This document shows, piece by piece, positions 1 to 64,000 of a stretch of DNA of 64,000 bases. The notes beneath the pieces were generated by a model. The model did no database searches. It was not told the origin of the DNA and saw nothing but the letters and a program-made list of their open reading frames with translations. The DNA is from Capnocytophaga bilenii (GTDB lineage Bacteria; Bacteroidota; Bacteroidia; Flavobacteriales; Flavobacteriaceae): the NCBI RefSeq assembly GCF_017565765.1, contig NZ_JAGDYP010000001.1, positions 28,358 through 92,357 of the forward strand, given 5' to 3'. The translations under genes were made by a program, and so were the position numbers. Position 1 is the first letter of the stretch, and every line of letters begins with the position of its first letter.

Positions 1-1044
1 CAACCCTCTATTTTCTTCAAAATAAACCAAGTATATAAAGATTTTGATAGTAGATACACAGAAATTCATACCTTGCGAAATATCATTGAACGTATCTTAA
101 AAAATGGCTATACTCCTAATGCTGAAAATACTCAAAATTCTATAATTAACGAGCAATACACTACAGTATCTGCACTTGATTTTGCTCTGAAACTAAAGAA
201 AAATAGTGTTTCAGAAAATAGTTTTATAGACTATAATTATCGTGTTAAGCAATTTCAAAAATACTTGATAGATAAAAACTTAGATAAATCTCCTATAAGC
301 AGTTTAACAAAGAGACATATTAATGACTTCTTGAATGAAATACTACTGAGAACAAGCCCTCGTAACCGAAATAATACACTTACAGTCATCAATGCCATAT
401 TTGCTACATTAGAAGAAAATGAGATTGTACAACAAAATGTAGTTGCAAAAATTAAGAAGCTGCAAGCTAAACCAGAACGCAATAAAACCTACACACAGAA
501 GCAACAAGACGATATTTTTACTCTTATGACACAAAAGGATAAGGAGTTACTTTTGTTTGTTAAGTTTGTTTCTTATAACTTTTTACGCCCTATAGAGGTA
601 TGCAGATTGCAAATTAAAGATATTGATTTTGAAGGTGCTAAAGTAAATGTACGCGCTAAAAATAAACTGGTAAAGATTAAGATAATACCAGAAATACTTC
701 TTAAAGAAATTCAACATTTAAAAGGGGCTAATCCTGATTACTTCTTATTTGCTCCCAATGGTGTTGATGATTGGCAGACAAGCGAGGTAAATAAACGTGA
801 TTATTGGACTAAACGCTTTGGAAAATTAAAGAAAGAACTCAATTTAGGAGAAGATTACGGACTTTATTCTTTTAGACATACCTTTATTACTAAGTTATAC
901 AGAGAGTTACGTTCTAAATACTCACAATATGAAACCTATGATAGGTTAATGCTTATTACAGGACATTCTACGCTTTCTGCTTTACAGCAATATCTAAGAG
1001 ATATTGACGCTGAACTTCCTGAAGATTATTCACATTTATTATAA
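1..1044 (+). CDS. Tyrosine recombinase (ICE integrase), 5' end outside window
   Basis: Site-specific recombinase that would integrate and excise the element. The frame is open from base 1 and the first possible start inside the window is a TTG at 73, so the gene probably begins upstream and this is a partial CDS. An N-terminal core-binding domain (about bases 160-460) precedes the catalytic domain. Visible catalytic elements are the Arg in FLRPIEVCRL, the second box YSFRHTF, ITGHS, and the nucleophilic Tyr in LQQYLRDI. The His of the usual HxxR box is Tyr here, a tolerated change in some family members. The gene is followed at once by a minisatellite. A tRNA-Met fragment at 42.7 kb gives the likely right end, so this is probably the integrase of the whole element; that pairing is inference. 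Confidence 0.88.
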   Translation, partial: QPSIFFKINQVYKDFDSRYTEIHTLRNIIERILKNGYTPNAENTQNSIINEQYTTVSALDFALKLKKNSVSENSFIDYNYRVKQFQKYLIDKNLDKSPISSLTKRHINDFLNEILLRTSPRNRNNTLTVINAIFATLEENEIVQQNVVAKIKKLQAKPERNKTYTQKQQDDIFTLMTQKDKELLLFVKFVSYNFLRPIEVCRLQIKDIDFEGAKVNVRAKNKLVKIKIIPEILLKEIQHLKGANPDYFLFAPNGVDDWQTSEVNKRDYWTKRFGKLKKELNLGEDYGLYSFRHTFITKLYRELRSKYSQYETYDRLMLITGHSTLSALQQYLRDIDAELPEDYSHLL

Positions 1045-1620
1045 CCCTACACAAGGGGGGTGGGGAAAATACACCTACCCTATGCAAGGGGGGTGCGGAA
1101 AATACACCTACCCTACGCAAGGGGGGTGCGGAAAATACACCTACCCTACACAAGGGGGGTGCGGAAAATACACCTACCCTATGCAAGGGGGGTGCGGAAA
1201 ATACACCTACCCTATGCAAGGGGGGAGCGGAAAATACACCTACCCTATCCAAGGGGGGTGCGGAAAATACACCTCCCCTACAAGGGTGCGGGAAAATACA
1301 CCCCCATGCAAGGGGTTGCGGAAAATACACCTACCCTATGCAAGGGGTGCGGGAAAACACCTACCCTATGCAAGGGGTGCGGAAAATACACCTACCCTAC
1401 ACAAGGGGTGCGGAAAATACACCTACCCTACACAAGGGGGTGCGGAAATACACCTACCCTATGCGGGGTGCGGGAAATACACTACCCTACACAAGGGGGG
1501 TGCGGAAAATACACCTACCCTATGCAAGGGGGGTGCGGAAAATACACCTACCCTATGCAAGGGGGGTGCGGAAAATACACCTACCCTTCACAAGGGGGGT
1601 GCGGAAAATACACCTACCCT
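1045..1620. repeat. 33-bp minisatellite array (about 18 copies)
   Basis: Tandem array starting directly after the integrase stop. The G-runs of the first copies start at 1055, 1088, 1121, 1154, 1187, 1220 and 1253, an exact 33-bp period. About nine middle copies are shortened to 28-32 bp, and the last four are again regular. The core is GGGGGGTGCGGAAAATACAC followed by CTACCCTATGCAA, with variation mostly at TATGC/TACAC. It is clearly more GC-rich than its surroundings and strongly strand-asymmetric (G6 on the plus strand). Because the period is divisible by three and the unit lacks stops, it creates long spurious open frames on both strands. There are no unique spacers, so it is not a CRISPR array. 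Function unknown. Confidence 0.95.
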
Positions 1621-2151
1621 ATTTTCAATAATAATTTGATAATCAATCAATTAAAAATAAAATCTAATTTTTAAGCTCTTTTCTTCCTAATTATATATTA
1701 TTATATATATAAATAAAAATAAGCACACACATTTTTTCTTTCTGCATTTTTACCCAATCTGAGAGTATGATTTACCTTATTTTTACTAACTATTTGTAAA
1801 TCAGATTTTTGTGGAGCTCTTAAATAATCTCGTTTTTTAGGGGCAAGATGTGCCTTTGTATATACACAGTTTTTGCAAAACGGTATACAAAGGCGCATCT
1901 TGCTTTTTAGTCTTCTATCTCAAAAACTTGCCTGCGGCTGCATTTTTGTGAAAGAAAACTAAAAAGGGGAAAAAACTTCGGAACTCGTTTTTTCTTTCTA
2001 TAGGAAATTTAGTTTTAGTTTTTGAGTTCTTTTGGGAACTCAAAAAAGCAAATAGGCTGATAAAAAACAGAAAAAAGCACTGTACTATATCGTTCAAATT
2101 TGTTCAATATAGTACACTACTTGCAAATATGCTTTACTATATCGTTCAAAT
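1621..2151. other. Non-coding region with dyads; candidate oriT region
   Basis: About 530 bases with no convincing gene between the minisatellite and the mobilization genes. It holds a long dyad (1843-1903), a hairpin flanked by A/T runs (2019-2046; TTTTTGAGTTC pairs with GAACTCAAAAA), and two related dyads at 2082-2168. In Bacteroidetes conjugative elements the transfer origin commonly lies just upstream of the mobilization genes, so this is the best oriT candidate. No nick site can be read with certainty. Confidence 0.45.
1843..1903. repeat. Inverted repeat, 20-bp arms, upstream of mob genes
   Basis: The left arm 1843-1862 and right arm 1884-1903 are complementary over 20 bases except for one position that still allows a G-U/G-T wobble. 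The loop is 21 bases. Both arms contain the CAAGATG(T/C)GCCTTTGTATA type sequence. It could be a relaxosome recognition structure or a terminator-like hairpin; its position before the relaxase operon favours the first. Confidence 0.75.
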
Positions 2152-2168
2152 ATGTTCAGTATAATAAA
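2082..2168. promoter_or_regulatory. Two related dyads overlapping the start of the MobA-like gene
   Basis: Copy one (2082-2115) is a near-perfect palindrome with arms GTACTATAT and ATATAGTAC around CGTTCAAATTTGTTCA. Copy two (2133-2168) repeats TACTATATCGTTCAAAT(A)TGTTCA with a weaker right arm and overlaps the ATG at 2152. Two copies of a palindromic site over a start codon suggest an operator for autoregulation by the RHH protein encoded next, or part of oriT. This is inference from position and symmetry. Confidence 0.55.
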
Positions 2169-2664
2169 CCCCTATTGCACAGCAAAAAAAACCTTTTTTA
2201 CTTTGCCTCGAAAAACAGATAAAACCTTGAAAGAAAACTACTCTACACATAAGAACAAACATATTATTCTCCGAGTGAGTGAATCCCAAAAACAACACTG
2301 GAAAAAACTATGTGCAGAAAGAAAGATTACCCTTACTGATTTGCTAACAAGTGCTGTCGAGGGTAAGATGAGTTCTCAGGAACAACGCGAGGTTTTAAAG
2401 TTCATTGAAAAACAGGATAATATCTTTGCTAAGATTGAAAACAACATCAACCAGTTTGCCCATTTGGCTAATGCCAAAAAAGAAGTCTACCGAGATGAAC
2501 TGATAGCCTTCACAGAACGTTTAGACCAGATTGTTAAACTTAAAGCAGAGCAAAACAAAATCTTTATACAGATTTATAAACTCATAGCTGCCAATGATAG
2601 TCAAAATACTAAACTCAGCAAGCAAAGACTTTCACGGGGTGAAGTACAACGACAAGAAGATTAA
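2152..2664 (+). CDS. MobA-like relaxosome accessory protein (ribbon-helix-helix)
   Basis: Small basic protein of 170 residues. Residues about 38-75 (HIILRVSESQKQHWKKLC, then KITLTDLLTSAVE) read like a ribbon-helix-helix DNA-binding segment, and the remainder is a helical, probably coiled-coil region. Proteins of this kind sit next to the relaxase in Bacteroidetes mobilization modules and bind oriT. Its 3' end overlaps the relaxase gene by 71 bases, indicating translational coupling. The ATG at 2152 lies inside a repeated dyad, so the true start could be a little downstream, but no other ATG occurs before the RHH segment. Function is inferred from context and fold-like pattern. Confidence 0.7.
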   Translation: MFSIINPYCTAKKTFFTLPRKTDKTLKENYSTHKNKHIILRVSESQKQHWKKLCAERKITLTDLLTSAVEGKMSSQEQREVLKFIEKQDNIFAKIENNINQFAHLANAKKEVYRDELIAFTERLDQIVKLKAEQNKIFIQIYKLIAANDSQNTKLSKQRLSRGEVQRQED

Positions 2665-4120
2665 CAACGAAAAGGGCGAGTTGATGCTAATGAAAAACTT
2701 TCCGTCTTTCATCAATGCCCAAAGCTCACAAGAGGAGGTTCGTAATTATCTTAAAAGTATTTCACAAAGCAACCGAAGCAAAAAACCTCAGTTTCACGCT
2801 GTCATTTCTACTAAATACCAGGAACACTCTAAAGAGCAGCTTACAGCTATAGCCGATGAGTTTATGAAAAATATGGGATATGAAAGTCAGCCTTATATAG
2901 TGGTTTTTCACAAGGATACCGAAAATAATCACGTGCATATTGTCTCCTCAAGGGTAGATAAAGAGACGGGTAAAAAGATTAATGATAGCTTTGAGAAACT
3001 TAAATCACAGCAAGCATTAACATTAGCTATTGAAAAAGTTTTAGGTCTCAACCGTATTGCTAAACTAGATAAACTACTACAGTATCGCTTTAGCAACTTA
3101 CAGCAGCTTGATAAATTATTAGAACGACACGGTTTTAAACTTTCACAAAGTGAACAGAATTCTAATCAATTACAAATACTACATAACGGAGTAGTACAAA
3201 AAATTTTATTAGCAGACCAACTGCCAATGCAAGATACACCTAAAGCTGATAAGCGAGCTCAACAGATAAAGTCCTTTATTGAAAAGTATCAACAGATGTA
3301 CAGCAATAAAGTTTTTAAAGTAGTAGATGATAGAGCTGAAAAAGGACTATATCCCAAAGAACATCAAGGAGTACCTAAGATAGAATTTACTAGTGAGCTC
3401 CAAGAAAAATTAAAAAACATATTTGGAATAGATATAATATTCCATTATAAAGATGATAAATTACCTTTTGGATATACACTTATTGATAATAAAACACAGC
3501 AAGTGTATAAAGGTAGCGAAATTATGAAGCTCAAAGAAGCTTTTGAATTAACCAATAGTAATATTGATAAAAAGAGCTTTGAACGATTAAAAGATTATAA
3601 TTTAAGTTCTTACAGAGAAAAGCAAATCTTATCACAACATTTGAATAAAAAAGGAGTACAAGCTGAACCTTTTATGCTCTTTGAAAATAAGCGACTTAAA
3701 AACAATAAATCCGATTTTCAACAGATTAAAACAGATGTAATCCAACATCTTAAGGCTCTTAAAAACGACAGCTTTGTAGTCTTAGAAAAAGATAAAAATG
3801 GTGATTTCTATGCTATTCATCAACGATTTCATCAAATACATAGCTTACAAAGCCTTATAGGCAGTGAAGCCTACCAAAATTTTATAAGTCAACAAGAGAA
3901 ATCAACCAATGAAGCAAAAGTTATAACTATTAATGATAATACCTCTGGAACAGGAAGCGATACTGACATCAATCACAGAGAAAGTGTAAATGTTTCAGAG
4001 GTTTTAAAAGTCGCTTTAAAAAGCACTGAAAATGCTCTTAAAACGCTATTAAGCTCTAGTGCCCCCGTAGGGCGAGATAATACCGAAAACGAACTGAAAA
4101 AACGCCGTAAAAAAAGATAA
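2594..4120 (+). CDS. MOBP-type relaxase / mobilization nuclease
   Basis: DNA relaxase that would nick oriT, stay bound to the 5' end and lead the strand into the recipient. Residues 1-120 show the family pattern: a candidate catalytic Tyr18 in HGVKYNDKK, then FHKDTENNHVHIV (His106, His113 and His115), the metal-binding histidine motif of MobP/MbpB-like relaxases. The remaining 390 residues are a lysine-rich helical tail ending in a basic cluster (KKRRKKR), likely for DNA and coupling-protein contact. It overlaps the MobA-like gene by 71 bases and is followed 4 bases later by traA, so all three probably share a transcript. The 508-residue length is normal for the group. Confidence 0.9.
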   Translation: MIVKILNSASKDFHGVKYNDKKINNEKGELMLMKNFPSFINAQSSQEEVRNYLKSISQSNRSKKPQFHAVISTKYQEHSKEQLTAIADEFMKNMGYESQPYIVVFHKDTENNHVHIVSSRVDKETGKKINDSFEKLKSQQALTLAIEKVLGLNRIAKLDKLLQYRFSNLQQLDKLLERHGFKLSQSEQNSNQLQILHNGVVQKILLADQLPMQDTPKADKRAQQIKSFIEKYQQMYSNKVFKVVDDRAEKGLYPKEHQGVPKIEFTSELQEKLKNIFGIDIIFHYKDDKLPFGYTLIDNKTQQVYKGSEIMKLKEAFELTNSNIDKKSFERLKDYNLSSYREKQILSQHLNKKGVQAEPFMLFENKRLKNNKSDFQQIKTDVIQHLKALKNDSFVVLEKDKNGDFYAIHQRFHQIHSLQSLIGSEAYQNFISQQEKSTNEAKVITINDNTSGTGSDTDINHRESVNVSEVLKVALKSTENALKTLLSSSAPVGRDNTENELKKRRKKR

Positions 4121-4124
4121 TAAA

Positions 4125-4760
4125 ATGATCATCACATTTGCAACCCAAAAAGGAGGGGTGGGAAAAACAACTTTAGCAGTTGCTTTTGCTAACTACCTAA
4201 CAATAACAAAAAAAGAAAAAGTAAAAGTTTTTGATTTTGATTATCAAAAATCCTTTTACCAAAAATGGGAAGAAGATAAATTCTTACAATTTCCTGAACT
4301 CTATGAAGTAGAAATTATAGATGGAGAACAAAATACCATTGACGGACAAGATATTGCCGATATGAAGCAAAGCGAAACATACTATATATTTGACCTCGCA
4401 GGTACATTAGACGGAAGATATATGGAGTTACTTATCTATAGCGACTTTATAGTTATCCCTTTTGAATATTCTGATGTATCAACTAAATCTACAATGGTAT
4501 TTATCAATTTATTAGGAATGATAGAAAGCCAAGCTAATAGAGTGTTTTTACGTTCTAAATACGACAAAGGCTATACATACAAAAACCAACCAGCAATGGA
4601 CGAAGAAATAAGTCAATACGGATACCTATTACCAACTCCTGTGTATAAACGCAATGATTTACAAAGTATCAATACCCGTAGGCTCTCTTACGAGCAACGC
4701 TCAGCCGTAAAGCAAACATTTGAAGAACTAATACAATACATCAATGACAACAACATCTAA
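4125..4760 (+). CDS. traA: ParA-family ATPase, TraA-like
   Basis: MinD/ParA-type P-loop ATPase of 211 residues with the deviant Walker A motif QKGGVGKTTLA at residues 8-18 and a hydrophobic Walker B-like strand YYIFDLAG near residue 88. In CTnDOT-like elements a protein of this family (TraA) opens the tra operon; a role in positioning the element or transfer machinery is assumed rather than shown. It starts 4 bases after the relaxase stop and overlaps the next gene by 17 bases, so it is part of one operon. No ParB-like partner is recognisable nearby. Confidence 0.85.
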   Translation: MIITFATQKGGVGKTTLAVAFANYLTITKKEKVKVFDFDYQKSFYQKWEEDKFLQFPELYEVEIIDGEQNTIDGQDIADMKQSETYYIFDLAGTLDGRYMELLIYSDFIVIPFEYSDVSTKSTMVFINLLGMIESQANRVFLRSKYDKGYTYKNQPAMDEEISQYGYLLPTPVYKRNDLQSINTRRLSYEQRSAVKQTFEELIQYINDNNI

Positions 4761-5052
4761 AGCTAATAACAAACCTATTAAACTACCTTTTGAAATTCAA
4801 TTGAATAGAAAGTACAACGAAATAAATGCTGATTATTTTATCAGTGATTGGACAGAACACCAGGACGAAAGAAGAGAGCGAACTATAAGTATGTGTAATG
4901 ACCTACATATTGAGCTCGGAAAATTTAGCACTTTTGAAATTAAACTTGATGAAATTATAGATTTAGGATTGCGTTACGCACTTTCTAAACGCGAATTTCG
5001 TAGTATGATAGCTAAAGTTATCATTTCAAAAGGTAATTGTTTAAATATATAA
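4744..5052 (+). CDS. Small protein in the traB/traC position
   Basis: A 102-residue soluble protein that I do not recognise. It is charged, has no signal peptide, and its C-terminal half (KFSTFEIKLDEIIDLGLRYA and on) is probably helical. It overlaps the end of the TraA-like gene by 17 bases and lies 12 bases before the next gene, so it is translated as part of the tra operon. In CTnDOT-like elements this slot holds TraB/TraC (DUF3408) proteins, but I cannot see convincing DUF3408 similarity. It may be a partner of the ParA-like ATPase. Confidence 0.65.
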   Translation: MTTTSKANNKPIKLPFEIQLNRKYNEINADYFISDWTEHQDERRERTISMCNDLHIELGKFSTFEIKLDEIIDLGLRYALSKREFRSMIAKVIISKGNCLNI

Positions 5053-5064
5053 ATCAGAACAAAA

Positions 5065-5571
5065 ATGGTAACACGTTTCTTTATCATAACATTTTTTGTC
5101 TATGTAATTTATTACTTGGCAATGTTAATTTATGATGTGTATTTGCGAAAAGAAAAATCAGTGCCTGATGAAGAGGATAAACAAGAGTTTTCTTTGGCAG
5201 AAATGGCAGATAATACTATTACTAATGTTGATTTTGACGAAGTAGAACAAATGACTACTAGTTCAAAGGTAGAAGTAAATGAAAATGACATTTTTCCTTC
5301 TGCAACTGATAGTGAAAATACAGATGAACCTTCATCTAAAAATTTAGAAGCCTTAAAAAGAAAGTTTGAGGAAGAAGAACACTTAGATGATAATGAGGGA
5401 GGGCAAACAGAAGTATTCACTCCTATCAATAAGGAAGAAATCTTAAAAAGAGATAATGAACGTTTTAAAAATTTACTGAGCTTAGCTGAAACTAATGTAC
5501 AAGTGATATTTAATGAAAGTGAAAATGGAGGGTATAAAACCTTTAAAGCTCAGCCTAAAACTAATGTGTAA
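5065..5571 (+). CDS. Single-pass membrane protein in the traD position
   Basis: 168 residues with an N-terminal hydrophobic segment (about residues 5-24, FFIITFFVYVIYYLAMLIY) followed by a long, very acidic, low-complexity domain rich in Glu and Asp. The topology looks like an N-terminally anchored protein with a large soluble tail. Position between the TraA block and TraE/TraF matches traD of Bacteroidetes conjugative transposons, but the assignment is by gene order only. Confidence 0.6.
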   Translation: MVTRFFIITFFVYVIYYLAMLIYDVYLRKEKSVPDEEDKQEFSLAEMADNTITNVDFDEVEQMTTSSKVEVNENDIFPSATDSENTDEPSSKNLEALKRKFEEEEHLDDNEGGQTEVFTPINKEEILKRDNERFKNLLSLAETNVQVIFNESENGGYKTFKAQPKTNV

Positions 5572-5589
5572 TTTTAATTTTTTTTCAAT

Positions 5590-5922
5590 ATGATTAATAT
5601 TAATACTAATCGACCGTTAGTAACAAGAAAACGGCTACTACTCTTGTTACTATTAACATTGTTTGTAGCCAACACCGATATGTATGCGCAAGGTGCAAGT
5701 GCTATCACACAAGCCACGAATACAATCAAAAGCTATTGGACTCCTTTAAAGACACTTATTTGGATGATTGGTGCCATAGTAGGACTCATAGGTGGTTTAC
5801 GTATCTACAATAAGTGGACTAATGGAGACCAAGATATCAACAAAGAAATTCTTGGTTGGGGTGGGGCTTGTTTATTCCTCATTTTAGTACCTGTGTTTGT
5901 AGGAGCATTCTTTGGTTTATAA
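5590..5922 (+). CDS. traE: TraE-family conjugation protein (DUF4134)
   Basis: Small inner-membrane protein of 110 residues with a signal-like hydrophobic N-terminus ending in YAQGA and two further membrane segments (about residues 53-72 and 88-108). The GAIVGLIGGLRIYNKW and ILGWGGACLFL stretches are typical of DUF4134/TraE, which occupies the VirB2 (pilin-like) place in Bacteroidetes conjugative transposons. The usual partner TraF follows 16 bases downstream. Confidence 0.85.
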   Translation: MININTNRPLVTRKRLLLLLLLTLFVANTDMYAQGASAITQATNTIKSYWTPLKTLIWMIGAIVGLIGGLRIYNKWTNGDQDINKEILGWGGACLFLILVPVFVGAFFGL

Positions 5923-5938
5923 ACTAATTACCTAACCT

Positions 5939-6238
5939 ATGGAATTTTACCTGTACAAGGGGCTTAAAAAACCCCTTGTCCTTTTTGGACTGAAAGATAA
6001 GTATATTTATCAAGCTTTAGCTTGTGCAGCATTTGGTATTATTTGTTTAGCAGCTTTACCAAGCCTTATAGGATGGATAGGTTTTCTAATAGGAGTCGCC
6101 ATTGCAGGTGGAGGTGTATGGTACATTTTCTATCGTCAAGATAATGTAGGGCTCTATACTAAGCAGAAAAACAATGAGGAATTACATATTTTTCCTAAAC
6201 GCTTTAAAGTAAAAAGAAATGAAAACAAAAACGTTTAA
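5939..6238 (+). CDS. traF: TraF-family conjugation protein (DUF4133)
   Basis: 99 residues, with the family hallmark near the N-terminus (YKGLKKPLVLFGLKDKYI), two adjacent membrane helices (about residues 28-65) and a short basic cytoplasmic tail. DUF4133/TraF is a VirB3-like inner-membrane component that works with the VirB4-type ATPase TraG. Its 3' end overlaps traG by 20 bases, consistent with coupled translation of VirB3- and VirB4-like partners. Confidence 0.85.
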   Translation: MEFYLYKGLKKPLVLFGLKDKYIYQALACAAFGIICLAALPSLIGWIGFLIGVAIAGGGVWYIFYRQDNVGLYTKQKNNEELHIFPKRFKVKRNENKNV

Positions 6239-9230
6239 TTTTCCCTTTATTGGTTATGATTACGGGCAAGAACACGGCTGGAAGTTCGATTGCCTTATAG
6301 GGCAATATGGCAATCCTGTAATAGGTATTCGCATCAAAAATATTGTAGAACAATATTCTGCCGACCCCGATCGTTACGAGCAGTTTCATACAGTTTTAAA
6401 CCAAGTCATTGCTATTATAGGTGAGAATCACATCGTACAGAAGACTGATATTTTTGCTAAAAAGATATATGTAGCCGAAAAAGAAAATACCTATCTGCAA
6501 CAAAAATATTCTGAGCATTTTAGCGGGCGCACTTACAAAACTATTGATACCATTTTGTTATTTACGGACTTGCTTGATGACAAAAAAAGCAAATATAAGT
6601 TTTCTGAAAAAAACTATAAAGAGCTTCGTGATAAATGTGAGAAAGTATTTATGCTTTTAGAGCAAAATGAATGTACTCCTGAATGGTTGTTAGAAAAAGA
6701 TTTTGAGTATTACATCGGGGGAATGCTCACTATGCAATTTTCCTCTATGCCTGTATTTGACAATATTAAGTCTACTAATGAGTATTTACGTATCGGTAAC
6801 TCTTTTGTAAAGACTATTAGCTTTGTCGATGTAGAGAATATAGAGTTACCTTCTCAAATAGGCACCTATACAGCAATGGGAGGAAATGGTACTGTATCTG
6901 ATTTAGCTGTAGATAATTTTTCATTCTTAAATGAGTTAGAAAACTATCAAAGTATTGTTTATAACCAAGTTATTGCAATACCACCCCAAGTACAACGCCA
7001 ACGAGAGCTTGAAAAGAAAAAGAAAAAACACGAGGGGGTAGCTAAAAGTGCTCCTTCTAATGCTATAGTAGCCGAAGAAATAGACACTCTATTACAAAAC
7101 ATAGCTGTAGATGGACAATTGATAGTAGACGCCCATTTTTCTTTAGTAGTAGCTTGTGAAACTTTAGAAAAAATGGAAAAAACACAATCTACTATTGAAA
7201 ATAAACTGTTTACTAAAGGTATCATTATATCTAAAAATGCCTACAACCAAATGGAACTTTTTCGTGCTGCTATTATAGGTAATGCTGTAGAACTTAAAGA
7301 TTACGATTTATTCACCACTACTAGCGAAGCAGGCTTGTGTTTTTTTTTTAAAGAGAGTTACCCCGTAAGTGAGAAGTCTAATTTCTATTTGCGTTTTGCA
7401 GATCGTCAAGGGGTTCCTTTAAAAGTAGATACTGCTGACTTACCTTATCAAACAGGACGTATCAATAACCGTAATAAGTTTGTTTTAGGTCCCTCTGGAA
7501 GTGGTAAATCATTCCTGATGAATAATATTGTAGAACAATATCTCACTTATAATTACGATGTAGTAATTGTTGATACTGGCGACTCCTATTCGGGAACTTG
7601 TTCTTACAAAGGAGGACGATACATACAATATACTGAAGAAAAACCAATTACTATGAACCCCTTTGCGGTAAGTAAAGAAGAGTTTAATATTGAAAAAACT
7701 GAATTTCTTACCAATCTTATATTCCTAATATGGCAAGGAGCGGATGCGACAGTGTCCCCTACACAAAAATCTGTTTTAGATAATGCCCTCCTTGCCTATT
7801 ACCAACAACACTTTGAAGGACATACAGACTGGCATAAAGATAAAAATGATGAAGATTTATTGCTTTATCTAAATAAGTATAACATATATGACGAAGATTT
7901 AAATTACGATGAAGAACAAACTTATTATGATGTATTAGGGCTTCCTTACAATGCTACTACTGATGAAATAAAAAAACGAGCACGTAAATTAATACAAGAA
8001 TACCATCCTGATAAAAATCGTAATAAAAAAGATTATAATCCTGAAAACTATTTTAAAATATATGAAGCTTATGATACGCTTGCCGATGAGGAAAGGCGCA
8101 AAGCTTATAATGAAAGTGCCGCACTTATTATGGTACGCAACGAAAGAGAAGTAGCTATTATAGAAGAAGACGAATTAGGTAATGGTGATAGCCATAGGAG
8201 GCAGATTATTAAACGAATAAAAAAGATTGAAGATGATTTTAATGTACCTGCATTATCCTTTAATTCCTTTTATGAGTTTTGCGAAAAGTTCCTACCCGTG
8301 TATCTAAACAATCGACATCATAAAATCACAGAAGAAGAGTTTAATCTTCGTACATTTTTATTTGTGCTAAAAGACTTTTATAAAGGTGGACGTTATGGTA
8401 CTACACTCAATCAAAATGCTGATAACTCATTGTTTTATGAGCCTTTTATTGTTTTTGAGATTGATAATGTTAAGGATAACCCTAAACTATTTCCTATCGT
8501 TACCCTTATTATTATGGATACATTCATTCAGAAAATGAGATTAAGGAGTGATAGGCGTAAAGCACTAATTATTGAGGAAGCCTGGAAAGCAATTGCTTCT
8601 AAGCTAATGGGAGGATACATTTTGTATTTGTACAAAACAGTACGTAAGTTTTGGGGCGAAGCGGTAGTAGTTACCCAAGAGTTAGATGATATAATTGGTA
8701 ATGCCGTAGTTAAAGACTCTATCATCAACAATTCTGATACCTTTATTCTGCTCGACCAAACCAAGTTTAAAGATAATTTTGACCGCATAGCAGCTTTGCT
8801 ATCTCTTAACAAAGTAGAACAAAATAAGATATTTACTATCAATAATTTAGATAATAAAACAGGCAGAGGGCGCTTCAAAGAGTTTTATCTAAAACGTGGC
8901 CCACGAGGCGAAGTTTATGGTAATGAGGTATCAATGGAGCAGTATCTTACTTATACCACCGAAAAACCCGAAAAGTCAGCTATACTACACTATGTAAATG
9001 CTTTAGGTTCTTATGATAAAGCCTTAGATGCTTTTGTAGCCGATGTAAAAAAATATAAGGAAAAAACAGACGCTATATACGCACTGGTAAACCTTTATAA
9101 AAAACCATTAGACGACAAAGTTGTAAAATTCTTTAAGGACTTTAAAAAAGAAAATCCTAAAGACACTTTGAAGAAATTCGACCTATACGTGAAAGAGCAA
9201 AACAAACCTCTTGCGGAAATAATTCCATAA
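6219..9230 (+). CDS. traG: TraG, VirB4-like conjugation ATPase with an inserted J-domain
   Basis: ATPase that would power assembly of the type IV secretion channel. Residues 1-400 form the VirB4-type N-terminal domain. Walker A is GPSGSGKS (residues 424-431) and Walker B is KALIIEEAW near residues 779-787. At 1,003 residues it is longer than the roughly 800-850 usual for TraG-family proteins. The extra length is explained by a J-domain at about residues 569-633 (YYDVLGL, helix II, the signature HPD at 596-598, then YFKIYEAYDTL and ERRKAY), placed between Walker A and Walker B and flanked by acidic and charged linkers. The frame is uninterrupted and ATPase motifs are intact, so the insertion looks functional. 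It follows traF with a 20-base overlap. The J-domain suggests recruitment of DnaK/Hsp70; this is inference. Confidence 0.93.
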   Translation: MKTKTFNFPFIGYDYGQEHGWKFDCLIGQYGNPVIGIRIKNIVEQYSADPDRYEQFHTVLNQVIAIIGENHIVQKTDIFAKKIYVAEKENTYLQQKYSEHFSGRTYKTIDTILLFTDLLDDKKSKYKFSEKNYKELRDKCEKVFMLLEQNECTPEWLLEKDFEYYIGGMLTMQFSSMPVFDNIKSTNEYLRIGNSFVKTISFVDVENIELPSQIGTYTAMGGNGTVSDLAVDNFSFLNELENYQSIVYNQVIAIPPQVQRQRELEKKKKKHEGVAKSAPSNAIVAEEIDTLLQNIAVDGQLIVDAHFSLVVACETLEKMEKTQSTIENKLFTKGIIISKNAYNQMELFRAAIIGNAVELKDYDLFTTTSEAGLCFFFKESYPVSEKSNFYLRFADRQGVPLKVDTADLPYQTGRINNRNKFVLGPSGSGKSFLMNNIVEQYLTYNYDVVIVDTGDSYSGTCSYKGGRYIQYTEEKPITMNPFAVSKEEFNIEKTEFLTNLIFLIWQGADATVSPTQKSVLDNALLAYYQQHFEGHTDWHKDKNDEDLLLYLNKYNIYDEDLNYDEEQTYYDVLGLPYNATTDEIKKRARKLIQEYHPDKNRNKKDYNPENYFKIYEAYDTLADEERRKAYNESAALIMVRNEREVAIIEEDELGNGDSHRRQIIKRIKKIEDDFNVPALSFNSFYEFCEKFLPVYLNNRHHKITEEEFNLRTFLFVLKDFYKGGRYGTTLNQNADNSLFYEPFIVFEIDNVKDNPKLFPIVTLIIMDTFIQKMRLRSDRRKALIIEEAWKAIASKLMGGYILYLYKTVRKFWGEAVVVTQELDDIIGNAVVKDSIINNSDTFILLDQTKFKDNFDRIAALLSLNKVEQNKIFTINNLDNKTGRGRFKEFYLKRGPRGEVYGNEVSMEQYLTYTTEKPEKSAILHYVNALGSYDKALDAFVADVKKYKEKTDAIYALVNLYKKPLDDKVVKFFKDFKKENPKDTLKKFDLYVKEQNKPLAEIIP

Positions 9231-9245
9231 ATAAAACCATATACT

Positions 9246-9902
9246 ATGAAAAATAAAATATTACTCTCAACCCTTGCTATATTACCTTTTACAACTATAG
9301 CTCAAAATCTTTATTTTGATGCTGCTACATCACTTACACTAAAAAATTACGCTAATAGTATAGAAAAAGGACAAGAAAAAATTGAAAAAGAGCAAAATAA
9401 GCTACAAAAAGCCCAAGCTTTTATTGCTACTCAGTTAGCTGCTGCTAACAAAATTCAAGATAAAATATATCACGGGCTCTCTGAAGTATCTGGTACACTC
9501 CAAAATGGTATGCAAATTAAGCGAATAATAGAAGAAACAAAAGAATGCTTAGAATACCATAAAGAGGTAAATGATATGATACGTAAACACCCCCAATATG
9601 CTCCTTTTGCCCATAAAGCAATAAAAGGGGCTTATGAGCAAGCTTTACAATTAGGAGCTGAAATAGCAAGTGTAAAAACAGGAGGAAAAGAACATTTAGC
9701 TACTGCAGGAGATAGGTATATGTTACTAAGTCGTATAGAAAGTAAAGTTATAGGACTAAAACTATGGTTTCTTTCTATAAAATTAGCAATGGAAAATGTA
9801 ATCAGAATAGGTGTTATCAGAGCATTAAACCCTTTTCAAAGTTATATAGATACTGATAAGGATATTATACAAAATATTTTAGAGAGATATAAAAACTTCT
9901 AA
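9246..9902 (+). CDS. Secreted TraI/VirB5-like conjugation protein (paralogue 1)
   Basis: 218 residues with a signal peptide (cleavage after ILPFTTIAQ) and an almost wholly helical mature part with a coiled-coil segment (GQEKIEKEQNKLQKAQ). It resembles the DUF4141/TraI class of periplasmic VirB5-like proteins that follow traG in Bacteroidetes elements. Its C-terminus (YIDTDKDIIQNILERYKNF) shares a pattern with the next two proteins (YIxxDKxxVExIM), so the three look like diverged tandem paralogues. It starts 15 bases after traG. Confidence 0.7.
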   Translation: MKNKILLSTLAILPFTTIAQNLYFDAATSLTLKNYANSIEKGQEKIEKEQNKLQKAQAFIATQLAAANKIQDKIYHGLSEVSGTLQNGMQIKRIIEETKECLEYHKEVNDMIRKHPQYAPFAHKAIKGAYEQALQLGAEIASVKTGGKEHLATAGDRYMLLSRIESKVIGLKLWFLSIKLAMENVIRIGVIRALNPFQSYIDTDKDIIQNILERYKNF

Positions 9903-9912
9903 TTTCAAAACA

Positions 9913-10617
9913 ATGAGAAAATATAGTTATATCATAGGAATTTTTCTTTTAGCTTGTGGTGTCTCTTCATTTGGGGGTAAAAAAAAACCAAAACCTGAAA
10001 CCCGTTATGTTCAAAAAGAAGGAACTTCTATAAACAATATAAGTCAAGAAGTTAAAGCTACAATGGACGAACACGAGCGGCAAAAGCGAATGAATAATAA
10101 ACAATCTGCCAATACCACTTCCGAAGCTGTAAATAACAAACAATGGAAAAAACTCAAAGAGACGACTACTAAAATACAAGACCGATTACGAATTGTTGAC
10201 TTTGCTCTACAAGCTATCCCTACAGGCTATGTAGTGGGGATTAAGTCTAAAGAAATAAAGGAGACCCAACAGCGCATTTTGCAAGAGTTACAAACCACAC
10301 CTCAAGCTATTAAAAAAGTATTCAGTAACCAAATTCAATTTGCAGACGACCTACAAATGGTTATGCGTTACCTTACAGGGCTTGTAGTGTCTTATGGGAT
10401 TATTAACCAAATGGAACGTAAAGAACGGCAAATACTGCTCAATTATGCACTTGATGAGGTAAATAGACTAGCTAATGAATCATTTTATACTCTTATGCTT
10501 ATTCGCGACTACAAAGCACGTTTAGAATACCGAAAAAATATGTTTAAATACTATATAGAACGAGATAAGAACTTAGTAGAAGACTTGATGAAAAATATTA
10601 AATCGCTTAACTTATGA
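9913..10617 (+). CDS. TraI/VirB5-like lipoprotein (paralogue 2)
   Basis: 234 residues. The N-terminus has a hydrophobic signal followed by LLACG, a plausible lipobox, so it may be a lipoprotein. A polar stretch follows, then a helical domain ending with FKYYIERDKNLVEDLMKN, the same C-terminal pattern as the flanking genes. It overlaps the next gene by 4 bases (ATGA). Likely a periplasmic part of the transfer channel; the specific role is not known. Confidence 0.65.
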   Translation: MRKYSYIIGIFLLACGVSSFGGKKKPKPETRYVQKEGTSINNISQEVKATMDEHERQKRMNNKQSANTTSEAVNNKQWKKLKETTTKIQDRLRIVDFALQAIPTGYVVGIKSKEIKETQQRILQELQTTPQAIKKVFSNQIQFADDLQMVMRYLTGLVVSYGIINQMERKERQILLNYALDEVNRLANESFYTLMLIRDYKARLEYRKNMFKYYIERDKNLVEDLMKNIKSLNL

Positions 10618-11276
10618 GAATATTTGTTTTATTAATTATTTTTCTTTCTGCAGTACAGATAAAGGCACAAGATATCGCTGTAGCTATTAATCCTACATTA
10701 ATGATAGAATTAGGTAAAAATCAGTACGTAAGGGAGAGTGCAGTGAATAATGTTAAAGATATGTATGAAAAACAAAATGATTGGTATAAAAAAGCTGAAA
10801 TTAAAATGGCTCAAGTTCTTTTAGTACACGAGCAAATATACCAAGCTCTATATAATGTCAATTCTTTATTTAAAAATGCCAAACAATTGCAGCAAATATC
10901 TAGAGATTTGATGATTTGCAAACAAAATACACTTAAAGCTGTAAGCTTAGGAATTAAAAAAACACCGTATTCCGTTTGGATGAAAAAATACTTTTTATAT
11001 GACTTATCTTTAAGAATTGATGAACTTAGAAAGATATTCAGTGATGCTTTAAATAAAGAACTACTTATGGATGCTTACGATAGGGAGATGTTATTAGATA
11101 ATGTCAATTTTAAAATACAAATGATTAATATGTCAGCTTTAAATATTATAAGCATTATTAAATACAATGAAAGTCGTGCATATATATACTCTATTCCAAT
11201 CTTTGGCGACTATATAGAGCAAGATAAAATGATTGTAGAACAAATTATGCAACAATATGATAACCTTTATAAATAA
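10614..11276 (+). CDS. Secreted TraI/VirB5-like conjugation protein (paralogue 3)
   Basis: 220 residues with a signal peptide (cleavage after IQIKA/Q region, VQIKAQ) and a helical mature domain. Residues near 60-100 (QVLLVHEQIYQALYNVNSLF) match in spacing the corresponding helix of paralogue 1 (NKIQDKIYHGLSEVSGTLQ), and the end DYIEQDKMIVEQIMQQY repeats the shared C-terminal motif. Start overlaps the previous stop by 4 bases. Function by analogy with DUF4141/TraI proteins only. Confidence 0.65.
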   Translation: MRIFVLLIIFLSAVQIKAQDIAVAINPTLMIELGKNQYVRESAVNNVKDMYEKQNDWYKKAEIKMAQVLLVHEQIYQALYNVNSLFKNAKQLQQISRDLMICKQNTLKAVSLGIKKTPYSVWMKKYFLYDLSLRIDELRKIFSDALNKELLMDAYDREMLLDNVNFKIQMINMSALNIISIIKYNESRAYIYSIPIFGDYIEQDKMIVEQIMQQYDNLYK

Positions 11277-11284
11277 ATTTGCTT

Positions 11285-12169
11285 ATGAAACTCTATATAC
11301 TTTGTTTTTTCATCTTTTTTACTGCTACTACCTTAGCACAAATAAAACGTATTACCATACTCAAGGATGAAGGCTTAAATTATCAAGAAAAACGAATGGT
11401 AACAGGCATAGGTTGGGACGCTGACGATTTTAAACCTGATCCTAAATACCCTAAATTATTTGGTTACAAAATAGGGAATACTAATATCAGTGCTGCACAC
11501 GCTGCTGTGTGGGGTGATATTTTAGGATTGGACTTAGGTACATTGTCCGGCGATATACGAAGAAATCAAAGATATAAAAATGGGCGTGATATTCGCCCCT
11601 TAGGTCCCTACGGACAAGAAACACAACGACACGCTAAATTACTTCTTATGAAAAAAGAAGCCGAGTTAGCTAAAAAACATATAGATAGTATTTATAGTCG
11701 CAGTATGGCTGATTTAGCTCATTATACCTATCGTACTGCTAAGGCAGACCCTATGTATTTATTGTATTACAAACGTATGCTTACACCATTGGCTAACTTT
11801 CCTGATAACCCTCAAAGCTATCAAGATTGGGGCTTTAAAAATCCTAAAGCCTTTGCTAATGCAAAAGCTACAGGGCAAATAAAATCTTTAGAAAAAAAAT
11901 TATATACGATAAAAACTATATATGAAAAAGCATTAAAGTTAGATATGCCTCGTGGTAAAAGGTTCTTAATGTATCATAAGGCTATGATAGGATGGAAAGA
12001 ATTTTTAACAATGTTAGAAATTTGTGATAAAAGTAATAATATTTTGATTGAAGGTAATAGAAAACGACAAGAAGCCCAACGTGCTTTAGACGGGTTAAAT
12101 AAACACTATGACGATGTACAGATAATGCAAGAAATATTACGAGAATATAAAAACAAATATGGTTTATAA
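11285..12169 (+). CDS. Secreted conjugation-associated protein
   Basis: 294 residues from the ATG at 11285 (an upstream TTG at 11279 is in frame). A signal peptide ends in TTLAQ. The mature protein has a conserved-looking N-terminal domain (GWDADDFKPDPKYP, AAHAAVWGDILGLDLGTLSG) and helical C-terminal half. I do not recognise the family with certainty; comparable proteins occur between the TraI-like genes and traJ in Bacteroidetes elements. It ends within the start region of traJ. Confidence 0.65.
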   Translation: MKLYILCFFIFFTATTLAQIKRITILKDEGLNYQEKRMVTGIGWDADDFKPDPKYPKLFGYKIGNTNISAAHAAVWGDILGLDLGTLSGDIRRNQRYKNGRDIRPLGPYGQETQRHAKLLLMKKEAELAKKHIDSIYSRSMADLAHYTYRTAKADPMYLLYYKRMLTPLANFPDNPQSYQDWGFKNPKAFANAKATGQIKSLEKKLYTIKTIYEKALKLDMPRGKRFLMYHKAMIGWKEFLTMLEICDKSNNILIEGNRKRQEAQRALDGLNKHYDDVQIMQEILREYKNKYGL

Positions 12170-12185
12170 AATTAAAATTACAGCT

Positions 12186-13484
12186 ATGAATAAAACACTT
12201 TTATTTACACTACTTTTGGCTTTGACCTCTTTATTTAGCTATGGTCAGCTCCCCCCTTATAATCCTGGGAATCCTCCTATGATTGGCCCTCAGTTGCCTC
12301 CTCCAAATCTACAACAGGGTGCACAAATGGCTAAATACCAAAAAGGAAATGGAGCATTTGAAGAATGGTTTATGGAGGTATTTGTAAACTTAGAAAAAGA
12401 TGTTGAAAATATGGCATTTCAGGGGGGGCGCTTAGGTTTGGCTATCGGAGTTCTCGGAGGGCTTATCTATTTTTCTGTAATAGGTTTTAGAATGCTCAGC
12501 GGTAGTGCCGAATGGGATGTAGAGCCTATGATTAGACCTACTATTATTCTCATAATACTTACTAATTGGTATCCTTTCACTCAATTGATAGAAGCTCCTT
12601 TTAATAAGCTCTCCGAAATGCCCGCAAATTATTTCAAACAAATTGAAAAAGATGCTGAAGACAAAAGAGAATTACGTTATACCAAACAAATGCAGGTATT
12701 AGACGCTACTATTAAATACAAAACTCAAAATCAAAATACATTAGTTAAACTCACTAAAAATTTGCCAGGCCCCATAGGTACAATAGCTAGTACCATAGAA
12801 TTTACAGATATGCTTCTTCCTATCCAAGAAACAATAGAGCGGCTTAACTATAGAGAGCAAAAATTATTTGGCGAAACAATCGAACTTATATCGCTATTTA
12901 TCCTTAGAGTTTGTGTGTATTTAATTTTCTTTATCCAAAAAATTTGGACTTATATGCTTATCGTACTAGGCCCTGTTGCTGTAGGTATGTCTCTTTTCCC
13001 TGGTTTTGAAAGTTCTTTCAATAATTGGATTGCCAAGTTTATAAATATAAACCTATATACTTTTATAGCATATACCATTATTAATTTAGGACAGAAAATC
13101 ATAATGGCAGGCTATGAAATGGATATAAACCGGCTTTCAGCCATAGTAAACGCTCAAGGAAATGTAATCAATTATGGGCTGTTAGAAAATTATCTTACTT
13201 ATAGTGGTATGCTCAACTCAGTAATTTTTCCTTGTGTAGGCTATATAGTAACTGGTATAGCTGTACTAATGACACCCACTATTGCCGATGCCATTGTATC
13301 TGCTGGAGGAGCGGGTGTAATGACTAAAGGGAAACAAGCCGCTGCCAAAATAGGAGGTGCTGGAAAAGAAGTGGCTACCAAAGTAGCTCCAAAAGTAGCT
13401 ACTACAGCAGCTTCAGCTGGTGTAGGAGCAGTTTCAACAGCTATTGGAGCAGGTAAATCTGCTATAAACAAACTCGTAAAATAA
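12186..13484 (+). CDS. traJ: TraJ-family inner-membrane conjugation protein (VirB6-like)
   Basis: 432 residues from the ATG at 12186; an earlier in-frame ATG at 12159 overlaps the preceding gene and lacks a signal sequence, whereas 12186 begins a good signal peptide (MNKTLLFTLLLALTSLFSYG). A proline-rich stretch follows, then about six membrane segments (GGRLGLAIGVLGGLIYFSVI; a helix near residue 130; FILRVCVYLIFFIQKIWTYM; VAVGMSLFP and beyond). The C-terminus is an Ala/Lys-rich tail. This layout fits TraJ, the VirB6-like polytopic channel component. Confidence 0.85.
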   Translation: MNKTLLFTLLLALTSLFSYGQLPPYNPGNPPMIGPQLPPPNLQQGAQMAKYQKGNGAFEEWFMEVFVNLEKDVENMAFQGGRLGLAIGVLGGLIYFSVIGFRMLSGSAEWDVEPMIRPTIILIILTNWYPFTQLIEAPFNKLSEMPANYFKQIEKDAEDKRELRYTKQMQVLDATIKYKTQNQNTLVKLTKNLPGPIGTIASTIEFTDMLLPIQETIERLNYREQKLFGETIELISLFILRVCVYLIFFIQKIWTYMLIVLGPVAVGMSLFPGFESSFNNWIAKFININLYTFIAYTIINLGQKIIMAGYEMDINRLSAIVNAQGNVINYGLLENYLTYSGMLNSVIFPCVGYIVTGIAVLMTPTIADAIVSAGGAGVMTKGKQAAAKIGGAGKEVATKVAPKVATTAASAGVGAVSTAIGAGKSAINKLVK

Positions 13485-13500
13485 AGTAAAATAAAGTAAT

Positions 13501-14112
13501 ATGATAGTAAAAAACATAGAAAAACGTATCAAAATCAATAAGACTATGGCTATAGCCACTGTTATATTTGCTATGGTTATCGTCATCGTAGGTTTTACTT
13601 ACTCCTACAAAATAGTGCAAGACTCCCGTCGCTCTATTTATATACTCGATAATGGCATACCTGTATTGGTAAAACAAACAGATGAACTATTAAACCGCCC
13701 TGTAGAGTATAAAGCGCAAATAGACCTTTTTCACAAGTTATTCTTTACTCTTATGCCCGATGATGAGTATATAAAAAAGAATGTAGATAAGTCTCTATAT
13801 CTAATTGATGATACAGCTAAAAGAGAACGTGAGAATCTACTCGAAAAAGGATTTTACAATCAAATAATATCATCAAATGCTACCGTATCTATACAAACGG
13901 ACTCTATTAACCTCGATCTTAATACTAAAAAGTTTGTCTACTATGGTACCCAAATGATTAACCGTAAAACAAGCCTTATTATACGAAAACTCATTACACA
14001 AGGATATTTTAAAGACATAGCGCGTACTCCTAATAATGCACACGGAGTACTACTTGAAAACTGGAATATTGTTGATAATAGTGAGGTAGCCGTAAAACAA
14101 AAATTCAATTAA
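13501..14112 (+). CDS. traK: TraK-family conjugation protein (VirB8-like)
   Basis: 203 residues with one membrane helix near the N-terminus (about 17-37, AIATVIFAMVIVIVGFTYSY) and a periplasmic domain containing the family pattern NRPVEYKAQIDLFHKLFF and PDDEYIKKNVDKSLYLID. TraK is the VirB8-like assembly factor that bridges inner-membrane and core components. It is 16 bases after traJ and 8 bases before the next gene. Confidence 0.88.
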   Translation: MIVKNIEKRIKINKTMAIATVIFAMVIVIVGFTYSYKIVQDSRRSIYILDNGIPVLVKQTDELLNRPVEYKAQIDLFHKLFFTLMPDDEYIKKNVDKSLYLIDDTAKRERENLLEKGFYNQIISSNATVSIQTDSINLDLNTKKFVYYGTQMINRKTSLIIRKLITQGYFKDIARTPNNAHGVLLENWNIVDNSEVAVKQKFN

Positions 14113-14120
14113 TATTAAAT

Positions 14121-14588
14121 ATGGAAACAACAAAAAATACAACAGAAGAAACAGTTGTAACAGAAGAAATAGTACAGAATACAGAAGTAGTTGTCCCCCC
14201 CGATAACCCCAAAAAAGCTCTCAAAGAGAAACTAAAACAGAGCTTTAAAAACTCTGCTGCAGGCAAGTGGATGTATGCTAACCCTAAGAAGTTCTATTTT
14301 TATGCAGCTGCATTTATTCTCCTATCGCTTATTATCAACTCTTTTTTAGCTTATTACAATTATGATAGTAAGTCTAAATCGAATACAAACATACCTGTAA
14401 TGTATCAAAATAGTGAGCAATACATAAACCAAGACCAAAATAGACGCGAACAATTAGACAATATCCGAAAGGAAATAGAGACTTTTCGGCAAAAGCGAAA
14501 CGCAGGCATAGCTTTCACACAAGCCGATAGCCTACGCATTGAATACTTGTATAACCAATATCAAACACTCGAAAATGCAAAAAAATAA
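14121..14588 (+). CDS. Single-pass membrane protein in the traL position
   Basis: 155 residues: an acidic Thr/Val/Glu-rich N-terminal tail, a basic segment (PKKALKEKLKQSFKN), a single helix (about residues 54-76, KFYFYAAAFILLSLIINSFL) and a charged coiled-coil-like C-terminus. Gene order between TraK and TraM corresponds to traL. Sequence similarity to TraL (DUF3989) is not evident, so the name is positional. It overlaps traM by 14 bases. Confidence 0.65.
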   Translation: METTKNTTEETVVTEEIVQNTEVVVPPDNPKKALKEKLKQSFKNSAAGKWMYANPKKFYFYAAAFILLSLIINSFLAYYNYDSKSKSNTNIPVMYQNSEQYINQDQNRREQLDNIRKEIETFRQKRNAGIAFTQADSLRIEYLYNQYQTLENAKK

Positions 14589-15837
14589 AGTCAATTTTAA
14601 GCAACCTAAGTACATTATACCTCTTATTGCACTACCCTTTGTACTCTTTATGGGATACCAAATAGTGAGTATTTTTGATGATGATGGAAAACAAACACAA
14701 GAACAAAAAGATCTCAATACTTCTATGGGTAATATCGAGTCTGATGTACTTTCTAAAAATGATGCCTATGACCAGCTGTTTGAAAGCACCTCCGATAACC
14801 GCTCTATGATTCAAAGTTTCGATAAAGAGAACGACAGCCTCTTTAATTATACCGATAACCTCGATGATAAACAAAAACGTTATATAGACTCATTGGAGTA
14901 TGCCCAACACCAAAACCTTGGTAAAAATGATAATAGAAGTATATATGAACAAAAAAACTATTACAATCCCAATGAAGCTAAACAACAGCAACAAAGGCAA
15001 CAGCAATTATTGCAACAAGAGCAAGACGATGATAGAGACTATCAGCGCTCTAAAGAAATAATGCGTATGCTCAATGAAACACAACAACCACAGCAAGACA
15101 CTGCACCCAAACAAAAAGAAGACGATAAAGAGAATTACGATCCAGTAAAAACCTTGCGTCAGCAAATGTTTTTCTTAGACTCACTCGAAAAAGCCAAAGA
15201 CCCCGAAGCGCAGCGTCAAATGGCAGCCTCCGAACGTATAAGAACTAACAAAGAAAAACGAGAAAAGTTCCTAAATCGCAGCCTACAAGTTACAAAAGCT
15301 AATAACCTTGGTAACTTCAATCACATAGCCAAAGAGCAAGAAAACAACACTATTAAAGCCGTGATTGATGAGAATATAAAAGGATTCTTAGGCAGCCGCA
15401 TACGTATACGCTTGTTAGAAAACATCTATGTAGGTAAAGGAAAAAATAAAAAGCTAGTACCAAAAGGCACCTTCCTATATGCTGAAATAGCAGGCTTTTC
15501 GCAGCAGCGCGTCTATTTAGGTATTGTCTCTGTTTTAACTAAAAACGAAATACTACCTATCAACCTATCTATATTCGATACCGATGGAGGTAAAGGTCTC
15601 TATGTACCTTCAAGTACCTTCCGTGAAATGACACGCGAATTAGGAGCAAACTCAGTACAGGGTGTAAATGTAGAATCAGGACAAGGCTTCTTTACAAGTT
15701 TAGCCTCCAACCTATTCCGCTCCACATCCGAAGCCGTAGCCGCTATTATTCGTAAGAATAAAGTCAAACTAAAATACAACTCATATATCTTTTTAATAAA
15801 CGAAGAAGAACTAAAAAACAATAACGATGAACAATAA
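14575..15837 (+). CDS. traM: TraM-family conjugation protein (VirB10-like)
   Basis: 420 residues from the ATG at 14575, which overlaps the upstream stop by 14 bases; an alternative ATG at 14539 would lie deep in that gene. A short cytoplasmic basic stretch is followed by a membrane helix (about residues 12-32, YIIPLIALPFVLFMGYQIV), a long Gln/Glu-rich linker, and a C-terminal beta-rich domain (GSRIRIRLLENIYVGKGK, VPKGTFLYAEIAGFS). This layout, with an inner-membrane anchor, extended linker and periplasmic beta-barrel domain, is that of TraM/VirB10, which links the inner and outer parts of the channel. It overlaps traN by 11 bases. Confidence 0.9.
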   Translation: MQKNKVNFKQPKYIIPLIALPFVLFMGYQIVSIFDDDGKQTQEQKDLNTSMGNIESDVLSKNDAYDQLFESTSDNRSMIQSFDKENDSLFNYTDNLDDKQKRYIDSLEYAQHQNLGKNDNRSIYEQKNYYNPNEAKQQQQRQQQLLQQEQDDDRDYQRSKEIMRMLNETQQPQQDTAPKQKEDDKENYDPVKTLRQQMFFLDSLEKAKDPEAQRQMAASERIRTNKEKREKFLNRSLQVTKANNLGNFNHIAKEQENNTIKAVIDENIKGFLGSRIRIRLLENIYVGKGKNKKLVPKGTFLYAEIAGFSQQRVYLGIVSVLTKNEILPINLSIFDTDGGKGLYVPSSTFREMTRELGANSVQGVNVESGQGFFTSLASNLFRSTSEAVAAIIRKNKVKLKYNSYIFLINEEELKNNNDEQ

Positions 15838-16759
15838 AACCATATCCCAACTAACAGCCGCTTTGCTCACTTGCCTTTCTTTTCTGCAATTACAAGCGCA
15901 AACACTTATTCATAAAACCGAAGTAGATGACCTACCCATCATATTTATGGGTAAAGAAGTCAATATACATATTGTGTCACCCGAACCCATCCAGTTTGTC
16001 GACCTATCTACCAACGACCTCGTAGGCGACTTGCCAGCCGAAAACATAGCAAGAATAAAAATACAACAAGAAAACCCCGATGAAGAAACTACCGAAACCG
16101 ACCAAACCAATGCAACCCCAAAAAAAGAGTTGCGTTCAGGAAACGATGTCGGTATTATTACAGTAGTAGGGCAGTCATTCATAGCTCAGTACCGCGTTAT
16201 CTATCAAGAAGAGCAGCACACTTGGCTTATATCACACTTACACATAAAGCCCGATGATATGCAACCCTTAGAATACCCCAAATATAAGTATTCTAATTAT
16301 GAACTAAAACGTTTCGCCTTAGATATTCAAGCAAAGAAAATTAAAAAACCTATACGAAATACTAACCCTAATTGGTGGCAAAGAGCATTTGGTAAAGAAG
16401 ATTTAAAATTACGTATGCAACTCAACAATGTTTATGTAATGGACGATTATATTTTTCTTGACATTAGTATTAATAACCTTACCAATCTCCCTTGCAATAT
16501 TGATGCTATTAATTTTAGTATTGAAGACAAGAAAATATACAAAGCTACCAATAACCAAAGTATCTTACTCACACCACTATTTAAGCTGAATAATCAAACC
16601 AAGATACGAAAAAGCTATCGCAACATCTTTGTATTTGAAAGATTCTCATTCCCCAATAGCAAAGTACTAATGATACGCCTCATCGAAGAACAAATATCAG
16701 GACGCGTAATTGATATGAAAGTCAATTACTCCGATGTACTCGAAGCCGATACTTTCTAA
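15827..16759 (+). CDS. traN: TraN-family conjugation protein (DUF4138, VirB9-like)
   Basis: 310 residues with a signal peptide ending in LQLQA and a mature domain starting with the typical HKTEVDDLPIIFMGKEVNIH, in which a short strand pair precedes an acidic Thr/Glu-rich linker. The C-terminal half contains ELKRFALDIQAKK and the beta-rich LQMNNVYVMDDYIFLDISI-like segment of TraN. It is the periplasmic/outer-membrane VirB9-like partner of TraM, whose gene overlaps its start by 11 bases. Confidence 0.88.
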   Translation: MNNKTISQLTAALLTCLSFLQLQAQTLIHKTEVDDLPIIFMGKEVNIHIVSPEPIQFVDLSTNDLVGDLPAENIARIKIQQENPDEETTETDQTNATPKKELRSGNDVGIITVVGQSFIAQYRVIYQEEQHTWLISHLHIKPDDMQPLEYPKYKYSNYELKRFALDIQAKKIKKPIRNTNPNWWQRAFGKEDLKLRMQLNNVYVMDDYIFLDISINNLTNLPCNIDAINFSIEDKKIYKATNNQSILLTPLFKLNNQTKIRKSYRNIFVFERFSFPNSKVLMIRLIEEQISGRVIDMKVNYSDVLEADTF

Positions 16760-16786
16760 ATTTACTAATATACTAATTTGCCTATT

Positions 16787-18787
16787 ATGAGTATGCAAGA
16801 ACAACAAAACCAGATTAAAATATACGACTTCTTCCAAAAAATGGTCTACGGAGTCGTTACATTAGACTGTCTTACGCTTTTCTTTGTCAATGCCAAAGTA
16901 CCTGTAATATCCAATATACTGCAAAGTTTCTCAAAAATGGGAGTGTTTTATCCCCCTATCAATGCCAAGCTTACTACCTTAGTACTTATTGCCTTGGTAG
17001 CCATAGGCACAAAAGCAAAGAAAAAACGAGACCTCAATCCCACCAAAGAAATATTTGTACCCATAGCTATAGGGCTAATAATGATCATTCTTTCATTAGT
17101 CTTAGCCACAGGGGCTGCCGATACTTCTTTACCTACACCTATACCCTATTTCAATACCTATCAAATAGGCTATATGATACTTTCCTATGCAGGAGCAATG
17201 ATTACCCAAAAAGGAGCCGACAGCATATCAAAACTAATGCAAACCAAAATGGATAAAGACCGCTGGAATACCGAAGAAGAAAGCTTTGATCAAAATCGCG
17301 AATTGATAGAAACCCCAACTTCTGTTAATATCCCCTACAAGTTTCGTTATAAAAAACAAACACACCAAGGCTGGATGAATATTGATCCTTTTAGAGGTAC
17401 AATGGTCATTGGTGTCCCTGGTTCGGGTAAAACCTGGGGAGTGATTAACCCAGCTATTCGCCAGTTGATAGGGAAAGGATTTTGCTTGTGTATATACGAT
17501 TTTAAGTTTCCTAGCTTAGGCGAAATAGCCTATTACCATCACCTACTAAAGAAGAAAAATGACCCTAACTACAAGCACAAGTTTCACGTGGTAAACCTCG
17601 ACCAAGTAGAATATTCCCGTCGCGTTAATCCATTCAAAAAAGAATACATAAACACCTTGGCGCAAGCACAAGAGATGGCAGAGTCTATGGTAACTGCCTT
17701 ACAAAAGGGGGGAGGTAGCGGAGGAGGTGGCTCTGAAGCATTCTTTACTCAATCAGCAGTAAACTTCCTTGCCTCTACTATCTATTATTTTGGTACCTAT
17801 GAGGACGGCAAGTACTCAGACCTCCCACATATACTATCATTTATGAATCGTAGTTACCAAGAGATATTCGATACCCTCTTTACCAATGAAGAGCTTACAT
17901 CGCTGATGTCGCCTTTTAAGTCTGCTTATGAGAATAAAGCATTCGACCAGCTTGAAGGACAAGTAGGTACTGTTAAAATATTCCTATCACGCTTAGCTAC
18001 CAAAGAGAGCTTTTGGGTATTTAGTGGTGACGAAGTGCAACTTAAAATATCTGACCGCACCGACCCTTCAATCCTTATCTTAGCATCAAATCCACGTACG
18101 CAGGATATTAACTCCGCTTTATATTCAGCCGTACTCAATAGGGTAATAAGCCAAATTAATGACAAAGGGAACCTATACAGCGGACTTATAGCTGATGAGT
18201 TCCCTACTATCTACATTCATAAAGTAGATAACCTAGTAGCTACAGCCCGAAGCAACAAAGTAGCCGTAATGCTCGGTCTACAAGAGCAACCACAGCTCCG
18301 TCAGTTCTATAAGAAAGAAGTAGCCGATACCATTTCAGCAATTATGGGGAATATCCTATCAGGAGCCGTGCGCGATAAAGGCACCCTCGATTGGCTCGAA
18401 AAGATGTTCGGTAAAATCAAACAAAAAAGCTACTCGGAGTCTATCTCCAATCAAGGTAGTAATATGACCATAAGCGAAAGAATGGATGTAATGATACCAG
18501 CAGGTAAAATAGCAGGCTTACGCACAGGAGAAATGGCAGGAATGGTAGTACAAGGCAACGACAATGCAACCGAAGAATTTAAAACATCAGCCATTTTCGG
18601 CAAAATAAACCTCGATATGAAAGCTATTAAAGAAGAAGAAGATAATTACGTGAAAATGCCTCTGTATTACTCATTCAAAGACAGTGCAGGCAACGACCGC
18701 AAAAACGAAATACTAATGGCAAACTTCCGCCGTATCAATAAGGAAGTAGAAATGATGATTAACGAAATAAAAGAAGCTGTAGCCTAA
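16787..18787 (+). CDS. Type IV coupling protein (VirD4/TraG-type, MobC-like)
   Basis: About 666 residues from the ATG at 16787 (a TTG at 16778 and ATG at 16793 are also in frame). Three to four N-terminal membrane helices (to about residue 145) anchor a cytoplasmic AAA+ ATPase with Walker A GVPGSGKTWG (near residue 205) and Walker B LIADEFPTIYIHK (near 470). A YWFxP-like TraG/TraD domain and Gly-rich loop (GGGSGGGGSEAFF) lie between. It delivers the relaxase-DNA complex to the channel; the homologous protein in CTnDOT is called MobC. Its stop overlaps the next start by one base (TAATG). Confidence 0.9.
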   Translation: MSMQEQQNQIKIYDFFQKMVYGVVTLDCLTLFFVNAKVPVISNILQSFSKMGVFYPPINAKLTTLVLIALVAIGTKAKKKRDLNPTKEIFVPIAIGLIMIILSLVLATGAADTSLPTPIPYFNTYQIGYMILSYAGAMITQKGADSISKLMQTKMDKDRWNTEEESFDQNRELIETPTSVNIPYKFRYKKQTHQGWMNIDPFRGTMVIGVPGSGKTWGVINPAIRQLIGKGFCLCIYDFKFPSLGEIAYYHHLLKKKNDPNYKHKFHVVNLDQVEYSRRVNPFKKEYINTLAQAQEMAESMVTALQKGGGSGGGGSEAFFTQSAVNFLASTIYYFGTYEDGKYSDLPHILSFMNRSYQEIFDTLFTNEELTSLMSPFKSAYENKAFDQLEGQVGTVKIFLSRLATKESFWVFSGDEVQLKISDRTDPSILILASNPRTQDINSALYSAVLNRVISQINDKGNLYSGLIADEFPTIYIHKVDNLVATARSNKVAVMLGLQEQPQLRQFYKKEVADTISAIMGNILSGAVRDKGTLDWLEKMFGKIKQKSYSESISNQGSNMTISERMDVMIPAGKIAGLRTGEMAGMVVQGNDNATEEFKTSAIFGKINLDMKAIKEEEDNYVKMPLYYSFKDSAGNDRKNEILMANFRRINKEVEMMINEIKEAVA

Positions 18788-19596
18788 TGCAACCTAAAAA
18801 CACATATACCCTTCCGCTCCTCCTATTGCTTTTTCTTTCTGCAATAAAAACTGCACACGCGCAGTTTAATACACTTACCCAAAAGGTAACCCCCGAAAAA
18901 GAGTACCAAAAATTCAGAGTAGTAGAAAACGCACCTACGGTTACCAATGCAGAAAAAAAAGGCAGTGGCGTGTGGTGGCGCAAGCTCTTTCGCAATGAGA
19001 AAGCAGCGCTTCGCCGTGAGGTAGACTCCCTAAAAAGCCTTCTTACAAAACAACAAATGCCCACCTCCACCCCCAATACCCTAAAGCAGCTGCAAGACTC
19101 TATTATACTTTCCTTAGCTAAAAAAGCTGTATTAGAAAATTATAATACGAAAGTCAAAACCGAAGAACCAAAAAGTAAAACTCAAAATCCAAAATTTACA
19201 ATGCCTATAAAGGGTCATTTACAAGTTACATCACACTTTGGCGAGCGTTTCCACCCAATTCTAAAGCAAGAGCGTATGCATAACGGCATAGACCTCAGAG
19301 CCTATTACCAACCTGTATATGCAGTTTTAGACGGAGTGATTAGCGGGGTAGGTTGGGATACCAAAGGAGGAGGTATATATATCAAAGTCAAACATCAAAA
19401 CTTTGAAACCACCTACTGCCACCTCTCCGAAGTGTATTATAGACAAGGCGAAGCAGTCAAAGCAGGCTATGCTATCGGAAAAAGCGGAAATACAGGGCTA
19501 TCCACTGCCCCACACTTGCACTTCTCTGTGAAACAGTATAACCAATACATCAACCCAGTAGCTTTCCTGAACGACCTAACAATCTTAAGTCAATAA
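18787..19596 (+). CDS. M23 metallopeptidase, conjugation-associated peptidoglycan hydrolase
   Basis: 269 residues with a signal peptide ending in TAHAQ, a charged helical spacer, and a C-terminal LytM/M23 domain from about residue 135. The zinc ligands are visible: His and Asp in MHNGIDL, and the HxH of APHLHFSVKQ. M23 endopeptidases cleave peptide cross-links; in conjugation operons they are thought to open the cell wall locally for the channel. One-base overlap with the coupling-protein stop places it last in the first transfer operon. Confidence 0.88.
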   Translation: MQPKNTYTLPLLLLLFLSAIKTAHAQFNTLTQKVTPEKEYQKFRVVENAPTVTNAEKKGSGVWWRKLFRNEKAALRREVDSLKSLLTKQQMPTSTPNTLKQLQDSIILSLAKKAVLENYNTKVKTEEPKSKTQNPKFTMPIKGHLQVTSHFGERFHPILKQERMHNGIDLRAYYQPVYAVLDGVISGVGWDTKGGGIYIKVKHQNFETTYCHLSEVYYRQGEAVKAGYAIGKSGNTGLSTAPHLHFSVKQYNQYINPVAFLNDLTILSQ

Positions 19597-19661
19597 CTAT
19601 TGAATTAACAAATTAGCAACGTTTTTACAAAATCATTAAATATTCGTTAGTAATAGCTTAG

Positions 19662-19699
19662 TCGGATAATACTCGGACACTAGTCGGAGCTATGTCGGA
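19662..19699. repeat. Four TCGGA boxes at exact 11-bp spacing
   Basis: In the 163-base gap between the M23 gene and topB, TCGGA occurs at 19662, 19673, 19684 and 19695, a constant 11-bp step, so all boxes lie on the same face of the helix. The last two units also share GCTAT after the box. Nothing else in the gap is recognisable. The arrangement looks like iterons or a cooperative regulator site controlling topB and the genes behind it. Confidence 0.8.
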
Positions 19700-19759
19700 G
19701 CTATACAACAAAAAATCAATTATCATATTAGCAATAAAAGCTAAAAAATATTACGAATA

Positions 19760-21901
19760 ATGCAAAAGACTCTAATTTTAGCCGAAAAGCCTTCTCAGCT
19801 ACGTGAATACGTAAAAGCATTGGGAGGGTTCACCCAAAAGGGTGATTATTACGAAAGCGACCGTTATATTGCCTCATCAGCACTTGGTCACCTCATTGAG
19901 CTAGCAGAAGATACCGCTTACCGCCCCGAAGGCAAGTGGGATAAATCTTATCTACCTCTTGTGCCACCGCTCAATAGCTATGTCTATGAACCCAAACGCA
20001 ACGATGAAGGCAGGCAAGCGCACCTTAAAAAGCTCGCACAGCTCTTCAATAATCCTAATATAGCAATGATATATGTAGCCACCGACTCCGACCGTGAGGG
20101 CGAACTCATATTCCGCTACATCTACCATTACTTCAACTGCAAGCTGCCCTACAAGCGCGTATGGCTATCAGCCTTAGATGACAGCGAAATACGACAAGCC
20201 TTTGCTGCACCCAAATATACACAAGGCGACCCTTTCTTAGAAAATCTTTCCGAAAGTGCCTACGCTCGTGCCATTACCGACTGGCTTATAGGGGCTAATG
20301 CTACCCAAGCAGCTACACTACAGCTTGGAGGAGGGAAACTCCTATCCATAGGGCGCGTACAAACGGCTATTTTGAAGATTGTAGCAGAACGTTATCTAAA
20401 GAATAAAAGCCACCAAAAAAGCTATACCTACAAGCTCCTTACCCACCATAGTTATAACGGAGTAGCTTATACAGCCGAGAGCCCTATTTATGAAAGCAAA
20501 GCACAAGCCGAACAACTGCTTAGTAGCCTTGCCTCTGCACATAACTTTGTATCATATCAGAAGAAAACAGAACGTAAAAACCCACCACTATTACACACCC
20601 TCGATAGCCTTACTATCGTAGCTAATAAACTCTATAAGTACACAGCTGCCGAAGTATTAGCTTCTGCTCAGCGGCTGTATGAAGGAAAACTAACCTCCTA
20701 CCCACGCACCGAAGACGCTTATATCACCGAAGAAGGCTATAACAAGCTAAAAGGCATCCTGCCTAACCTGGTCAATCAGTGCCTTAATATTACCGATTTT
20801 GTCTTTCCTACAAGCCTGCCTGCTTCTGTCAATGGAGCTAAAATAACAGGCTCTCACGATGCCTTGGTACCTACAGGACAGACTAATGGCATAGAAAATC
20901 TTAATCAGCAAGACCAACGCATATATGCCCTAATCCTGCATCGTTGTTTAGAGAGCTTTTCAGAGGCTGCTGTATATGAGAAAGGAGTGTATGAGTTCGA
21001 AAATCAAGGTACCCCTTTCAAAACATATACAAGCAACCTGGTACAAGAGGGGTGGAAGAAATACAGCCCTAAAGTAAAGGTAGCAACAGCAGACGAAGAC
21101 GATAGTGAAGAGGATACTAACTTTATACTGCAACTACCTTATAAGCAAGGTGATAAGGTAACTATTGAAAAGAAGAACTTAAAGGAGATAGAAAGCAAGC
21201 CGCCAGCCATATATACCCCTGCCTCCCTTACTGCCGACTTGTGCAACCTTAGCAAGTTCCTACAAGAACAATCTCCTGAAGTATATGCTGAATTGCAAAA
21301 AGAGTTTGACCTCAAAGGACTTGAAATAGGCACTAAAGGCACTCGACCTGGTATCATTGAAATATTAGTAAATACCCGTAAGTACATCGCTTTCGAGAAG
21401 AATAAATATATTCCTACCGAACTCGGTTTGCAGTTCTACAACGCTATCAAAAACCTCGAAGTAGTCAATGTAGCCCAAACCGCACGCCTTGAATATCAGT
21501 TAAAGCAAGTTGCTGACGGGAAGGTATCTATAACTGAGTATTACAATCGCCTTAGCGACTATGTTAAGAGCACAGTAACGCAAATTTTCTCTCTGCAATC
21601 AGCTATTACTGCCAGCACCCACAAGGGCTTAGGTACTTGTCCCCTATGTAAGAAAGGACAAATCGTAGAGTATCCTAAAAGTTATGGTTGTACCGAATTT
21701 AAGAACGGCTGCAAGTACACTATTTGGAAAGAGATAGCCCATAAGAAGCTCACCCCAAAAAATGTAGAAGACTTATTGCAGAAAGGAAAAACCTCACTCA
21801 TCAAAGGCTTTAAGAGTAAAACAGGCAGCGACTTTGAAGCTCATCTGGTACTCGATAAAGAGCTAAAAATTGTTTTTGAATTTAACAACAAAAAGAAATA
21901 A
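19760..21901 (+). CDS. topB: DNA topoisomerase III (type IA)
   Basis: 713-residue type IA topoisomerase. The N-terminal TOPRIM shows ILAEKPSQ and ATDSDREGELIFRY (acidic DxDxE triad near residue 103). The catalytic tyrosine is in LTSYPRTEDAY near residue 315. The C-terminus has a Cys-rich zinc ribbon (GTCPLCKKGQ and YGCTEFKNGCKY). TopB proteins on conjugative elements decatenate or resolve DNA during transfer. It is preceded by the 11-bp spaced TCGGA boxes and starts a second operon. Confidence 0.95.
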   Translation: MQKTLILAEKPSQLREYVKALGGFTQKGDYYESDRYIASSALGHLIELAEDTAYRPEGKWDKSYLPLVPPLNSYVYEPKRNDEGRQAHLKKLAQLFNNPNIAMIYVATDSDREGELIFRYIYHYFNCKLPYKRVWLSALDDSEIRQAFAAPKYTQGDPFLENLSESAYARAITDWLIGANATQAATLQLGGGKLLSIGRVQTAILKIVAERYLKNKSHQKSYTYKLLTHHSYNGVAYTAESPIYESKAQAEQLLSSLASAHNFVSYQKKTERKNPPLLHTLDSLTIVANKLYKYTAAEVLASAQRLYEGKLTSYPRTEDAYITEEGYNKLKGILPNLVNQCLNITDFVFPTSLPASVNGAKITGSHDALVPTGQTNGIENLNQQDQRIYALILHRCLESFSEAAVYEKGVYEFENQGTPFKTYTSNLVQEGWKKYSPKVKVATADEDDSEEDTNFILQLPYKQGDKVTIEKKNLKEIESKPPAIYTPASLTADLCNLSKFLQEQSPEVYAELQKEFDLKGLEIGTKGTRPGIIEILVNTRKYIAFEKNKYIPTELGLQFYNAIKNLEVVNVAQTARLEYQLKQVADGKVSITEYYNRLSDYVKSTVTQIFSLQSAITASTHKGLGTCPLCKKGQIVEYPKSYGCTEFKNGCKYTIWKEIAHKKLTPKNVEDLLQKGKTSLIKGFKSKTGSDFEAHLVLDKELKIVFEFNNKKK

Positions 21902-21902
21902 T

Positions 21903-22214
21903 ATGAAAAAGAGTATACAAATACAACATACTATCTTATTGATAGTTATAATATCAACGTTTATAATCGTTATAGGAGCTTCATACGTTACAAATAAACA
22001 AATGATAACAGAACTATGCAACATTGATGATTCACCACTTATTACCCCCCTCCAAACAGGTGGAGAGCTAATAAAGCTACTTAAAATTAACACAATATTT
22101 AACTTAGTAGTAGGTTTTATATTAGGAATTACAATCACACAAACAGCTATTTATTTAAAAGAAGTAGCTAAAAACAATAATAACCATAAAAATAAAGCAA
22201 AAACAATCGTATGA
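21903..22214 (+). CDS. Two-helix membrane protein of unknown function
   Basis: 103 residues from the ATG at 21903, one base after the topB stop. Two hydrophobic segments (about residues 11-31 and 62-82) enclose a short polar loop, followed by a Lys/Asn-rich tail. No family recognised. It overlaps the next gene by 4 bases (ATGA), so it is translated with it. Confidence 0.6.
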   Translation: MKKSIQIQHTILLIVIISTFIIVIGASYVTNKQMITELCNIDDSPLITPLQTGGELIKLLKINTIFNLVVGFILGITITQTAIYLKEVAKNNNNHKNKAKTIV

Positions 22215-22912
22215 ATGAAAATTTACCCACATCCGAACTAAAAGAGTACGGTATTATGAGTGATGATAATACTTTCTCTAAGAAATTGTCAGAAAAGGAT
22301 ATAGAAAACTTCCTTAAAGGACACGCTATGATTGCCGATAATGGCAAAGACCGACTTATTTTCCTCCTAACGGACAATAATACACGCCTGAATGTCAATG
22401 TCTACCAACGCGACCGCACTATAGACGAGTTGGTAAAGCAAAGTCAAAAAGAAATTGTATATAGCAATCTTACAGAACTTACTAATAGCAAAGCGTTAGA
22501 TATAGAGAAAAAAGCCTTTATATACGACCAAAAAACAAAGCAAGTTACCGAACTCGACCTGCTCAAAGATACCGAAAAAATAGCGGCTATAGTTGCAGAA
22601 AAAAAAGATATACAAGAGAGCAACCGCTTCAAAAATGAGCTGCTAAAACTCAAAGGTTATCTGCAAGACAAGATTGACAAGTTCCCTGAAATTGGCAAAG
22701 AGATTACTAATAATCTAAACATCGTTTCAAAAACCATTAGCACCGTAGACGATGCAACCCCCAACGAAAGCCAATCGCAAAAACAACAGCAATCCAAACT
22801 CCGCTTAGATGTTAATGATGATGACCTCTACCAAGATGCCAATCGTCACCGCGAAGAACAAGCCCAAGAGCAAGAACAAGAACAACAACGCCATCGAAGC
22901 TTCCGTAGGTAA
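22211..22912 (+). CDS. DUF3945-like ICE protein
   Basis: 233 residues, soluble and charged. An early segment (LSEKDIENFLKGHAMIAD followed by LTDNNTRLNVNVYQRDR) resembles the short repeats of DUF3945-type proteins that are common downstream of topB in Bacteroidetes elements. A helical centre and a Gln/Glu/Arg-rich tail follow. It overlaps the previous gene by 4 bases. The family link is tentative and the function is unknown. Confidence 0.6.
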   Translation: MNENLPTSELKEYGIMSDDNTFSKKLSEKDIENFLKGHAMIADNGKDRLIFLLTDNNTRLNVNVYQRDRTIDELVKQSQKEIVYSNLTELTNSKALDIEKKAFIYDQKTKQVTELDLLKDTEKIAAIVAEKKDIQESNRFKNELLKLKGYLQDKIDKFPEIGKEITNNLNIVSKTISTVDDATPNESQSQKQQQSKLRLDVNDDDLYQDANRHREEQAQEQEQEQQRHRSFRR

Positions 22913-22953
22913 GAGGATAACCGAAAGATTAATAACTTTTAAAACATACAACA

Positions 22954-24273
22954 ATGAGTACAACAGAACAAGAAGTAGCTACTGAAGCTACAATCGAACA
23001 GAAATTAAAGGAAATGCCTAAAGAACAGTATCCTTTAGCAAAAGCCTATGCCCTTTCTGAAGGACAAGAATTTGATAATTATAATGCCGATTGGGGAAAT
23101 AGCAAGTATGACAAGATAAAGGCATACAAGGATTTAAAACAGAACTTCTCAGAAGAGGTTATTAAAGCCGTTGAAAAAATGGTAGATGACAATACTTACA
23201 CACAAAGTAAGGATGAAAATAAAGTGTATGTAACGAATATTGCAGCTATTATTGACAAGATTGAACAGCAACGAAGTCAAAACAATGATGTAAAAGTAGG
23301 TCAAAAATTTCAATTCAAAGAAAATAATTCAGTATTAGAAATTGTTCGAATAAACAAAAATGCCCACCGAGATGGAAGTGATGAACTAACAATGAAACCA
23401 GTAGGAGTGAATGTAGGTAACCAAGAGTTCAACTGGAGCAAGTTAGCTTTAGATAGTGCTATCAAAGAGGGTAGAGTAACCAATGTTACTAATGAACAAC
23501 AACTTTCTGAAAAGCAAATTACACAGCTAAACTACCTCAAAAACCAAGTGAAATATCTCGGTTTAGGCGAAGACCCCAAGTTGCATAAAGACTTAGAAAA
23601 CGCTATACTATCACCAGTGGATAAAACTACTGTACGTGTTGAGTATAACCACCCCGACAAGCTGATGAAAGGCAATACCGCTACCTTCGACCTCAATATC
23701 GCTAAAACCGAACAAGGAGGGGTATTCCTAAACTCTTATCGAGCTAACCTCACCACCAAAAATGGTGAAGAACGTTCTCAGACTTTCAAAGTACAGAAAG
23801 AAAATAGCATCACTGCCAAAGAGGCTATCAATCTGCTCGAAGGTCGCTCAGTAAAAATAGAGCACGATATGGTCAATAAGGAAACAGGAGAACTATCACG
23901 TACCGAAAGTTTTATCAAGCTCAATTTGAAAGAACCTAAAACTGAGTATGGTAACTACAAATACGAATGGTATAACAAAGGCTATGGTGTAGATGTAGAT
24001 AATATTATGCAAAAGTCTAACTTGGTATTTGCTGATGATATTCAGCGAGAGCGTACAAAGAAACACTTAGAAAAAGGCAATATCACACAAGCTACCTTTA
24101 TGCACGAAAACCGCCAAGTGCAAGGCTTTGCTGTACTAAATCCTCAATGGAAAAATCTTAACCTTTACGACAGTTCAATGAATAGACTCACCACGCAAAA
24201 TCAGTTGATAAAACCAGAAGTAAGAGAGGATATTCAGAAAAACAACGTGCCCCAACAGAGTATTTCACGATAA
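22954..24273 (+). CDS. DUF3945-domain ICE protein
   Basis: 439 residues, soluble. The C-terminal unit (HLEKGNITQATFMHENRQ and FAVLNPQWKNLNLYDSSMN) matches the DUF3945 pattern. A central beta-rich part holds VRVEYNHPDKLMKGNTATFD. Proteins like this are a regular part of Bacteroidetes conjugative elements between topB and the large helicase/methylase gene; no activity is known. It follows the preceding gene by 41 bases. Confidence 0.7.
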   Translation: MSTTEQEVATEATIEQKLKEMPKEQYPLAKAYALSEGQEFDNYNADWGNSKYDKIKAYKDLKQNFSEEVIKAVEKMVDDNTYTQSKDENKVYVTNIAAIIDKIEQQRSQNNDVKVGQKFQFKENNSVLEIVRINKNAHRDGSDELTMKPVGVNVGNQEFNWSKLALDSAIKEGRVTNVTNEQQLSEKQITQLNYLKNQVKYLGLGEDPKLHKDLENAILSPVDKTTVRVEYNHPDKLMKGNTATFDLNIAKTEQGGVFLNSYRANLTTKNGEERSQTFKVQKENSITAKEAINLLEGRSVKIEHDMVNKETGELSRTESFIKLNLKEPKTEYGNYKYEWYNKGYGVDVDNIMQKSNLVFADDIQRERTKKHLEKGNITQATFMHENRQVQGFAVLNPQWKNLNLYDSSMNRLTTQNQLIKPEVREDIQKNNVPQQSISR

Positions 24274-24290
24274 TACCCATTTCTAACACT

Positions 24291-24968
24291 ATGAAAAAAG
24301 CCATTTTTCTCTTTTCTGCACTTGTTTTCTTTTCTTGTGGTAAAAAAGAAAAGGTAAAAGTAAAAGCCGAAAAAGGAGGTATTGATATAGTCTCTAATGT
24401 CTATTTCAATGCCTCTAAAGGCTTAAATGATGTGAAAACAGTAGTAGTATCTAAATTGAACTACAAGGGTGATACTATTGTAGAGCTTGTTCCTAATATA
24501 GATGTTTCAGATTTTATCGACCATATCTATATCATCAAAGACAGTCTTGCCTTTAGCATTAACGAAGAAAATACACAACAAATTATGTTCTCAAATTTAC
24601 CTAATATGCCCTCTATACCCGTTAATAAAAAAGAACAAGGAGCTATATTTAGGCTAAATTATATACCTCATTTTAATGAAAGATACGACATCAACGATAC
24701 TATCTTATTTAAAAAAGAATACAAAAGGTTTAGTGTAACTGATAATGAAAATCTTACAATGTATTACGTACACCCTACTGATACCATACTACCTTATTCC
24801 ATATACCCCTATGCTGGTGATATATATGGAGGAAGAGTTGAAAGAGTAGATATGTACAATCGTAAGAAAGATATATTTATATCCGTACAATTACTTATGC
24901 GTAATACGTGGGATAAAGAAGCCCAAGACATCTTTGATTTTAATAATTTCCTTGAAAAACGAAAATAA
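24291..24968 (+). CDS. ICE-borne lipoprotein
   Basis: 225 residues with a lipoprotein signal (ALVFFSCGKKEKV, lipidated Cys near residue 16). The mature part is beta-rich with no recognised domain. It lies between the DUF3945 gene and the giant helicase gene, 11 bases before the latter. Lipoproteins in such positions sometimes act in surface or entry exclusion, but nothing in the sequence shows it here. Confidence 0.65.
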   Translation: MKKAIFLFSALVFFSCGKKEKVKVKAEKGGIDIVSNVYFNASKGLNDVKTVVVSKLNYKGDTIVELVPNIDVSDFIDHIYIIKDSLAFSINEENTQQIMFSNLPNMPSIPVNKKEQGAIFRLNYIPHFNERYDINDTILFKKEYKRFSVTDNENLTMYYVHPTDTILPYSIYPYAGDIYGGRVERVDMYNRKKDIFISVQLLMRNTWDKEAQDIFDFNNFLEKRK

Positions 24969-24979
24969 ACCTTACCATT

Positions 24980-27900
24980 ATGGCAAAACAACAATTATTA
25001 TCCCCACAAGATATTGAAAATATAGTTAATAATACCTCCATAGTCGAGTACTTTCACTACCTTGCCCAAAAAGGACACTTAAAATTTGACCGACAGCGAG
25101 GGCACGATTACTATTTTCTTAGTAACAACGAAAAATATTCAGTAAGCGATACCCCTAGAAAAGGTTATTACGACTTTAAAGCGGGGGAAGGCGGACAAAT
25201 TATTAAAGCAGTAATGAAATTTGAGAACAAGTCTTGGAAAGAAGCAGTAGATTTTCTTAAAGATTTTTCTAACACCTATATTCCTGAAAAACAAAACACT
25301 CAAAATAAAATATCTACACCTGTACAAGAAGCCGATTTCACTCCTAAAAACGTTCTTGTTCGTACATCTGTACCCAATAATGACAAACTATTAGCTTATT
25401 TTGCTAGTCGTGGTATTTCAAAAGAGATACTACAACAATATGCCCAACAAGTGCAGTATCATAATAAAACATCAGGTAAAGATTATTTCGGTATAGGTAT
25501 ACCTAATCAATCAGGAGGCTATGATGTCAAAAGTCTTCTAGACAAGCCTTATGATAAAGCTAAGGTAGGAGTAAGTGATATATCTATTATTCCTGGTACT
25601 CGCAACGAAGCCGTAGTCTTTGAAGGAATGACCGATATGTTTTCTTATTTACAAATGGCTAAAGACAATGGGAAACCTAATGATCGTACATTAGTCGTAC
25701 TAAACTCTGTAACCAATACAGGCACTTTCATTCAGCAATTTCAGAACTACACAGGTAAAATACATCTTTTTTTAGACGGCGATAAAGCAGGCAATAACGC
25801 AACCCAATCTATACTTAACAATCTGAAAAATAGTATAGACCAACGAGGGGCTTATGGTATAGGTAAAGGGGAAGTAAATGACCTTAATGACTTTCATATA
25901 AAAGTGTTCAAGCCCTTGCAAAATCAAAATAAAAGTCGTACATTTGCCAATGAAAATAACGTACAAATTAACTCACAAAATGGAAGCTTTACAACTGAAT
26001 CCAATAGAGTATCCTCACCTAAGTCAGTGGGAGAACAAACACCTGAACCAAACCTTAGAGAAACTATCACAACAAGCCAACCCCAGCAAGACGGAAATAA
26101 CACAAGCCGACAAGCTATGGGCAGCAACAATGTTGGAAATGGACTTAGCAGCACAAAGCGGAGCGATTTTGGAGGACGAGGAGGAAACTCCGAAATGGGC
26201 AGCGATAACGGAACACAACAGGAAGTACTATCAGGAGTTGGAAGTACAAGGAAGGACCCTAATGCCAGCCGAACCCGAAGTGCCGGAGGAAGTACTTCAG
26301 GAAGCCCTCAGACAACAAGAGAAGGGAAGGAAAATGAAAGAGATATTCAATCTTCACAAGCAGAAGGACGAAGCGAAACTCAGCAGAATACTTCTCAAGG
26401 AGACAGACCCCGAAGTGAAAGAGATAGTAAGACAGCTATTACTGGATTTGAACGATTTACCCTTATAAACAAAGTCGCTTCCCTCTCCAAAATAGCAAAA
26501 GGCAACAAAGTCAGCAATGAACAAATAAAAGATTTGGTAAATTTGCTGACTTTTGTCGATAAAGACAATACTATAAAAATCAAGGAGGGGGTAACCATTA
26601 CTGACAATATCAAAGATATAATCAATCATTACAAAAGTGGGGGTATTACCAAAGATAATCGAGGGGTATTAGACGAGTATTACACTGATAAAAAGTTGGT
26701 AAATGCCGTTCACAATCTTATCAAAGATAATTTTAAAGGCAAAACTGCTATCAATATATTAGAACCCAGCGTAGGTATGGGCAATTTCCTACACGCTACC
26801 ACCGATTTAGGAGTAAAAACGAATGTAACCGCCTTTGAAATCAATGATACTACTGCTAAAATAACCAAACTTCTACATCCTGATACACAAGTAAACCTAC
26901 GTTCGTTTGAAACAGAATTTGTTACTGATAATGGTACCAAAAAAGATTTTACCCCCCAATATGATTTGGTAGTGGGTAACCCTCCTTATGGTAGCCACAG
27001 AGGGCTTTATTTAGGTTTAGGTGAAGAAACAAAACTAACTCGCTATGAAGATTATTTTGTAAAACGTTCCCTCGATGTAATGAATGAAGGAGGTACCTTG
27101 GCAATGGTACTCCCTTCTAGTTGGCTTAATAGAGCCGACAAGCTTTCAGGTGCAGAGCTAACAGATGCCTACCGATTGCCAAATGGAGCTTTTAAAGCTA
27201 CTGATATAGGCACTGATATTATTATTCTTAAAAAGGACAGCCAACGGCAATCACACGATATAACAACCTATTTCCAACAGAACCCCGAAAAGGTATTGGG
27301 TGAGACTGTGTTGAAAAAAAATAGATTTGGGCGTGAAGAAGACTATATCAAAGGAAATCTGGACGAAGCCCTCAATCGCTTGCAAGAATTTACTTCACAG
27401 AAAACACAACAAGTTCCACAGAAAGCACAACAAGTTTCACAAGGTGTACAACTTGATATGTTTGCAGCGTTTGATAATGCCCCCACGCTTCCAGCGACTA
27501 AAGTTTCTATTGCAGAAAAAAAAGAAAAAGTTCCTAATGATGAATACAATACTTTGCTTACAGAAGCTCAAGAAAAAGTAAAACAGACAATTATTGTTTT
27601 TCAAAATATTAAATTCAAATCATTAGCTATTCTTACTGAATGGGATAATTATGCTGCTTTATTGAAGAAACTTGAAAGAAAAGGTGCAAAATTTACTAAG
27701 GAAGAGCTTACTGATATAACCAAAAAAGCTAATAATATAATAAAGTCATACAGCCCTAAACCTGAGAAGGTAGAAGAAAAATCACAAGATGTTACAATCC
27801 CTACTAAAAGTGCCAGGCACAAACAATCTGAAGAAAATACAGGTGAATACAAGGTACAATCAACCCCTGATATTAGTAAAAAAGTACTTAAATACCAATT

Positions 27901-30900
27901 TGTTAAGAATGATACAGTGGTTGATACGGCTTTACAAAACAATCATAATCTCACTACAGGGCAAGTAAAAGCCTTTGCTGATACTAATTATGATGGTGAG
28001 TTAAATAACTACCAAGAGCACCAGCAATATGCAAATTATTATAAGGGTAAATATATACACGACTTTTACTATGCTGAGGGGAATATATACGAAAAATTAG
28101 AACGTTTGACTATTGATTTTGCAGGCAGATTAGACAATGAGGAAGTGAAATCACAGTATAACAAGCAAAAGGCTTTACTTGAAAGCGTTTTACCGACTAA
28201 AAAACAGTTAGAAGATATTGTTATATCACCTAACCACGAATTTGTGCATAACTTTGGCTTGGAAAAAGTTGAAAAAGAGGTTTATAACCAATATATGAGG
28301 CGTTATGATATGGTTAAAGTAGATTATAATTTAGCCGAAAGTTTTAAAGACTTTGTTTCAAAGCTACCTTCACAAGCTCTTGAACCTTCTTCTTCTTGGG
28401 AAGTGAAAGAATTTGTAGACAATCAAACTGTAACAGGGAGTGATAAAGAGCGTAATGCCCTAATACGTGAACGCCGTAAAGAGGTAGCCAATAACCTCTT
28501 TCAGAAGTTCCTTCGTGAGGAACTCCCAAATGATATTAAAGAACGTTTTGTAAATGAGTTCAACCGTAAGTATAATAACCTCCACATTCCTGACTACTCA
28601 CAGTTTCCTTTATTTTCTAAGATAAACCAAAACTTTAAAGGCAAACCTTTAGAGTTGACAGAAGTACAGCGTGCAGGTATTGGACGATTGACAACAAAAG
28701 GGGTAGGGTTATTAGCTCACGAAGTTGGATTTGGTAAAACCCTATCAGGAATACTTGCTATGCACGAAGCTATGGAGCGGGGCAATGCCAAACGCCCCCT
28801 TATAGTTGTACCTAATGACAGCATTTTAAAGCAATGGGTAGAGACTATCTACGAGGCTATTCCTAATGCTAAAGTGAATGTATTAGGTAACCTTGGTAAA
28901 GATTATGACCTATCTCATTTTGATAATAAAGACGGTGAAATAACCTTAGTTACTTACGAAGGTTTTCAGAACATTGGTTTTAGAGATGAAATTACGCAAA
29001 AATTAGCTGAGAAATTCTCTTATATAAACAAAAAAGATGTGGATAGCTTAGAAAATCCTATTACAGGAGGTGTTTCTGATGAAACAATGCGTGAAATAGA
29101 AATAGCCATTGCAAAAGAAAAGAAAATACAAGGAATAATGAAAAGAGGTAAAGTCTATGACTGGGAAGATTTTGGGTTTGACCACCTCACTTTTGACGAA
29201 GCACATAATGCCAACCATATTGTAGACAAAGTACGTATCGAAGACAGGCGTTTTAACTCTGATTTTCGCAGCCAAAACCAACGCCCCTCAAAATTAGGAC
29301 TCAATACGTGGGTAGCCTCGCAATATATACAAGATAAGTACGATGGGCGCAATGTTACTTTACTTTCTGCAACCCCTTTTACTAATAAACCATTGGAGTA
29401 TTATTCTGTATTATCTCTAATTGCTAATCAGCGATTAGAAAAATCAGGCTATTTCAATGTAAACAATTTCTTTGAAACCTTTATGGAGGCTGACAACGAT
29501 ATGGAGATTGACGCTAAAGGTGATATCAAGTTTAAAACCAATGTACGCAGATTTAAGAATAACGCCCTATTTCAGCAGCTCCTATCCGAGTTTATCGACA
29601 TCAAAGGCGAAGAGGATAATCCTAAGTTAGTACGCCCTAATCGTATCAATAAAGAATATAAGATAGAGCAGAATAAATTAACTGAAAGTATGTACAACAC
29701 TCTTAACCTACTTTTAGATGACACTAAAGATGGTGCTATCTTAACTCATATTCTTAATGCCCGCAAAATTGCTATTTCACCCTATCTGTATGAAGAATAT
29801 GAAGGAGAAAAACCTTCTACTAAAGAATTTGTAGAAAACTCGCCTAAAATTAAACTCACTATGGACTTAATACGGCAGAATAAAGCTGATAAACCCGAAG
29901 CAGGACAAATTATTTATTCAGAATTGGGTGTTTCAGAGTTTCCAAGACTCAAAGAATACTTAATAAATGAAGTAGGCTATAAAGCTGATGAAATAGGTAT
30001 TATTACGGGGGGTATAAGCAAAAATCAACGTTTGGATATACAAGAGAAGTTTAATGCAGGAAAAGTAAAGGTAATCATTGGTTCAGAGGCTATACAAGAG
30101 GGTATGAATTTGCAGGAAAAAACCTCTGATATGTATCTTTTAACTGTTCCTTATAACTTCACCTCATTACGGCAAATAGAAGGACGTTATTGGCGACAAG
30201 GTAATCAATGGGAAAATGTACGTGTGAACTATATGCTTACTAATGATAGTATAGATGTATTTATGCTACAAAAGCTGCAAGCTAAACAGTCACGCTATAT
30301 GGAGGCAATGAAAAAAGGGGCTAATGTTATTGATGTATCAGATATAGATACACAAGAGCTTAAAACAGCTATTATTACCGACCCTGAAACACGTGCTAAT
30401 ATTGAAATAGAGTTATTGAAGAAACGCTATGAAAATGAGAAAACCAAACACGCTGCCGATTTAGGTTTTATCTCTCGTAAGTTTGAAGATTATACCAAAG
30501 TATATGCTGAATATTTAAAAGAGAAAAAAGACTATGAAAATATGGAAAAATGGGCTGAAAAAGATGATTATTGGAAAAAAAATCTACCTTTTAGAGCGCA
30601 GCAAGTAGAAAAGGCTCAAAAATCAGTTGAGCAGGTAATTGAAAAACTGGCAAAGAAAGGTGTTAATATAGCCGATTTTCAGCACCAACAAGAGACTGCA
30701 GAAAGAAAAATAGCTGCTTTAGATAAAACTATCGAAGAGGAGCTGCCTATTATCCGAGAAAGGCTCATAACTCAGTACAAACAAGAGAAGCAGGAACGGC
30801 TAAACGCTCCGCAGATAGACTATGTACAAGAGCGTGCTGAAGAGAATAAAACGTTTTTTAAAATACGCCCTCCAAAAAATGAAGTATCAAAAGAGGCTGC

Positions 30901-30979
30901 AAAAACAATTGAAAATACTGCAGAAAAGAAAATACCCCAAGAGCAGGAAAAGCACGTTTATAAAGCGTTTAAACGCTAA
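24980..30979 (+). CDS. Giant primase/TOPRIM - N6-adenine methyltransferase - SF2 helicase protein
   Basis: 1,999 residues in one uninterrupted frame. Residues 1-100 resemble a DnaG/CHC2-type N-terminus (YFLSNNEKYSVSDTPRKGYY), and about 205-290 form a TOPRIM (VVFEGMTDMF, LFLDGDKAGNN). A polar linker (about 330-500) follows. Next is an N6-adenine methyltransferase (motif I ILEPSVGMGNFL near 591, motif IV VVGNPPYGSH near 666). The C-terminal SF2/SNF2-like helicase has Walker A HEVGFGKTLSG near 1247, DEAH near 1404, LLSATPF near 1460 and motif VI QIEGRYWRQGNQ near 1728. Methylase-helicase giants such as phage P1 DarB protect incoming DNA from restriction, so an anti-restriction or establishment role is plausible. 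The linker overlaps a second apparently coding frame. Confidence 0.9.
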   Translation: MAKQQLLSPQDIENIVNNTSIVEYFHYLAQKGHLKFDRQRGHDYYFLSNNEKYSVSDTPRKGYYDFKAGEGGQIIKAVMKFENKSWKEAVDFLKDFSNTYIPEKQNTQNKISTPVQEADFTPKNVLVRTSVPNNDKLLAYFASRGISKEILQQYAQQVQYHNKTSGKDYFGIGIPNQSGGYDVKSLLDKPYDKAKVGVSDISIIPGTRNEAVVFEGMTDMFSYLQMAKDNGKPNDRTLVVLNSVTNTGTFIQQFQNYTGKIHLFLDGDKAGNNATQSILNNLKNSIDQRGAYGIGKGEVNDLNDFHIKVFKPLQNQNKSRTFANENNVQINSQNGSFTTESNRVSSPKSVGEQTPEPNLRETITTSQPQQDGNNTSRQAMGSNNVGNGLSSTKRSDFGGRGGNSEMGSDNGTQQEVLSGVGSTRKDPNASRTRSAGGSTSGSPQTTREGKENERDIQSSQAEGRSETQQNTSQGDRPRSERDSKTAITGFERFTLINKVASLSKIAKGNKVSNEQIKDLVNLLTFVDKDNTIKIKEGVTITDNIKDIINHYKSGGITKDNRGVLDEYYTDKKLVNAVHNLIKDNFKGKTAINILEPSVGMGNFLHATTDLGVKTNVTAFEINDTTAKITKLLHPDTQVNLRSFETEFVTDNGTKKDFTPQYDLVVGNPPYGSHRGLYLGLGEETKLTRYEDYFVKRSLDVMNEGGTLAMVLPSSWLNRADKLSGAELTDAYRLPNGAFKATDIGTDIIILKKDSQRQSHDITTYFQQNPEKVLGETVLKKNRFGREEDYIKGNLDEALNRLQEFTSQKTQQVPQKAQQVSQGVQLDMFAAFDNAPTLPATKVSIAEKKEKVPNDEYNTLLTEAQEKVKQTIIVFQNIKFKSLAILTEWDNYAALLKKLERKGAKFTKEELTDITKKANNIIKSYSPKPEKVEEKSQDVTIPTKSARHKQSEENTGEYKVQSTPDISKKVLKYQFVKNDTVVDTALQNNHNLTTGQVKAFADTNYDGELNNYQEHQQYANYYKGKYIHDFYYAEGNIYEKLERLTIDFAGRLDNEEVKSQYNKQKALLESVLPTKKQLEDIVISPNHEFVHNFGLEKVEKEVYNQYMRRYDMVKVDYNLAESFKDFVSKLPSQALEPSSSWEVKEFVDNQTVTGSDKERNALIRERRKEVANNLFQKFLREELPNDIKERFVNEFNRKYNNLHIPDYSQFPLFSKINQNFKGKPLELTEVQRAGIGRLTTKGVGLLAHEVGFGKTLSGILAMHEAMERGNAKRPLIVVPNDSILKQWVETIYEAIPNAKVNVLGNLGKDYDLSHFDNKDGEITLVTYEGFQNIGFRDEITQKLAEKFSYINKKDVDSLENPITGGVSDETMREIEIAIAKEKKIQGIMKRGKVYDWEDFGFDHLTFDEAHNANHIVDKVRIEDRRFNSDFRSQNQRPSKLGLNTWVASQYIQDKYDGRNVTLLSATPFTNKPLEYYSVLSLIANQRLEKSGYFNVNNFFETFMEADNDMEIDAKGDIKFKTNVRRFKNNALFQQLLSEFIDIKGEEDNPKLVRPNRINKEYKIEQNKLTESMYNTLNLLLDDTKDGAILTHILNARKIAISPYLYEEYEGEKPSTKEFVENSPKIKLTMDLIRQNKADKPEAGQIIYSELGVSEFPRLKEYLINEVGYKADEIGIITGGISKNQRLDIQEKFNAGKVKVIIGSEAIQEGMNLQEKTSDMYLLTVPYNFTSLRQIEGRYWRQGNQWENVRVNYMLTNDSIDVFMLQKLQAKQSRYMEAMKKGANVIDVSDIDTQELKTAIITDPETRANIEIELLKKRYENEKTKHAADLGFISRKFEDYTKVYAEYLKEKKDYENMEKWAEKDDYWKKNLPFRAQQVEKAQKSVEQVIEKLAKKGVNIADFQHQQETAERKIAALDKTIEEELPIIRERLITQYKQEKQERLNAPQIDYVQERAEENKTFFKIRPPKNEVSKEAAKTIENTAEKKIPQEQEKHVYKAFKR
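25980..26468 (+). CDS. Overprinted small gene inside the giant primase-methylase-helicase gene
   Basis: A 162-residue frame, offset +1 from the host gene, open from 25944 (TTG; ATGs at 25950 and 25980) to 26468. The product looks like a normal soluble protein: three Trp, many Leu/Glu/Lys, amphipathic helices such as PEEVLQEALRQQEKGRKM, and a hydrophobic end (VRQLLLDLNDLPL). The host frame over the same bases has no Trp or Tyr and is Ser/Gly/Thr/Gln/Arg-rich, as expected of the secondary frame. I do not recognise the family. It probably is a real gene, perhaps once separating a primase gene from a methylase-helicase gene. Confidence 0.6.
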   Translation: MEALQLNPIEYPHLSQWENKHLNQTLEKLSQQANPSKTEITQADKLWAATMLEMDLAAQSGAILEDEEETPKWAAITEHNRKYYQELEVQGRTLMPAEPEVPEEVLQEALRQQEKGRKMKEIFNLHKQKDEAKLSRILLKETDPEVKEIVRQLLLDLNDLPL

Positions 30980-30985
30980 AAAAAT

Positions 30986-31015
30986 ACCCCTAATAGGCTT
31001 GTGCTTATCAGGGGT
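30986..31015. terminator. Bidirectional terminator hairpin
   Basis: ACCCCT(A)ATA pairs with TAT(C)AGGGGT around GGCTTGTGCT, with an A-run before and a T-rich run after. It lies between convergent genes (giant helicase gene on plus, lipoprotein on minus) and can serve both. Confidence 0.75.
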
Positions 31016-31026
31016 GCTTTTATTAT

Positions 31027-31665
31027 TTATTGACGAGTAAGGTTATATTTATACTTATATCTTAAAGAGACATTATATTTTAGCTGTAGTGCTGTAATTT
31101 TTTCTCCATATTCAACTTGTTTCTCTATACTAAGAGAAGGTAAATTAGGATATTCTTTGTTTAATTTTTCAAGTTCTTTTTCATATTCACTATTATTTCC
31201 AATAGCATCACTATCTACTAAGAGATAGAAAAAATCAGTGTTTTCAGCTAATAATTTATTGTTATTTTCAAAAGAATAAGTAGCTAAATTTTGCTTTTTA
31301 TCCTCATCAGTTATTTTATTTCCATTTACAGCGTATGTTATATCTTGGAAAGTTAATGCTCCATTCTTATCTGTTATTTTTAGCTTTTTCTTACCATCTA
31401 CATTGCTAAAAACAACTTTAACTGAATAGACTTCGTAATTAGTCTCAGGACTTCCTAAGATTGCAGCATATAGTTGTTTGAAAATTTCATCTACTTTAGC
31501 CTTTTTTTCAGGCTTTTCAGCAATAACTTGAACTGTACCTACCCAAGTTCCTAAAAGTTTGTCGTTACTCCCGTTTCCGTTGTCTACAGGAGCGTCTTTG
31601 TCTGATTTTGAACAAGCAACAAATGATACAGCAGCGATAGTGAGTAATAAGATTTTCTTTATCAT
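31027..31665 (-). CDS. Lipoprotein with lipocalin-like start
   Basis: 212 residues with a clear lipoprotein signal (AAVSFVACSKSDKD, Cys near residue 18), a Gly/Asn linker, and LLGTWVGTVQV, the usual opening of a lipocalin-like beta-barrel in Bacteroidetes lipoproteins. The rest alternates strands and a charged helix. It is the most downstream gene of the minus-strand block and ends against the bidirectional terminator. Function unknown. Confidence 0.7.
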   Translation of the reverse strand: MIKKILLLTIAAVSFVACSKSDKDAPVDNGNGSNDKLLGTWVGTVQVIAEKPEKKAKVDEIFKQLYAAILGSPETNYEVYSVKVVFSNVDGKKKLKITDKNGALTFQDITYAVNGNKITDEDKKQNLATYSFENNNKLLAENTDFFYLLVDSDAIGNNSEYEKELEKLNKEYPNLPSLSIEKQVEYGEKITALQLKYNVSLRYKYKYNLTRQ

Positions 31666-31684
31666 AGCGTTATATGTTTAGTTA

Positions 31685-32263
31685 TTAATTGATTGCAAAA
31701 GTATGCATTTTATTGATAAATTCCAAAACATTTGCTTCTGAATATTCATCAAAATATTTGCTACCTTCTATAACACTTTTGAATTCGTGTTCTATAGAAA
31801 ATTTAGTCGTAGTATTAACTATGTTTTTAAAGGAGTAGTTGTATTCGCTCATATATTCCTCCACTATACAAATAGGTATGTCATCAGAGGTATATGTATC
31901 TATTTTTTTTAAGAGGTATACATCTGTATTTTTATAAGATATTTTTTTCTGTTGACCCCCCATACTTTTTTCTCTCTTATAAAAATCATAAGACATTGAG
32001 AAAGAATTAATTTTTCTCATCATTTTTGCAGGTAATGAAAAAGAAATAAAAGTTACAATTATAATAATTGCAAACATTATAGGACTATTGAAAAAAATAA
32101 TAGAAAAATAAAACAAAGTTGTAAAAATGGTTATCATAATTAGGACAATAACAATCACAATTATATTCATTTTATTAACCGTTTTAATACATTCTTCTAC
32201 ATTATAGTCGGTTATTTCTAAATCTTGCTTTAGGAAGCGTGAAATTTCGTCAAATATTTTCAT
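31685..32263 (-). CDS. Membrane protein of unknown function
   Basis: 192 residues with two adjacent hydrophobic helices (about residues 32-54 and 61-82) and soluble N- and C-terminal parts. No family recognised. The C-terminal half (YTSDDIPICIVEEYMSEYN and on) is mixed alpha/beta. It lies 19 bases upstream of the lipoprotein gene on the same strand and may be cotranscribed with it. Confidence 0.55.
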   Translation of the reverse strand: MKIFDEISRFLKQDLEITDYNVEECIKTVNKMNIIVIVIVLIMITIFTTLFYFSIIFFNSPIMFAIIIIVTFISFSLPAKMMRKINSFSMSYDFYKREKSMGGQQKKISYKNTDVYLLKKIDTYTSDDIPICIVEEYMSEYNYSFKNIVNTTTKFSIEHEFKSVIEGSKYFDEYSEANVLEFINKMHTFAIN

Positions 32264-32278
32264 TTTCTGTTTATATTT

Positions 32279-32473
32279 TTAATTATTTTTTGAGTTTCTA
32301 ATAACATTGGGATCCTCATTATGTATTCTTTCTTCTATTTCTATACACTGATATCCTATACCACTTATTGCTTCAGAGTTATAATACAAGCAAGGTTCAT
32401 CAAAACCTATTTCTTTGAGTTCTTTCGCGATGTCGAGCGGGACAAGCCAAGTGGGGTAATTTTCGGTGTTCAT
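32279..32473 (-). CDS. Small protein, short paralogue of the upstream gene
   Basis: 64 residues. Its first 30 residues (NYPTWLVPLDIAKELKEIGF, then EPCLYY) are nearly the same as those of the next gene upstream (NYPTWLVPLEVGKKLKEIGF, EPCVFY). The rest of the larger paralogue is missing, so this is either a short version or a truncated duplicate. It overlaps the paralogue by 4 bases. Such small proteins are common in Bacteroidetes phages and ICEs; function unknown. Confidence 0.55.
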   Translation of the reverse strand: MNTENYPTWLVPLDIAKELKEIGFDEPCLYYNSEAISGIGYQCIEIEERIHNEDPNVIRNSKNN

Positions 32474-32907
32474 TGGTTTGCGGTTTTATAAAGGTCTATC
32501 AGTTTAAGGAAAAGGGCTTCACGAGCTTCTTCATAGCAATTAAACTTATCAGTACTATTCTTTTCAGAGCTGTATATGAGTTTGCGATCAATTTTTCTAA
32601 TCTCAAAAGAAAAAGTTTCACTTACTGAATTAGGATAAGTGTTATCAAAAGTAATGAAACCATATAACCCCCTTTTTCTAAACCAAGTAAATACTTCTGT
32701 CCAAACAGGAAGAGAAGTCTGATGAGAAAGTAAGTTTCGATTCTCATATGATAAATTTTCTTCTTCAAAATTAGGTGTTACAACAACAGGTGATGTTGTA
32801 TTATTCTCATCGTGATAAAACACACAAGGCTCTTCAAAACCTATTTCTTTGAGTTTTTTGCCCACCTCTAATGGTACAAGCCAAGTGGGGTAGTTGTTAT
32901 TTCTCAT
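32470..32907 (-). CDS. Phage-like hypothetical protein, full-length paralogue
   Basis: 145 residues with the N-terminal motif NYPTWLVPLEVGKKLKEIGF shared with the 64-residue neighbour, a variable middle part, and a C-terminal domain (VWTEVFTWFRKRGLYGFITF, then CYEEAREALFLKLIDLY). The pattern resembles small proteins from Bacteroidetes prophages, with no known activity. It overlaps neighbours on both sides by 4 and 11 bases, so the cluster is translated as one operon. Confidence 0.6.
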   Translation of the reverse strand: MRNNNYPTWLVPLEVGKKLKEIGFEEPCVFYHDENNTTSPVVVTPNFEEENLSYENRNLLSHQTSLPVWTEVFTWFRKRGLYGFITFDNTYPNSVSETFSFEIRKIDRKLIYSSEKNSTDKFNCYEEAREALFLKLIDLYKTANQ

Positions 32908-33145
32908 CTTTATTCTCTTCTATATTTTTTAAATATCTTAATACTTCTTCTTCTGTCATTGAATCAAAACATTCATCTGCTTCTTCCTCTTTTATATAAC
33001 CAAAAGAAAAACAGCTTAATATTTCTCCATTAAAGGTAGATACTTTAATTTTGTAACAATCTTCCTCACAATAATCTTTTCGAATAAGAATTTGCTTATC
33101 CTCAAGGTCTAATATTTTGCAAAAGGTGTATTTTTTATTTTTCAT
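32897..33145 (-). CDS. Small acidic hypothetical protein
   Basis: 82 residues, acidic, without signal or membrane segment. Its C-terminus is Glu/Lys-rich and helical (SMTEEEVLRYLKNIEENK). It overlaps genes on both sides by about 11 bases, which supports it as a translated gene in the minus-strand operon. No family recognised. Confidence 0.5.
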   Translation of the reverse strand: MKNKKYTFCKILDLEDKQILIRKDYCEEDCYKIKVSTFNGEILSCFSFGYIKEEEADECFDSMTEEEVLRYLKNIEENKDEK

Positions 33146-34016
33146 CTTTGATAAATTTACGGTTAATAATTCTTCCTTTTCTGTCTTTGATTTCGTTGTA
33201 GGCGATATTCAGACAATCTGCTAAGGTTGTCCCTTTAAGTAGTTTAGTAAAACCATTGAGATGTTTAACAAAGTAGATCATAGCTTCATAAACAAAGTCC
33301 ACATTGCCATTATACTTTGGCTTTTGACCCTCAAATTTGAAAAGATCAATGAGCGTACTATTTACTGCTAATGATTGTTTTAAACAAGTATCCTCTATAA
33401 TAGGTCGTAATGATAATCCATTTAGAAATACATTGTTAAAATTCTCATTCTTAAAATAGCAGTAGTTGATGAGTGTTACCATTACATCGCCTATGGCGTC
33501 CTGAATAGCGGGGCGGTCATCGTCATAACAGGCTTTGATAAGTTCGCCGACTTCTTCGTGGGTTTTCAGAAGCTGGTCAAAGGGGGTGAGGTTATCAAAT
33601 ATGCCTCTTTCTTTTGCCCACTGATGAATAAGGGGCACGAGTTCTTGGATTGTTTTATTGCCTAAAAATATATTAGTGGGCACGAGTTCTTGGATTGTTT
33701 TATTGCCTAAAAATATATTAGTATTTATTTTTCCCATATCACAGAAATCAATAGTCTTAAATTCTAATTTAAAATTCAAGTTCTTAAACGCTGTCTCTCT
33801 TTTCTCAATAAGAGATACAGTTACATCATAAGTTTCTCTAAATTCATACTTTACTCCCTCAAAAACGAAGCAATCTCTTATCAATTTCAAAAATATGTTT
33901 AGCCCATCTTCTGTAATAACTCCTATGAGTTTATATGGCATATTATCCTTAGAGCAATAAATAAACGCTCCCTCGATTACCTTTTCTAATTCTTTAATTA
34001 TTTCTTGTTTATCCAT
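33135..34016 (-). CDS. MazG-like nucleotide pyrophosphohydrolase domain protein
   Basis: 293 residues. The central part (about 145-195) carries a MazG-like all-alpha NTP pyrophosphohydrolase pattern: LKTHEEVGELIKAC with the ExxE pair, then DAIGDVMVTLINYC giving the downstream D-x-x-GD. Such enzymes hydrolyse NTPs to NMPs and are frequent in phages. The N-terminal 120 residues are unfamiliar. An exact 45-base in-frame tandem duplication (33633-33722) repeats TNIFLGNKTIQELVP just before the MazG part, so the protein is 15 residues longer than its ancestor. Confidence 0.7.
   Translation of the reverse strand: MDKQEIIKELEKVIEGAFIYCSKDNMPYKLIGVITEDGLNIFLKLIRDCFVFEGVKYEFRETYDVTVSLIEKRETAFKNLNFKLEFKTIDFCDMGKINTNIFLGNKTIQELVPTNIFLGNKTIQELVPLIHQWAKERGIFDNLTPFDQLLKTHEEVGELIKACYDDDRPAIQDAIGDVMVTLINYCYFKNENFNNVFLNGLSLRPIIEDTCLKQSLAVNSTLIDLFKFEGQKPKYNGNVDFVYEAMIYFVKHLNGFTKLLKGTTLADCLNIAYNEIKDRKGRIINRKFIKDEK
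33633..33722. repeat. Exact 45-bp tandem duplication inside MazG-like gene
   Basis: Bases 33633-33677 and 33678-33722 are identical, keep the reading frame, and add 15 residues. Absence of any difference between copies implies a recent event. Confidence 0.95.
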
Positions 34017-34038
34017 TGTTTAAATAGTGTTTAAAAGG

Positions 34039-34635
34039 TTATTCTAAATATAGACCTGTGGTTACTTGTTGTGTGTATTTGCCGCCCTCAACTCCGTGAA
34101 GGATAGTTCGTCTTTTTATTTCTTCCTCACTAAGGCGACAAGAGCTATTTTGTGATGGGTGATAAATACCTGAACGAATTATGTATAACGAAAAAAAACT
34201 TGCTTGCATTTCCTGACGGCGTTTGTTTTTGGTTTTGGTAGTTCGGCAACGATTGACTATTGGCAAGCCGTGTTTGCGCCATTGTTGGTTTAGATGTGCT
34301 TTGAAATAGCCGTAGGCACTATCTAATGTTACCCAATCTAAGTAGAGCATCTGTATTGAAAATTCTTTTACGCCACTACCTTTAATACGGTAAACTTTGT
34401 AGCTTTTATCCTTAAAGAAATAGTTAATGAGTTGCATAAATAGCCATTGGTCTAAATCAGAGGAGTACTTAAAGTAATACTCTTTTTCTGTGATATTATT
34501 AAGCTCTTCTTCTGAAATGTTGTATTTCTCAAGCAGTTTGTTTAGCATTTTCTCGGCTGATTTCTGCTCTCCTGCTACGCCTCGTTTTACGAGTTCATAG
34601 ACTTTTGCGATTTTTTCCTTTACTTTGTCGTTCAT
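34039..34635 (-). CDS. DUF2786-domain protein
   Basis: 198 residues. The first 45 residues (KEKIAKVYELVKRGV, GEQKSAEKMLNKLLEKYNIS) match the DUF2786 pattern, a short helical domain found in phage and plasmid proteins. The remainder includes a Cys/Arg/Lys-rich segment (NRCRTTKTKNKRRQEMQ) that may bind nucleic acid. Role unknown. Confidence 0.65.
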   Translation of the reverse strand: MNDKVKEKIAKVYELVKRGVAGEQKSAEKMLNKLLEKYNISEEELNNITEKEYYFKYSSDLDQWLFMQLINYFFKDKSYKVYRIKGSGVKEFSIQMLYLDWVTLDSAYGYFKAHLNQQWRKHGLPIVNRCRTTKTKNKRRQEMQASFFSLYIIRSGIYHPSQNSSCRLSEEEIKRRTILHGVEGGKYTQQVTTGLYLE

Positions 34636-34664
34636 ATTGTAATTGCTTTTAGTAATTTACTTGT

Positions 34665-34871
34665 TTATGCTTCCCATTGCTCTTTGGTGAGTTGCTTGCC
34701 GCAGTCTTTGCAGAATATTGCGGTTACTTCTATAGTGCAGTAGTGGGCAAGGGTGCGGCGTTCGGTATGCTTGTGAGAACAAGTGCGAGCCGCACTGGCT
34801 ATTAATTTGCTAATTTTCTCATTTACTAATTTCCTAACTTTTTTCATAGCGTTGGGTGAGCATTTTCTCAA
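34665..34871 (-). CDS. Small Cys-containing protein carrying a dispersed chromosomal repeat
   Basis: 68 residues, or 60 from the second ATG at 34847. The C-terminal half has TCSHKH, HYC and FCKDCGKQL, a possible small zinc-binding fold. The codons for ASAART come from a GTGCGAGCCGCACTGGCT repeat (34783-34800) that also occurs twice in a chromosomal intergenic region near 47.4 kb. Whether the gene is intact or was modified by the repeat is unclear. Confidence 0.45.
   Translation of the reverse strand: MRKCSPNAMKKVRKLVNEKISKLIASAARTCSHKHTERRTLAHYCTIEVTAIFCKDCGKQLTKEQWEA
34783..34800. repeat. Copy of dispersed REP-like palindrome
   Basis: GTGCGAGCCGCACTGGCT, containing the hairpin GTGCG-AGC-CGCAC. 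It is identical to two copies at 47402-47419 and 47445-47462 outside the element. Here it lies within a small minus-strand gene. Confidence 0.85.
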
Positions 34872-34922
34872 AAATGTTATTTACATTTGGTGGGGTTTTA
34901 TTGCGGTTGTCATACATTATTA

Positions 34923-35402
34923 TTATTTAAAAAGTTCTTCGTATTTAGAAGTTGTTACTTCGGTACAATCGTTAGGAATGACTATATCAGTCAAATCATT
35001 TTCAATAATAAAACCAAAGTATTCGTTATTATTCTTACAAAAACCAATATGCTCGCTAAATCTTTCTTTCCAACCTATACAGGCATTGAGTTCTGCTTTG
35101 CTAATGGTTACGGCTTGGTCAAAGTCGGCTTGTATGGCTTTACCTTGCTTGATGTTGAGTCGGGGCATATATTCACCATATCTGACTTCCTTCCATACTT
35201 TGGTGTCTACAGTAGTGCCTTGAGGAAATATTACTGATGATATTCCTCCTGCTGCTACCCAATATTCTTTTCGCCACGAGGTGAAGCCGTATTTTTCGGC
35301 TAATGCTTTTTGGTTTTCAAAGCAAACATCTAATTTGTCGGCTATCTTTTGAAACTTTTTACCAGTTTCACTGTTTTTTGGTGTAATAAAATACATAGTC
35401 AT
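34923..35402 (-). CDS. Phage-like hypothetical protein
   Basis: 159 residues, soluble, mixed alpha/beta (YFITPKNSETGKKFQKIADK; IGWKERFSEHIGFCKNNNEY). I do not recognise the domain; similar small proteins with this kind of start occur in Bacteroidetes phage early regions. It is separated from the upstream ATPase gene by about 100 bases that contain a duplicated gene fragment. Confidence 0.5.
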   Translation of the reverse strand: MTMYFITPKNSETGKKFQKIADKLDVCFENQKALAEKYGFTSWRKEYWVAAGGISSVIFPQGTTVDTKVWKEVRYGEYMPRLNIKQGKAIQADFDQAVTISKAELNACIGWKERFSEHIGFCKNNNEYFGFIIENDLTDIVIPNDCTEVTTSKYEELFK

Positions 35403-35427
35403 TTTTTTAATTATTTTTATAGTTTAA

Positions 35428-35469
35428 TCAATAGAAAATTTACCTAAAACTTGTTTTTTTGTTCTCATT
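35428..35469 (-). pseudogene. Truncated 5' copy of the 89-residue gene at 36319-36588
   Basis: Forty-two bases identical to 36548-36589, the start region of the 89-residue gene. Here the frame gives MRTKKQVLGKFSI then Asp and a stop, so only the first 13 codons are kept. The two copies are in the same orientation and bracket the PAPS-reductase-like gene. Confidence 0.8.
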
Positions 35470-35506
35470 TTCTCATTTGTTGATATTTTTAGTGTTAAAT
35501 TATTTG

Positions 35507-36322
35507 TTAAAAGGTACATACGCAGCCGTCTTCGTACTCAAATGAGAGGCTTAGCTGATTGGACTGGGCTGCCATACGTACTAAATCGTCAATACTTAAG
35601 TGGTTACGAAACATTGTGCCTTGATAGGTGCTTTCTTGTGTTTTACACCAGTCTATAAAGCGGGTACCGTGTTTGATATTCTCAATTAGATTGGTAGTGC
35701 TTTTTTTCCAACATAATTCACAATTACCAAGTTTGTTATGTATACCAAGCTTGAAAGGTTGGGCACTCCAAAAAGCATTGAGTTCTTGTTGTCCTATAGG
35801 TGCTTCAAAGTCTGTTAGCAAAGGAAATATACGCTTAGTATCAGCTTTTATCTCTGCCCAGCTTATGCGCTTAGGCATATCCTCTTTGCGGTATCCTATC
35901 GCTATTTGATAGTTACCCTTTTCAAAGACTTCATCAGCAAACTTCTTACTGGGGAGGCTCTTAAGGTTTTCGGAGCAGTAAGGGGCTTTCATATTAGGCA
36001 GCCCGCTGAATATACCTTTGTTTTTGTGAGCTATCATATTAGCAAAGGTTTGAGCCTGCATATCCATTGTTTCAAAATCTACTATCTTATACCCTACCCC
36101 TACTCCTTTCTCAGTGGAATACACACCCTCGATAATGGTGAGGGGGATTTGCCAATGTTTTACGACATCTTTAAGAAAGGTAATAGTTTCGGGACGTTCC
36201 ATACCTGTATTGCAGAAAACAAAAACTTTGTTATAGTCTGCATACTTAGGGTGGATTTGAATATGCCGTGCCATACGTGCCGAACTACGCCCTCCTGATA
36301 CGGTTACAAGTAGGTTTTTCAT
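35507..36322 (-). CDS. PAPS reductase-family ATP pyrophosphatase (phage type)
   Basis: 271 residues of the adenine nucleotide alpha-hydrolase fold. The PP-loop VSGGRSSARMARHI is at residues 8-21 and VFVFCNTGMERPETITF follows, as in PAPS reductase-like proteins of phages and ICEs. Cysteines in APYCSENLK, NCELCWKK and the C-terminal CVCTF could bind a metal or iron-sulfur cluster. True sulfate assimilation seems unlikely here because no cysteine biosynthesis genes are near; the phage versions have no settled role. It overlaps the 89-residue gene by 4 bases. Confidence 0.75.
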   Translation of the reverse strand: MKNLLVTVSGGRSSARMARHIQIHPKYADYNKVFVFCNTGMERPETITFLKDVVKHWQIPLTIIEGVYSTEKGVGVGYKIVDFETMDMQAQTFANMIAHKNKGIFSGLPNMKAPYCSENLKSLPSKKFADEVFEKGNYQIAIGYRKEDMPKRISWAEIKADTKRIFPLLTDFEAPIGQQELNAFWSAQPFKLGIHNKLGNCELCWKKSTTNLIENIKHGTRFIDWCKTQESTYQGTMFRNHLSIDDLVRMAAQSNQLSLSFEYEDGCVCTF

Positions 36323-36588
36323 TCATTTTCATCTTTAAATATTATTCGTTCGCCTTTTAGTTTTCTGTCATAAGAGCAGAGAATTTTAGCTAATGTAATT
36401 TCGGTACCTTCTACCAAATTAGAAAATCTTTCCCCGTGTTCCCCTTTATACCCTTGACACAATATATCTGTTAGCACATCTATTTGTGCGTTATTTAATC
36501 CTGATGTTATCTCAAGACTATATATATTATTTCCTTTCTCGATTAACTCAATAGAAAATTTACCTAAAACTTGTTTTTTTGTTCTCAT
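36319..36588 (-). CDS. Small hypothetical protein
   Basis: 89 residues, soluble, with an internal segment LNNAQIDVLTDILCQGYKG and a charged C-terminus. No family recognised. It overlaps the PAPS-reductase-like gene by 4 bases (same operon) and the upstream membrane protein gene by 29 bases. Its first 42 bases are duplicated at 35428-35469. Confidence 0.5.
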   Translation of the reverse strand: MRTKKQVLGKFSIELIEKGNNIYSLEITSGLNNAQIDVLTDILCQGYKGEHGERFSNLVEGTEITLAKILCSYDRKLKGERIIFKDENE

Positions 36589-36982
36589 TATGATAGTATT
36601 TTTTAATTTTTGCCTTATATTTCAATAGTTCATATATATTAATTGCTCTCAAAAGAATTAAAACCACTATTGTTAATTTAAATATTATAAATAATATAGA
36701 ATAAAAAATTCCATATTCATCTCCATATTCATCAATGTCACTAAAAATATCTTTCACAAACCTAAAATAATAAAAAACAATCCCTATAAGATGTGATTGA
36801 AAGATTATTTCTCTTATTAGAAAGATTTTTGCTTCTTTGTACTTTTTTTCAATTTCTTGAACATTTATTTTATTTATTTCTACAACAAATGCTCTACTTA
36901 AAAAATCAATTATTTCTTTTTTATTTATTTCTACAACAAATACTCTACTTAAAAAATCAATTATTTCTTTTCTTTTCTTCAT
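36560..36982 (-). CDS. Membrane protein with an internal tandem duplication
   Basis: 140 residues. The N-terminus contains two near-identical 17-residue units (KEIIDFLSRVFVVEINK and KEIIDFLSRAFVVEINK) from a 51-bp tandem duplication. Two hydrophobic segments follow (about residues 52-70 and 94-113), with a duplicated DEYG between them. No family recognised. Low-complexity and AT-rich codon use leave some doubt that it is functional. Confidence 0.45.
   Translation of the reverse strand: MKKRKEIIDFLSRVFVVEINKKEIIDFLSRAFVVEINKINVQEIEKKYKEAKIFLIREIIFQSHLIGIVFYYFRFVKDIFSDIDEYGDEYGIFYSILFIIFKLTIVVLILLRAINIYELLKYKAKIKKYYHNENKKTSFR
36870..36971. repeat. 51-bp tandem duplication, one mismatch
   Basis: Copies 36870-36920 and 36921-36971 differ at one base (36891 G, 36942 A) and keep the frame of the overlapping membrane-protein gene. 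Confidence 0.93.
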
Positions 36983-37055
36983 ATCTAAATTTTAATCGTT
37001 TTGCTATCATTGTTACTATAAGCATTACCCATTACTTATTTTACTTTAAATTTGG

Positions 37056-37577
37056 TTATTTTTCTCTTTTCCTATAAAACCAATATTTCAGGTAACCAAT
37101 CCTAAATATTTTGTTCAACTTTTCCTCATCAATAGGCGTTGCTGACTTGTTATCTATGGCTTTTTTGTATATTTTTAGTTGCCAATGGTCAGATAGTTCA
37201 GCATTATATTCAGCGACTAACATCCCCGCTTGTTCAGGTACTAAATCTTTTATCTTATCTAAGATATAGTAAGGGACGGCATAATAAAACTGCTTGATAT
37301 TACCCTCATGATTATGTTTCTTCTTGAAATCGGCTTTAAAATCACTCACTGATATTTTTATTTCAATTTCTCTAAGGAAATAGTTCTTAGTAACCATTAA
37401 CATATCACACTCGTGGGTAACGATATTTTCACTTCTATATCCTAAACGTTTCGTGTCATCATCGTATCTTACAGCATTAAGTCGTGAGAATTTAGGAACT
37501 ATTACAAGGGTTGACTTTTCAAAGTACTCATATATCAATAACTCCATTTGCGGGGTGGTTATAGTTTCTTTGTTCAT
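37056..37577 (-). CDS. MmcB-like PD-(D/E)XK nuclease-fold protein
   Basis: 173 residues. HECDMLMVTKNYFLREIEIK followed by SVSDFKADF carries the acidic Asp, the E-x-K pair and the DFxxD tail characteristic of MmcB-related restriction-endonuclease-like proteins linked to DNA repair. Such small proteins are common in Bacteroidetes phages. It sits about 30 bases downstream of the DnaB-like helicase gene on the same strand. Nuclease activity is a family inference. Confidence 0.65.
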   Translation of the reverse strand: MNKETITTPQMELLIYEYFEKSTLVIVPKFSRLNAVRYDDDTKRLGYRSENIVTHECDMLMVTKNYFLREIEIKISVSDFKADFKKKHNHEGNIKQFYYAVPYYILDKIKDLVPEQAGMLVAEYNAELSDHWQLKIYKKAIDNKSATPIDEEKLNKIFRIGYLKYWFYRKREK

Positions 37578-37607
37578 TTTAAGTAAGGTTTCGCGGGCTT
37601 TTACACT

Positions 37608-38930
37608 TTAAAAGGTTATTAAATTAGTAAATTTTGAGGTTGCCATATTGACACTACAACGCTCGGAGAGTATGCCTCCGTGTCGGTTCTTAGATATGAT
37701 AATCTCTACTTCATTATTGGTATTTTCGTTGTTGTATTCTTTACCCCATTGCTCAATGCCATAGTATTCTGGACGATATAAAAAAATTACCTCATCTGCG
37801 TCTTGCTCTATGGCTCCTGAGTCTCGCAAATCAGAGAGCACAGGACGCTTATCATTGCGTTGCTCTACATTACGTGATAACTGTGAAAGAGCTATAATAG
37901 GGATATTGAGTTCTTTAGCTAAACCTTTTAAAGAACGTGAAATAAATGATATTTCTTGTTCACGATTACCTGCTTTAGGATGGCTAATAAGCTGGAGGTA
38001 ATCTATAAATAGAATACCAATATTATGGCGTAGTTTCATTGCTTTAGCTTTGATTTTGAGGTTATCAATAGATAAGCTCGATGTTTCGTCTATGTGTATA
38101 TTCATCTTTATTAGATTATCTTTGAGGGATAAGTATGTCATTATTTGTTCATCATTAAGTCCTTTACGAAGTATTGCTGAGTTGGGTATATTAGTATAGT
38201 TGGTAATGATTTTAGAGGTAATTTGTTCAGCAGACATTTCCAATGAGAATATACCTACTGAATAACCTTGTTTTACCATATCAATGATTTGTTGTACTAA
38301 AAAAGTAGTTTTGCCCATACCAGGACGACCTGCCACAATAGTAAGGTTTGAATTTTGCCAGCCTCCTAATACTTTATTAATTATATTCAGGGAGCTTTGC
38401 AACCCTGTAGGTTTACCCTTAAGAATGCTTTCAAAATTTTCTTGTACAGCATTAACTAATTCAGGAAATTTACGTGTTTGACGATTATTTTCAATAAATT
38501 TATCTATAAATAGGTTATTAAAATAGTCAAAAGCTTTATCACGTATATCAAATATATCATTCTCTATTCCGTGTGCCATATTTAATAAAGTTGTAAATTT
38601 CAGCACAAAATCACGCCTTACAGAAGCCTGAACTAATAGCATTATGTGGAACTCTACATTAGCAGATGACACAGCAAAAACGGACAAATCAATACAATAC
38701 TGTAAAAGCTCAGGTACATTTCTTTTTTCAAGTGCTTTTCCAAGTAAAATTAAGTCCATTGTATTATACTTTTTCCATACTTCTACAATGCTATTATATA
38801 TTATCTGATGTTCAGGAGCAGTGAACAAATTAGCACTTAGCATATTGTAATACTGGGCTATTACTTGAGGTTCAGAAACAAGATTGCCAAGTACATATTT
38901 TTCTATATCTATATCGATTAAACTATTCAT
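37608..38930 (-). CDS. DnaB-type replicative helicase
   Basis: 440-residue hexameric helicase. An N-terminal DnaB domain (ending near residue 130) precedes the RecA-like core with Walker A GRPGMGKTT near residue 200, Walker B IGILFIDYLQLI and the Arg-finger region SRNVEQRNDKRP. It is of the short phage/plasmid type and begins within the last 8 bases of the upstream gene, a probable loader. It would drive replication of the element or of a phage-derived replicon; the host has its own DnaB elsewhere. Confidence 0.92.
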   Translation of the reverse strand: MNSLIDIDIEKYVLGNLVSEPQVIAQYYNMLSANLFTAPEHQIIYNSIVEVWKKYNTMDLILLGKALEKRNVPELLQYCIDLSVFAVSSANVEFHIMLLVQASVRRDFVLKFTTLLNMAHGIENDIFDIRDKAFDYFNNLFIDKFIENNRQTRKFPELVNAVQENFESILKGKPTGLQSSLNIINKVLGGWQNSNLTIVAGRPGMGKTTFLVQQIIDMVKQGYSVGIFSLEMSAEQITSKIITNYTNIPNSAILRKGLNDEQIMTYLSLKDNLIKMNIHIDETSSLSIDNLKIKAKAMKLRHNIGILFIDYLQLISHPKAGNREQEISFISRSLKGLAKELNIPIIALSQLSRNVEQRNDKRPVLSDLRDSGAIEQDADEVIFLYRPEYYGIEQWGKEYNNENTNNEVEIIISKNRHGGILSERCSVNMATSKFTNLITF

Positions 38931-39678
38931 CGTAAGTAGCTTTAGGGCGTGTTATATTAGGAATGTTAAATATATTATTGTTCTGTGACTTTAAATAAGG
39001 TAAGGTATTTTTTAGGGTTTGCTTCCAATTAGTAATAGGTTTATCATATCCGTTTACCCAACCATTAGAGTACCAAGTGTCGTATTTGTTTTTTATGTGT
39101 TCATCAAGTGAAGGATTATATATAGGAATTGTTTTTGCAAATTCCAAAAATTCATCGTAGGTAGGAATATCTTTAACTTTAGATTGTACTGTTTTAGTTT
39201 TCTTCTGTATAGAAGTTTTTTCTACCTCATTTTGAGTGTTTATTGGAATATTTTCGGATAAATTCACTTTAGGAATTTCGGGTGCCTTCACTAATACTTC
39301 AATATTTGAGACTGATGGGACAAGTTCTTGCTGCACTACTTTTGCAGGTGTTTTTTCTTTTTCTGCAGTAGATGTTACTTCTTTACCTTTACGATTACGA
39401 ATAACATAATCAGGAATTATTTTATAGACAGTAGGAAATCCCATTGTAACTTGGTAACTAATTAGTCCTAAGTTTCGTAATATCTCTTTATTTATTTTGA
39501 TAGTTTTTCTATCTATTCTTATTTTTTTTTGAATAAGCTTATCTGGGTATTCAAAGTCAGTTTTACCCGATTTATCCCACCTTTCTAATAAGAGAAAATA
39601 AGTAGATATGACAGAGCTATTAATAGGAATTTCATCGGTAAGTTGCCAAAATTTTTCTATTAAATCAAGATAGTCCAT
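38923..39678 (-). CDS. Probable replication initiator/helicase loader (winged helix)
   Basis: 251 residues. The first 95 residues (SVISTYFLLLERWDKSG, KKIRIDRKTIKINKEILRNL, LISYQV) look like the N-terminal winged helix of phage DnaD/replication proteins. A Lys/Glu/Pro-rich linker and a short C-terminal helical domain (YDEFLEFAKTIPIYNPSL) follow. Overlaps of 8 bases with the DnaB gene downstream and 14 bases with the DUF3853 gene upstream point to one replication operon. Confidence 0.65.
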   Translation of the reverse strand: MDYLDLIEKFWQLTDEIPINSSVISTYFLLLERWDKSGKTDFEYPDKLIQKKIRIDRKTIKINKEILRNLGLISYQVTMGFPTVYKIIPDYVIRNRKGKEVTSTAEKEKTPAKVVQQELVPSVSNIEVLVKAPEIPKVNLSENIPINTQNEVEKTSIQKKTKTVQSKVKDIPTYDEFLEFAKTIPIYNPSLDEHIKNKYDTWYSNGWVNGYDKPITNWKQTLKNTLPYLKSQNNNIFNIPNITRPKATYDE

Positions 39679-39979
39679 TGTCTTTATTATTTTTGTTACT
39701 ATTATTATTGTTAAACAATTCGAGGGCTTTTTCTTTATCGATAATAATAGTTTTACCTACTTGAAATATAGCCTCATCTAACACACCCGAACTTTTAATT
39801 TTACTTGCAGTAGTACGAGAGCATCCAAGCAATTTAGCTAGACCATTAATACCATATTCGTATTTTTTGTTTTTTGCAGCGAACATAAGAGATAACTCTT
39901 TTATAAGTTCAGTTTTTTGAAACTCTAAAAATTCTCCAATTGTAAGTTGCCATATAGGGGTATTGTTGTTACATTCCAT
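39665..39979 (-). CDS. DUF3853-family DNA-binding protein
   Basis: 104 residues with the pattern GINGLAKLLGCSRTTASKIK and IFQVGKTIIIDKEKALELF, i.e. a helix-turn-helix followed by a short beta wing, typical of DUF3853 proteins of Bacteroidetes phages and elements. An Asn/Lys-rich tail follows. It is likely a regulatory or excision/replication accessory protein of the operon. Confidence 0.75.
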   Translation of the reverse strand: MECNNNTPIWQLTIGEFLEFQKTELIKELSLMFAAKNKKYEYGINGLAKLLGCSRTTASKIKSSGVLDEAIFQVGKTIIIDKEKALELFNNNNSNKNNKDNGLS

Positions 39980-39986
39980 AATCTAT

Positions 39987-40238
39987 TCATACTTTTATTC
40001 CATTGTAGTATCCGTCCCAGTTTTTGGGTGGAAAGATTTGCTTTCGTTTTAGTAACTCTCTTAATACGGCTACTTCTTTTAATAGTTCATCAGGAACTTT
40101 TTTCAATTCTTCTTGAGCTTGTTTTAATTCTTGTTCTTGTTTAGTACCTTGTAACATATCAATAAGTACTTGTTTGTCTGTATCTGACAAACCAAACTGC
40201 TTAATGGTGTTATATGCTATTTGTACTAAAGGGGTCAT
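39987..40238 (-). CDS. Small helical hypothetical protein
   Basis: 83 residues, mostly helical and charged, with a Gln/Glu/Lys-rich centre (KQEQELKQAQEELKKV). No known domain. Spacing of 7 and 8 bases to its neighbours on the same strand supports expression in the replication operon. Confidence 0.55.
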   Translation of the reverse strand: MTPLVQIAYNTIKQFGLSDTDKQVLIDMLQGTKQEQELKQAQEELKKVPDELLKEVAVLRELLKRKQIFPPKNWDGYYNGIKV

Positions 40239-40246
40239 TACAAGAA

Positions 40247-40816
40247 TTATTTTTTCAGTTCATTAATCATTATTTGTAGTTCACTACGAAGTTTATTTTT
40301 ATTAGACAAAGCTCTTTCATATAAGGCTTTAACTATCTCATCATTGTAATTACCATAGTAAAGGACACTTTTCAAGGTGTTTTTATTTAGTCCTTTCTCT
40401 TTGGCTATATCTACTATATCACCTTTAACGAGGTTGTTACGAATGAGTTCAAAAAGTTCAGCTTGTAGTTCTTTATTTTTATTGAATGGTAAAGTCTTTG
40501 CTTGAGTAGCAATTTTTTCCATTTCAATAAAGTATCTACGGGCTTGTTTTCCTTTTTCGGTTTTCTCTACCATAGAGAGTTCTTTTGCCATATCAAGGGT
40601 AAGAATATATTCTATTTTATTGTGTCCTCCTCTACTTGTTTGCTCGCCAAAATTGGCGAGCAAAGAATAGTCTTGGTTTTCTATAAAACCATATTCTTCT
40701 ATCCTTCCTTTTATCCAATTAGAAAAATCTCTACCTACTTCTAAAAATTGATGTAATTCGCGAGCTAATACGGCTCTTTGTCCATTTTGTTCTGTTATTT
40801 TTACTAATTCGCTCAT
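40247..40816 (-). CDS. AntA/AntB-type antirepressor
   Basis: 189 residues. Residues about 15-100 (RAVLARELHQFLEVGRDFSN, WIKGRIEEYGF, YILTLDMAKELSMVEK, then KGKQARRYFIEME) are a classic AntA/AntB antirepressor domain; the C-terminal half is helical and probably binds DNA or a repressor. In phages such proteins counteract the CI-like repressor. A divergent repressor gene lies about 660 bases away at 41475, its likely partner. Confidence 0.85.
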   Translation of the reverse strand: MSELVKITEQNGQRAVLARELHQFLEVGRDFSNWIKGRIEEYGFIENQDYSLLANFGEQTSRGGHNKIEYILTLDMAKELSMVEKTEKGKQARRYFIEMEKIATQAKTLPFNKNKELQAELFELIRNNLVKGDIVDIAKEKGLNKNTLKSVLYYGNYNDEIVKALYERALSNKNKLRSELQIMINELKK

Positions 40817-40822
40817 AGGTTA

Positions 40823-41065
40823 TTATTGTTTGTTAAATACATATTCAGCCAATATATTAAGGTTATCTGTATCAAGACTACAGATGAAATTTATCCAGCT
40901 AAGTTCATTGTTATTGTACTGTGAATGGTATCTTTGTACTCTATCAGCTAAATGAGCTACTATAATATTAGGTACTTTATTCATATAAATTTCAGCTACA
41001 ATATTTACATTATTCCTACGCAAGAACTTAATAATCCTAAGTAATTCTTGAGCTTCTTTTTTCAT
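40823..41065 (-). CDS. Small hypothetical protein
   Basis: 80 residues, helical and basic at the start (AQELLRIIKFLRRNN), otherwise unremarkable. No domain recognised. It overlaps the upstream HTH-like gene by 4 bases and is 6 bases from the antirepressor gene, so it belongs to the early operon. Confidence 0.5.
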   Translation of the reverse strand: MKKEAQELLRIIKFLRRNNVNIVAEIYMNKVPNIIVAHLADRVQRYHSQYNNNELSWINFICSLDTDNLNILAEYVFNKQ

Positions 41066-41325
41066 TGTAATTCCTCTGTAAATTCAAACTTTAACTGGTT
41101 TGGATCTTCTTGGATAATAGTATTAGTGTTTTTTTCGAAGATTTGCTCTTCAGTAAAACCTTTTTCTTTGTAAAACATAACCGCCTCCCATAAGGTAAGA
41201 TTACGGCTGTTTCGTCTTGCCAATCCCAACACTGATTGCTGCTGATTTCCGAGCCTCTTAGCAAGCTCTATACTGAATTCGTTGTCGTTCAGTATTTTTT
41301 CAATGATAATTTTGCTAACTTTCAT
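41062..41325 (-). CDS. Cro-like/HTH early regulator
   Basis: 87 residues. The N-terminal half (FSIELAKRLGNQQQSVLGLA followed by RNLTLWEAVMFYKEKGF) fits a small helix-turn-helix protein. As the first gene of the minus-strand early operon, divergent from a repressor across a 149-base operator region, it sits where Cro sits in temperate phages. The function is inferred from position and fold-like pattern. Confidence 0.55.
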   Translation of the reverse strand: MKVSKIIIEKILNDNEFSIELAKRLGNQQQSVLGLARRNSRNLTLWEAVMFYKEKGFTEEQIFEKNTNTIIQEDPNQLKFEFTEELQ

Positions 41326-41355
41326 TTTAATTTTATATATTTGCAGATTATTTTA

Positions 41356-41424
41356 CATTTGTATTTTAAATATGATTACATATGTATTTTAAATATGAAT
41401 ACATTTACATTTCGGTTGCAAATG
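41356..41424. promoter_or_regulatory. Operator region between divergent repressor and early operon
   Basis: Two nearly identical 22-bp units, TGTATTTTAAATATGATTAC(AT) at 41360-41381 and TGTATTTTAAATATGAATAC(AT) at 41383-41404, lie 23 bases apart. Each has inverted TGTAT/ATACA-type arms. An additional inverted pair TACATTTG (41354-41361) and CAAATGTA (41419-41426) flanks them. Such clustered palindromes between divergent regulator genes are typical of a phage-like switch. Confidence 0.7.
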
Positions 41425-41474
41425 TATAGATAAATATCTAAATTACAAAATAAAATTAGAAATATTTCTCAATT

Positions 41475-41894
41475 ATGAAGCAAAGAATTTTACAATTTAT
41501 TGAGTATAAAGGGATTAGTAAAAATAAATTTTATATTGAAACAGGGTTGTCTAATGGTATTTTAGATAAAAATTCTGGTTTTTCAATGGATACTGTTGAG
41601 AAAATATACTATAAATATCCTGAAATAAATCTGGAGTGGTTAGTTACAGGAAAAGGAGAGATGCTAAAGCCTAATATAAAACAAGTACAGAGAGATATTG
41701 GAAATAATAATACTTTGAGTAATATTAATGGTAAAGTTGATGGTGATATTACCATATCACACAATGAAATATCTGATTTTATTGAATTGCACAAAGAAAT
41801 GAACTCTATAATAAAAACCACACAAAACCAATTATCAGAAAGTCAGAAACAAGTAAATATCTTATTAGAAATTTTAAAAAACAGTCAGAAATGA
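41475..41894 (+). CDS. CI-like repressor (HTH)
   Basis: 139 residues. Residues 1-65 form an HTH domain of the kind found in Bacteroidetes phage repressors (ISKNKFYIETGLSNGIL, then PEINLEWLVTGKGEML). The C-terminus is a helical oligomerisation segment; no S24 self-cleavage domain is present, so relief of repression may depend on the AntA/AntB antirepressor. It is divergent from the early operon and overlaps the next gene by 4 bases (ATGA). Confidence 0.8.
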   Translation: MKQRILQFIEYKGISKNKFYIETGLSNGILDKNSGFSMDTVEKIYYKYPEINLEWLVTGKGEMLKPNIKQVQRDIGNNNTLSNINGKVDGDITISHNEISDFIELHKEMNSIIKTTQNQLSESQKQVNILLEILKNSQK

Positions 41895-42475
41895 AAAAAA
41901 TGATTTTATTTTTAGTACTATTTTGTGCTACACTGAGTTATGGACAGACGGATTGTAATGATTTAAAAAAGGAAATTCTATCTGTTAGAGAAGAATTAGT
42001 AACTGTAAAAGCAGAAAGTAGCTCTTTAAAAGCTCAGAGAGTAGCTTTAGAAGAGCAAATAGAGTATCTCAAAAAGGTTTTAGAAGTAAATAAACCTGTA
42101 AAGGAGGTAGATGTAGATGGTATTAATGCAAAAATAACTAAAATAGAGGGTATTTTAGAAGAAAAAACCATTTATATAACCTTTTTGTTTGAGGCTAAAG
42201 TTAATGATAGAAATTTTTATATTAATGATGTAAATATTGTTGATTTAGAGGGAAATACTATTAATAGAAACTATGATAAATCTGAGTCACAAAAAGAACT
42301 CACATTTGAAGTGCCAACTAAAATGAAAATGGCTTTCACTTATAATGAGAACTTTGAAAATGGTACTCCTAGTACTATTAAGCTAATACGTATAAATGCT
42401 GATAATAGTGATAAAAATTATAAACAATTTAGGAGTGAAATGTTTTTCAGAAACTTAGATGTAAACTGGAGGTAA
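41891..42475 (+). CDS. Exported coiled-coil protein coupled to the repressor
   Basis: 194 residues with a signal peptide (ILFLVLFCATLSYGQ), a coiled coil (about residues 25-65), and a C-terminal beta-rich domain. Its ATG overlaps the repressor stop by 4 bases, so it would be made in the quiescent, integrated state. Proteins expressed with a repressor and exported are candidates for superinfection or entry exclusion; nothing more specific can be seen. It is the last gene before the attachment site. Confidence 0.6.
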   Translation: MKKMILFLVLFCATLSYGQTDCNDLKKEILSVREELVTVKAESSSLKAQRVALEEQIEYLKKVLEVNKPVKEVDVDGINAKITKIEGILEEKTIYITFLFEAKVNDRNFYINDVNIVDLEGNTINRNYDKSESQKELTFEVPTKMKMAFTYNENFENGTPSTIKLIRINADNSDKNYKQFRSEMFFRNLDVNWR

Positions 42476-42670
42476 TATTTTAAAAATACAAGCATATAAA
42501 CTAATAGAACAATAGAATTAAATTAAAAATAAGTACATTATATTTTTTGTTAATATTCTAATAATTTTTGAGTTAATTACGAGTATATAATTGAGTATTT
42601 TTATTAGGTTTTACAATATTAGATACTATATAAAAACTATTGTATATATAATATTTTATCTGCAAAGGGA
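42476..42670. other. AT-rich right end of the element, no gene
   Basis: About 195 bases of very AT-rich DNA between the last gene of the element and the tRNA fragment. No open frame of note and no clear repeat other than AT-rich runs. It could hold arm-type integrase sites, but none is identifiable by eye. Confidence 0.5.
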
Positions 42671-42713
42671 ATTCATAACCCAAAGGTCACGGGTTCAAAT
42701 CCCGTCTTCGCTA
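42671..42713 (+). tRNA. tRNA-Met(CAU) 3' fragment; right attachment site of the ICE
   Basis: Reads from the anticodon loop to the discriminator base: anticodon CAT 42674-42676, anticodon-stem 3' arm CCCAA, variable loop, T arm ACGGG-TTCAAAT-CCCGT (42689-42705), acceptor 3' strand CTTCGCT (42706-42712) and A42713; CCA is not encoded. The matching 5' half (AGCGAAG acceptor, TTGGG anticodon stem) is absent upstream. The crossover probably lay in the anticodon loop/stem. The functional tRNA is expected at the left end beyond the window. Confidence 0.85.
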
Positions 42714-42719
42714 CAAAAT

Positions 42720-42764
42720 CGGTGTAACTAATTGTTTGGCAATTAATTACGCCGTTTTTATTTT
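42720..42764 (+). terminator. Terminator of the tRNA-Met locus
   Basis: CGGTGTAACTAATTG (42720-42734) pairs with CAATTAATTACGCCG (42740-42754) with two wobble positions and is followed by TTTTTATTTT. It belongs to the original tRNA gene and stayed with the displaced 3' end. Confidence 0.8.
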
Positions 42765-42913
42765 AATGCTGGGGCAAAATTGGGACAATTATACTTACAA
42801 GAGATACTAATAAAACTAGAAAACTTCTTACTATTTTTGGTACTCCGAAAATTAAATTATACTTTTGCTGCTATAATTTTCACTTAATTATCAGATAAAC
42901 GACAGTTAAATAT

Positions 42914-44413
42914 ATGGCAAAATACGATGTTCTTATTATTGGTAGTGGTCTCTCTGGATTATTTTCAGCTTTACTCTTGGCAAAAGCAGGAAAAAGAGTG
43001 TGTGTATTAGAGAAAAACCAACAATATGGGGGCAATCTACAGACTTTTGAACGCAATCATATTCTCTTTGATACCGGAGTGCATTACATAGGTGGTTTGG
43101 CTGAAAAGCAGGTACTTTACGAATATTTCAATAAAGTAGGAATAGCTAACAAACTTTCTTTGGAACGTCTTGATATGAATGGTTACGATCGTATTTGCTT
43201 TGCTAATACTCCTTCACTTATGTATCCTCACGCTCAGGGGTATGAAAACTTCATTCAACAACTACTTTTGTATTTTCCTTCCGAAAAGAAAGCTTTAGAA
43301 CAATATGCAGATACAATGCAATCTGTTTGTGCTCAATTTCCTCTTTATAACCTTAAACAAGGGGATGCTAAATATAATACTGAAACACTTTCTATAAAAC
43401 TTTTAGATTTTTTGAATAGTATTACTACTGATGAGCGACTAAAAGCAGTACTTTTAGGGTCTAACTTTCTTTATGGTGGCACTACTGAACAGACTCCTTT
43501 GTATGTACACGCATTATCAGTCAATTCGTATATTGAAAGTGCGTGGCGACTTACGCAAGGGGGCAGCCAAATCACTGATTTGCTCATTAAACAGCTACAA
43601 TTACACGGGGCTGACTTATTTAACAATACTGAAGTAACAGCCTTTGAATATGATAGTTATAACACTATCTCTTCTATACGTACTAAACAAGGTAAGACTT
43701 TTGAAGCCTCTCATATTATTTCGGCTATTGATATCAAACAACTACTCAATATCACAGGAAAAGTACCTCTTAAACCTTCTTTCTACAAACGTGTGCAGTG
43801 CTTAAAACCTACAGCTGCTGCCTTTTCATTGCATTTAGTACTCAAGCCCAACATCTTTAGATATTTACCTTATAACATATATTGGTTTAAGGATAACAAT
43901 AGCGTGTATCAGGCAGCTAATTACTCTATAAATGATTTTCCGTTATCATATATGATTTCTATGAATCCACCTAAAAATGGAGGTGAATTTACTGATAATA
44001 TGACAATTCTCACCTATATGAATCCTACGGAATTACATCGCTGGGAAGAGAGTTTCTATACCAATACAGAGGGAAAAAGTAGGGGTGAATTGTACGAGAT
44101 TTTCAAACGTCAGCGGGCTATGGATTTATTAGATTGTGTTGCACTGCAATTCCCTACTATAAAGAATATTATTACCGACTATTACACCTCTACTCCCCTC
44201 ACCTATCGCGATTATATAGGTAATTTTACAGGAGCTATGTATGGGTACAAAAAAAACGCTGACCATATAATGGAAAGCGTTTTTATGCCACAAACTCACA
44301 TCAGGAATCTTTATGTTACAGGGCAAAGTGTTGCAATGCACGGACTTGTAGGGGTTACTATCAGTGCGGTGCTTACTTACCAAATCTTGATGCGATCTTC
44401 CGGTTTTTTATAG
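42914..44413 (+). CDS. FAD-dependent oxidoreductase (CrtI / retinol saturase-like)
   Basis: 499 residues. The N-terminus is a Rossmann FAD-binding motif (VLIIGSGLSGLFSALLLAKA, E33-region CVLEKN) followed by YGGNLQTFERNHILFDTGVH, a signature of phytoene desaturase and all-trans-retinol saturase-like enzymes. The C-terminal FAD motif is YVTGQSVAMHGLVGVTISAV. In flavobacteria such enzymes act on isoprenoids or aryl-polyene/flexirubin-type lipids; the substrate cannot be told here. First chromosomal gene after the ICE. Its last 37 bases overlap the convergent M13 peptidase gene. Confidence 0.82.
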   Translation: MAKYDVLIIGSGLSGLFSALLLAKAGKRVCVLEKNQQYGGNLQTFERNHILFDTGVHYIGGLAEKQVLYEYFNKVGIANKLSLERLDMNGYDRICFANTPSLMYPHAQGYENFIQQLLLYFPSEKKALEQYADTMQSVCAQFPLYNLKQGDAKYNTETLSIKLLDFLNSITTDERLKAVLLGSNFLYGGTTEQTPLYVHALSVNSYIESAWRLTQGGSQITDLLIKQLQLHGADLFNNTEVTAFEYDSYNTISSIRTKQGKTFEASHIISAIDIKQLLNITGKVPLKPSFYKRVQCLKPTAAAFSLHLVLKPNIFRYLPYNIYWFKDNNSVYQAANYSINDFPLSYMISMNPPKNGGEFTDNMTILTYMNPTELHRWEESFYTNTEGKSRGELYEIFKRQRAMDLLDCVALQFPTIKNIITDYYTSTPLTYRDYIGNFTGAMYGYKKNADHIMESVFMPQTHIRNLYVTGQSVAMHGLVGVTISAVLTYQILMRSSGFL

Positions 44414-46437
44414 AGTTTATCTCCTTCTTTTACATCAAAGGCTTTATACCAAGCGTCTACATTTACTAATGGTCCGAAAGAGCGGAAATAACCAGGACTA
44501 TGAGGGTCTGTTTTTACTTGATTGGTGAGATATTGTTCTTTAGACAATGTACGCCATACAGTACCCCAAGAGATAAAGAAACGTTGTTCTTGGGTAAAGT
44601 TGCTAATCTTCTCTACTTGTCCTTTATCTTTTAAATACATTTGTAGTGCATCAAAGGCAATATTTACACCACCAAGGTCGGCGATGTTTTCGCCACTGGT
44701 GAAAGTACCATTTACAAATACACCTTTTACAGGTTCGTATTTATCATACTGTGCTGCAAGAGCTTTGGTAGCGTTTTCAAAGTTCTTTTTGTCTTCAGGT
44801 GTCCACCAGTTTTGTAGGTTACCTTCGCCGTCAAACTCTGCACCGCTATCATCAAAACCGTGTGTCATTTCGTGTCCTATTACAGCCCCTATACCGCCAA
44901 AGTTCACTGCTGGGTCGGCTTCAAAGTTGAAGAAAGGAGGTTGCAAAATAGCTGCTGGGAATACGATTTCGTTATAAAGTGGGTTATAATATGCATTCAC
45001 TGTTTGTGGTGACATTCCCCATTTAGTTTTATCAACTGGTTTGCCTACCTTCTCTAAACTCTTTTGGTAAGCCCACTCACTCACGCGTTGCAAGTTATTA
45101 AAATACACCGTTTTGGCAGCAGGTTCTATAGTCAATTTAGAGTAATCTTCCCATTTGTCTGGATACCCCACTTTTACAGTGAATTTATTGAGTTTCGCCA
45201 AAGCTTTTTCTTTGGTAGCATCAGACATCCAAGTAAGGTCTTTGATATGTTGTGCAAAGCTTTTTTTGAGGTAATCTACTAAAGTAACCATTTCTTCTTT
45301 AGCTTTAGCAGGGAAATATTTTTCTACATAGAGCTTACCAAAGGCTTCTCCTAAAACACCATTGATAACGCTTAGAGCGCGTTTGTTCATTGGGCGTTGT
45401 TCTTGTTGTCCTTGTAATTCTTTATGATAGAAGTTGAAAGAAAGTTCGTCAAGTTCTTTGGTGAGGTTGCTTGCATTATCGGTTATTAATTGGTATTTGA
45501 GGTAATCCTTTAGCAGTGGCAAGTTCTTTTCGTTGATAAACTTGTCGTATTGTTTGTACAAACGAATTTCTGAAACAACTACCTTATCAATATTAACTCC
45601 TACATTTTTGAGATATTGAGGCAGGTTGATATTTTTCACCAATTTGCTTAGCTCGTTCATTGTTTGAGGGTTGTAGCTAAGGTTAGGATTTCGGTCTTCC
45701 TCATTGGTGAGCATTAGTTTGGCTACAGAACGTTCAAAATCTACGATTTGTTTAGCTTTTTCGGCTGCTTTGTCGTCTTTGAGTATTTTGAAGATAGCTT
45801 CTACGTAATTTTGGTATTTATTTAAAGCCTCAGTATTTTCTTTGCTATCTTTTTGGTAGTAATCACGTCCCATACCGATACTAAAGTTACCGAGATAGAC
45901 AGTATTGGTATTAGAGTCTTTCATATCGGCATATACGCCCCAGCCACAGATAGGGTTTTCGCCTTCGGGGGTAACTTCTTCTAAGTATTTTTGAAGGTCG
46001 GGGAGGGTTTTGATAGCATCAATTTTGTTTAAATAACCTTCTATAGGTTTGAGCCCTTCGGCATCGCGCTTGTTCCAATCGATGAAAGACTCATATAGGT
46101 CTTTTATCTTTTGTCCTTCAGTGCCTTGCTCAAAGTTTTCTTTTAGCAAGTTATCCAAGATAAGCAGACAGTTTTCATCGGTTTTTTCACGAAGGATATG
46201 AAAAGAACCCCACGTAGGCTTGTCGGCTGGTATTTGAGCTGTTTTAGCCCAAGTACCGTTTACGTAGTTATAAAAATCATCTTGCGGACGCACAGTAGTG
46301 TCCATTTCAGCAAGGGAAAGCCCTTTATCGGCATTCGTGTTCTCAGTCATTGTGTTTTCTGTTTTTTTGTTATTTTCGCAGGCTATCATTAGCCCTATTG
46401 ATGAAAGTAACAATGCGGTTTTAGCTGTTTTCCTCAT
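44377..46437 (-). CDS. M13-family metallopeptidase (PepO/neprilysin-like), lipoprotein
   Basis: 686 residues from the ATG at 46437, which starts a lipoprotein signal (ALLLSSIGLMIACEN); an upstream in-frame ATG at 46497 lies inside the promoter. The N-terminal M13 domain begins with DTTVRPQDDFYNYVNGTWA. The catalytic zinc site is VIGHEMTHGFDDSGA with ENIADLGGV (third ligand Glu) downstream, and NAYYNPLYNEIVFPA supplies the substrate-binding Asn-Ala-Tyr/Phe motif. The C-terminus RIKIW matches the family's terminal Trp. It degrades oligopeptides in the periplasm or at the surface. The promoter is at 46468-46497. Confidence 0.93.
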   Translation of the reverse strand: MRKTAKTALLLSSIGLMIACENNKKTENTMTENTNADKGLSLAEMDTTVRPQDDFYNYVNGTWAKTAQIPADKPTWGSFHILREKTDENCLLILDNLLKENFEQGTEGQKIKDLYESFIDWNKRDAEGLKPIEGYLNKIDAIKTLPDLQKYLEEVTPEGENPICGWGVYADMKDSNTNTVYLGNFSIGMGRDYYQKDSKENTEALNKYQNYVEAIFKILKDDKAAEKAKQIVDFERSVAKLMLTNEEDRNPNLSYNPQTMNELSKLVKNINLPQYLKNVGVNIDKVVVSEIRLYKQYDKFINEKNLPLLKDYLKYQLITDNASNLTKELDELSFNFYHKELQGQQEQRPMNKRALSVINGVLGEAFGKLYVEKYFPAKAKEEMVTLVDYLKKSFAQHIKDLTWMSDATKEKALAKLNKFTVKVGYPDKWEDYSKLTIEPAAKTVYFNNLQRVSEWAYQKSLEKVGKPVDKTKWGMSPQTVNAYYNPLYNEIVFPAAILQPPFFNFEADPAVNFGGIGAVIGHEMTHGFDDSGAEFDGEGNLQNWWTPEDKKNFENATKALAAQYDKYEPVKGVFVNGTFTSGENIADLGGVNIAFDALQMYLKDKGQVEKISNFTQEQRFFISWGTVWRTLSKEQYLTNQVKTDPHSPGYFRSFGPLVNVDAWYKAFDVKEGDKLYKKPEDRIKIW

Positions 46438-46467
46438 CGTATTATTAGTTTTTTTGAATTGATACCA

Positions 46468-46497
46468 CAAAGGTAATAATATTTTCTTAATTTGCAA
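46468..46497 (-). promoter_or_regulatory. Bacteroidetes-type promoter of the M13 peptidase gene
   Basis: On the minus strand TTG (46497-46495), 19 bases, then TACCTTTG (46475-46468) match the TTG-N19-TAnnTTTG consensus, 31 bases before the ATG at 46437. Supports that ATG as the start. Confidence 0.75.
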
Positions 46498-46524
46498 GGG
46501 TATTGTTAATTTTTTTCTATAAAT

Positions 46525-46692
46525 AATAAGGCTATCTGAAAAGTTTTATTTTATGAATGTATATTGCCTTTTATTTCTACAATACTATTGAAAGTTATTG
46601 ATTATCAGAGTAATTAACTTTTACAAACTCTTAGAGTTTGCCAAAGTGTATGGTGCAATTAAACCTTTTAAAACTTTTCGGACAGCCTTATT
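46525..46692. mobile_element. MITE-like element with 24-bp terminal inverted repeats
   Basis: Left end 46525-46548 and right end 46669-46692 are inverted repeats of 24 bases with two wobble mismatches (AATAAGGCTATCTGAAAAGT and its counterpart ACTTTTCGGACAGCCTTATT). The 120-base interior has no gene but contains the palindrome CAAACTC-TTA-GAGTTTG (46625-46641 region). The ends resemble IS-like termini, so this may be a miniature element; it lies between the M13 and flavin reductase genes. No clear target duplication is visible. Confidence 0.5.
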
Positions 46693-46700
46693 GTTAATGA

Positions 46701-47279
46701 TTACTTAATTGTAAAATTAAGCCCTTTGTGCTCTCCTAAGCCGTAATAGTGCTTAAAGTTGTAAATGAGGGGATGCCACTCTAATGGGTTGATTTTGTTT
46801 TCTTCGATTACTAAATGGTCTTGTGCGTGCACTTGTACAAACTCCAACTCTATGAGGGCAAAGTTATCGCGGTCATTTACTTGTTTTACTTTGGCTTCGG
46901 CTTGTATGGGGCATTCGGCTATGCGAGGTGCTCGTACTTTATCGGAAGGTAGCTTGGTGAAGCCTGCTATGGCAAATTTGTCATCAGTATAGGTGTATTT
47001 GCCTTGCTTTTGAGGGGGTACGGGATTTTGTGCTGTATAGGGGGCTATCGCTTCTACTTTCTCCCACATTTCTGCCGAAGGTAGATTGAATACTACTTCA
47101 GGCACTTCCATTACATTGTGATAGGCTTTGTTGAGCTTTACAAGGGCTATCACGGCATTTGTACCTAAGGTGAAGGTACAAGAAATAGGTGTTACGTCGG
47201 CGTTTCCGTCTTTATCGGTTGTAGTAAGGAGTACTACAGGAAACCCGTAATAAAACATACTCGGTAAAAAAGACTTCAT
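46701..47279 (-). CDS. Flavin reductase-like/FMN-binding split-barrel protein
   Basis: 192 residues. PVVLLTTTDKDGNADVTPIS followed by CTFTLGTNAVIALVKLNK and YHNVMEVPEVVFNLPS matches flavin reductase-like FMN-binding split barrels (flavoredoxin type). It would reduce or bind FMN in the cytoplasm. Its own promoter (47302-47331) lies 22 bases before the ATG. The exact substrate is not known. Confidence 0.82.
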   Translation of the reverse strand: MKSFLPSMFYYGFPVVLLTTTDKDGNADVTPISCTFTLGTNAVIALVKLNKAYHNVMEVPEVVFNLPSAEMWEKVEAIAPYTAQNPVPPQKQGKYTYTDDKFAIAGFTKLPSDKVRAPRIAECPIQAEAKVKQVNDRDNFALIELEFVQVHAQDHLVIEENKINPLEWHPLIYNFKHYYGLGEHKGLNFTIK

Positions 47280-47301
47280 ACTATTTATTTTAAGATTTTT
47301 G

Positions 47302-47331
47302 CAAAGGTACGAAATAATGTTTAATTATCAA
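47302..47331 (-). promoter_or_regulatory. Bacteroidetes-type promoter of the flavin reductase-like gene
   Basis: Minus strand TTG (47331-47329), exactly 19 bases, then TACCTTTG (47309-47302). Confidence 0.72.
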
Positions 47332-47363
47332 TGTTTAATGGATTATTTTTTTAGTAGGTTTGT

Positions 47364-47510
47364 CACATACTCGGCTGTGCCGGCTCACTGACTTTCTTTC
47401 GGTGCGAGCCGCACTGGCTTCACATACTCCGCTGTGCCAGCTCGGTGCGAGCCGCACTGGCTTTTATCCTTCGCTCAACCTTCGCTTATCCTTCGCTCGA
47501 GGTTCGCTTT
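47364..47510. repeat. REP-like repeat cluster in a 312-base intergenic region
   Basis: Two units CACATACTC(G/C)GCTGTGCC(G/A)GCTC at 47364-47386 and 47421-47443 alternate with GTGCGAGCCGCACTGGCT at 47402-47419 and 47445-47462; then CCTTCGCT-type octamers recur several times to about 47510. Both unit types are palindromic or hairpin-forming and GC-rich compared with the flanks. One unit is also present in the ICE at 34783-34800. No gene is seen in this gap (47280-47591). Confidence 0.8.
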
Positions 47511-47591
47511 AAATAGGTCTATTGAAGTGTAGGTATGATAGCAAATTAATTTTGGTAAAGATTATAGCAACAAGGGGGTTAGTGAAAATAA

Positions 47592-48536
47592 CTAAAACTG
47601 TATATGGGGGTATTGGGCTTGAATGGTGGCTATTTTTTGTTGTAATTGCTCTTGGAAAGCTTTATGACTCTCGGTGTGAGGGTTAAAGGGGCGATGGGCT
47701 AAACTTTTTTGAATATTATCTATTTGTTTCATTGTTTTTTGGGTATCAGTATCTATATAAGTGGCTGTTAATTGCTGCCATATATAGTTGATTGCCAGTT
47801 CGGAAGGGTGTACCATATCATCTGTATAAAAACGATAATCACGTAACTCGTCTAATAAGAGTTCGTAGGACGGAAAATAATGGCAGGTTTGCTTACTGAT
47901 AAGTGGATAGAGTGCAGCAAAGAGGTGTGATTTGCTAACTTGGTTTTCTAAAAAGCCATCTTTGAGATGTCGTACAGGGGAAATGGTGCATATACATTCT
48001 ATACGGGGATTGAAGGTTTTTACACTGCTAATTATCTGATATATACTTTGTTGTATTTCTTCAACTGAAAGAAGATGTTTTGAGAAGTGTGTTTGTGGCA
48101 CTTTGTGGCAGTTGGCTACCATTTCACGGGTTGTTTTATGGGTATATACCCAAGCTGTACCAAAGGTGATAAAGAAGAATTGTGCTTCTTTAAGGGCTTG
48201 GTACAATTTATTCTGCTGGGTATTGGCAAAAGAGATTGTTTCTTGTAGTTCAGGCTTACTGATATCGGAATGAAGGGAGAAGCTGTGCCATAGTTCGTTA
48301 TGCAAAAAGAAGTCTTCGGGGGTGTAGGGTTGTTGTGCTAAGGCTCTTTGTATAACTTTTTGGATTGCTATAGGATGAAAAAGAACGCCAAAGGGGTTGG
48401 CTGTAATGGGGAACTTGTAATAAGCAAAGCGAGTGGCTATATTTTGAGCAAAACAAGAGCCTATACTTACTATGGGGGTGTAATAAGTAATTTTTTTAGG
48501 GGCTGGGGGAAGCTGTAAGGTTGTTCTGAAGTTCAA
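47592..48536 (-). CDS. GSCFA-family protein
   Basis: 314 residues. The N-terminus contains the family's name motif IVSIGSCFAQNIA, with a later GTAWVY and CTISPVRHLKDG pattern; the family is SGNH/GDSL-like and often annotated as a putative esterase or pseudokinase-associated domain. The catalytic Ser would be in GSCFA and the His near DDMVHPSELAINYIW. It is the last gene of a four-gene operon with aroQ and ogt, 2 bases after ogt. Biological role unknown. Confidence 0.85.
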   Translation of the reverse strand: MNFRTTLQLPPAPKKITYYTPIVSIGSCFAQNIATRFAYYKFPITANPFGVLFHPIAIQKVIQRALAQQPYTPEDFFLHNELWHSFSLHSDISKPELQETISFANTQQNKLYQALKEAQFFFITFGTAWVYTHKTTREMVANCHKVPQTHFSKHLLSVEEIQQSIYQIISSVKTFNPRIECICTISPVRHLKDGFLENQVSKSHLFAALYPLISKQTCHYFPSYELLLDELRDYRFYTDDMVHPSELAINYIWQQLTATYIDTDTQKTMKQIDNIQKSLAHRPFNPHTESHKAFQEQLQQKIATIQAQYPHIQF

Positions 48537-48538
48537 TT

Positions 48539-49048
48539 TTAGTTCTTTTCTAAGTTCAACAAAAACTCTTTACGGGTGATACCTCCTCCATAGCCTGCTA
48601 AACTACCATCGGAGCTGATAACACGATGACAAGGTATGAGGATGGAGATGTGATTTTTACCATTAGCATTGGCTACGGCACGGAAAGATTGTGGTTTGTC
48701 TATTGCTTCGGCTTGTTGTTTGTAGGAACGTGTTTCACCATAGGGGATTGTGAGGAGGTAGTTCCAAACCTCTTTTTGGAAAGGTGTACCTGAGAGTACT
48801 AAAGGCAAACTGAAGCTTTGTAGTTCTTTGGCAAAATATGCTTTTAGTTGTTCTTCCAATTGTAATAATAATGGTGTATCTTTTTGGTTATCAGTACCAT
48901 TTAGATATTGCATTACTTGGCTTTTAGAGTGTAGCCAATGATCGTTGTGCATAAATTCGAGCAAACAAATAGCGTTATCGGTTGCCATTGCCAACAATAG
49001 TCCTACGGGAGTAATTAGTTTTTTGGTATATAGTTTTTGTTTTTTCAT
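48539..49048 (-). CDS. ogt: Methylated-DNA--protein-cysteine methyltransferase
   Basis: 169 residues. The active-site motif PCHRVISSDGSLAGYGGG (alkyl-acceptor Cys) and upstream IPYGETRSYKQQA identify an O6-alkylguanine-DNA methyltransferase that repairs alkylated guanine by suicide transfer. Normal length for the Ogt type without the Ada regulatory domain. It lies 3 bases after aroQ in the operon. Confidence 0.93.
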   Translation of the reverse strand: MKKQKLYTKKLITPVGLLLAMATDNAICLLEFMHNDHWLHSKSQVMQYLNGTDNQKDTPLLLQLEEQLKAYFAKELQSFSLPLVLSGTPFQKEVWNYLLTIPYGETRSYKQQAEAIDKPQSFRAVANANGKNHISILIPCHRVISSDGSLAGYGGGITRKEFLLNLEKN

Positions 49049-49051
49049 AGC

Positions 49052-49477
49052 TTATTTGCTGAAATAATCTAACGCTAATTCATAACTTTGTAATCCGAAG
49101 CCTACTATGATGCCTTTTACAACTGGAGATAAATAGGAATGATGCCTAAAAGTTTCGCGTGCAAAGGTATTAGAGATATGGACTTCAATCACGGGGGTTG
49201 TGATGGCTTTTATAGCATCGGCAAGGGCTATAGAGGTGTGAGTATAAGCTCCTGCATTGAGTATAATCCCGCAATAATCAAACCCTACCTCGTGAAGTTT
49301 ATCTATTAAATCGCCTTCGTGATTGCTTTGGTAATACTGCAAGTGCAAGTGGTTGTATTTTGATTTCAAGGAGTCAAAATACATTTCAAAAGTTTGAGCA
49401 CCATAGATTTCGGGCTCTCGTTTGCCTAATAAGTTGAGATTAGGTCCGTTGATAATAATAATCTTTTTCAATATCAA
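49052..49477 (-). CDS. aroQ: Type II 3-dehydroquinate dehydratase
   Basis: 141 residues. INGPNLNLLGKREPEIYG near the N-terminus contains the catalytic loop with Arg and Tyr, and NAGAYTHTSIALADAI plus EVHISN carry the catalytic His and substrate contacts. It catalyses 3-dehydroquinate to 3-dehydroshikimate in the shikimate pathway. Lies 18 bases after the glycosyltransferase gene in a minus-strand operon. Confidence 0.96.
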   Translation of the reverse strand: MILKKIIIINGPNLNLLGKREPEIYGAQTFEMYFDSLKSKYNHLHLQYYQSNHEGDLIDKLHEVGFDYCGIILNAGAYTHTSIALADAIKAITTPVIEVHISNTFARETFRHHSYLSPVVKGIIVGFGLQSYELALDYFSK

Positions 49478-49495
49478 AACTATTAAATGGTTATA

Positions 49496-50545
49496 TTACA
49501 TAAAATTAGCATTTTTAATAGCTTCATAGGAAAGAATGGAGGTTGCTTTATTGACAATACTATCTACAGTGATAGTTTCTATCGCTTTTTCGTAACCTTT
49601 GGGGTACGTTTTTCCATAAACTGAGGTGGGTATTAATGGAAATAGGTTTCTATCGGCTAAAATTGCATTACTTAAAGGTTGTGCATAGGGATAAAATCCT
49701 GCGTAGGGGTGTGTAACTCCCCAAATTGTAAGTGTGGGGACGCCATACATAGCCGAAAGGTGTGCATTACCGCTATCCATAGCTATCATTATGTCAAGGC
49801 GAGATATTAGCTCCAACTCTTGCTTGAATGAAAGTCTGCCCACCATATTTACGACTCTATCCAATTTTACTTTTTGTATTTGGTCGGCTTCATTTTTTCC
49901 ACCTCCAAAAAGGTAAATAGTAGCTTTTGGATAACGCTGGCTAAGGGTATTAATTACTTCGCACATTTTACTAAAGGGGTATTGCTTGCCTTGAAAAGAG
50001 GCAAAAGGGGCTACACCTATAGCAAGTTCGTTATTTAGTAGCTCTTCTACGGTTTCGCTCAGTTCAAGGGGGGGTAATAGGTAGTCATCGGACAAATCTA
50101 TGGGGAAACCCAAAGCGGCAAACACATCGGCATAACGTTGATAGGAAGGTTTTAGTTGCTTAAAATTCTTGAATTTATAGCGAGTGAGTGCTTGTTTTTC
50201 AATTCGTCCTTTGTCTATTTGGGCAAAGGGTATTTTGGTGGTTTTAAAATAGAGTTTTAGTATATTGGTGCGCAATACGTTATGAATGTCGGCAACGCCG
50301 TCAATATCTTTATTAACAAGTTCTTTGAAGAGCCTATAGAGCCCACAAAGTCCTGCGTGCTTTCCTGTAAGTTCGGGTGTAAATACCTCTAAATTAGGTA
50401 TATGAGAGAACATAGGGGTAAAAAGAGGGCGTGTAAGGTAAGTGATTTTTACCTCAGGATATTGCTCTGCAAAAGCTGTGATTACAGGAACACTGATAGC
50501 TACATCGCCCATAGCTGATAGTCTAAAAACAGCGATATGTTTCAT
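49496..50545 (-). CDS. Glycosyltransferase family 9 (heptosyltransferase-like)
   Basis: 349 residues with GT-B fold signs of family 9: RLSAMGDVAISVPVITAF at the N-terminus and the C-terminal donor-binding segment MDSGNAHLSAMYGVPTLTIWG. GVAPFASFQGKQYP marks the start of the second Rossmann domain. It would add heptose or a related sugar to lipooligosaccharide at the cytoplasmic face. First gene of the operon, with a promoter at 50630-50659. Confidence 0.88.
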   Translation of the reverse strand: MKHIAVFRLSAMGDVAISVPVITAFAEQYPEVKITYLTRPLFTPMFSHIPNLEVFTPELTGKHAGLCGLYRLFKELVNKDIDGVADIHNVLRTNILKLYFKTTKIPFAQIDKGRIEKQALTRYKFKNFKQLKPSYQRYADVFAALGFPIDLSDDYLLPPLELSETVEELLNNELAIGVAPFASFQGKQYPFSKMCEVINTLSQRYPKATIYLFGGGKNEADQIQKVKLDRVVNMVGRLSFKQELELISRLDIMIAMDSGNAHLSAMYGVPTLTIWGVTHPYAGFYPYAQPLSNAILADRNLFPLIPTSVYGKTYPKGYEKAIETITVDSIVNKATSILSYEAIKNANFM

Positions 50546-50629
50546 TTTGTTTTGGTATTATTTTTTTTATTATTATCTTTGGCACGTCAAAGAGCGTTGA
50601 TAAATAATAAAGGAGGTTGATATTCAATG

Positions 50630-50659
50630 CAAATGTACTAATTTTTTTTAATATATCAA
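50630..50659 (-). promoter_or_regulatory. Bacteroidetes-type promoter of the GT9-aroQ-ogt-GSCFA operon
   Basis: Minus strand TTG (50659-50657), exactly 19 bases, then TACATTTG (50637-50630), 84 bases before the glycosyltransferase start. Confidence 0.72.
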
Positions 50660-50665
50660 TATTTT

Positions 50666-51925
50666 ATGAAACATTTATTTTTTTTATTACTATTTGCCCA
50701 ATGTATTTGGGCACAACCCGATGCCGTATTTGACTTTAGCAAAAGTCTCCGCATTGACTTTAACTTGCTTACGGATGCTTACCAAACGGAAGTGCTTTTT
50801 CAGCAGTTGAAGAAAGAACCACATTGGGGAGGAGCACAAACTAATCTTATCGCTCCTAACTTAGGAAACTTGCGTTTGCAGGTGTTTGACGGTGATAAAT
50901 TGGTTTTTTCAAAGGGGTTTAATTCCCTTTCAAACGAATGGGCTACAATAGAGGAGTCTAAGGGTGAAAAACGTTTGTTTTACCACGCTATTCAAATTCC
51001 TTTTCCAAAAAAAGAGCTTACTTTGCACATTGATAGGCGTAATAACGAAATGGTATTTGTAAATATCGCGAAGCGTAAAATAGACCCTGCAGATTATTTT
51101 ATTAAGGAAGAAAAGCAGGTGGCTTACCCTTTTAAAAAACTATTGTACAACGGCGAGGCTGCTAAAAAGGTGGATATTGCTATCTTGGCTGAAGGTTACA
51201 CGAAAGATGAAATAGAAAAGTTTTATGCTGATGCACAACGTATGACTGACTATATGTTTACAATCCCTCCTTTTGATGATCTTAAAAAAGATTTTAATGT
51301 GTATGCTATTGCAGTGCCTTCGGAAGAAAGTGGAACTGATGTACCAGGCAAGAATATCTACCGAAATACTGCTTTTAATTCTTCGTTCTACACTTTTAAC
51401 CAAGAGCGTTACCTTACTACAAATAGCCTTAAAGAAATAGCTGATGCGGCAGCTCTTGTGCCTTATGACCAGCTATATGTACTGGTAAATACTCCTATAT
51501 ATGGTGGGGGTGGATTTTATAACAACCTGAACTTGTGTACGGCTGATAATGAACTTTCGGATAAAGTGTATATACACGAATTTGGACACGGATTTGTAGC
51601 GCTTGCGGATGAGTATTACTATGAATGGGATACTACTTTTCAGGATACTTATAATCACTCTTTAGAGCCTTGGGAAGAGAATATTACTACTTTGGTAGAT
51701 TTTGGTAGTAAGTGGAAGGATATGGTTGCTAAAAAGACTCCAATACCTACTCCTCGTACTGATAAATATAAAAATGTAGTGGGAGCTTTCGAAGGTGGTG
51801 GCTATGTGAGCAAAGGGGTATATAGCCCAATGCAAGATTGTCGTATGAAATCTAATGAACCTAAAGGTTTTTGCCCTGTGTGTGAGCGTGCCATTAGGAA
51901 AGTAGTAAAATCATATACTGATTAA
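50666..51925 (+). CDS. M64 (IgA peptidase)-like secreted metallopeptidase
   Basis: 419 residues with a signal peptide (FFLLLFAQCIWAQ), an N-terminal beta-sandwich domain (about 20-150), and a peptidase M64 domain. The zinc motif is VYIHEFGHGFVALADEYYY and the downstream Cys-containing part (CRMKSNEPKGFCPVCERAI) fits the family. M64 members, named after a Clostridium IgA protease, are common secreted enzymes in Bacteroidetes; the substrate here is not known. It ends before a bidirectional terminator. Confidence 0.9.
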   Translation: MKHLFFLLLFAQCIWAQPDAVFDFSKSLRIDFNLLTDAYQTEVLFQQLKKEPHWGGAQTNLIAPNLGNLRLQVFDGDKLVFSKGFNSLSNEWATIEESKGEKRLFYHAIQIPFPKKELTLHIDRRNNEMVFVNIAKRKIDPADYFIKEEKQVAYPFKKLLYNGEAAKKVDIAILAEGYTKDEIEKFYADAQRMTDYMFTIPPFDDLKKDFNVYAIAVPSEESGTDVPGKNIYRNTAFNSSFYTFNQERYLTTNSLKEIADAAALVPYDQLYVLVNTPIYGGGGFYNNLNLCTADNELSDKVYIHEFGHGFVALADEYYYEWDTTFQDTYNHSLEPWEENITTLVDFGSKWKDMVAKKTPIPTPRTDKYKNVVGAFEGGGYVSKGVYSPMQDCRMKSNEPKGFCPVCERAIRKVVKSYTD

Positions 51926-51931
51926 CAAATA

Positions 51932-51970
51932 AATAAGCCGATTTATCTGTAATTGATAAGTCGGCTTATT
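51932..51970. terminator. Bidirectional terminator hairpin
   Basis: AATAAGCCGATTTATC (51932-51947) pairs with GATAAGTCGGCTTATT (51955-51970), a 16-bp stem with one wobble, between convergent M64 and M3 peptidase genes. Confidence 0.85.
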
Positions 51971-51987
51971 AACTTCTTAAATGGGTA

Positions 51988-54030
51988 TTATTTTAGTCCG
52001 CGTGCTTTGAGTAGTGGTTCAATAGCTGGGGCTTTTCCTCTGAAACTGAGATACATTTTTTCGTAATCCATTGTATTGCCTTTAGAGAGAATCAAATCTC
52101 TGAAGCGTTGTCCATTGGCACGGGTAAGTCCTCCGTTTTCTTCAAACCATTGGTAGGCATCGTGGCAGAGCATTTCCGTCCATTGGTAAGAGTAATAGCC
52201 AGCACCATAACCACCTCCAAAAATATGAGCAAAGTAAGAAGAACGGTATCTTGGTGGTACTTCTTTCACCCATAAGCCTGTCTTCTCAAGGGCTGTTTTC
52301 TCAAAATCATTTACATTACTGATAATAGTATCTGCTGGGATAGTGTGCCATTGTAGGTCTAAATTAGAGGCTGCTAATACTTCGGTAAAAGCATAGCCTT
52401 CGTTAAAAGTGCTTGCTTTCTTTATTTTATCAATAAGAGCTTGCGGAATAGGTTGTTTGGTTTGATAGTGTACTGCATAATTCTTAAGAATATCAGGATA
52501 TAAAGCCCAATGTTCATTAAATTGTGAAGGAAACTCTACAAAATCGCGTGCTACGGCAGTGCCTGATAGGCTTGCGTACTGCTGATTGGCAAAGAATCCG
52601 TGTAATGCGTGTCCAAACTCGTGGAAAAGGGTAGTAAGCTCGTCATAAGTAAGCAAAGCGGGTTTGCCATCGGCAGGTTTTACATAGTTGCATACATTGT
52701 AAATAACGGGTTTGGTATTCAATAACTTAGATTGATTTACAAAGTTACTCATCCACGCACCACCGCGTTTGCTCTCACGAGCAAAGAAATCGCCGTAGAA
52801 AAGCCCTAATGGAGTACCATTCTCTTCAAAAAGTTCATATACTAATACATCAGGGTGATATACAGGTATATCTTTGCGTTCTTTAAAAGTAATACCATAA
52901 AGCTTAGTAGCTGCGTAAAACACGCCATTTTCAAGGGCATTTTTCAACTCGAAGTATGGTTTAATCTCATTCTCATCGAGGTCGTATTTAGCTTTGCGTA
53001 CTTGCTCGGCATAGAAGTTCCAATCATAAGGTTCTAAGCTGAAATTACCTCCTGTTTTAGCAATTTGTGCTTGTATTTCTTTTGCTTCAGCTTTAGCTTT
53101 TCCTACTGAAGCTGGTACTAAATCTTTAAAAAACTGGGCAATAGCAGCAGGTGTTTTTGCCATTGTGCGTTGCAAACTCCACTCGGCATAGTTTTTAAAA
53201 CCTAAAAGTGCTGCTTTTTTAGCGCGAAGTAGGGCAATGCGCTTTAAGATGTCGTTAGTATTATGAGCGCCGCCATCGGTACGATTCCAAGCAGCTTCAA
53301 ATAGTTGTTTGCGCTGATTGCGGTCAGCTAATTCACTAAGAAGGGGTTGCTGGGTAGTATTTACAATAGCTATTTTTTTACCATTAATAGTTTGCGCTGC
53401 TGCCAACGAACCTTCTAAAAGTGTTTGATTGAAATCAGTCTCCAAAGAAGCTAACTCACTATTATACTTTTTAAGTGTTTCTTTATCAGCTGCCGATAAA
53501 TTCGCTCCTGCTACCTCAAAATCTTCATAGTAATTCTCTAATAATTTAAGCGACTCAGGGTCTAATTGCAAGCTCTCACGTTTATCGTATAAAGCTTTAA
53601 TACGTGCAAAAAGCTTTTCGTTTAAGTGAATACCATCAGCGTGTTCAGCAAACTTGGGTGAGAGCTCTTTTTGCAATACTTTCAGTGTGTCATTGGTATG
53701 TGCTTCTGTTAGAGCGTTGAACACTGCTGAAGCTCGTTCCAATTCCACTCCACTTTTTTCTAACGCAATGATAGTATTTTCAAAAGTAGGCGCTTCATTG
53801 CTATTAGCGATAGCAGCTATACGCTCGTTTTGCAATGCCATTCCTTTAAGAAGTGCAGGACGATAATGCTCATCTTTTATCTTTGAGAAGTCTGGAGCTT
53901 CATATGGCAAAGTACTTTCTACAAGTAGCGGATTATTATCTATATTCTCTGTCATTTTCTTTTGGTTTTCAGAAGAGTTACAGCCTACTAAAGCAGTAAA
54001 TAGTAGTGCCGAAAAGAGTTGTTTTTTCAT
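51988..54030 (-). CDS. dcp: M3-family oligopeptidase (Dcp-like), lipoprotein
   Basis: 680 residues from the ATG at 54030, which begins a lipoprotein signal (ALLFTALVGCNSS); an in-frame ATG 39 bases upstream lacks a signal. The zinc motif LFHEFGHALHGFF, the Gly-Tyr rich segment YFAHIFGGGYGAGYYSYQW and the C-terminal region are as in peptidyl-dipeptidase Dcp / oligopeptidase M3. It would remove dipeptides from peptides in the periplasm. Confidence 0.92.
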   Translation of the reverse strand: MKKQLFSALLFTALVGCNSSENQKKMTENIDNNPLLVESTLPYEAPDFSKIKDEHYRPALLKGMALQNERIAAIANSNEAPTFENTIIALEKSGVELERASAVFNALTEAHTNDTLKVLQKELSPKFAEHADGIHLNEKLFARIKALYDKRESLQLDPESLKLLENYYEDFEVAGANLSAADKETLKKYNSELASLETDFNQTLLEGSLAAAQTINGKKIAIVNTTQQPLLSELADRNQRKQLFEAAWNRTDGGAHNTNDILKRIALLRAKKAALLGFKNYAEWSLQRTMAKTPAAIAQFFKDLVPASVGKAKAEAKEIQAQIAKTGGNFSLEPYDWNFYAEQVRKAKYDLDENEIKPYFELKNALENGVFYAATKLYGITFKERKDIPVYHPDVLVYELFEENGTPLGLFYGDFFARESKRGGAWMSNFVNQSKLLNTKPVIYNVCNYVKPADGKPALLTYDELTTLFHEFGHALHGFFANQQYASLSGTAVARDFVEFPSQFNEHWALYPDILKNYAVHYQTKQPIPQALIDKIKKASTFNEGYAFTEVLAASNLDLQWHTIPADTIISNVNDFEKTALEKTGLWVKEVPPRYRSSYFAHIFGGGYGAGYYSYQWTEMLCHDAYQWFEENGGLTRANGQRFRDLILSKGNTMDYEKMYLSFRGKAPAIEPLLKARGLK

Positions 54031-54099
54031 AGTCTGTTTGGTTTTAAAAATAGGGACGAATTTCATCAATCCGCCCCTTTTTTGTTTAACTAAAATTTA

Positions 54100-56850
54100 T
54101 TACTTAGCTGTCAAACGCACATCTATACGCCTATTTTTTGCTTTGCATTCATCAGTATCGTTAGCAGGACATATGGGGTGTTCTGCTCCATAACCTTGAG
54201 CACTCAACTGTGCTTTGTTAGCACCCAATACTACCAATTTGTTTAACACCGAATTAGCGCGCCTTTCAGAAAGTTTTAAATTACCTTCAGCACTACCTGT
54301 ATTATCGGTGTAACCTCCTAAACGGATAGCTGCATTAGGATAAACTTTCAATATAGCTACAATGTTTTTTAATTGTTGTTCTGAACCTTCTGTAAGTTCG
54401 TCACTACCTGTTTTGAAGTAAGTTCTATCCAAAGTAATCCAATTATCTTTGAATTGTTCTGGAGTAGTAAGGTTTTTATCTTCCAATAATTTTACAAGGT
54501 GAGCCTCAGATGAATTTTCACCTACTTCTAACATTGTATTGTCAAGAAGAATCAATTCAAATAAATTACCTACGTTATACTCATAATTACCATCAACATT
54601 AAGCATACCTTCTACTACAGGAGTTTCAACTGTTTCTATAGTTTCACTTTGCTGAAGCTCTGCTGCTTCTGGAGGTATAATATTTGCATCAGCGGTATGT
54701 CCGCCCAAAATAGGAGCAATAACCAAACCTACCAAGCAAGTTAGTTTAATAAGGATATTCATTGAAGGACCTGAAGTATCTTTGAATGGGTCACCTACAG
54801 TATCACCCGTTACAGCTGCTTTATGAGCATCAGAACCTTTGTAAGTCATTTGTCCGTTAATTTCTACTCCTGCTTCAAATGATTTCTTAGCGTTATCCCA
54901 AGCACCACCAGCATTATTTTGGAAGATTGCCCATACTACGCCCGATACAGCTACACCAGCCATATAAGCTCCTAAAGCTTCTGCTCCCATTACAAAACCA
55001 ATAATGATAGGGGTGATAATAGTAATTGCGCCAGGCAACATCATTTCACGCAAAGCAGCTTTAGTAGAAATATCCACACATCTGCCGTACTCTGGTGTAC
55101 CCTTGCCTTCCATAATACCTGGGATTTCGCGGAACTGACGGCGTACTTCGTTTACCATATCCATAGCCGCTTTTCCTACTGATTGCATTGCCAAGGCTGA
55201 GAAAATTACCGGAATCATACCTCCAATAAACAACGCTGCCAATACATCTGCTTTGAAGATATTAATACCATCAATGCCTGTAAAGGTAACATAAGCGGCA
55301 AACAATGCTAAGGCAGTAAGAGCTGCAGAAGCAATTGCAAAGCCTTTACCTACAGCAGCAGTAGTATTACCTACTGAGTCTAAAATATCTGTACGTTGGC
55401 GTACTTCTTTGGGTAGTTCACTCATTTCAGCCACACCTCCTGCATTGTCAGCAATAGGCCCAAAAGCATCAATAGCCAATTGCATAGCAGTAGTAGCCAT
55501 CATTGCTGAAGCCGCAATCGCAACCCCGTAAAAACCTGCTAAGGCATAAGAGCCCCAAATTGCTACTGCAAAAAGCAATACAGAACCAAAGGTTGATTTC
55601 ATACCAGTAGCCAAACCTGCTATAATGTTAGTAGCTGCACCAGTTGAAGAGTTACGCACAATATTCAATACAGGTTTTTTACCCAAAGCAGTAAAGTATT
55701 CAGTAATAGTAGAAATAAGTAACCCTACAGCTAAACCTACAATAGTAGCATAGAATACATTAATACTTTGTATTTCCTTTACTCCTTCTCCAAAGAAACT
55801 CATCTGAATAGTTTCAGGAAGCATATATTTAATTAGGAAGAAACAAGCTACCAAAGTAAGTCCTAAAGCTACGTAATTACCAGTGTTTAGCGAACTTTGT
55901 ACTTGTTTTTCTTTAGCTTCATTATTTTTGATACCCACAAAGAAAGTACCGATGATAGAAGCTACAATACCTACCCCTGCAATTACCAAAGGTAAAAGTA
56001 TAGGCCCCATATTACCAAAGTTGTCTGTAAAGGCACCTCCATTGCTCATTGCCATATCTTTGATTACGTAGTTACCCAATACCATTGAGGCAAGTACGGT
56101 AGCCACGTATGAACCAAATAGGTCAGCACCCATACCTGCTACGTCACCTACGTTATCACCTACGTTATCAGCAATAGTAGCAGGGTTACGAGGGTCATCT
56201 TCAGGGATACCTGCTTCTACTTTCCCTACAAGGTCAGCCCCTACGTCAGCAGCTTTGGTATAGATACCTCCTCCCACACGAGCAAAAAGCGCAATAGACT
56301 CAGCTCCTAATGAGAAACCAGCCAAAGCTTCAAGTACAAGGGTCATTTCATCATAAAAAGGTTTGCCTCCTTCTATGAAGGTGTTTACAAAGAGAATGAA
56401 AAACAAGCTCAAGCCCAATACAGCCAAACCTGCTACTCCCAATCCCATTACAGTACCACCTCCAAACGATACTTTTAAGGCTTTTGGCAAACTAGTGCGT
56501 GCTGCTTCTGTAGTACGCACATTAGAGTTGGTAGCAATACGCATACCTATGTTTCCCGCTAAGGCAGAGAAGAACGCTCCACACACAAAAGCTACGACAA
56601 TAAGCCAGTGAGAAGTCTCCACCACACGCGAAACAATAAATAAGGCTATAGCGGCTATCACCACAAAAATACCTAAAATACGGTATTCAGCATTAAGAAA
56701 CGCCATTGCACCTTCTTTGATACTTTTAGAGATGCTTTGCATTCGTTCGTTGCCTGTGGTTTGCTTGTTCACCCACAAAGCCTTTGTAATCATAAAGATA
56801 AGTCCCAGAATAGCAAGGACTAACGGTAGATATAACATCATTTTATCCAT
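54100..56850 (-). CDS. hppA: Membrane-bound sodium-type pyrophosphatase fused to an OmpA-like domain
   Basis: 916 residues. The first ~730 form a 16-helix membrane pyrophosphatase with [13 protein letters not shown] near residue 199, [19 protein letters not shown] near 228 and [16 protein letters not shown], the Ala form of which marks the potassium-dependent group (usually Na+ pumps). Unusually, after a Glu/Thr-rich linker, residues about 800-916 are an OmpA-like peptidoglycan-binding domain ([45 protein letters not shown]). Membrane pyrophosphatases have both ends on the periplasmic side, so the extra domain would reach the cell wall. It couples pyrophosphate hydrolysis to ion export. Confidence 0.95.
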
Positions 56851-56934
56851 ACAAATATTAATAATTAATTATTCAGGCGGTAAAATTACAAAAGATTATA
56901 TTAATAAGAAAATAAAAAGCATTTTTTTTTATTT

Positions 56935-58167
56935 TTATCCTAAGAAACCTATAAAAGTAGTCAAGATAAAGGCATTAATAAAGTCTATAAAAAAAGCTCC
57001 TACCATCGGTACTATCAGAAAAGCTTTATGGGAAGTACCAAAACACTCAGTAACCGACTGCATATTAGCCACTGCCGTAGGGGTAGCCCCTAAGCCAAAA
57101 CCACAATGCCCTGCGCAGAGTACCGCTGCATCGTAATCAGCCCCCATCAGGCGGAAAGTTACAAAATAAGCATAAGTACACATTACAAAAGTTTGTATCA
57201 CCAAGATGATAAGCATCGGAACAGCTATATCTAATAATGTCCAGAGTTTTAAGTTTAAAAGAGCAATCCCTAAAAACAAACTTAGTGAAGCATTGCCAAA
57301 TACATCTATAGCACGGTCAAACATATTCACTTTGAAAGCATTAGTAAGTACATTGCGCAAGAATACCCCAAAGAATAAAGCCCATACAAATTGTGGGATA
57401 GTAAATTTTTCGGGTAAATAAGCTGTCACAGTAGGCGAAACCATTATAGCCGAAAACGACAAGCAAGCTGCAAAAAGTGCCATTGTCTCTATCGCCGATT
57501 TTGAAGTAATAAGGCGTTGTTTTCCCGAATTTTCAAACACTTCCACCACAGTATCTACCGCATTATCGGTAGCTGTTTTATCTATGATAGGTTTTCTCCC
57601 TATTTTGTTCACCAACTTGCGTGCCACAGGCCCTCCTATCAGTCCACCAAGTATCAAGCCAAAGGTAGCCGAAGCCATACCAAGACCAGTTGCCCCTTTA
57701 ATACCATAGTCTGTCTCCAATATCTTGCCCCACGCACCTGCCGTACCGTGACCTCCAGTCAGGGTGATAGAACCTGTTATCAAGCCCATAATAGGATTTT
57801 GCCCCAATGCACTCGCCAGCCCTACCCCTACCGAGTTTTGTACTACGATAAACAGTGCTACTACTCCTAAAAAAATAATAAGCCCTTTACCACCTGCTTT
57901 TAGTCGGGAGAAATCAGCACTAAGCCCAATAGACGAAAAGAAAAACAACATAAAAGCATCTTGCAGATTCGTATTAAAGTCTAACGAAATCTTGTATTTA
58001 AGATACAGCAGATAGATAATAACAGCTGCCAATAACCCTCCAGCTACTGGCTCAGGAATATTAAAGTTCTGTAGTAATTTTATTTTCCCTACCAATAAGC
58101 GTCCTACCAATAGCACAAGAGTAGCAATAATAAGTGTGTAATAAGGGTTGATAATAATGTTGTTCAT
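56935..58167 (-). CDS. gltS: Sodium/glutamate symporter
   Basis: 410 residues with about 11 membrane segments. The N-terminus ends its first helix with NFNIPEPVAGGLLAAVI, and the family loop TGSITLTGGHGTAGAWGK and later GHCGFGLGATPTAVANMQ are the two conserved re-entrant loops of GltS. Imports glutamate with Na+, in keeping with the sodium pyrophosphatase gene next to it. It is 84 bases upstream of hppA on the same strand; no terminator is evident between them. Confidence 0.93.
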   Translation of the reverse strand: MNNIIINPYYTLIIATLVLLVGRLLVGKIKLLQNFNIPEPVAGGLLAAVIIYLLYLKYKISLDFNTNLQDAFMLFFFSSIGLSADFSRLKAGGKGLIIFLGVVALFIVVQNSVGVGLASALGQNPIMGLITGSITLTGGHGTAGAWGKILETDYGIKGATGLGMASATFGLILGGLIGGPVARKLVNKIGRKPIIDKTATDNAVDTVVEVFENSGKQRLITSKSAIETMALFAACLSFSAIMVSPTVTAYLPEKFTIPQFVWALFFGVFLRNVLTNAFKVNMFDRAIDVFGNASLSLFLGIALLNLKLWTLLDIAVPMLIILVIQTFVMCTYAYFVTFRLMGADYDAAVLCAGHCGFGLGATPTAVANMQSVTECFGTSHKAFLIVPMVGAFFIDFINAFILTTFIGFLG

Positions 58168-58271
58168 TATAGTTTAAAAGATTAATGTTTTTTTGTTAGC
58201 TTTTTTCCGACTGCAAATTTATAACATTTATCTCAATATTACCAAATATTTAACCTTTTGTTTTGTTAAAA

Positions 58272-58318
58272 AAATAAGGCTATACAAGATTTTCCAACAC
58301 TCTTGTATAGCCTTATTT
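58272..58318 (-). terminator. Perfect-stem terminator behind the HtrA gene
   Basis: An 18-bp perfect stem: AAATAAGGCTATACAAGA (58272-58289) and TCTTGTATAGCCTTATTT (58301-58318), with an 11-base loop and U-rich tail in the minus direction. Confidence 0.88.
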
Positions 58319-58325
58319 CATTCAT

Positions 58326-59741
58326 TTAAAAGAAGAACCGCTCTTTTTCGCCTTTATCATTCAACAATTCTAATGAATTACGACTGTTAGATGACAAACT
58401 TCCCATTATGTTTTTGAGCTCATCTACATCTTTAAAGCTCTTACCATTCACTGAAAGTAGTACTTTTCCTACAATACTAAGGTTGTTGTACTCGTAAAAT
58501 TGCGAAGCTCCCGTTATTTTAACTCCCGTTTTAGTTTTAAAACGTTTTTGGTCTGCCTCCGATAAGTTCTTTACCTCCAAGCCTAAAGCATTAAGCACAT
58601 AAGTACTATTCTTCATCAGAGTAATATTGGCAGTTTGATTCTTGCCATTGCGCTCATAAATAACTTTTAACACATCACCAGGTCGTTTAGAAGCTATATA
58701 GCCACTAAGGTCTGAATATTTGTGTATTGTTACATTATCTATCTGCTTGATAATATCACCTTTTTTAAGCCCAGCCTTACCTGCTCCCGAATCTTCCTCT
58801 ACTGTTTCTATGTAAAAACCTTCTGTGTCTTTGATATTCAGCTTTTTAGCACTTTCCGAATCTAAATCAGTACCACGAACCCCCATTACACCTCGTTGTA
58901 CGTTACCGTATTCTATAAGGTCTTCCACTACTTTTTTAGCAATATTACTTGGCACGGCAAACGAATATCCCATATACACCCCCGTAGTTGATGAAATAGC
59001 CGTATTGATACCTATCAGGTCGCCATTTAGGTTTACCAAGGCACCACCACTATTTCCCATATTTACTACGGCATCTGTTTGTATAAACGATTCTATTTTA
59101 TCACTTCCTCGTTCACTGATATTACGTGCTTTAGCACTGATAATCCCCGCAGTAACTGTTGAGTTTAGGTTAAAAGGATTTCCCACAGCCAGCACCCACT
59201 CCCCTACTTGAGTATTATCAGAGTCGGCAAAAGTAAGGAAAGGTAATTTCTCTTCAGCTTCAATTTTTAGCAAAGCTATATCCGATGATGTATCCGTTCC
59301 TATAAGTTTTGCAGTATAAGTTTTGTTGTTGTTTAAAGTTACCTCTAGGGTAGTTGCGTTAGCAATCACGTGATTGTTTGTTACTATATAGCCGTCAGGC
59401 GTGATTATCACTCCAGAACCCGTACCCACTTGTGTTTGTTCTCCTCCTCTATTGCCGTAAAAAAGATCAAAGATAGAGGTAATATTCCCTTGTGATTTCA
59501 CCGTATTCTTCACGTGCACCACACTATTCACTGTTTTATTGGCAGCCTCCACAAAGTTTGTCTCGCCCAGCACCGCCTTATCTGGGGTCGTATGATTCGT
59601 TTGTACAATTGCCGGACGTGACAATAATTCAAGCGCCGACTGTTTTGCATCTTGTTTGTCTATAAAAATTTTGTAACCTCCTAAGGTTAAAGCACCACCC
59701 AATATAGCGGCTGATACTACATTTGCATAATTCTTTATCAT
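58326..59741 (-). CDS. HtrA/DegP-family periplasmic serine protease
   Basis: 471 residues from the ATG at 59741; an in-frame ATG at 59828 lies inside the pckA terminator and is not credible. A membrane anchor (VVSAAILGGALTLGGYKIF) precedes the trypsin-like domain with the triad in VTNNHVIA (His), TSSDIALLKI (Asp) and GNSGGALVNL (Ser). Two PDZ domains follow (about 285-375 and 385-470). It degrades or refolds misfolded periplasmic proteins. The gene is bracketed by two terminators, so it is monocistronic. Confidence 0.93.
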   Translation of the reverse strand: MIKNYANVVSAAILGGALTLGGYKIFIDKQDAKQSALELLSRPAIVQTNHTTPDKAVLGETNFVEAANKTVNSVVHVKNTVKSQGNITSIFDLFYGNRGGEQTQVGTGSGVIITPDGYIVTNNHVIANATTLEVTLNNNKTYTAKLIGTDTSSDIALLKIEAEEKLPFLTFADSDNTQVGEWVLAVGNPFNLNSTVTAGIISAKARNISERGSDKIESFIQTDAVVNMGNSGGALVNLNGDLIGINTAISSTTGVYMGYSFAVPSNIAKKVVEDLIEYGNVQRGVMGVRGTDLDSESAKKLNIKDTEGFYIETVEEDSGAGKAGLKKGDIIKQIDNVTIHKYSDLSGYIASKRPGDVLKVIYERNGKNQTANITLMKNSTYVLNALGLEVKNLSEADQKRFKTKTGVKITGASQFYEYNNLSIVGKVLLSVNGKSFKDVDELKNIMGSLSSNSRNSLELLNDKGEKERFFF

Positions 59742-59802
59742 ATTCTTTGTTTTAGTGTTTATCCTTAATCTATTAGGCAACAACTGTGCCAAAGTGATAA
59801 AG

Positions 59803-59838
59803 AAAAAAGCTGCTGCTTTGTGTAGCAACAGCTTTTTT
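59803..59838 (-). terminator. Terminator of pckA
   Basis: AAAAAAGCTGCTGCT (59803-59817) pairs with AGCAACAGCTTTTTT (59824-59838) around a 6-base loop; the reverse strand ends in a T run. It lies directly behind the pckA stop on the minus strand. Confidence 0.85.
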
Positions 59839-59861
59839 TAGTTTATAAGGCAAAACAAAAA

Positions 59862-61445
59862 TTACAATTTAGGCGCACCTGCCAATACATCAGCATCCGC
59901 TCCTTCAGCAAAATTTTTCTTTTTGAAGTTTTCTACGAATGATTCTGCCAATTCTTTTAGTTTTGCATTGAATTGTCCTTTGTCTTCCCAAGTGTTTTCT
60001 GGGTTCAAAATGCTTTGGTCTGATACCCCTTCGCAAGCTTGTGGTACTTCAAAACCAAAGATAGGCAATTTCTTGTACTCAACGTTATTTAATTTGCCGT
60101 TAAGTGCTGCTGTAATAAGCGCACGAGTATCTTTTAGGCTACATCTTTTCATTTTTCCGTTGTAACCAGTGTTCACCAACCATACATTCACGCCAGTCTC
60201 TTTAATTTTGCTTGCCAAACGTTTTCCGTATTCAGCTGGGTGCAATGGCATAAATGCCGCTCCAAAACAAGCTGAGAATGTTTTTTGTGGTGTAGTAATA
60301 CCTACCTCAGTACCAGCTACTTTTGAAGTATAGCCCGATACAAACTGATAAGCTGCTTGCTCAGGGGTTAATTTTGAAATTGGAGGCAATACCCCATAAG
60401 CGTCAAAAGTAAGGAAGAAAATATTTTTAGGATTATGTCCTATTGAACCTGGTTGTATGTTAGCAATGTGGTAAATAGGATATGAAACACGAGTGTTTTC
60501 AGTAATGTCTGTACGAGCAAAATCTACCACTCCTTTTTCATCCATAATTACGTTTTCAAGGATAGCTCCTTTCTTAATAGCTGCAAAAATTTCAGGTTCT
60601 TTCTCTGCTGTAAGGTCTACTACTTTAGCATAGCAACCTCCTTCAAAGTTAAACACTGTATTTTCAGGAGTCCATCCGTGTTCGTCATCACCTATTAAGT
60701 GACGGTTAGGGTCTGCTGAAAGGGTAGTTTTTCCTGTACCAGACAAACCAAAGAAGATAGCAGTATCACCATCTTTACCCACGTTAGCAGAACAGTGCAT
60801 TGGCATAGTGTTGCGGAACACAGGCAATTCAAAGTTCATAGCCGAGAAGATACCTTTCTTAATTTCACCTGTATAACCAGTACCACCTATCAAGGCAATC
60901 TTTTTAGTAAAGTTAAGAATTGCAAAGTTAGCTTGGCGAGTTCCATCTACTGCTGGGTCTGCAAGAAAACCTGGTGCATTCACCACCAACCAATCTTCTT
61001 TAAATGAAGCCAATTCACTATCCTCTATGCGCAAAAACATATTAAAGGCAAAAAGATTGCTCCAAGGAAGTTCTGTAATCGTACGAATGTTTGTGCGATA
61101 CTTAGGATCTGCACACACATAACCATCGTGCACATAAATTTCCTTTGATGAAAGGTAAGCCACAACCTTGTCATATAGTTTGTCAAACTTGTCGGCATCA
61201 AAAGGAATGTTGATGTCGCCCCACCACACACGGTCTTTTGTGATGTCGTCTTTTACAATAAAACGGTCTTTAGGCGAACGACCTGTAAACTTACCAGTGT
61301 TAATGGCAATTGCTCCTGACGAAGCCTCAACTCCCAATTTCTTGTCTAAAGTTTCTTGGTGTAGTTCGTCAGCTGAAAGTTGGTAACGAACATTAGCATT
61401 CTTAATTCCGTATTTATCTACGGAAAGTGTTTTTGAATTACTCAT
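59862..61445 (-). CDS. pckA: Phosphoenolpyruvate carboxykinase (ATP)
   Basis: 527 residues. The kinase P-loop GLSGTGKTTLSADPNRHLIG and DDEHGW, the substrate loop GRSPKDRFIVKD near residue 53, and the C-terminal TGYNGKMKRCSLKDTRA region identify ATP-type PckA, which interconverts oxaloacetate and PEP. In capnophilic flavobacteria it is thought to fix CO2 in the carboxylating direction during fermentation to succinate. Monocistronic, with promoter at 61634-61663 and terminator at 59803-59838. Confidence 0.97.
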   Translation of the reverse strand: MSNSKTLSVDKYGIKNANVRYQLSADELHQETLDKKLGVEASSGAIAINTGKFTGRSPKDRFIVKDDITKDRVWWGDINIPFDADKFDKLYDKVVAYLSSKEIYVHDGYVCADPKYRTNIRTITELPWSNLFAFNMFLRIEDSELASFKEDWLVVNAPGFLADPAVDGTRQANFAILNFTKKIALIGGTGYTGEIKKGIFSAMNFELPVFRNTMPMHCSANVGKDGDTAIFFGLSGTGKTTLSADPNRHLIGDDEHGWTPENTVFNFEGGCYAKVVDLTAEKEPEIFAAIKKGAILENVIMDEKGVVDFARTDITENTRVSYPIYHIANIQPGSIGHNPKNIFFLTFDAYGVLPPISKLTPEQAAYQFVSGYTSKVAGTEVGITTPQKTFSACFGAAFMPLHPAEYGKRLASKIKETGVNVWLVNTGYNGKMKRCSLKDTRALITAALNGKLNNVEYKKLPIFGFEVPQACEGVSDQSILNPENTWEDKGQFNAKLKELAESFVENFKKKNFAEGADADVLAGAPKL

Positions 61446-61633
61446 AATGTCTCAATTTATTTAGAAATCTGTAATTTACAATCCCTCAATCTCGCAAATT
61501 TCCTGGAAAGAAACTTACTGCGAATATGAAATAGAGCCAACTCACAAAATTCTTTTACCAAAACTTTTTTTCAAACTTTCACCTAAAAAGCACCTTGTTA
61601 TTGTGCGTTTAACTCTATCTCCTAAATATGCTG

Positions 61634-61663
61634 CAAATGTACGCATATATTTTTTAACAACAA
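61634..61663 (-). promoter_or_regulatory. Bacteroidetes-type promoter of pckA
   Basis: Minus strand TTG (61663-61661), exactly 19 bases, then TACATTTG (61641-61634), giving a leader of about 180 bases before the ATG at 61445. The leader itself shows no clear riboswitch. Confidence 0.72.
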
Positions 61664-61710
61664 AATATTTTTAGCATTTTTTTTGGCTAAAATAATATTT
61701 TTTTAGCAAC

Positions 61711-63024
61711 TTATTGTGCCACATAAAACCACACTTCACTATTACGCGCACTCGTAAATAAATAGTAACCATTTTGCTGGTCTTCTACCGTATACGGACT
61801 GAACTTCGCCAACTGCAAAAACAAACTTTTTACATTTGAAAAAAAGTACAAACTATTGTATTCTTTCTCCAAAGTATCTCTAAAAAGTATCTCCACTTGG
61901 TTTGGCTTCCCTGCTACCCCCACAAATTCCGATTCGTAATAACAAGTATAACCACTCACTTCAGCATAAAATTGTGATACACTTGTACCGTCATTCCCCA
62001 CCGATAATGGTAAAAAATAAAGTGCATCCGATAACACAAAATTACTACCAAACTCTCTTGTAATAGCTCTCTTTCGTCTGTTGAAATAGGTTAGTAAACT
62101 TGGCGATACCCATCCCGTTAAAAAATTTATCCTATGCGCATTATTAGTAGGAATAAAAGCAGGATTTACAAAATTAATACTTATAGAACCATCTGCCGTA
62201 GTAAGTCCTGTTTTAGTATCATTAATATAAAATTCACTAAAGGTAACTCCATTGATAGTTATAGGTTCGTAAAGCTTAAATCCTTTTTCAGTAATAGCAA
62301 AAGCTCTTTGGTCATATTTCTGATTATTATCCCACAAAAAAGCAAGTTGCCTATAACTAGAGAAAAATTTCAGCGTTACTTCAGTACCATTTGCCATAAT
62401 AGGAGTTAATGCCTTGTTTTTTAATGTATTTGTGTTTTCACGTAACTTATTCAAAAAAGCCTCCCTATCCCCTTCTAATTTTTTCAAAGTCGCAAGGTTG
62501 TTAGATTTTCTCCCTCTCAACATTAAAACCCCATTTTCTTCTTTCAAGATTACAAATTCTGTTTCTCCTCCTCGTCCTGAAGGAAAATTATTTGTAACGT
62601 ATGAAAAATGGTGTAGTGAACTATCATAAGTTTCAAAACTCAAAGTAGGTCCCTCTGTAGTTGTATAGCTAAAGTATGAACTACTCTCATTATTATTAGC
62701 TTTCACTTCCGATGAGGAGGTTACCATTCCTTCGTTAAACTTTAATACAGTGCTATATCCACCTATGCTACGAGGGTAGCGAGGATAGTCTCTTTCAGTT
62801 GCAAAAACAGTAGGATTATATGGGTATGCCCAAAAAGCCGTATTATTTACACCTGGGTAACTCGTTAGCACCCAATAGGTATCAGGAGTTTCCAACAAGT
62901 CCTTATAAGTTTGTAGCACTTCCGCACTCCGTTCAGATGGTTTCTTGCTAAACAATTCTTTTTCTTTATAATCACAGCTCGTAAAAGTGAGAAGAGCAAA
63001 TGCTATGTATATATATCTTTTCAT
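61711..63024 (-). CDS. DUF4302-type lipoprotein
   Basis: 437 residues with a lipoprotein signal (FALLTFTSCDYKEKEL). The body begins with a short helical part and LLETPDTYWVLTSYPG, followed by beta-rich regions (GPTLSFETYDSSLHHFSYV, VLMLRGRKSN). This matches the DUF4302 lipoproteins that accompany TonB-linked uptake loci in Bacteroidetes. It follows a HExxH metallohydrolase lipoprotein gene by 2 bases and is probably cotranscribed. Role in nutrient uptake inferred from context. Confidence 0.8.
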   Translation of the reverse strand: MKRYIYIAFALLTFTSCDYKEKELFSKKPSERSAEVLQTYKDLLETPDTYWVLTSYPGVNNTAFWAYPYNPTVFATERDYPRYPRSIGGYSTVLKFNEGMVTSSSEVKANNNESSSYFSYTTTEGPTLSFETYDSSLHHFSYVTNNFPSGRGGETEFVILKEENGVLMLRGRKSNNLATLKKLEGDREAFLNKLRENTNTLKNKALTPIMANGTEVTLKFFSSYRQLAFLWDNNQKYDQRAFAITEKGFKLYEPITINGVTFSEFYINDTKTGLTTADGSISINFVNPAFIPTNNAHRINFLTGWVSPSLLTYFNRRKRAITREFGSNFVLSDALYFLPLSVGNDGTSVSQFYAEVSGYTCYYESEFVGVAGKPNQVEILFRDTLEKEYNSLYFFSNVKSLFLQLAKFSPYTVEDQQNGYYLFTSARNSEVWFYVAQ

Positions 63025-63026
63025 CG

Positions 63027-64000
63027 TTAATTGTCATTTAAAATTGAAAAATCTTTTCTTTGTACAGGCACACCGTCAAAAGTCTTTCCTGCTACATAAG
63101 GATAACGACTGCGTATTTCAGCGCGAAACTCATCAAGATTGATATTCCAAGTGTTGCTAAGATATTGTTTCATAATAGCCATTTTTTGCTCTATCTTTTC
63201 TTTACCTGTATATCGTTCTGTATCCCTTATTTTTACATTAGCTTCTGCTAACACCTCTTCCCATACACTTGCCGACTCATAACCTGCTGTATTACCATAG
63301 TTTACAAACTTAGCTTTCCAAGCTGTATATAACGCATCGTCAAAACCATCTCCATCGGTATCCAAACTGCTATCGCTGGTAGCACAACCACAGTCCAACG
63401 AAGCATTGTAATACACTATATAACGTGCCAATAACTCTACAAAGTCCTCATCGTGGTCAAAGCTCGAATAAGCTGTAATAAATCCTGCTTTCAAATAATC
63501 CTTAGTACTTCCCCAGTAAGAAAAACAATTACCTCCTTGGTAGTCGTTTAGTGATATTTTTTCATAATCAGTACCATACAACACCGATTGGTGTAATGTA
63601 TGCGAATTTTCGTGGTATAGCGTAACCAATAGGTTATCGTTTAGCCAATAAATATTATTAGGCTCTATGTTGTTTATCTCGGTTAAGTGTACTTTAGTCC
63701 CTGCCATAGCAAGTCCCACATTTTTAGAACCATCAGTGTTAAAAGCTGGCTGTCCCAACAATACAAGTGTATTGAAAGAATGTTCTTTCAAAAACCTTTG
63801 TGAAGTAATTTTCACATAAGGCTCTATGAATAAGTATTTAAATACATTTACAAATTCTACTGCCTTATCGTATTGTGTAGGTGTATAGGGATACTCTCGG
63901 TTAATAAATTTTTTATCCTGAAAACGATACACTACCTCTATACCGTAAGGTCCCGCAATGTATTTGTCTAAATATTTATCCAATCGGTTTTGAGGATTCA
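63027..64000 (-). CDS. Substrate import-associated zinc metallohydrolase lipoprotein, 5' end outside window
   Basis: The frame is open to the right edge of the window, so the N-terminal signal is not visible; 323 residues are seen. The zinc motif YHENSHTLHQ (HExxH) with a distal acidic segment (HDEDFVELLARYIVYY, the third ligand region) fits the lipoprotein metallohydrolases found beside SusC/SusD-type importers. Calcium-binding-like DTDGDGFDDA occurs near 63345. The DUF4302 gene 2 bases downstream strengthens this. A SusC/SusD pair is expected upstream, beyond the window. Confidence 0.82.
   Translation of the reverse strand, partial: NPQNRLDKYLDKYIAGPYGIEVVYRFQDKKFINREYPYTPTQYDKAVEFVNVFKYLFIEPYVKITSQRFLKEHSFNTLVLLGQPAFNTDGSKNVGLAMAGTKVHLTEINNIEPNNIYWLNDNLLVTLYHENSHTLHQSVLYGTDYEKISLNDYQGGNCFSYWGSTKDYLKAGFITAYSSFDHDEDFVELLARYIVYYNASLDCGCATSDSSLDTDGDGFDDALYTAWKAKFVNYGNTAGYESASVWEEVLAEANVKIRDTERYTGKEKIEQKMAIMKQYLSNTWNINLDEFRAEIRSRYPYVAGKTFDGVPVQRKDFSILNDN

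Follow-up and report, generated by a model that had tools for sequence, protein, structure and literature searches.

The VirB4 family of conjugation ATPases, of which R388 TrwK is an example, includes the TraG proteins of Bacteroidota conjugative transposons (TIGR03783, PF19044). The J-domain proteins best compared with the locus described here are Sec63, which belongs to a translocation device, and SV40 large T antigen, which is a DNA-handling ATPase. Sec63 and Tim14 are channel-anchored J-proteins, and the HPD tripeptide of a J-domain is its contact to Hsp70 and not a motif that keeps the fold. To our knowledge, there is no settled account of the unfolding or extraction of relaxases and pilins at a conjugation channel. 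At least partial unfolding of relaxases is needed for their passage, as stated in PMC12857230 (citing Trokter and Waksman 2018), and two further papers give Thermus dnaX (T9) and Citrobacter rodentium tssM1 (A11) as genes with transcriptional slippage (PMC5009743, PMC4256274). We found no description of a J-domain in VirB4/TraG, or of slippage in VirB4/TraG, in the literature searched, which included few subscription papers; the original prediction, too, named no described conjugation ATPase of this kind.

TraG and the element that carries it

We analyzed a stretch of 64,000 nucleotides from Capnocytophaga bilenii (the window), the features of which are collected in Table 1. The traG frame is open throughout, with zero internal stops in its translation, and the product scored well above the curated NCBIfam cut-off for TIGR03783 (474.9 bits, E 3.9e-142; cut-off 261.55) and matched the TraG P-loop family of Pfam (PF19044, E 1.3e-129). 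Walker A and Walker B are both present over an uninterrupted 1003 amino acids, as had been predicted. The context also identifies traG as a VirB4/TraG gene, in that it sits among transfer genes: Pfam matches around it comprise integrase, relaxase, DUF4134, TraM, DUF4138, and VirD4-type proteins, with DUF4134 upstream of traG, and the order DUF4134-DUF4133-traG is annotated in relatives. TraG resembles its counterparts in Bacteroidota conjugative transposons in its Walker motifs and in the DUF4134 gene of the transfer operon, and the top PDB matches of a TraG model in Foldseek were R388 inner-membrane-complex and TrwK entries. Pfam detected no second J-domain among 24 neighboring proteins besides TraG (part of the window's open reading frames), and none in the VirD4-type coupling protein.

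Table 1. Features of the window, with positions counted from its first nucleotide
Feature	Positions	Strand	Basis
Tyrosine integrase of the element	73..1044	+	PF00589, E 7.9e-11
MobC-like gene, just upstream of relaxase	2152-2664		MobC match below its cut-off
MobA/VirD2-type relaxase	2594..4120	+	PF03432, E 2.2e-24
traG (1003 aa), conjugation ATPase of VirB4 type carrying the J-domain insert	6219..9230	+	TIGR03783, PF19044, intact frame
Candidate RNA hairpin directly upstream of T10 run	7317..7340	+	Family z-score; weak in window copy
T10 run, codons 374-377 (C F F F), end of N-terminal domain; candidate slippage site	7340..7349	+	Direct reading; codon, FFF, and synonymous-diversity tests
Walker A GPSGSGKS, residues 424-431	7488..7511	+	Translation; invariant in 40 aligned relatives
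Insert (N-flank, J-domain, C-flank), residues about 533-678	7815..8252	+	Alignment to J-less TraGs
J-domain, residues 568-631	7920..8111	+	PF00226 match, model helices, Foldseek
HPD tripeptide, residues 596-598	8004..8012	+	83/83 J-type rows, 78 distinct sequences
Walker B region KALIIEE, residues about 781-787	8559..8579	+	Translation
VirD4-type coupling protein	16778..18787	+	PF10412, PF12696, PF02534

The inserted J-domain and its relatives

The original prediction had described an intact J-domain between Walker A and Walker B of TraG and had suggested a Pfam DnaJ search around residues 560-640. The search confirmed it, as PF00226 matched within this region with 59.8 bits (cut-off 27.8; E 2.9e-16) and the HPD tripeptide lies where it had been placed. 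TraG is like DnaJ-family proteins in this match, in its HPD, and in the basic residues of helix II (589-590), and profile matches included Sec63 chains (E about 1e-6) and, more strongly, E. coli DnaJ chains (E about 1e-13 to 1e-12). What sets it apart is the location of the J-domain, within an ATPase domain that belongs to a type IV secretion protein; neither a DnaJ C-terminal nor a zinc-finger family was among the TraG Pfam matches. The insert extends beyond the J core on both sides. A chance motif was dropped as an explanation on the E-values and because both PF19044 and PF00226 matched in 40/40 scanned relatives.

A structure prediction of TraG alone, which had also been suggested, was informative for the J-domain and not for the ATPase core. 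Helices of the AlphaFold2 model span residues 569-573, 581-594, 608-622, and 624-641, with block pLDDT of 68-81 over residues 571-630. The model is poor overall (mean pLDDT 60.3, pTM 0.42), and its ATPase core is mostly below 50, too low for placing the J-domain on the ATPase ring. Foldseek returned J-domain structures at probability 1.00 with modest E-values (0.0089 upward), the top one being 2dn9 (E 0.0089, rmsd 1.9 Å), and also the DnaK-bound J-domain 5nro_B (E 0.041, rmsd 2.0 Å), in both cases with the aligned range of the model not given. Pfam, the model, and, at these modest E-values, Foldseek thus agree on a J fold with its HPD loop and helices II and III.

A genome scan found 118 relatives, of which 80 were kept, all with HPD; together with the window copy and two plasmids these make up 83 J-type rows (78 distinct sequences). 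Carriers are Weeksellaceae, Capnocytophaga, and the two plasmids (from Chryseobacterium and Sphingobacterium). A close match was present in 93/296 sampled Weeksellaceae genomes, a survey in which at most two candidates were scored per genome, only matches at E <= 1e-170 were counted, and HPD was read in the fetched copies only. For comparison, we chose 10 TraGs from about 60 J-less ORFs, leaving aside the duplicates L059 and L060 as well as TraGs at greater distance; five of the latter were added for the tree. Compared with the ten aligned J-less TraGs, the insert is wholly missing in six, such as the sister TraG of Pedobacter pA27BH1, which has nothing at the site, and is replaced by other sequence in four. 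The suggested survey of homologues thus found the insert in 80/80 kept relatives and not in sister TraGs, and we conclude from these sequences that it is the usual form of TraG in a large family of elements and not a one-off; the original prediction had mentioned neither this nor the T10 run of traG. In the tree of 78 J-type and 15 J-less rows, a branch with support 100 separates the J-type rows from the others, which fits one gain; a single insertion is the simplest account. Two scans of viral contigs gave no J-type TraG, one being without any relative and the other having three matches that covered just the J part, and a viral source for the J-domain was dropped on these grounds.

HPD was invariant in all 83 aligned J-type rows. 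Over 40 rows, the J hallmarks Tyr-570, Leu-573, His-596, Pro-597, Asp-598, Ala-617, Tyr-618, Leu-621, Arg-627, and Tyr-630 were invariant too, as were Trp-538, Leu-547, Leu-551, and Asn-555 in the N-flank, and residue 588, which aligns to the helix-II tyrosine of host DnaJ, was glycine in 51/78 sequences and tyrosine in one. Across 19 independent pairs, dN/dS was 0.046 for the J-domain, 0.106 and 0.091 for the insert flanks, 0.026 for the ATPase parts, 0.052 for the N-terminal part, and 0.120 for the C-terminal part. These ratios indicate that the J-domain is under purifying selection, and an intein, splicing, or a pseudogene was dropped as an account of the insert on this selection and the intact frame. 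The J fold might instead act as a structural spacer or docking module with no Hsp70 action, like HPD-less J-like domains, of which Tim16 is one. Such a role would suit a relative at 50% identity on a long branch (L156), which has J-like sequence with HPD missing and PF00226 at only E 0.089, and would also suit the different inserts at the same site in Mucilaginibacter (L064 and L066) and Bacteroides (L067 and L068). We regard it as very unlikely, however, because the Hsp70 contact, which is not needed for the fold, is nevertheless invariant across the J-type rows, and because the supposed spacer, namely the flanks, changes at roughly double the rate of the J-domain. The original prediction had left undecided whether the J-domain is tolerated by the ATPase or put to use; since HPD is invariant, dN/dS is below that of the domain's own flanks, and the distribution fits a single gain that spread widely, use is strongly favored.

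Proposed recruitment of DnaK

For the locus as a whole, we consider it likely that the J-domain was inserted once in the VirB4 of an integrative conjugative element and stimulates DnaK at the channel, with slippage at the T10 run as a further layer. In this proposal, TraG is the VirB4 ATPase of the element, with the J-domain and its helical flanks inserted between Walker A and Walker B, and our best inference from HPD conservation and the predicted fold is that the J-domain recruits host DnaK, as the original prediction had proposed. TraG would then be a channel-anchored J-protein, in principle as Sec63 or Tim14 are, which would stimulate DnaK on the cytoplasmic side of the secretion channel, at its base, and DnaK would help to hold or unfold proteins due to pass, such as the relaxase, or to extract pilin. 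Any choice among relaxase, pilin, channel, and TraG itself as the client is a guess. Several points count against the proposal: sister conjugation systems with J-less TraGs work without a J-domain, L156 has J-like sequence but no HPD, residue 588 is tyrosine in a single sequence, and the Foldseek E-values for J-domains are modest. With the J-domain built into the motor, a role of host Hsp70 in conjugation can be tested directly through HPD.

HPD invariance and the J fold fit equally well with DnaK being brought to TraG itself, for folding or for switching or disassembly of oligomers, and with transfer substrates left untouched. Oligomer remodeling has precedents in auxilin, which acts on clathrin, and in DnaJ-DnaK, which acts on plasmid initiators. 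Remodeling is conceivable as a need because R388 VirB4 occurs in two oligomeric forms, a trimer of dimers and a hexamer of dimers, according to PMC9259494. Other VirB4/TraG proteins cope without a J-domain, and the present data do not separate clients; we hold TraG as the sole client to be possible but rather doubtful.

The T10 run as a candidate slippage site

The phenylalanine triplet at the T10 run was all-TTT in 74/74 distinct J-type copies with FFF at the site, compared with 6/70 elsewhere, and residues 375-377 were the sole all-TTT positions among 46 tested (75 distinct rows, with the split copy L107 and the plasmid rows excluded). The run lies in the stretch of traG with the lowest synonymous diversity and is a homopolymer of at least 9 T/A conserved beyond codon bias; L156 is without it. 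Stops in the two other frames lie near the run, at 0 and 6 codons in 58/75 rows, 0 and 14 in 15/75, and 7 and 0 in 2/75, as expected of a slippage site but weak evidence by itself; such stops are common in traG, with 47% of control points having them within 15 codons (control median 16 codons). For the upstream hairpin, the mean z was -1.61 over 14 J-type genes chosen from the 83 rows, and 0/147 control windows were as low. Against slippage, the hairpin of the window's own copy is weak (p 0.14), and a terminator scan of traG found none.

The conserved run and the family-wide hairpin signal suggest that the T10 run may let traG yield a second, shorter VirB4 consisting of the N-domain only: RNA polymerase would slip at the run, with the upstream hairpin contributing, and some mRNAs would encode only residues 1 to about 377. 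In R388 VirB4, central and outside subunits contact each other through their N-domains only. A mixed ring, in which slippage-made N-domain-only TraG lies outside and a full-length central ATPase tethers DnaK via its J-domain as a conjugation chaperone motor, is conceivable, but we consider it unlikely. The traG run is like those of dnaX and tssM1 in being a homopolymer of at least 9 for which truncated and full products are predicted, and unlike them in lying near the N-domain/ATPase boundary of a VirB4 gene and in being a candidate site predicted from sequence. If the run is programmed, it would show a way for a single VirB4 gene to provide subunits of two kinds, and the secretion genes known for slippage would gain a type IV secretion ATPase.

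Among 110 traG copies, 7 are interrupted, and all 7 break at the T run, with the run or its context changed. This pattern would also arise if the run were a hypermutable contingency locus, at which replication slippage switches transfer off, and not a site of programmed transcriptional slippage. The upstream synonymous constraint and the hairpin signal would be unnecessary for replication slippage, and we judge a contingency locus to be the somewhat improbable reading. Replication slippage and transcriptional slippage could coexist at the T10 run.

The J-domain of TraG and its likely chaperone partner

The original prediction placed a J-domain between the Walker motifs of TraG, the VirB4-type conjugation ATPase, and proposed that it may recruit the host chaperone DnaK (Hsp70). 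TraG has 1003 residues and matches TIGR03783 with 474.9 bits (curated cut-off 261.55) and PF19044 (E 1.3e-129), and the presence of the J-domain between the Walker motifs was confirmed by a PF00226 (DnaJ) match at residues 568-631 (E 2.9e-16; 59.8 bits, compared with a cut-off of 27.8). An AlphaFold2 model of TraG built from 40 rows (mean pLDDT 60.3, pTM 0.42) was fair over most of residues 10-370 and in the J region (block means of 68-81 over residues 571-630), and mostly below 50 in the ATPase core. When this model was searched with Foldseek, ranks 1-14 were R388 inner-membrane-complex/TrwK entries (E 9.9e-12 to 4.4e-10), followed by J-domains (probability 1.00, E 0.0089 and up, best rmsd ~2 Å), among them the J-domain of 5nro_B (E 0.041), which is in complex with full-length DnaK. 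Matches to sulfur oxygenase reductase (E 0.014-0.04, probability 0.44-0.63, rmsd ~20 Å) were taken as noise. By sequence alignment, the insert lies near TrwK residue 560, between the TrwK Walker motifs, at a site that probably faces the cytoplasm.

Features of traG, its interrupted relatives and the neighboring genes
Feature	Position	Remark
traG	6219-9230 (+)	
Walker A	TraG residues 424-431	
HPD	TraG residues 596-598	
Walker B	TraG residues ~781-787	
T10 run with upstream hairpin signal	7317-7349	conserved beyond codon bias
Integrase	73-1044	near traG
MobC-like gene, relaxase, ParA/VirC1-like ATPase		near traG
DUF4134, TraM, DUF4138, VirD4-type coupling protein		near traG
Interrupted J-type traG copies (7)	L107, L153, L154, L155, L157, L158, L159, L161 (relative loci)	L107 = L161 (one copy)

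In the survey of homologues, HPD occupied the same position in 83/83 J-type rows (80 scan relatives, the window and two plasmids; 78 distinct). Across 40 aligned relatives, the J hallmarks Tyr-570, Leu-573, His-596, Pro-597, Asp-598, Ala-617, Tyr-618, Leu-621, Arg-627, and Tyr-630 were invariant, as were Trp-538, Leu-547, Leu-551, and Asn-555, which lie in the insert N-terminal to the J core. Over 19 independent pairs, dN/dS was 0.046 in the J-domain compared with 0.106 and 0.091 in its flanks; the two ATPase parts each had 0.026, the N-terminal part 0.052, and the C-terminal part 0.120. Because HPD is an exposed contact for Hsp70 and is invariant here, sequence conservation points to a partnership of the TraG J-domain with Hsp70. 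Two observations count against this reading, although neither is fatal. First, the diverged copy L156 (genome G799, 204-3204; 50% identity) has a J-like insert that lacks HPD and the T run described below and scores under the PF00226 cut-off (E 0.089, 13.3 bits); it sits on a long branch, its placement within the J side is unsure, and a match was absent from the other searched genome of its genus. Second, residue 588, which aligns with a tyrosine of host DnaJ, is Gly in 51/78 sequences, Phe in 25, Ala in 1, and Tyr in 1.

Our best reading is that TraG is a channel-anchored J-protein, in which HPD would switch DnaK on and DnaK would act at substrate entry. A holding or unfolding chaperone makes sense at this point because, according to PMC12857230, passage of the relaxase needs at least partial unfolding. 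The main rival is that DnaK remodels TraG itself. If TraG is a channel-anchored J-protein, the extraction of pilin, which is carried out by VirB4, would be another possible client activity of DnaK at TraG. The J-domain and TraG are known families; searches of open-licence papers gave no description of the two combined and retained throughout a large family of elements, and the main text consulted of a 2025 T4SS review contains none of the words DnaK, Hsp70, frameshift, or Bacteroid.

Spread and origin of the insert

The genome_contigs scan detected 118 relatives, of which 80 were retained; the closest TraG among the matches listed was that of Capnocytophaga sputigena (84%), which suggests a host resembling Capnocytophaga, and Pfam found DnaJ in 40/40 relatives scanned. 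In Weeksellaceae, the family of genome G160, 93/296 sampled genomes matched at E <= 1e-170, the J-domain being inferred from the long match for copies whose sequence was not retrieved; these 93 include G799, whose copy has no HPD. At order level, 20/395 genomes matched at E <= 1e-180, and in the family to which the window belongs (149 genomes) a whole-protein match was seen in the window's own genome only. Further, 1603 plasmid records gave a match, two of them (Chryseobacterium and Sphingobacterium) at 60-80% identity, and both of these possess the J-domain.

Residues ~533-678 were missing in 6/10 aligned J-less TraGs (L036, L037, L038, L058, L065, and L069), and the remaining four, from Mucilaginibacter (L064 and L066) and Bacteroides (L067 and L068) plasmids, carried different inserts of roughly 100 amino acids at this place, with no DnaJ match in L064 and L067, the two scanned. 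This implies that the TraG site accepts different inserts. A tree that excluded the columns of the insert separated 78 J rows from 15 J-less rows at a branch with support 100, the long branches calling for caution, and with L156 added, the J-type rows and L156 again separated from the J-less rows (100/100). The simplest reading of these sequences is that the J-domain was gained once.

A conserved T run within traG

Near residue 375, four J-type TraG copies are split, at a site that reads TGT TTT TTT TTT AAA in the window (T10, 7340-7349). Among 80 scan loci, 77 have T10, two have T9 followed by A, and one (L107) is interrupted. When 75 distinct genes were compared, 46 Phe positions were conserved, and exclusive use of TTT was confined to three of them (375, 376, and 377); gene-wide, TTT makes up 66% of Phe codons (3281/4953). 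Further, FFF is all-TTT in 74/74 cases at the site compared with 6/70 elsewhere (1143 distinct ORFs from the same loci, 1.23 Mb); these ORFs contain only a single other T10 run, at an LCFFF sequence that we take to be the split traG. Within the gene, residues 369-377 show the least synonymous diversity (observed/expected 0.28; the median is 0.87), and every one of the 21 nine-codon windows with the lowest values begins within residues 359-379. These patterns suggest that selection acts on the run, with the rows tested being related and the trials thus not independent. The run is independent of the J-domain, because runs of T9-T10 are also present in four J-less TraGs, L037, L064, L065, and L066 (six other J-less TraGs have none).

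In J-type sequences, the 24 nt up to and including the first T of the run folded better than their synonymous randomizations, with a mean z of -1.78 (28 distinct; p <= 0.1 in 16), compared with +0.79 in 10 J-less sequences (p <= 0.1 in 0/10). The site had a mean z of -1.61 across a chosen set of 14 J-type genes, and 0/147 control windows (mean z -0.06, sd 0.32) were as low. The window's own hairpin is weak (-4.2 kcal/mol, p 0.14), and a consensus terminator scan found no terminator in traG.

The 296-genome sample held 110 copies over 112 listed rows, a count that may miss copies because of the match threshold applied and because at most two candidates per genome were considered: 103 full-length, 6 split, and the G799 copy, two rows being N-terminal pieces of split copies. 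The G854 copy (L107) was counted as full-length and has an in-frame TAA. All 7/7 interruptions lie at the run (T9, T11, or T10 after a C), some of which differences may be sequencing errors, and the downstream piece retains HPD and Walker A in 7/7. Such variation bears on a rival explanation, that the run is a contingency locus. A frameshift at the run in either direction meets a stop after 0-14 codons (75/75), giving an N-terminal product of ~377-391 residues; close stops are common in traG, so this proves little alone. The confident N-domain of the AlphaFold2 model ends near residue 375, and the motif corresponds to about TrwK 401-405 by the insert-alignment offset, assuming no gap. According to PMC9259494, the R388 VirB4 N-terminal domain spans 15-400 and the central-outside VirB4 contact involves N-domains only; PMC5009743 and PMC4256274 describe slippage at 9 Ts in Thermus dnaX, yielding two products of different length, one short and one long, and Citrobacter rodentium tssM1, for which both lengths are required. 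From this boundary, these contacts and these precedents, we propose an N-domain-only TraG, which may serve as an outside-type subunit. The T10 run and hairpin are a candidate site of programmed transcriptional slippage or contingency.

The element around traG

The window sits in a 464-kb contig of a 2.73-Mb genome, and we interpret the traG region as a Bacteroidota-type integrative conjugative element. A Chryseobacterium plasmid has a gene order similar to that of the window's transfer region. Immediately behind traG, three genes in a row (9246-11276) encode proteins of ~220 amino acids each without a convincing Pfam match, and related plasmids likewise carry several unnamed genes of ~220 amino acids at this place. 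We also note a 1999-amino acid protein (24980-30979) with Toprim-like, Eco57I-type methylase, and SNF2/helicase parts and, downstream of the transfer region, a phage- or plasmid-like gene for a DnaB-type replicative helicase (37608-38930, minus strand).
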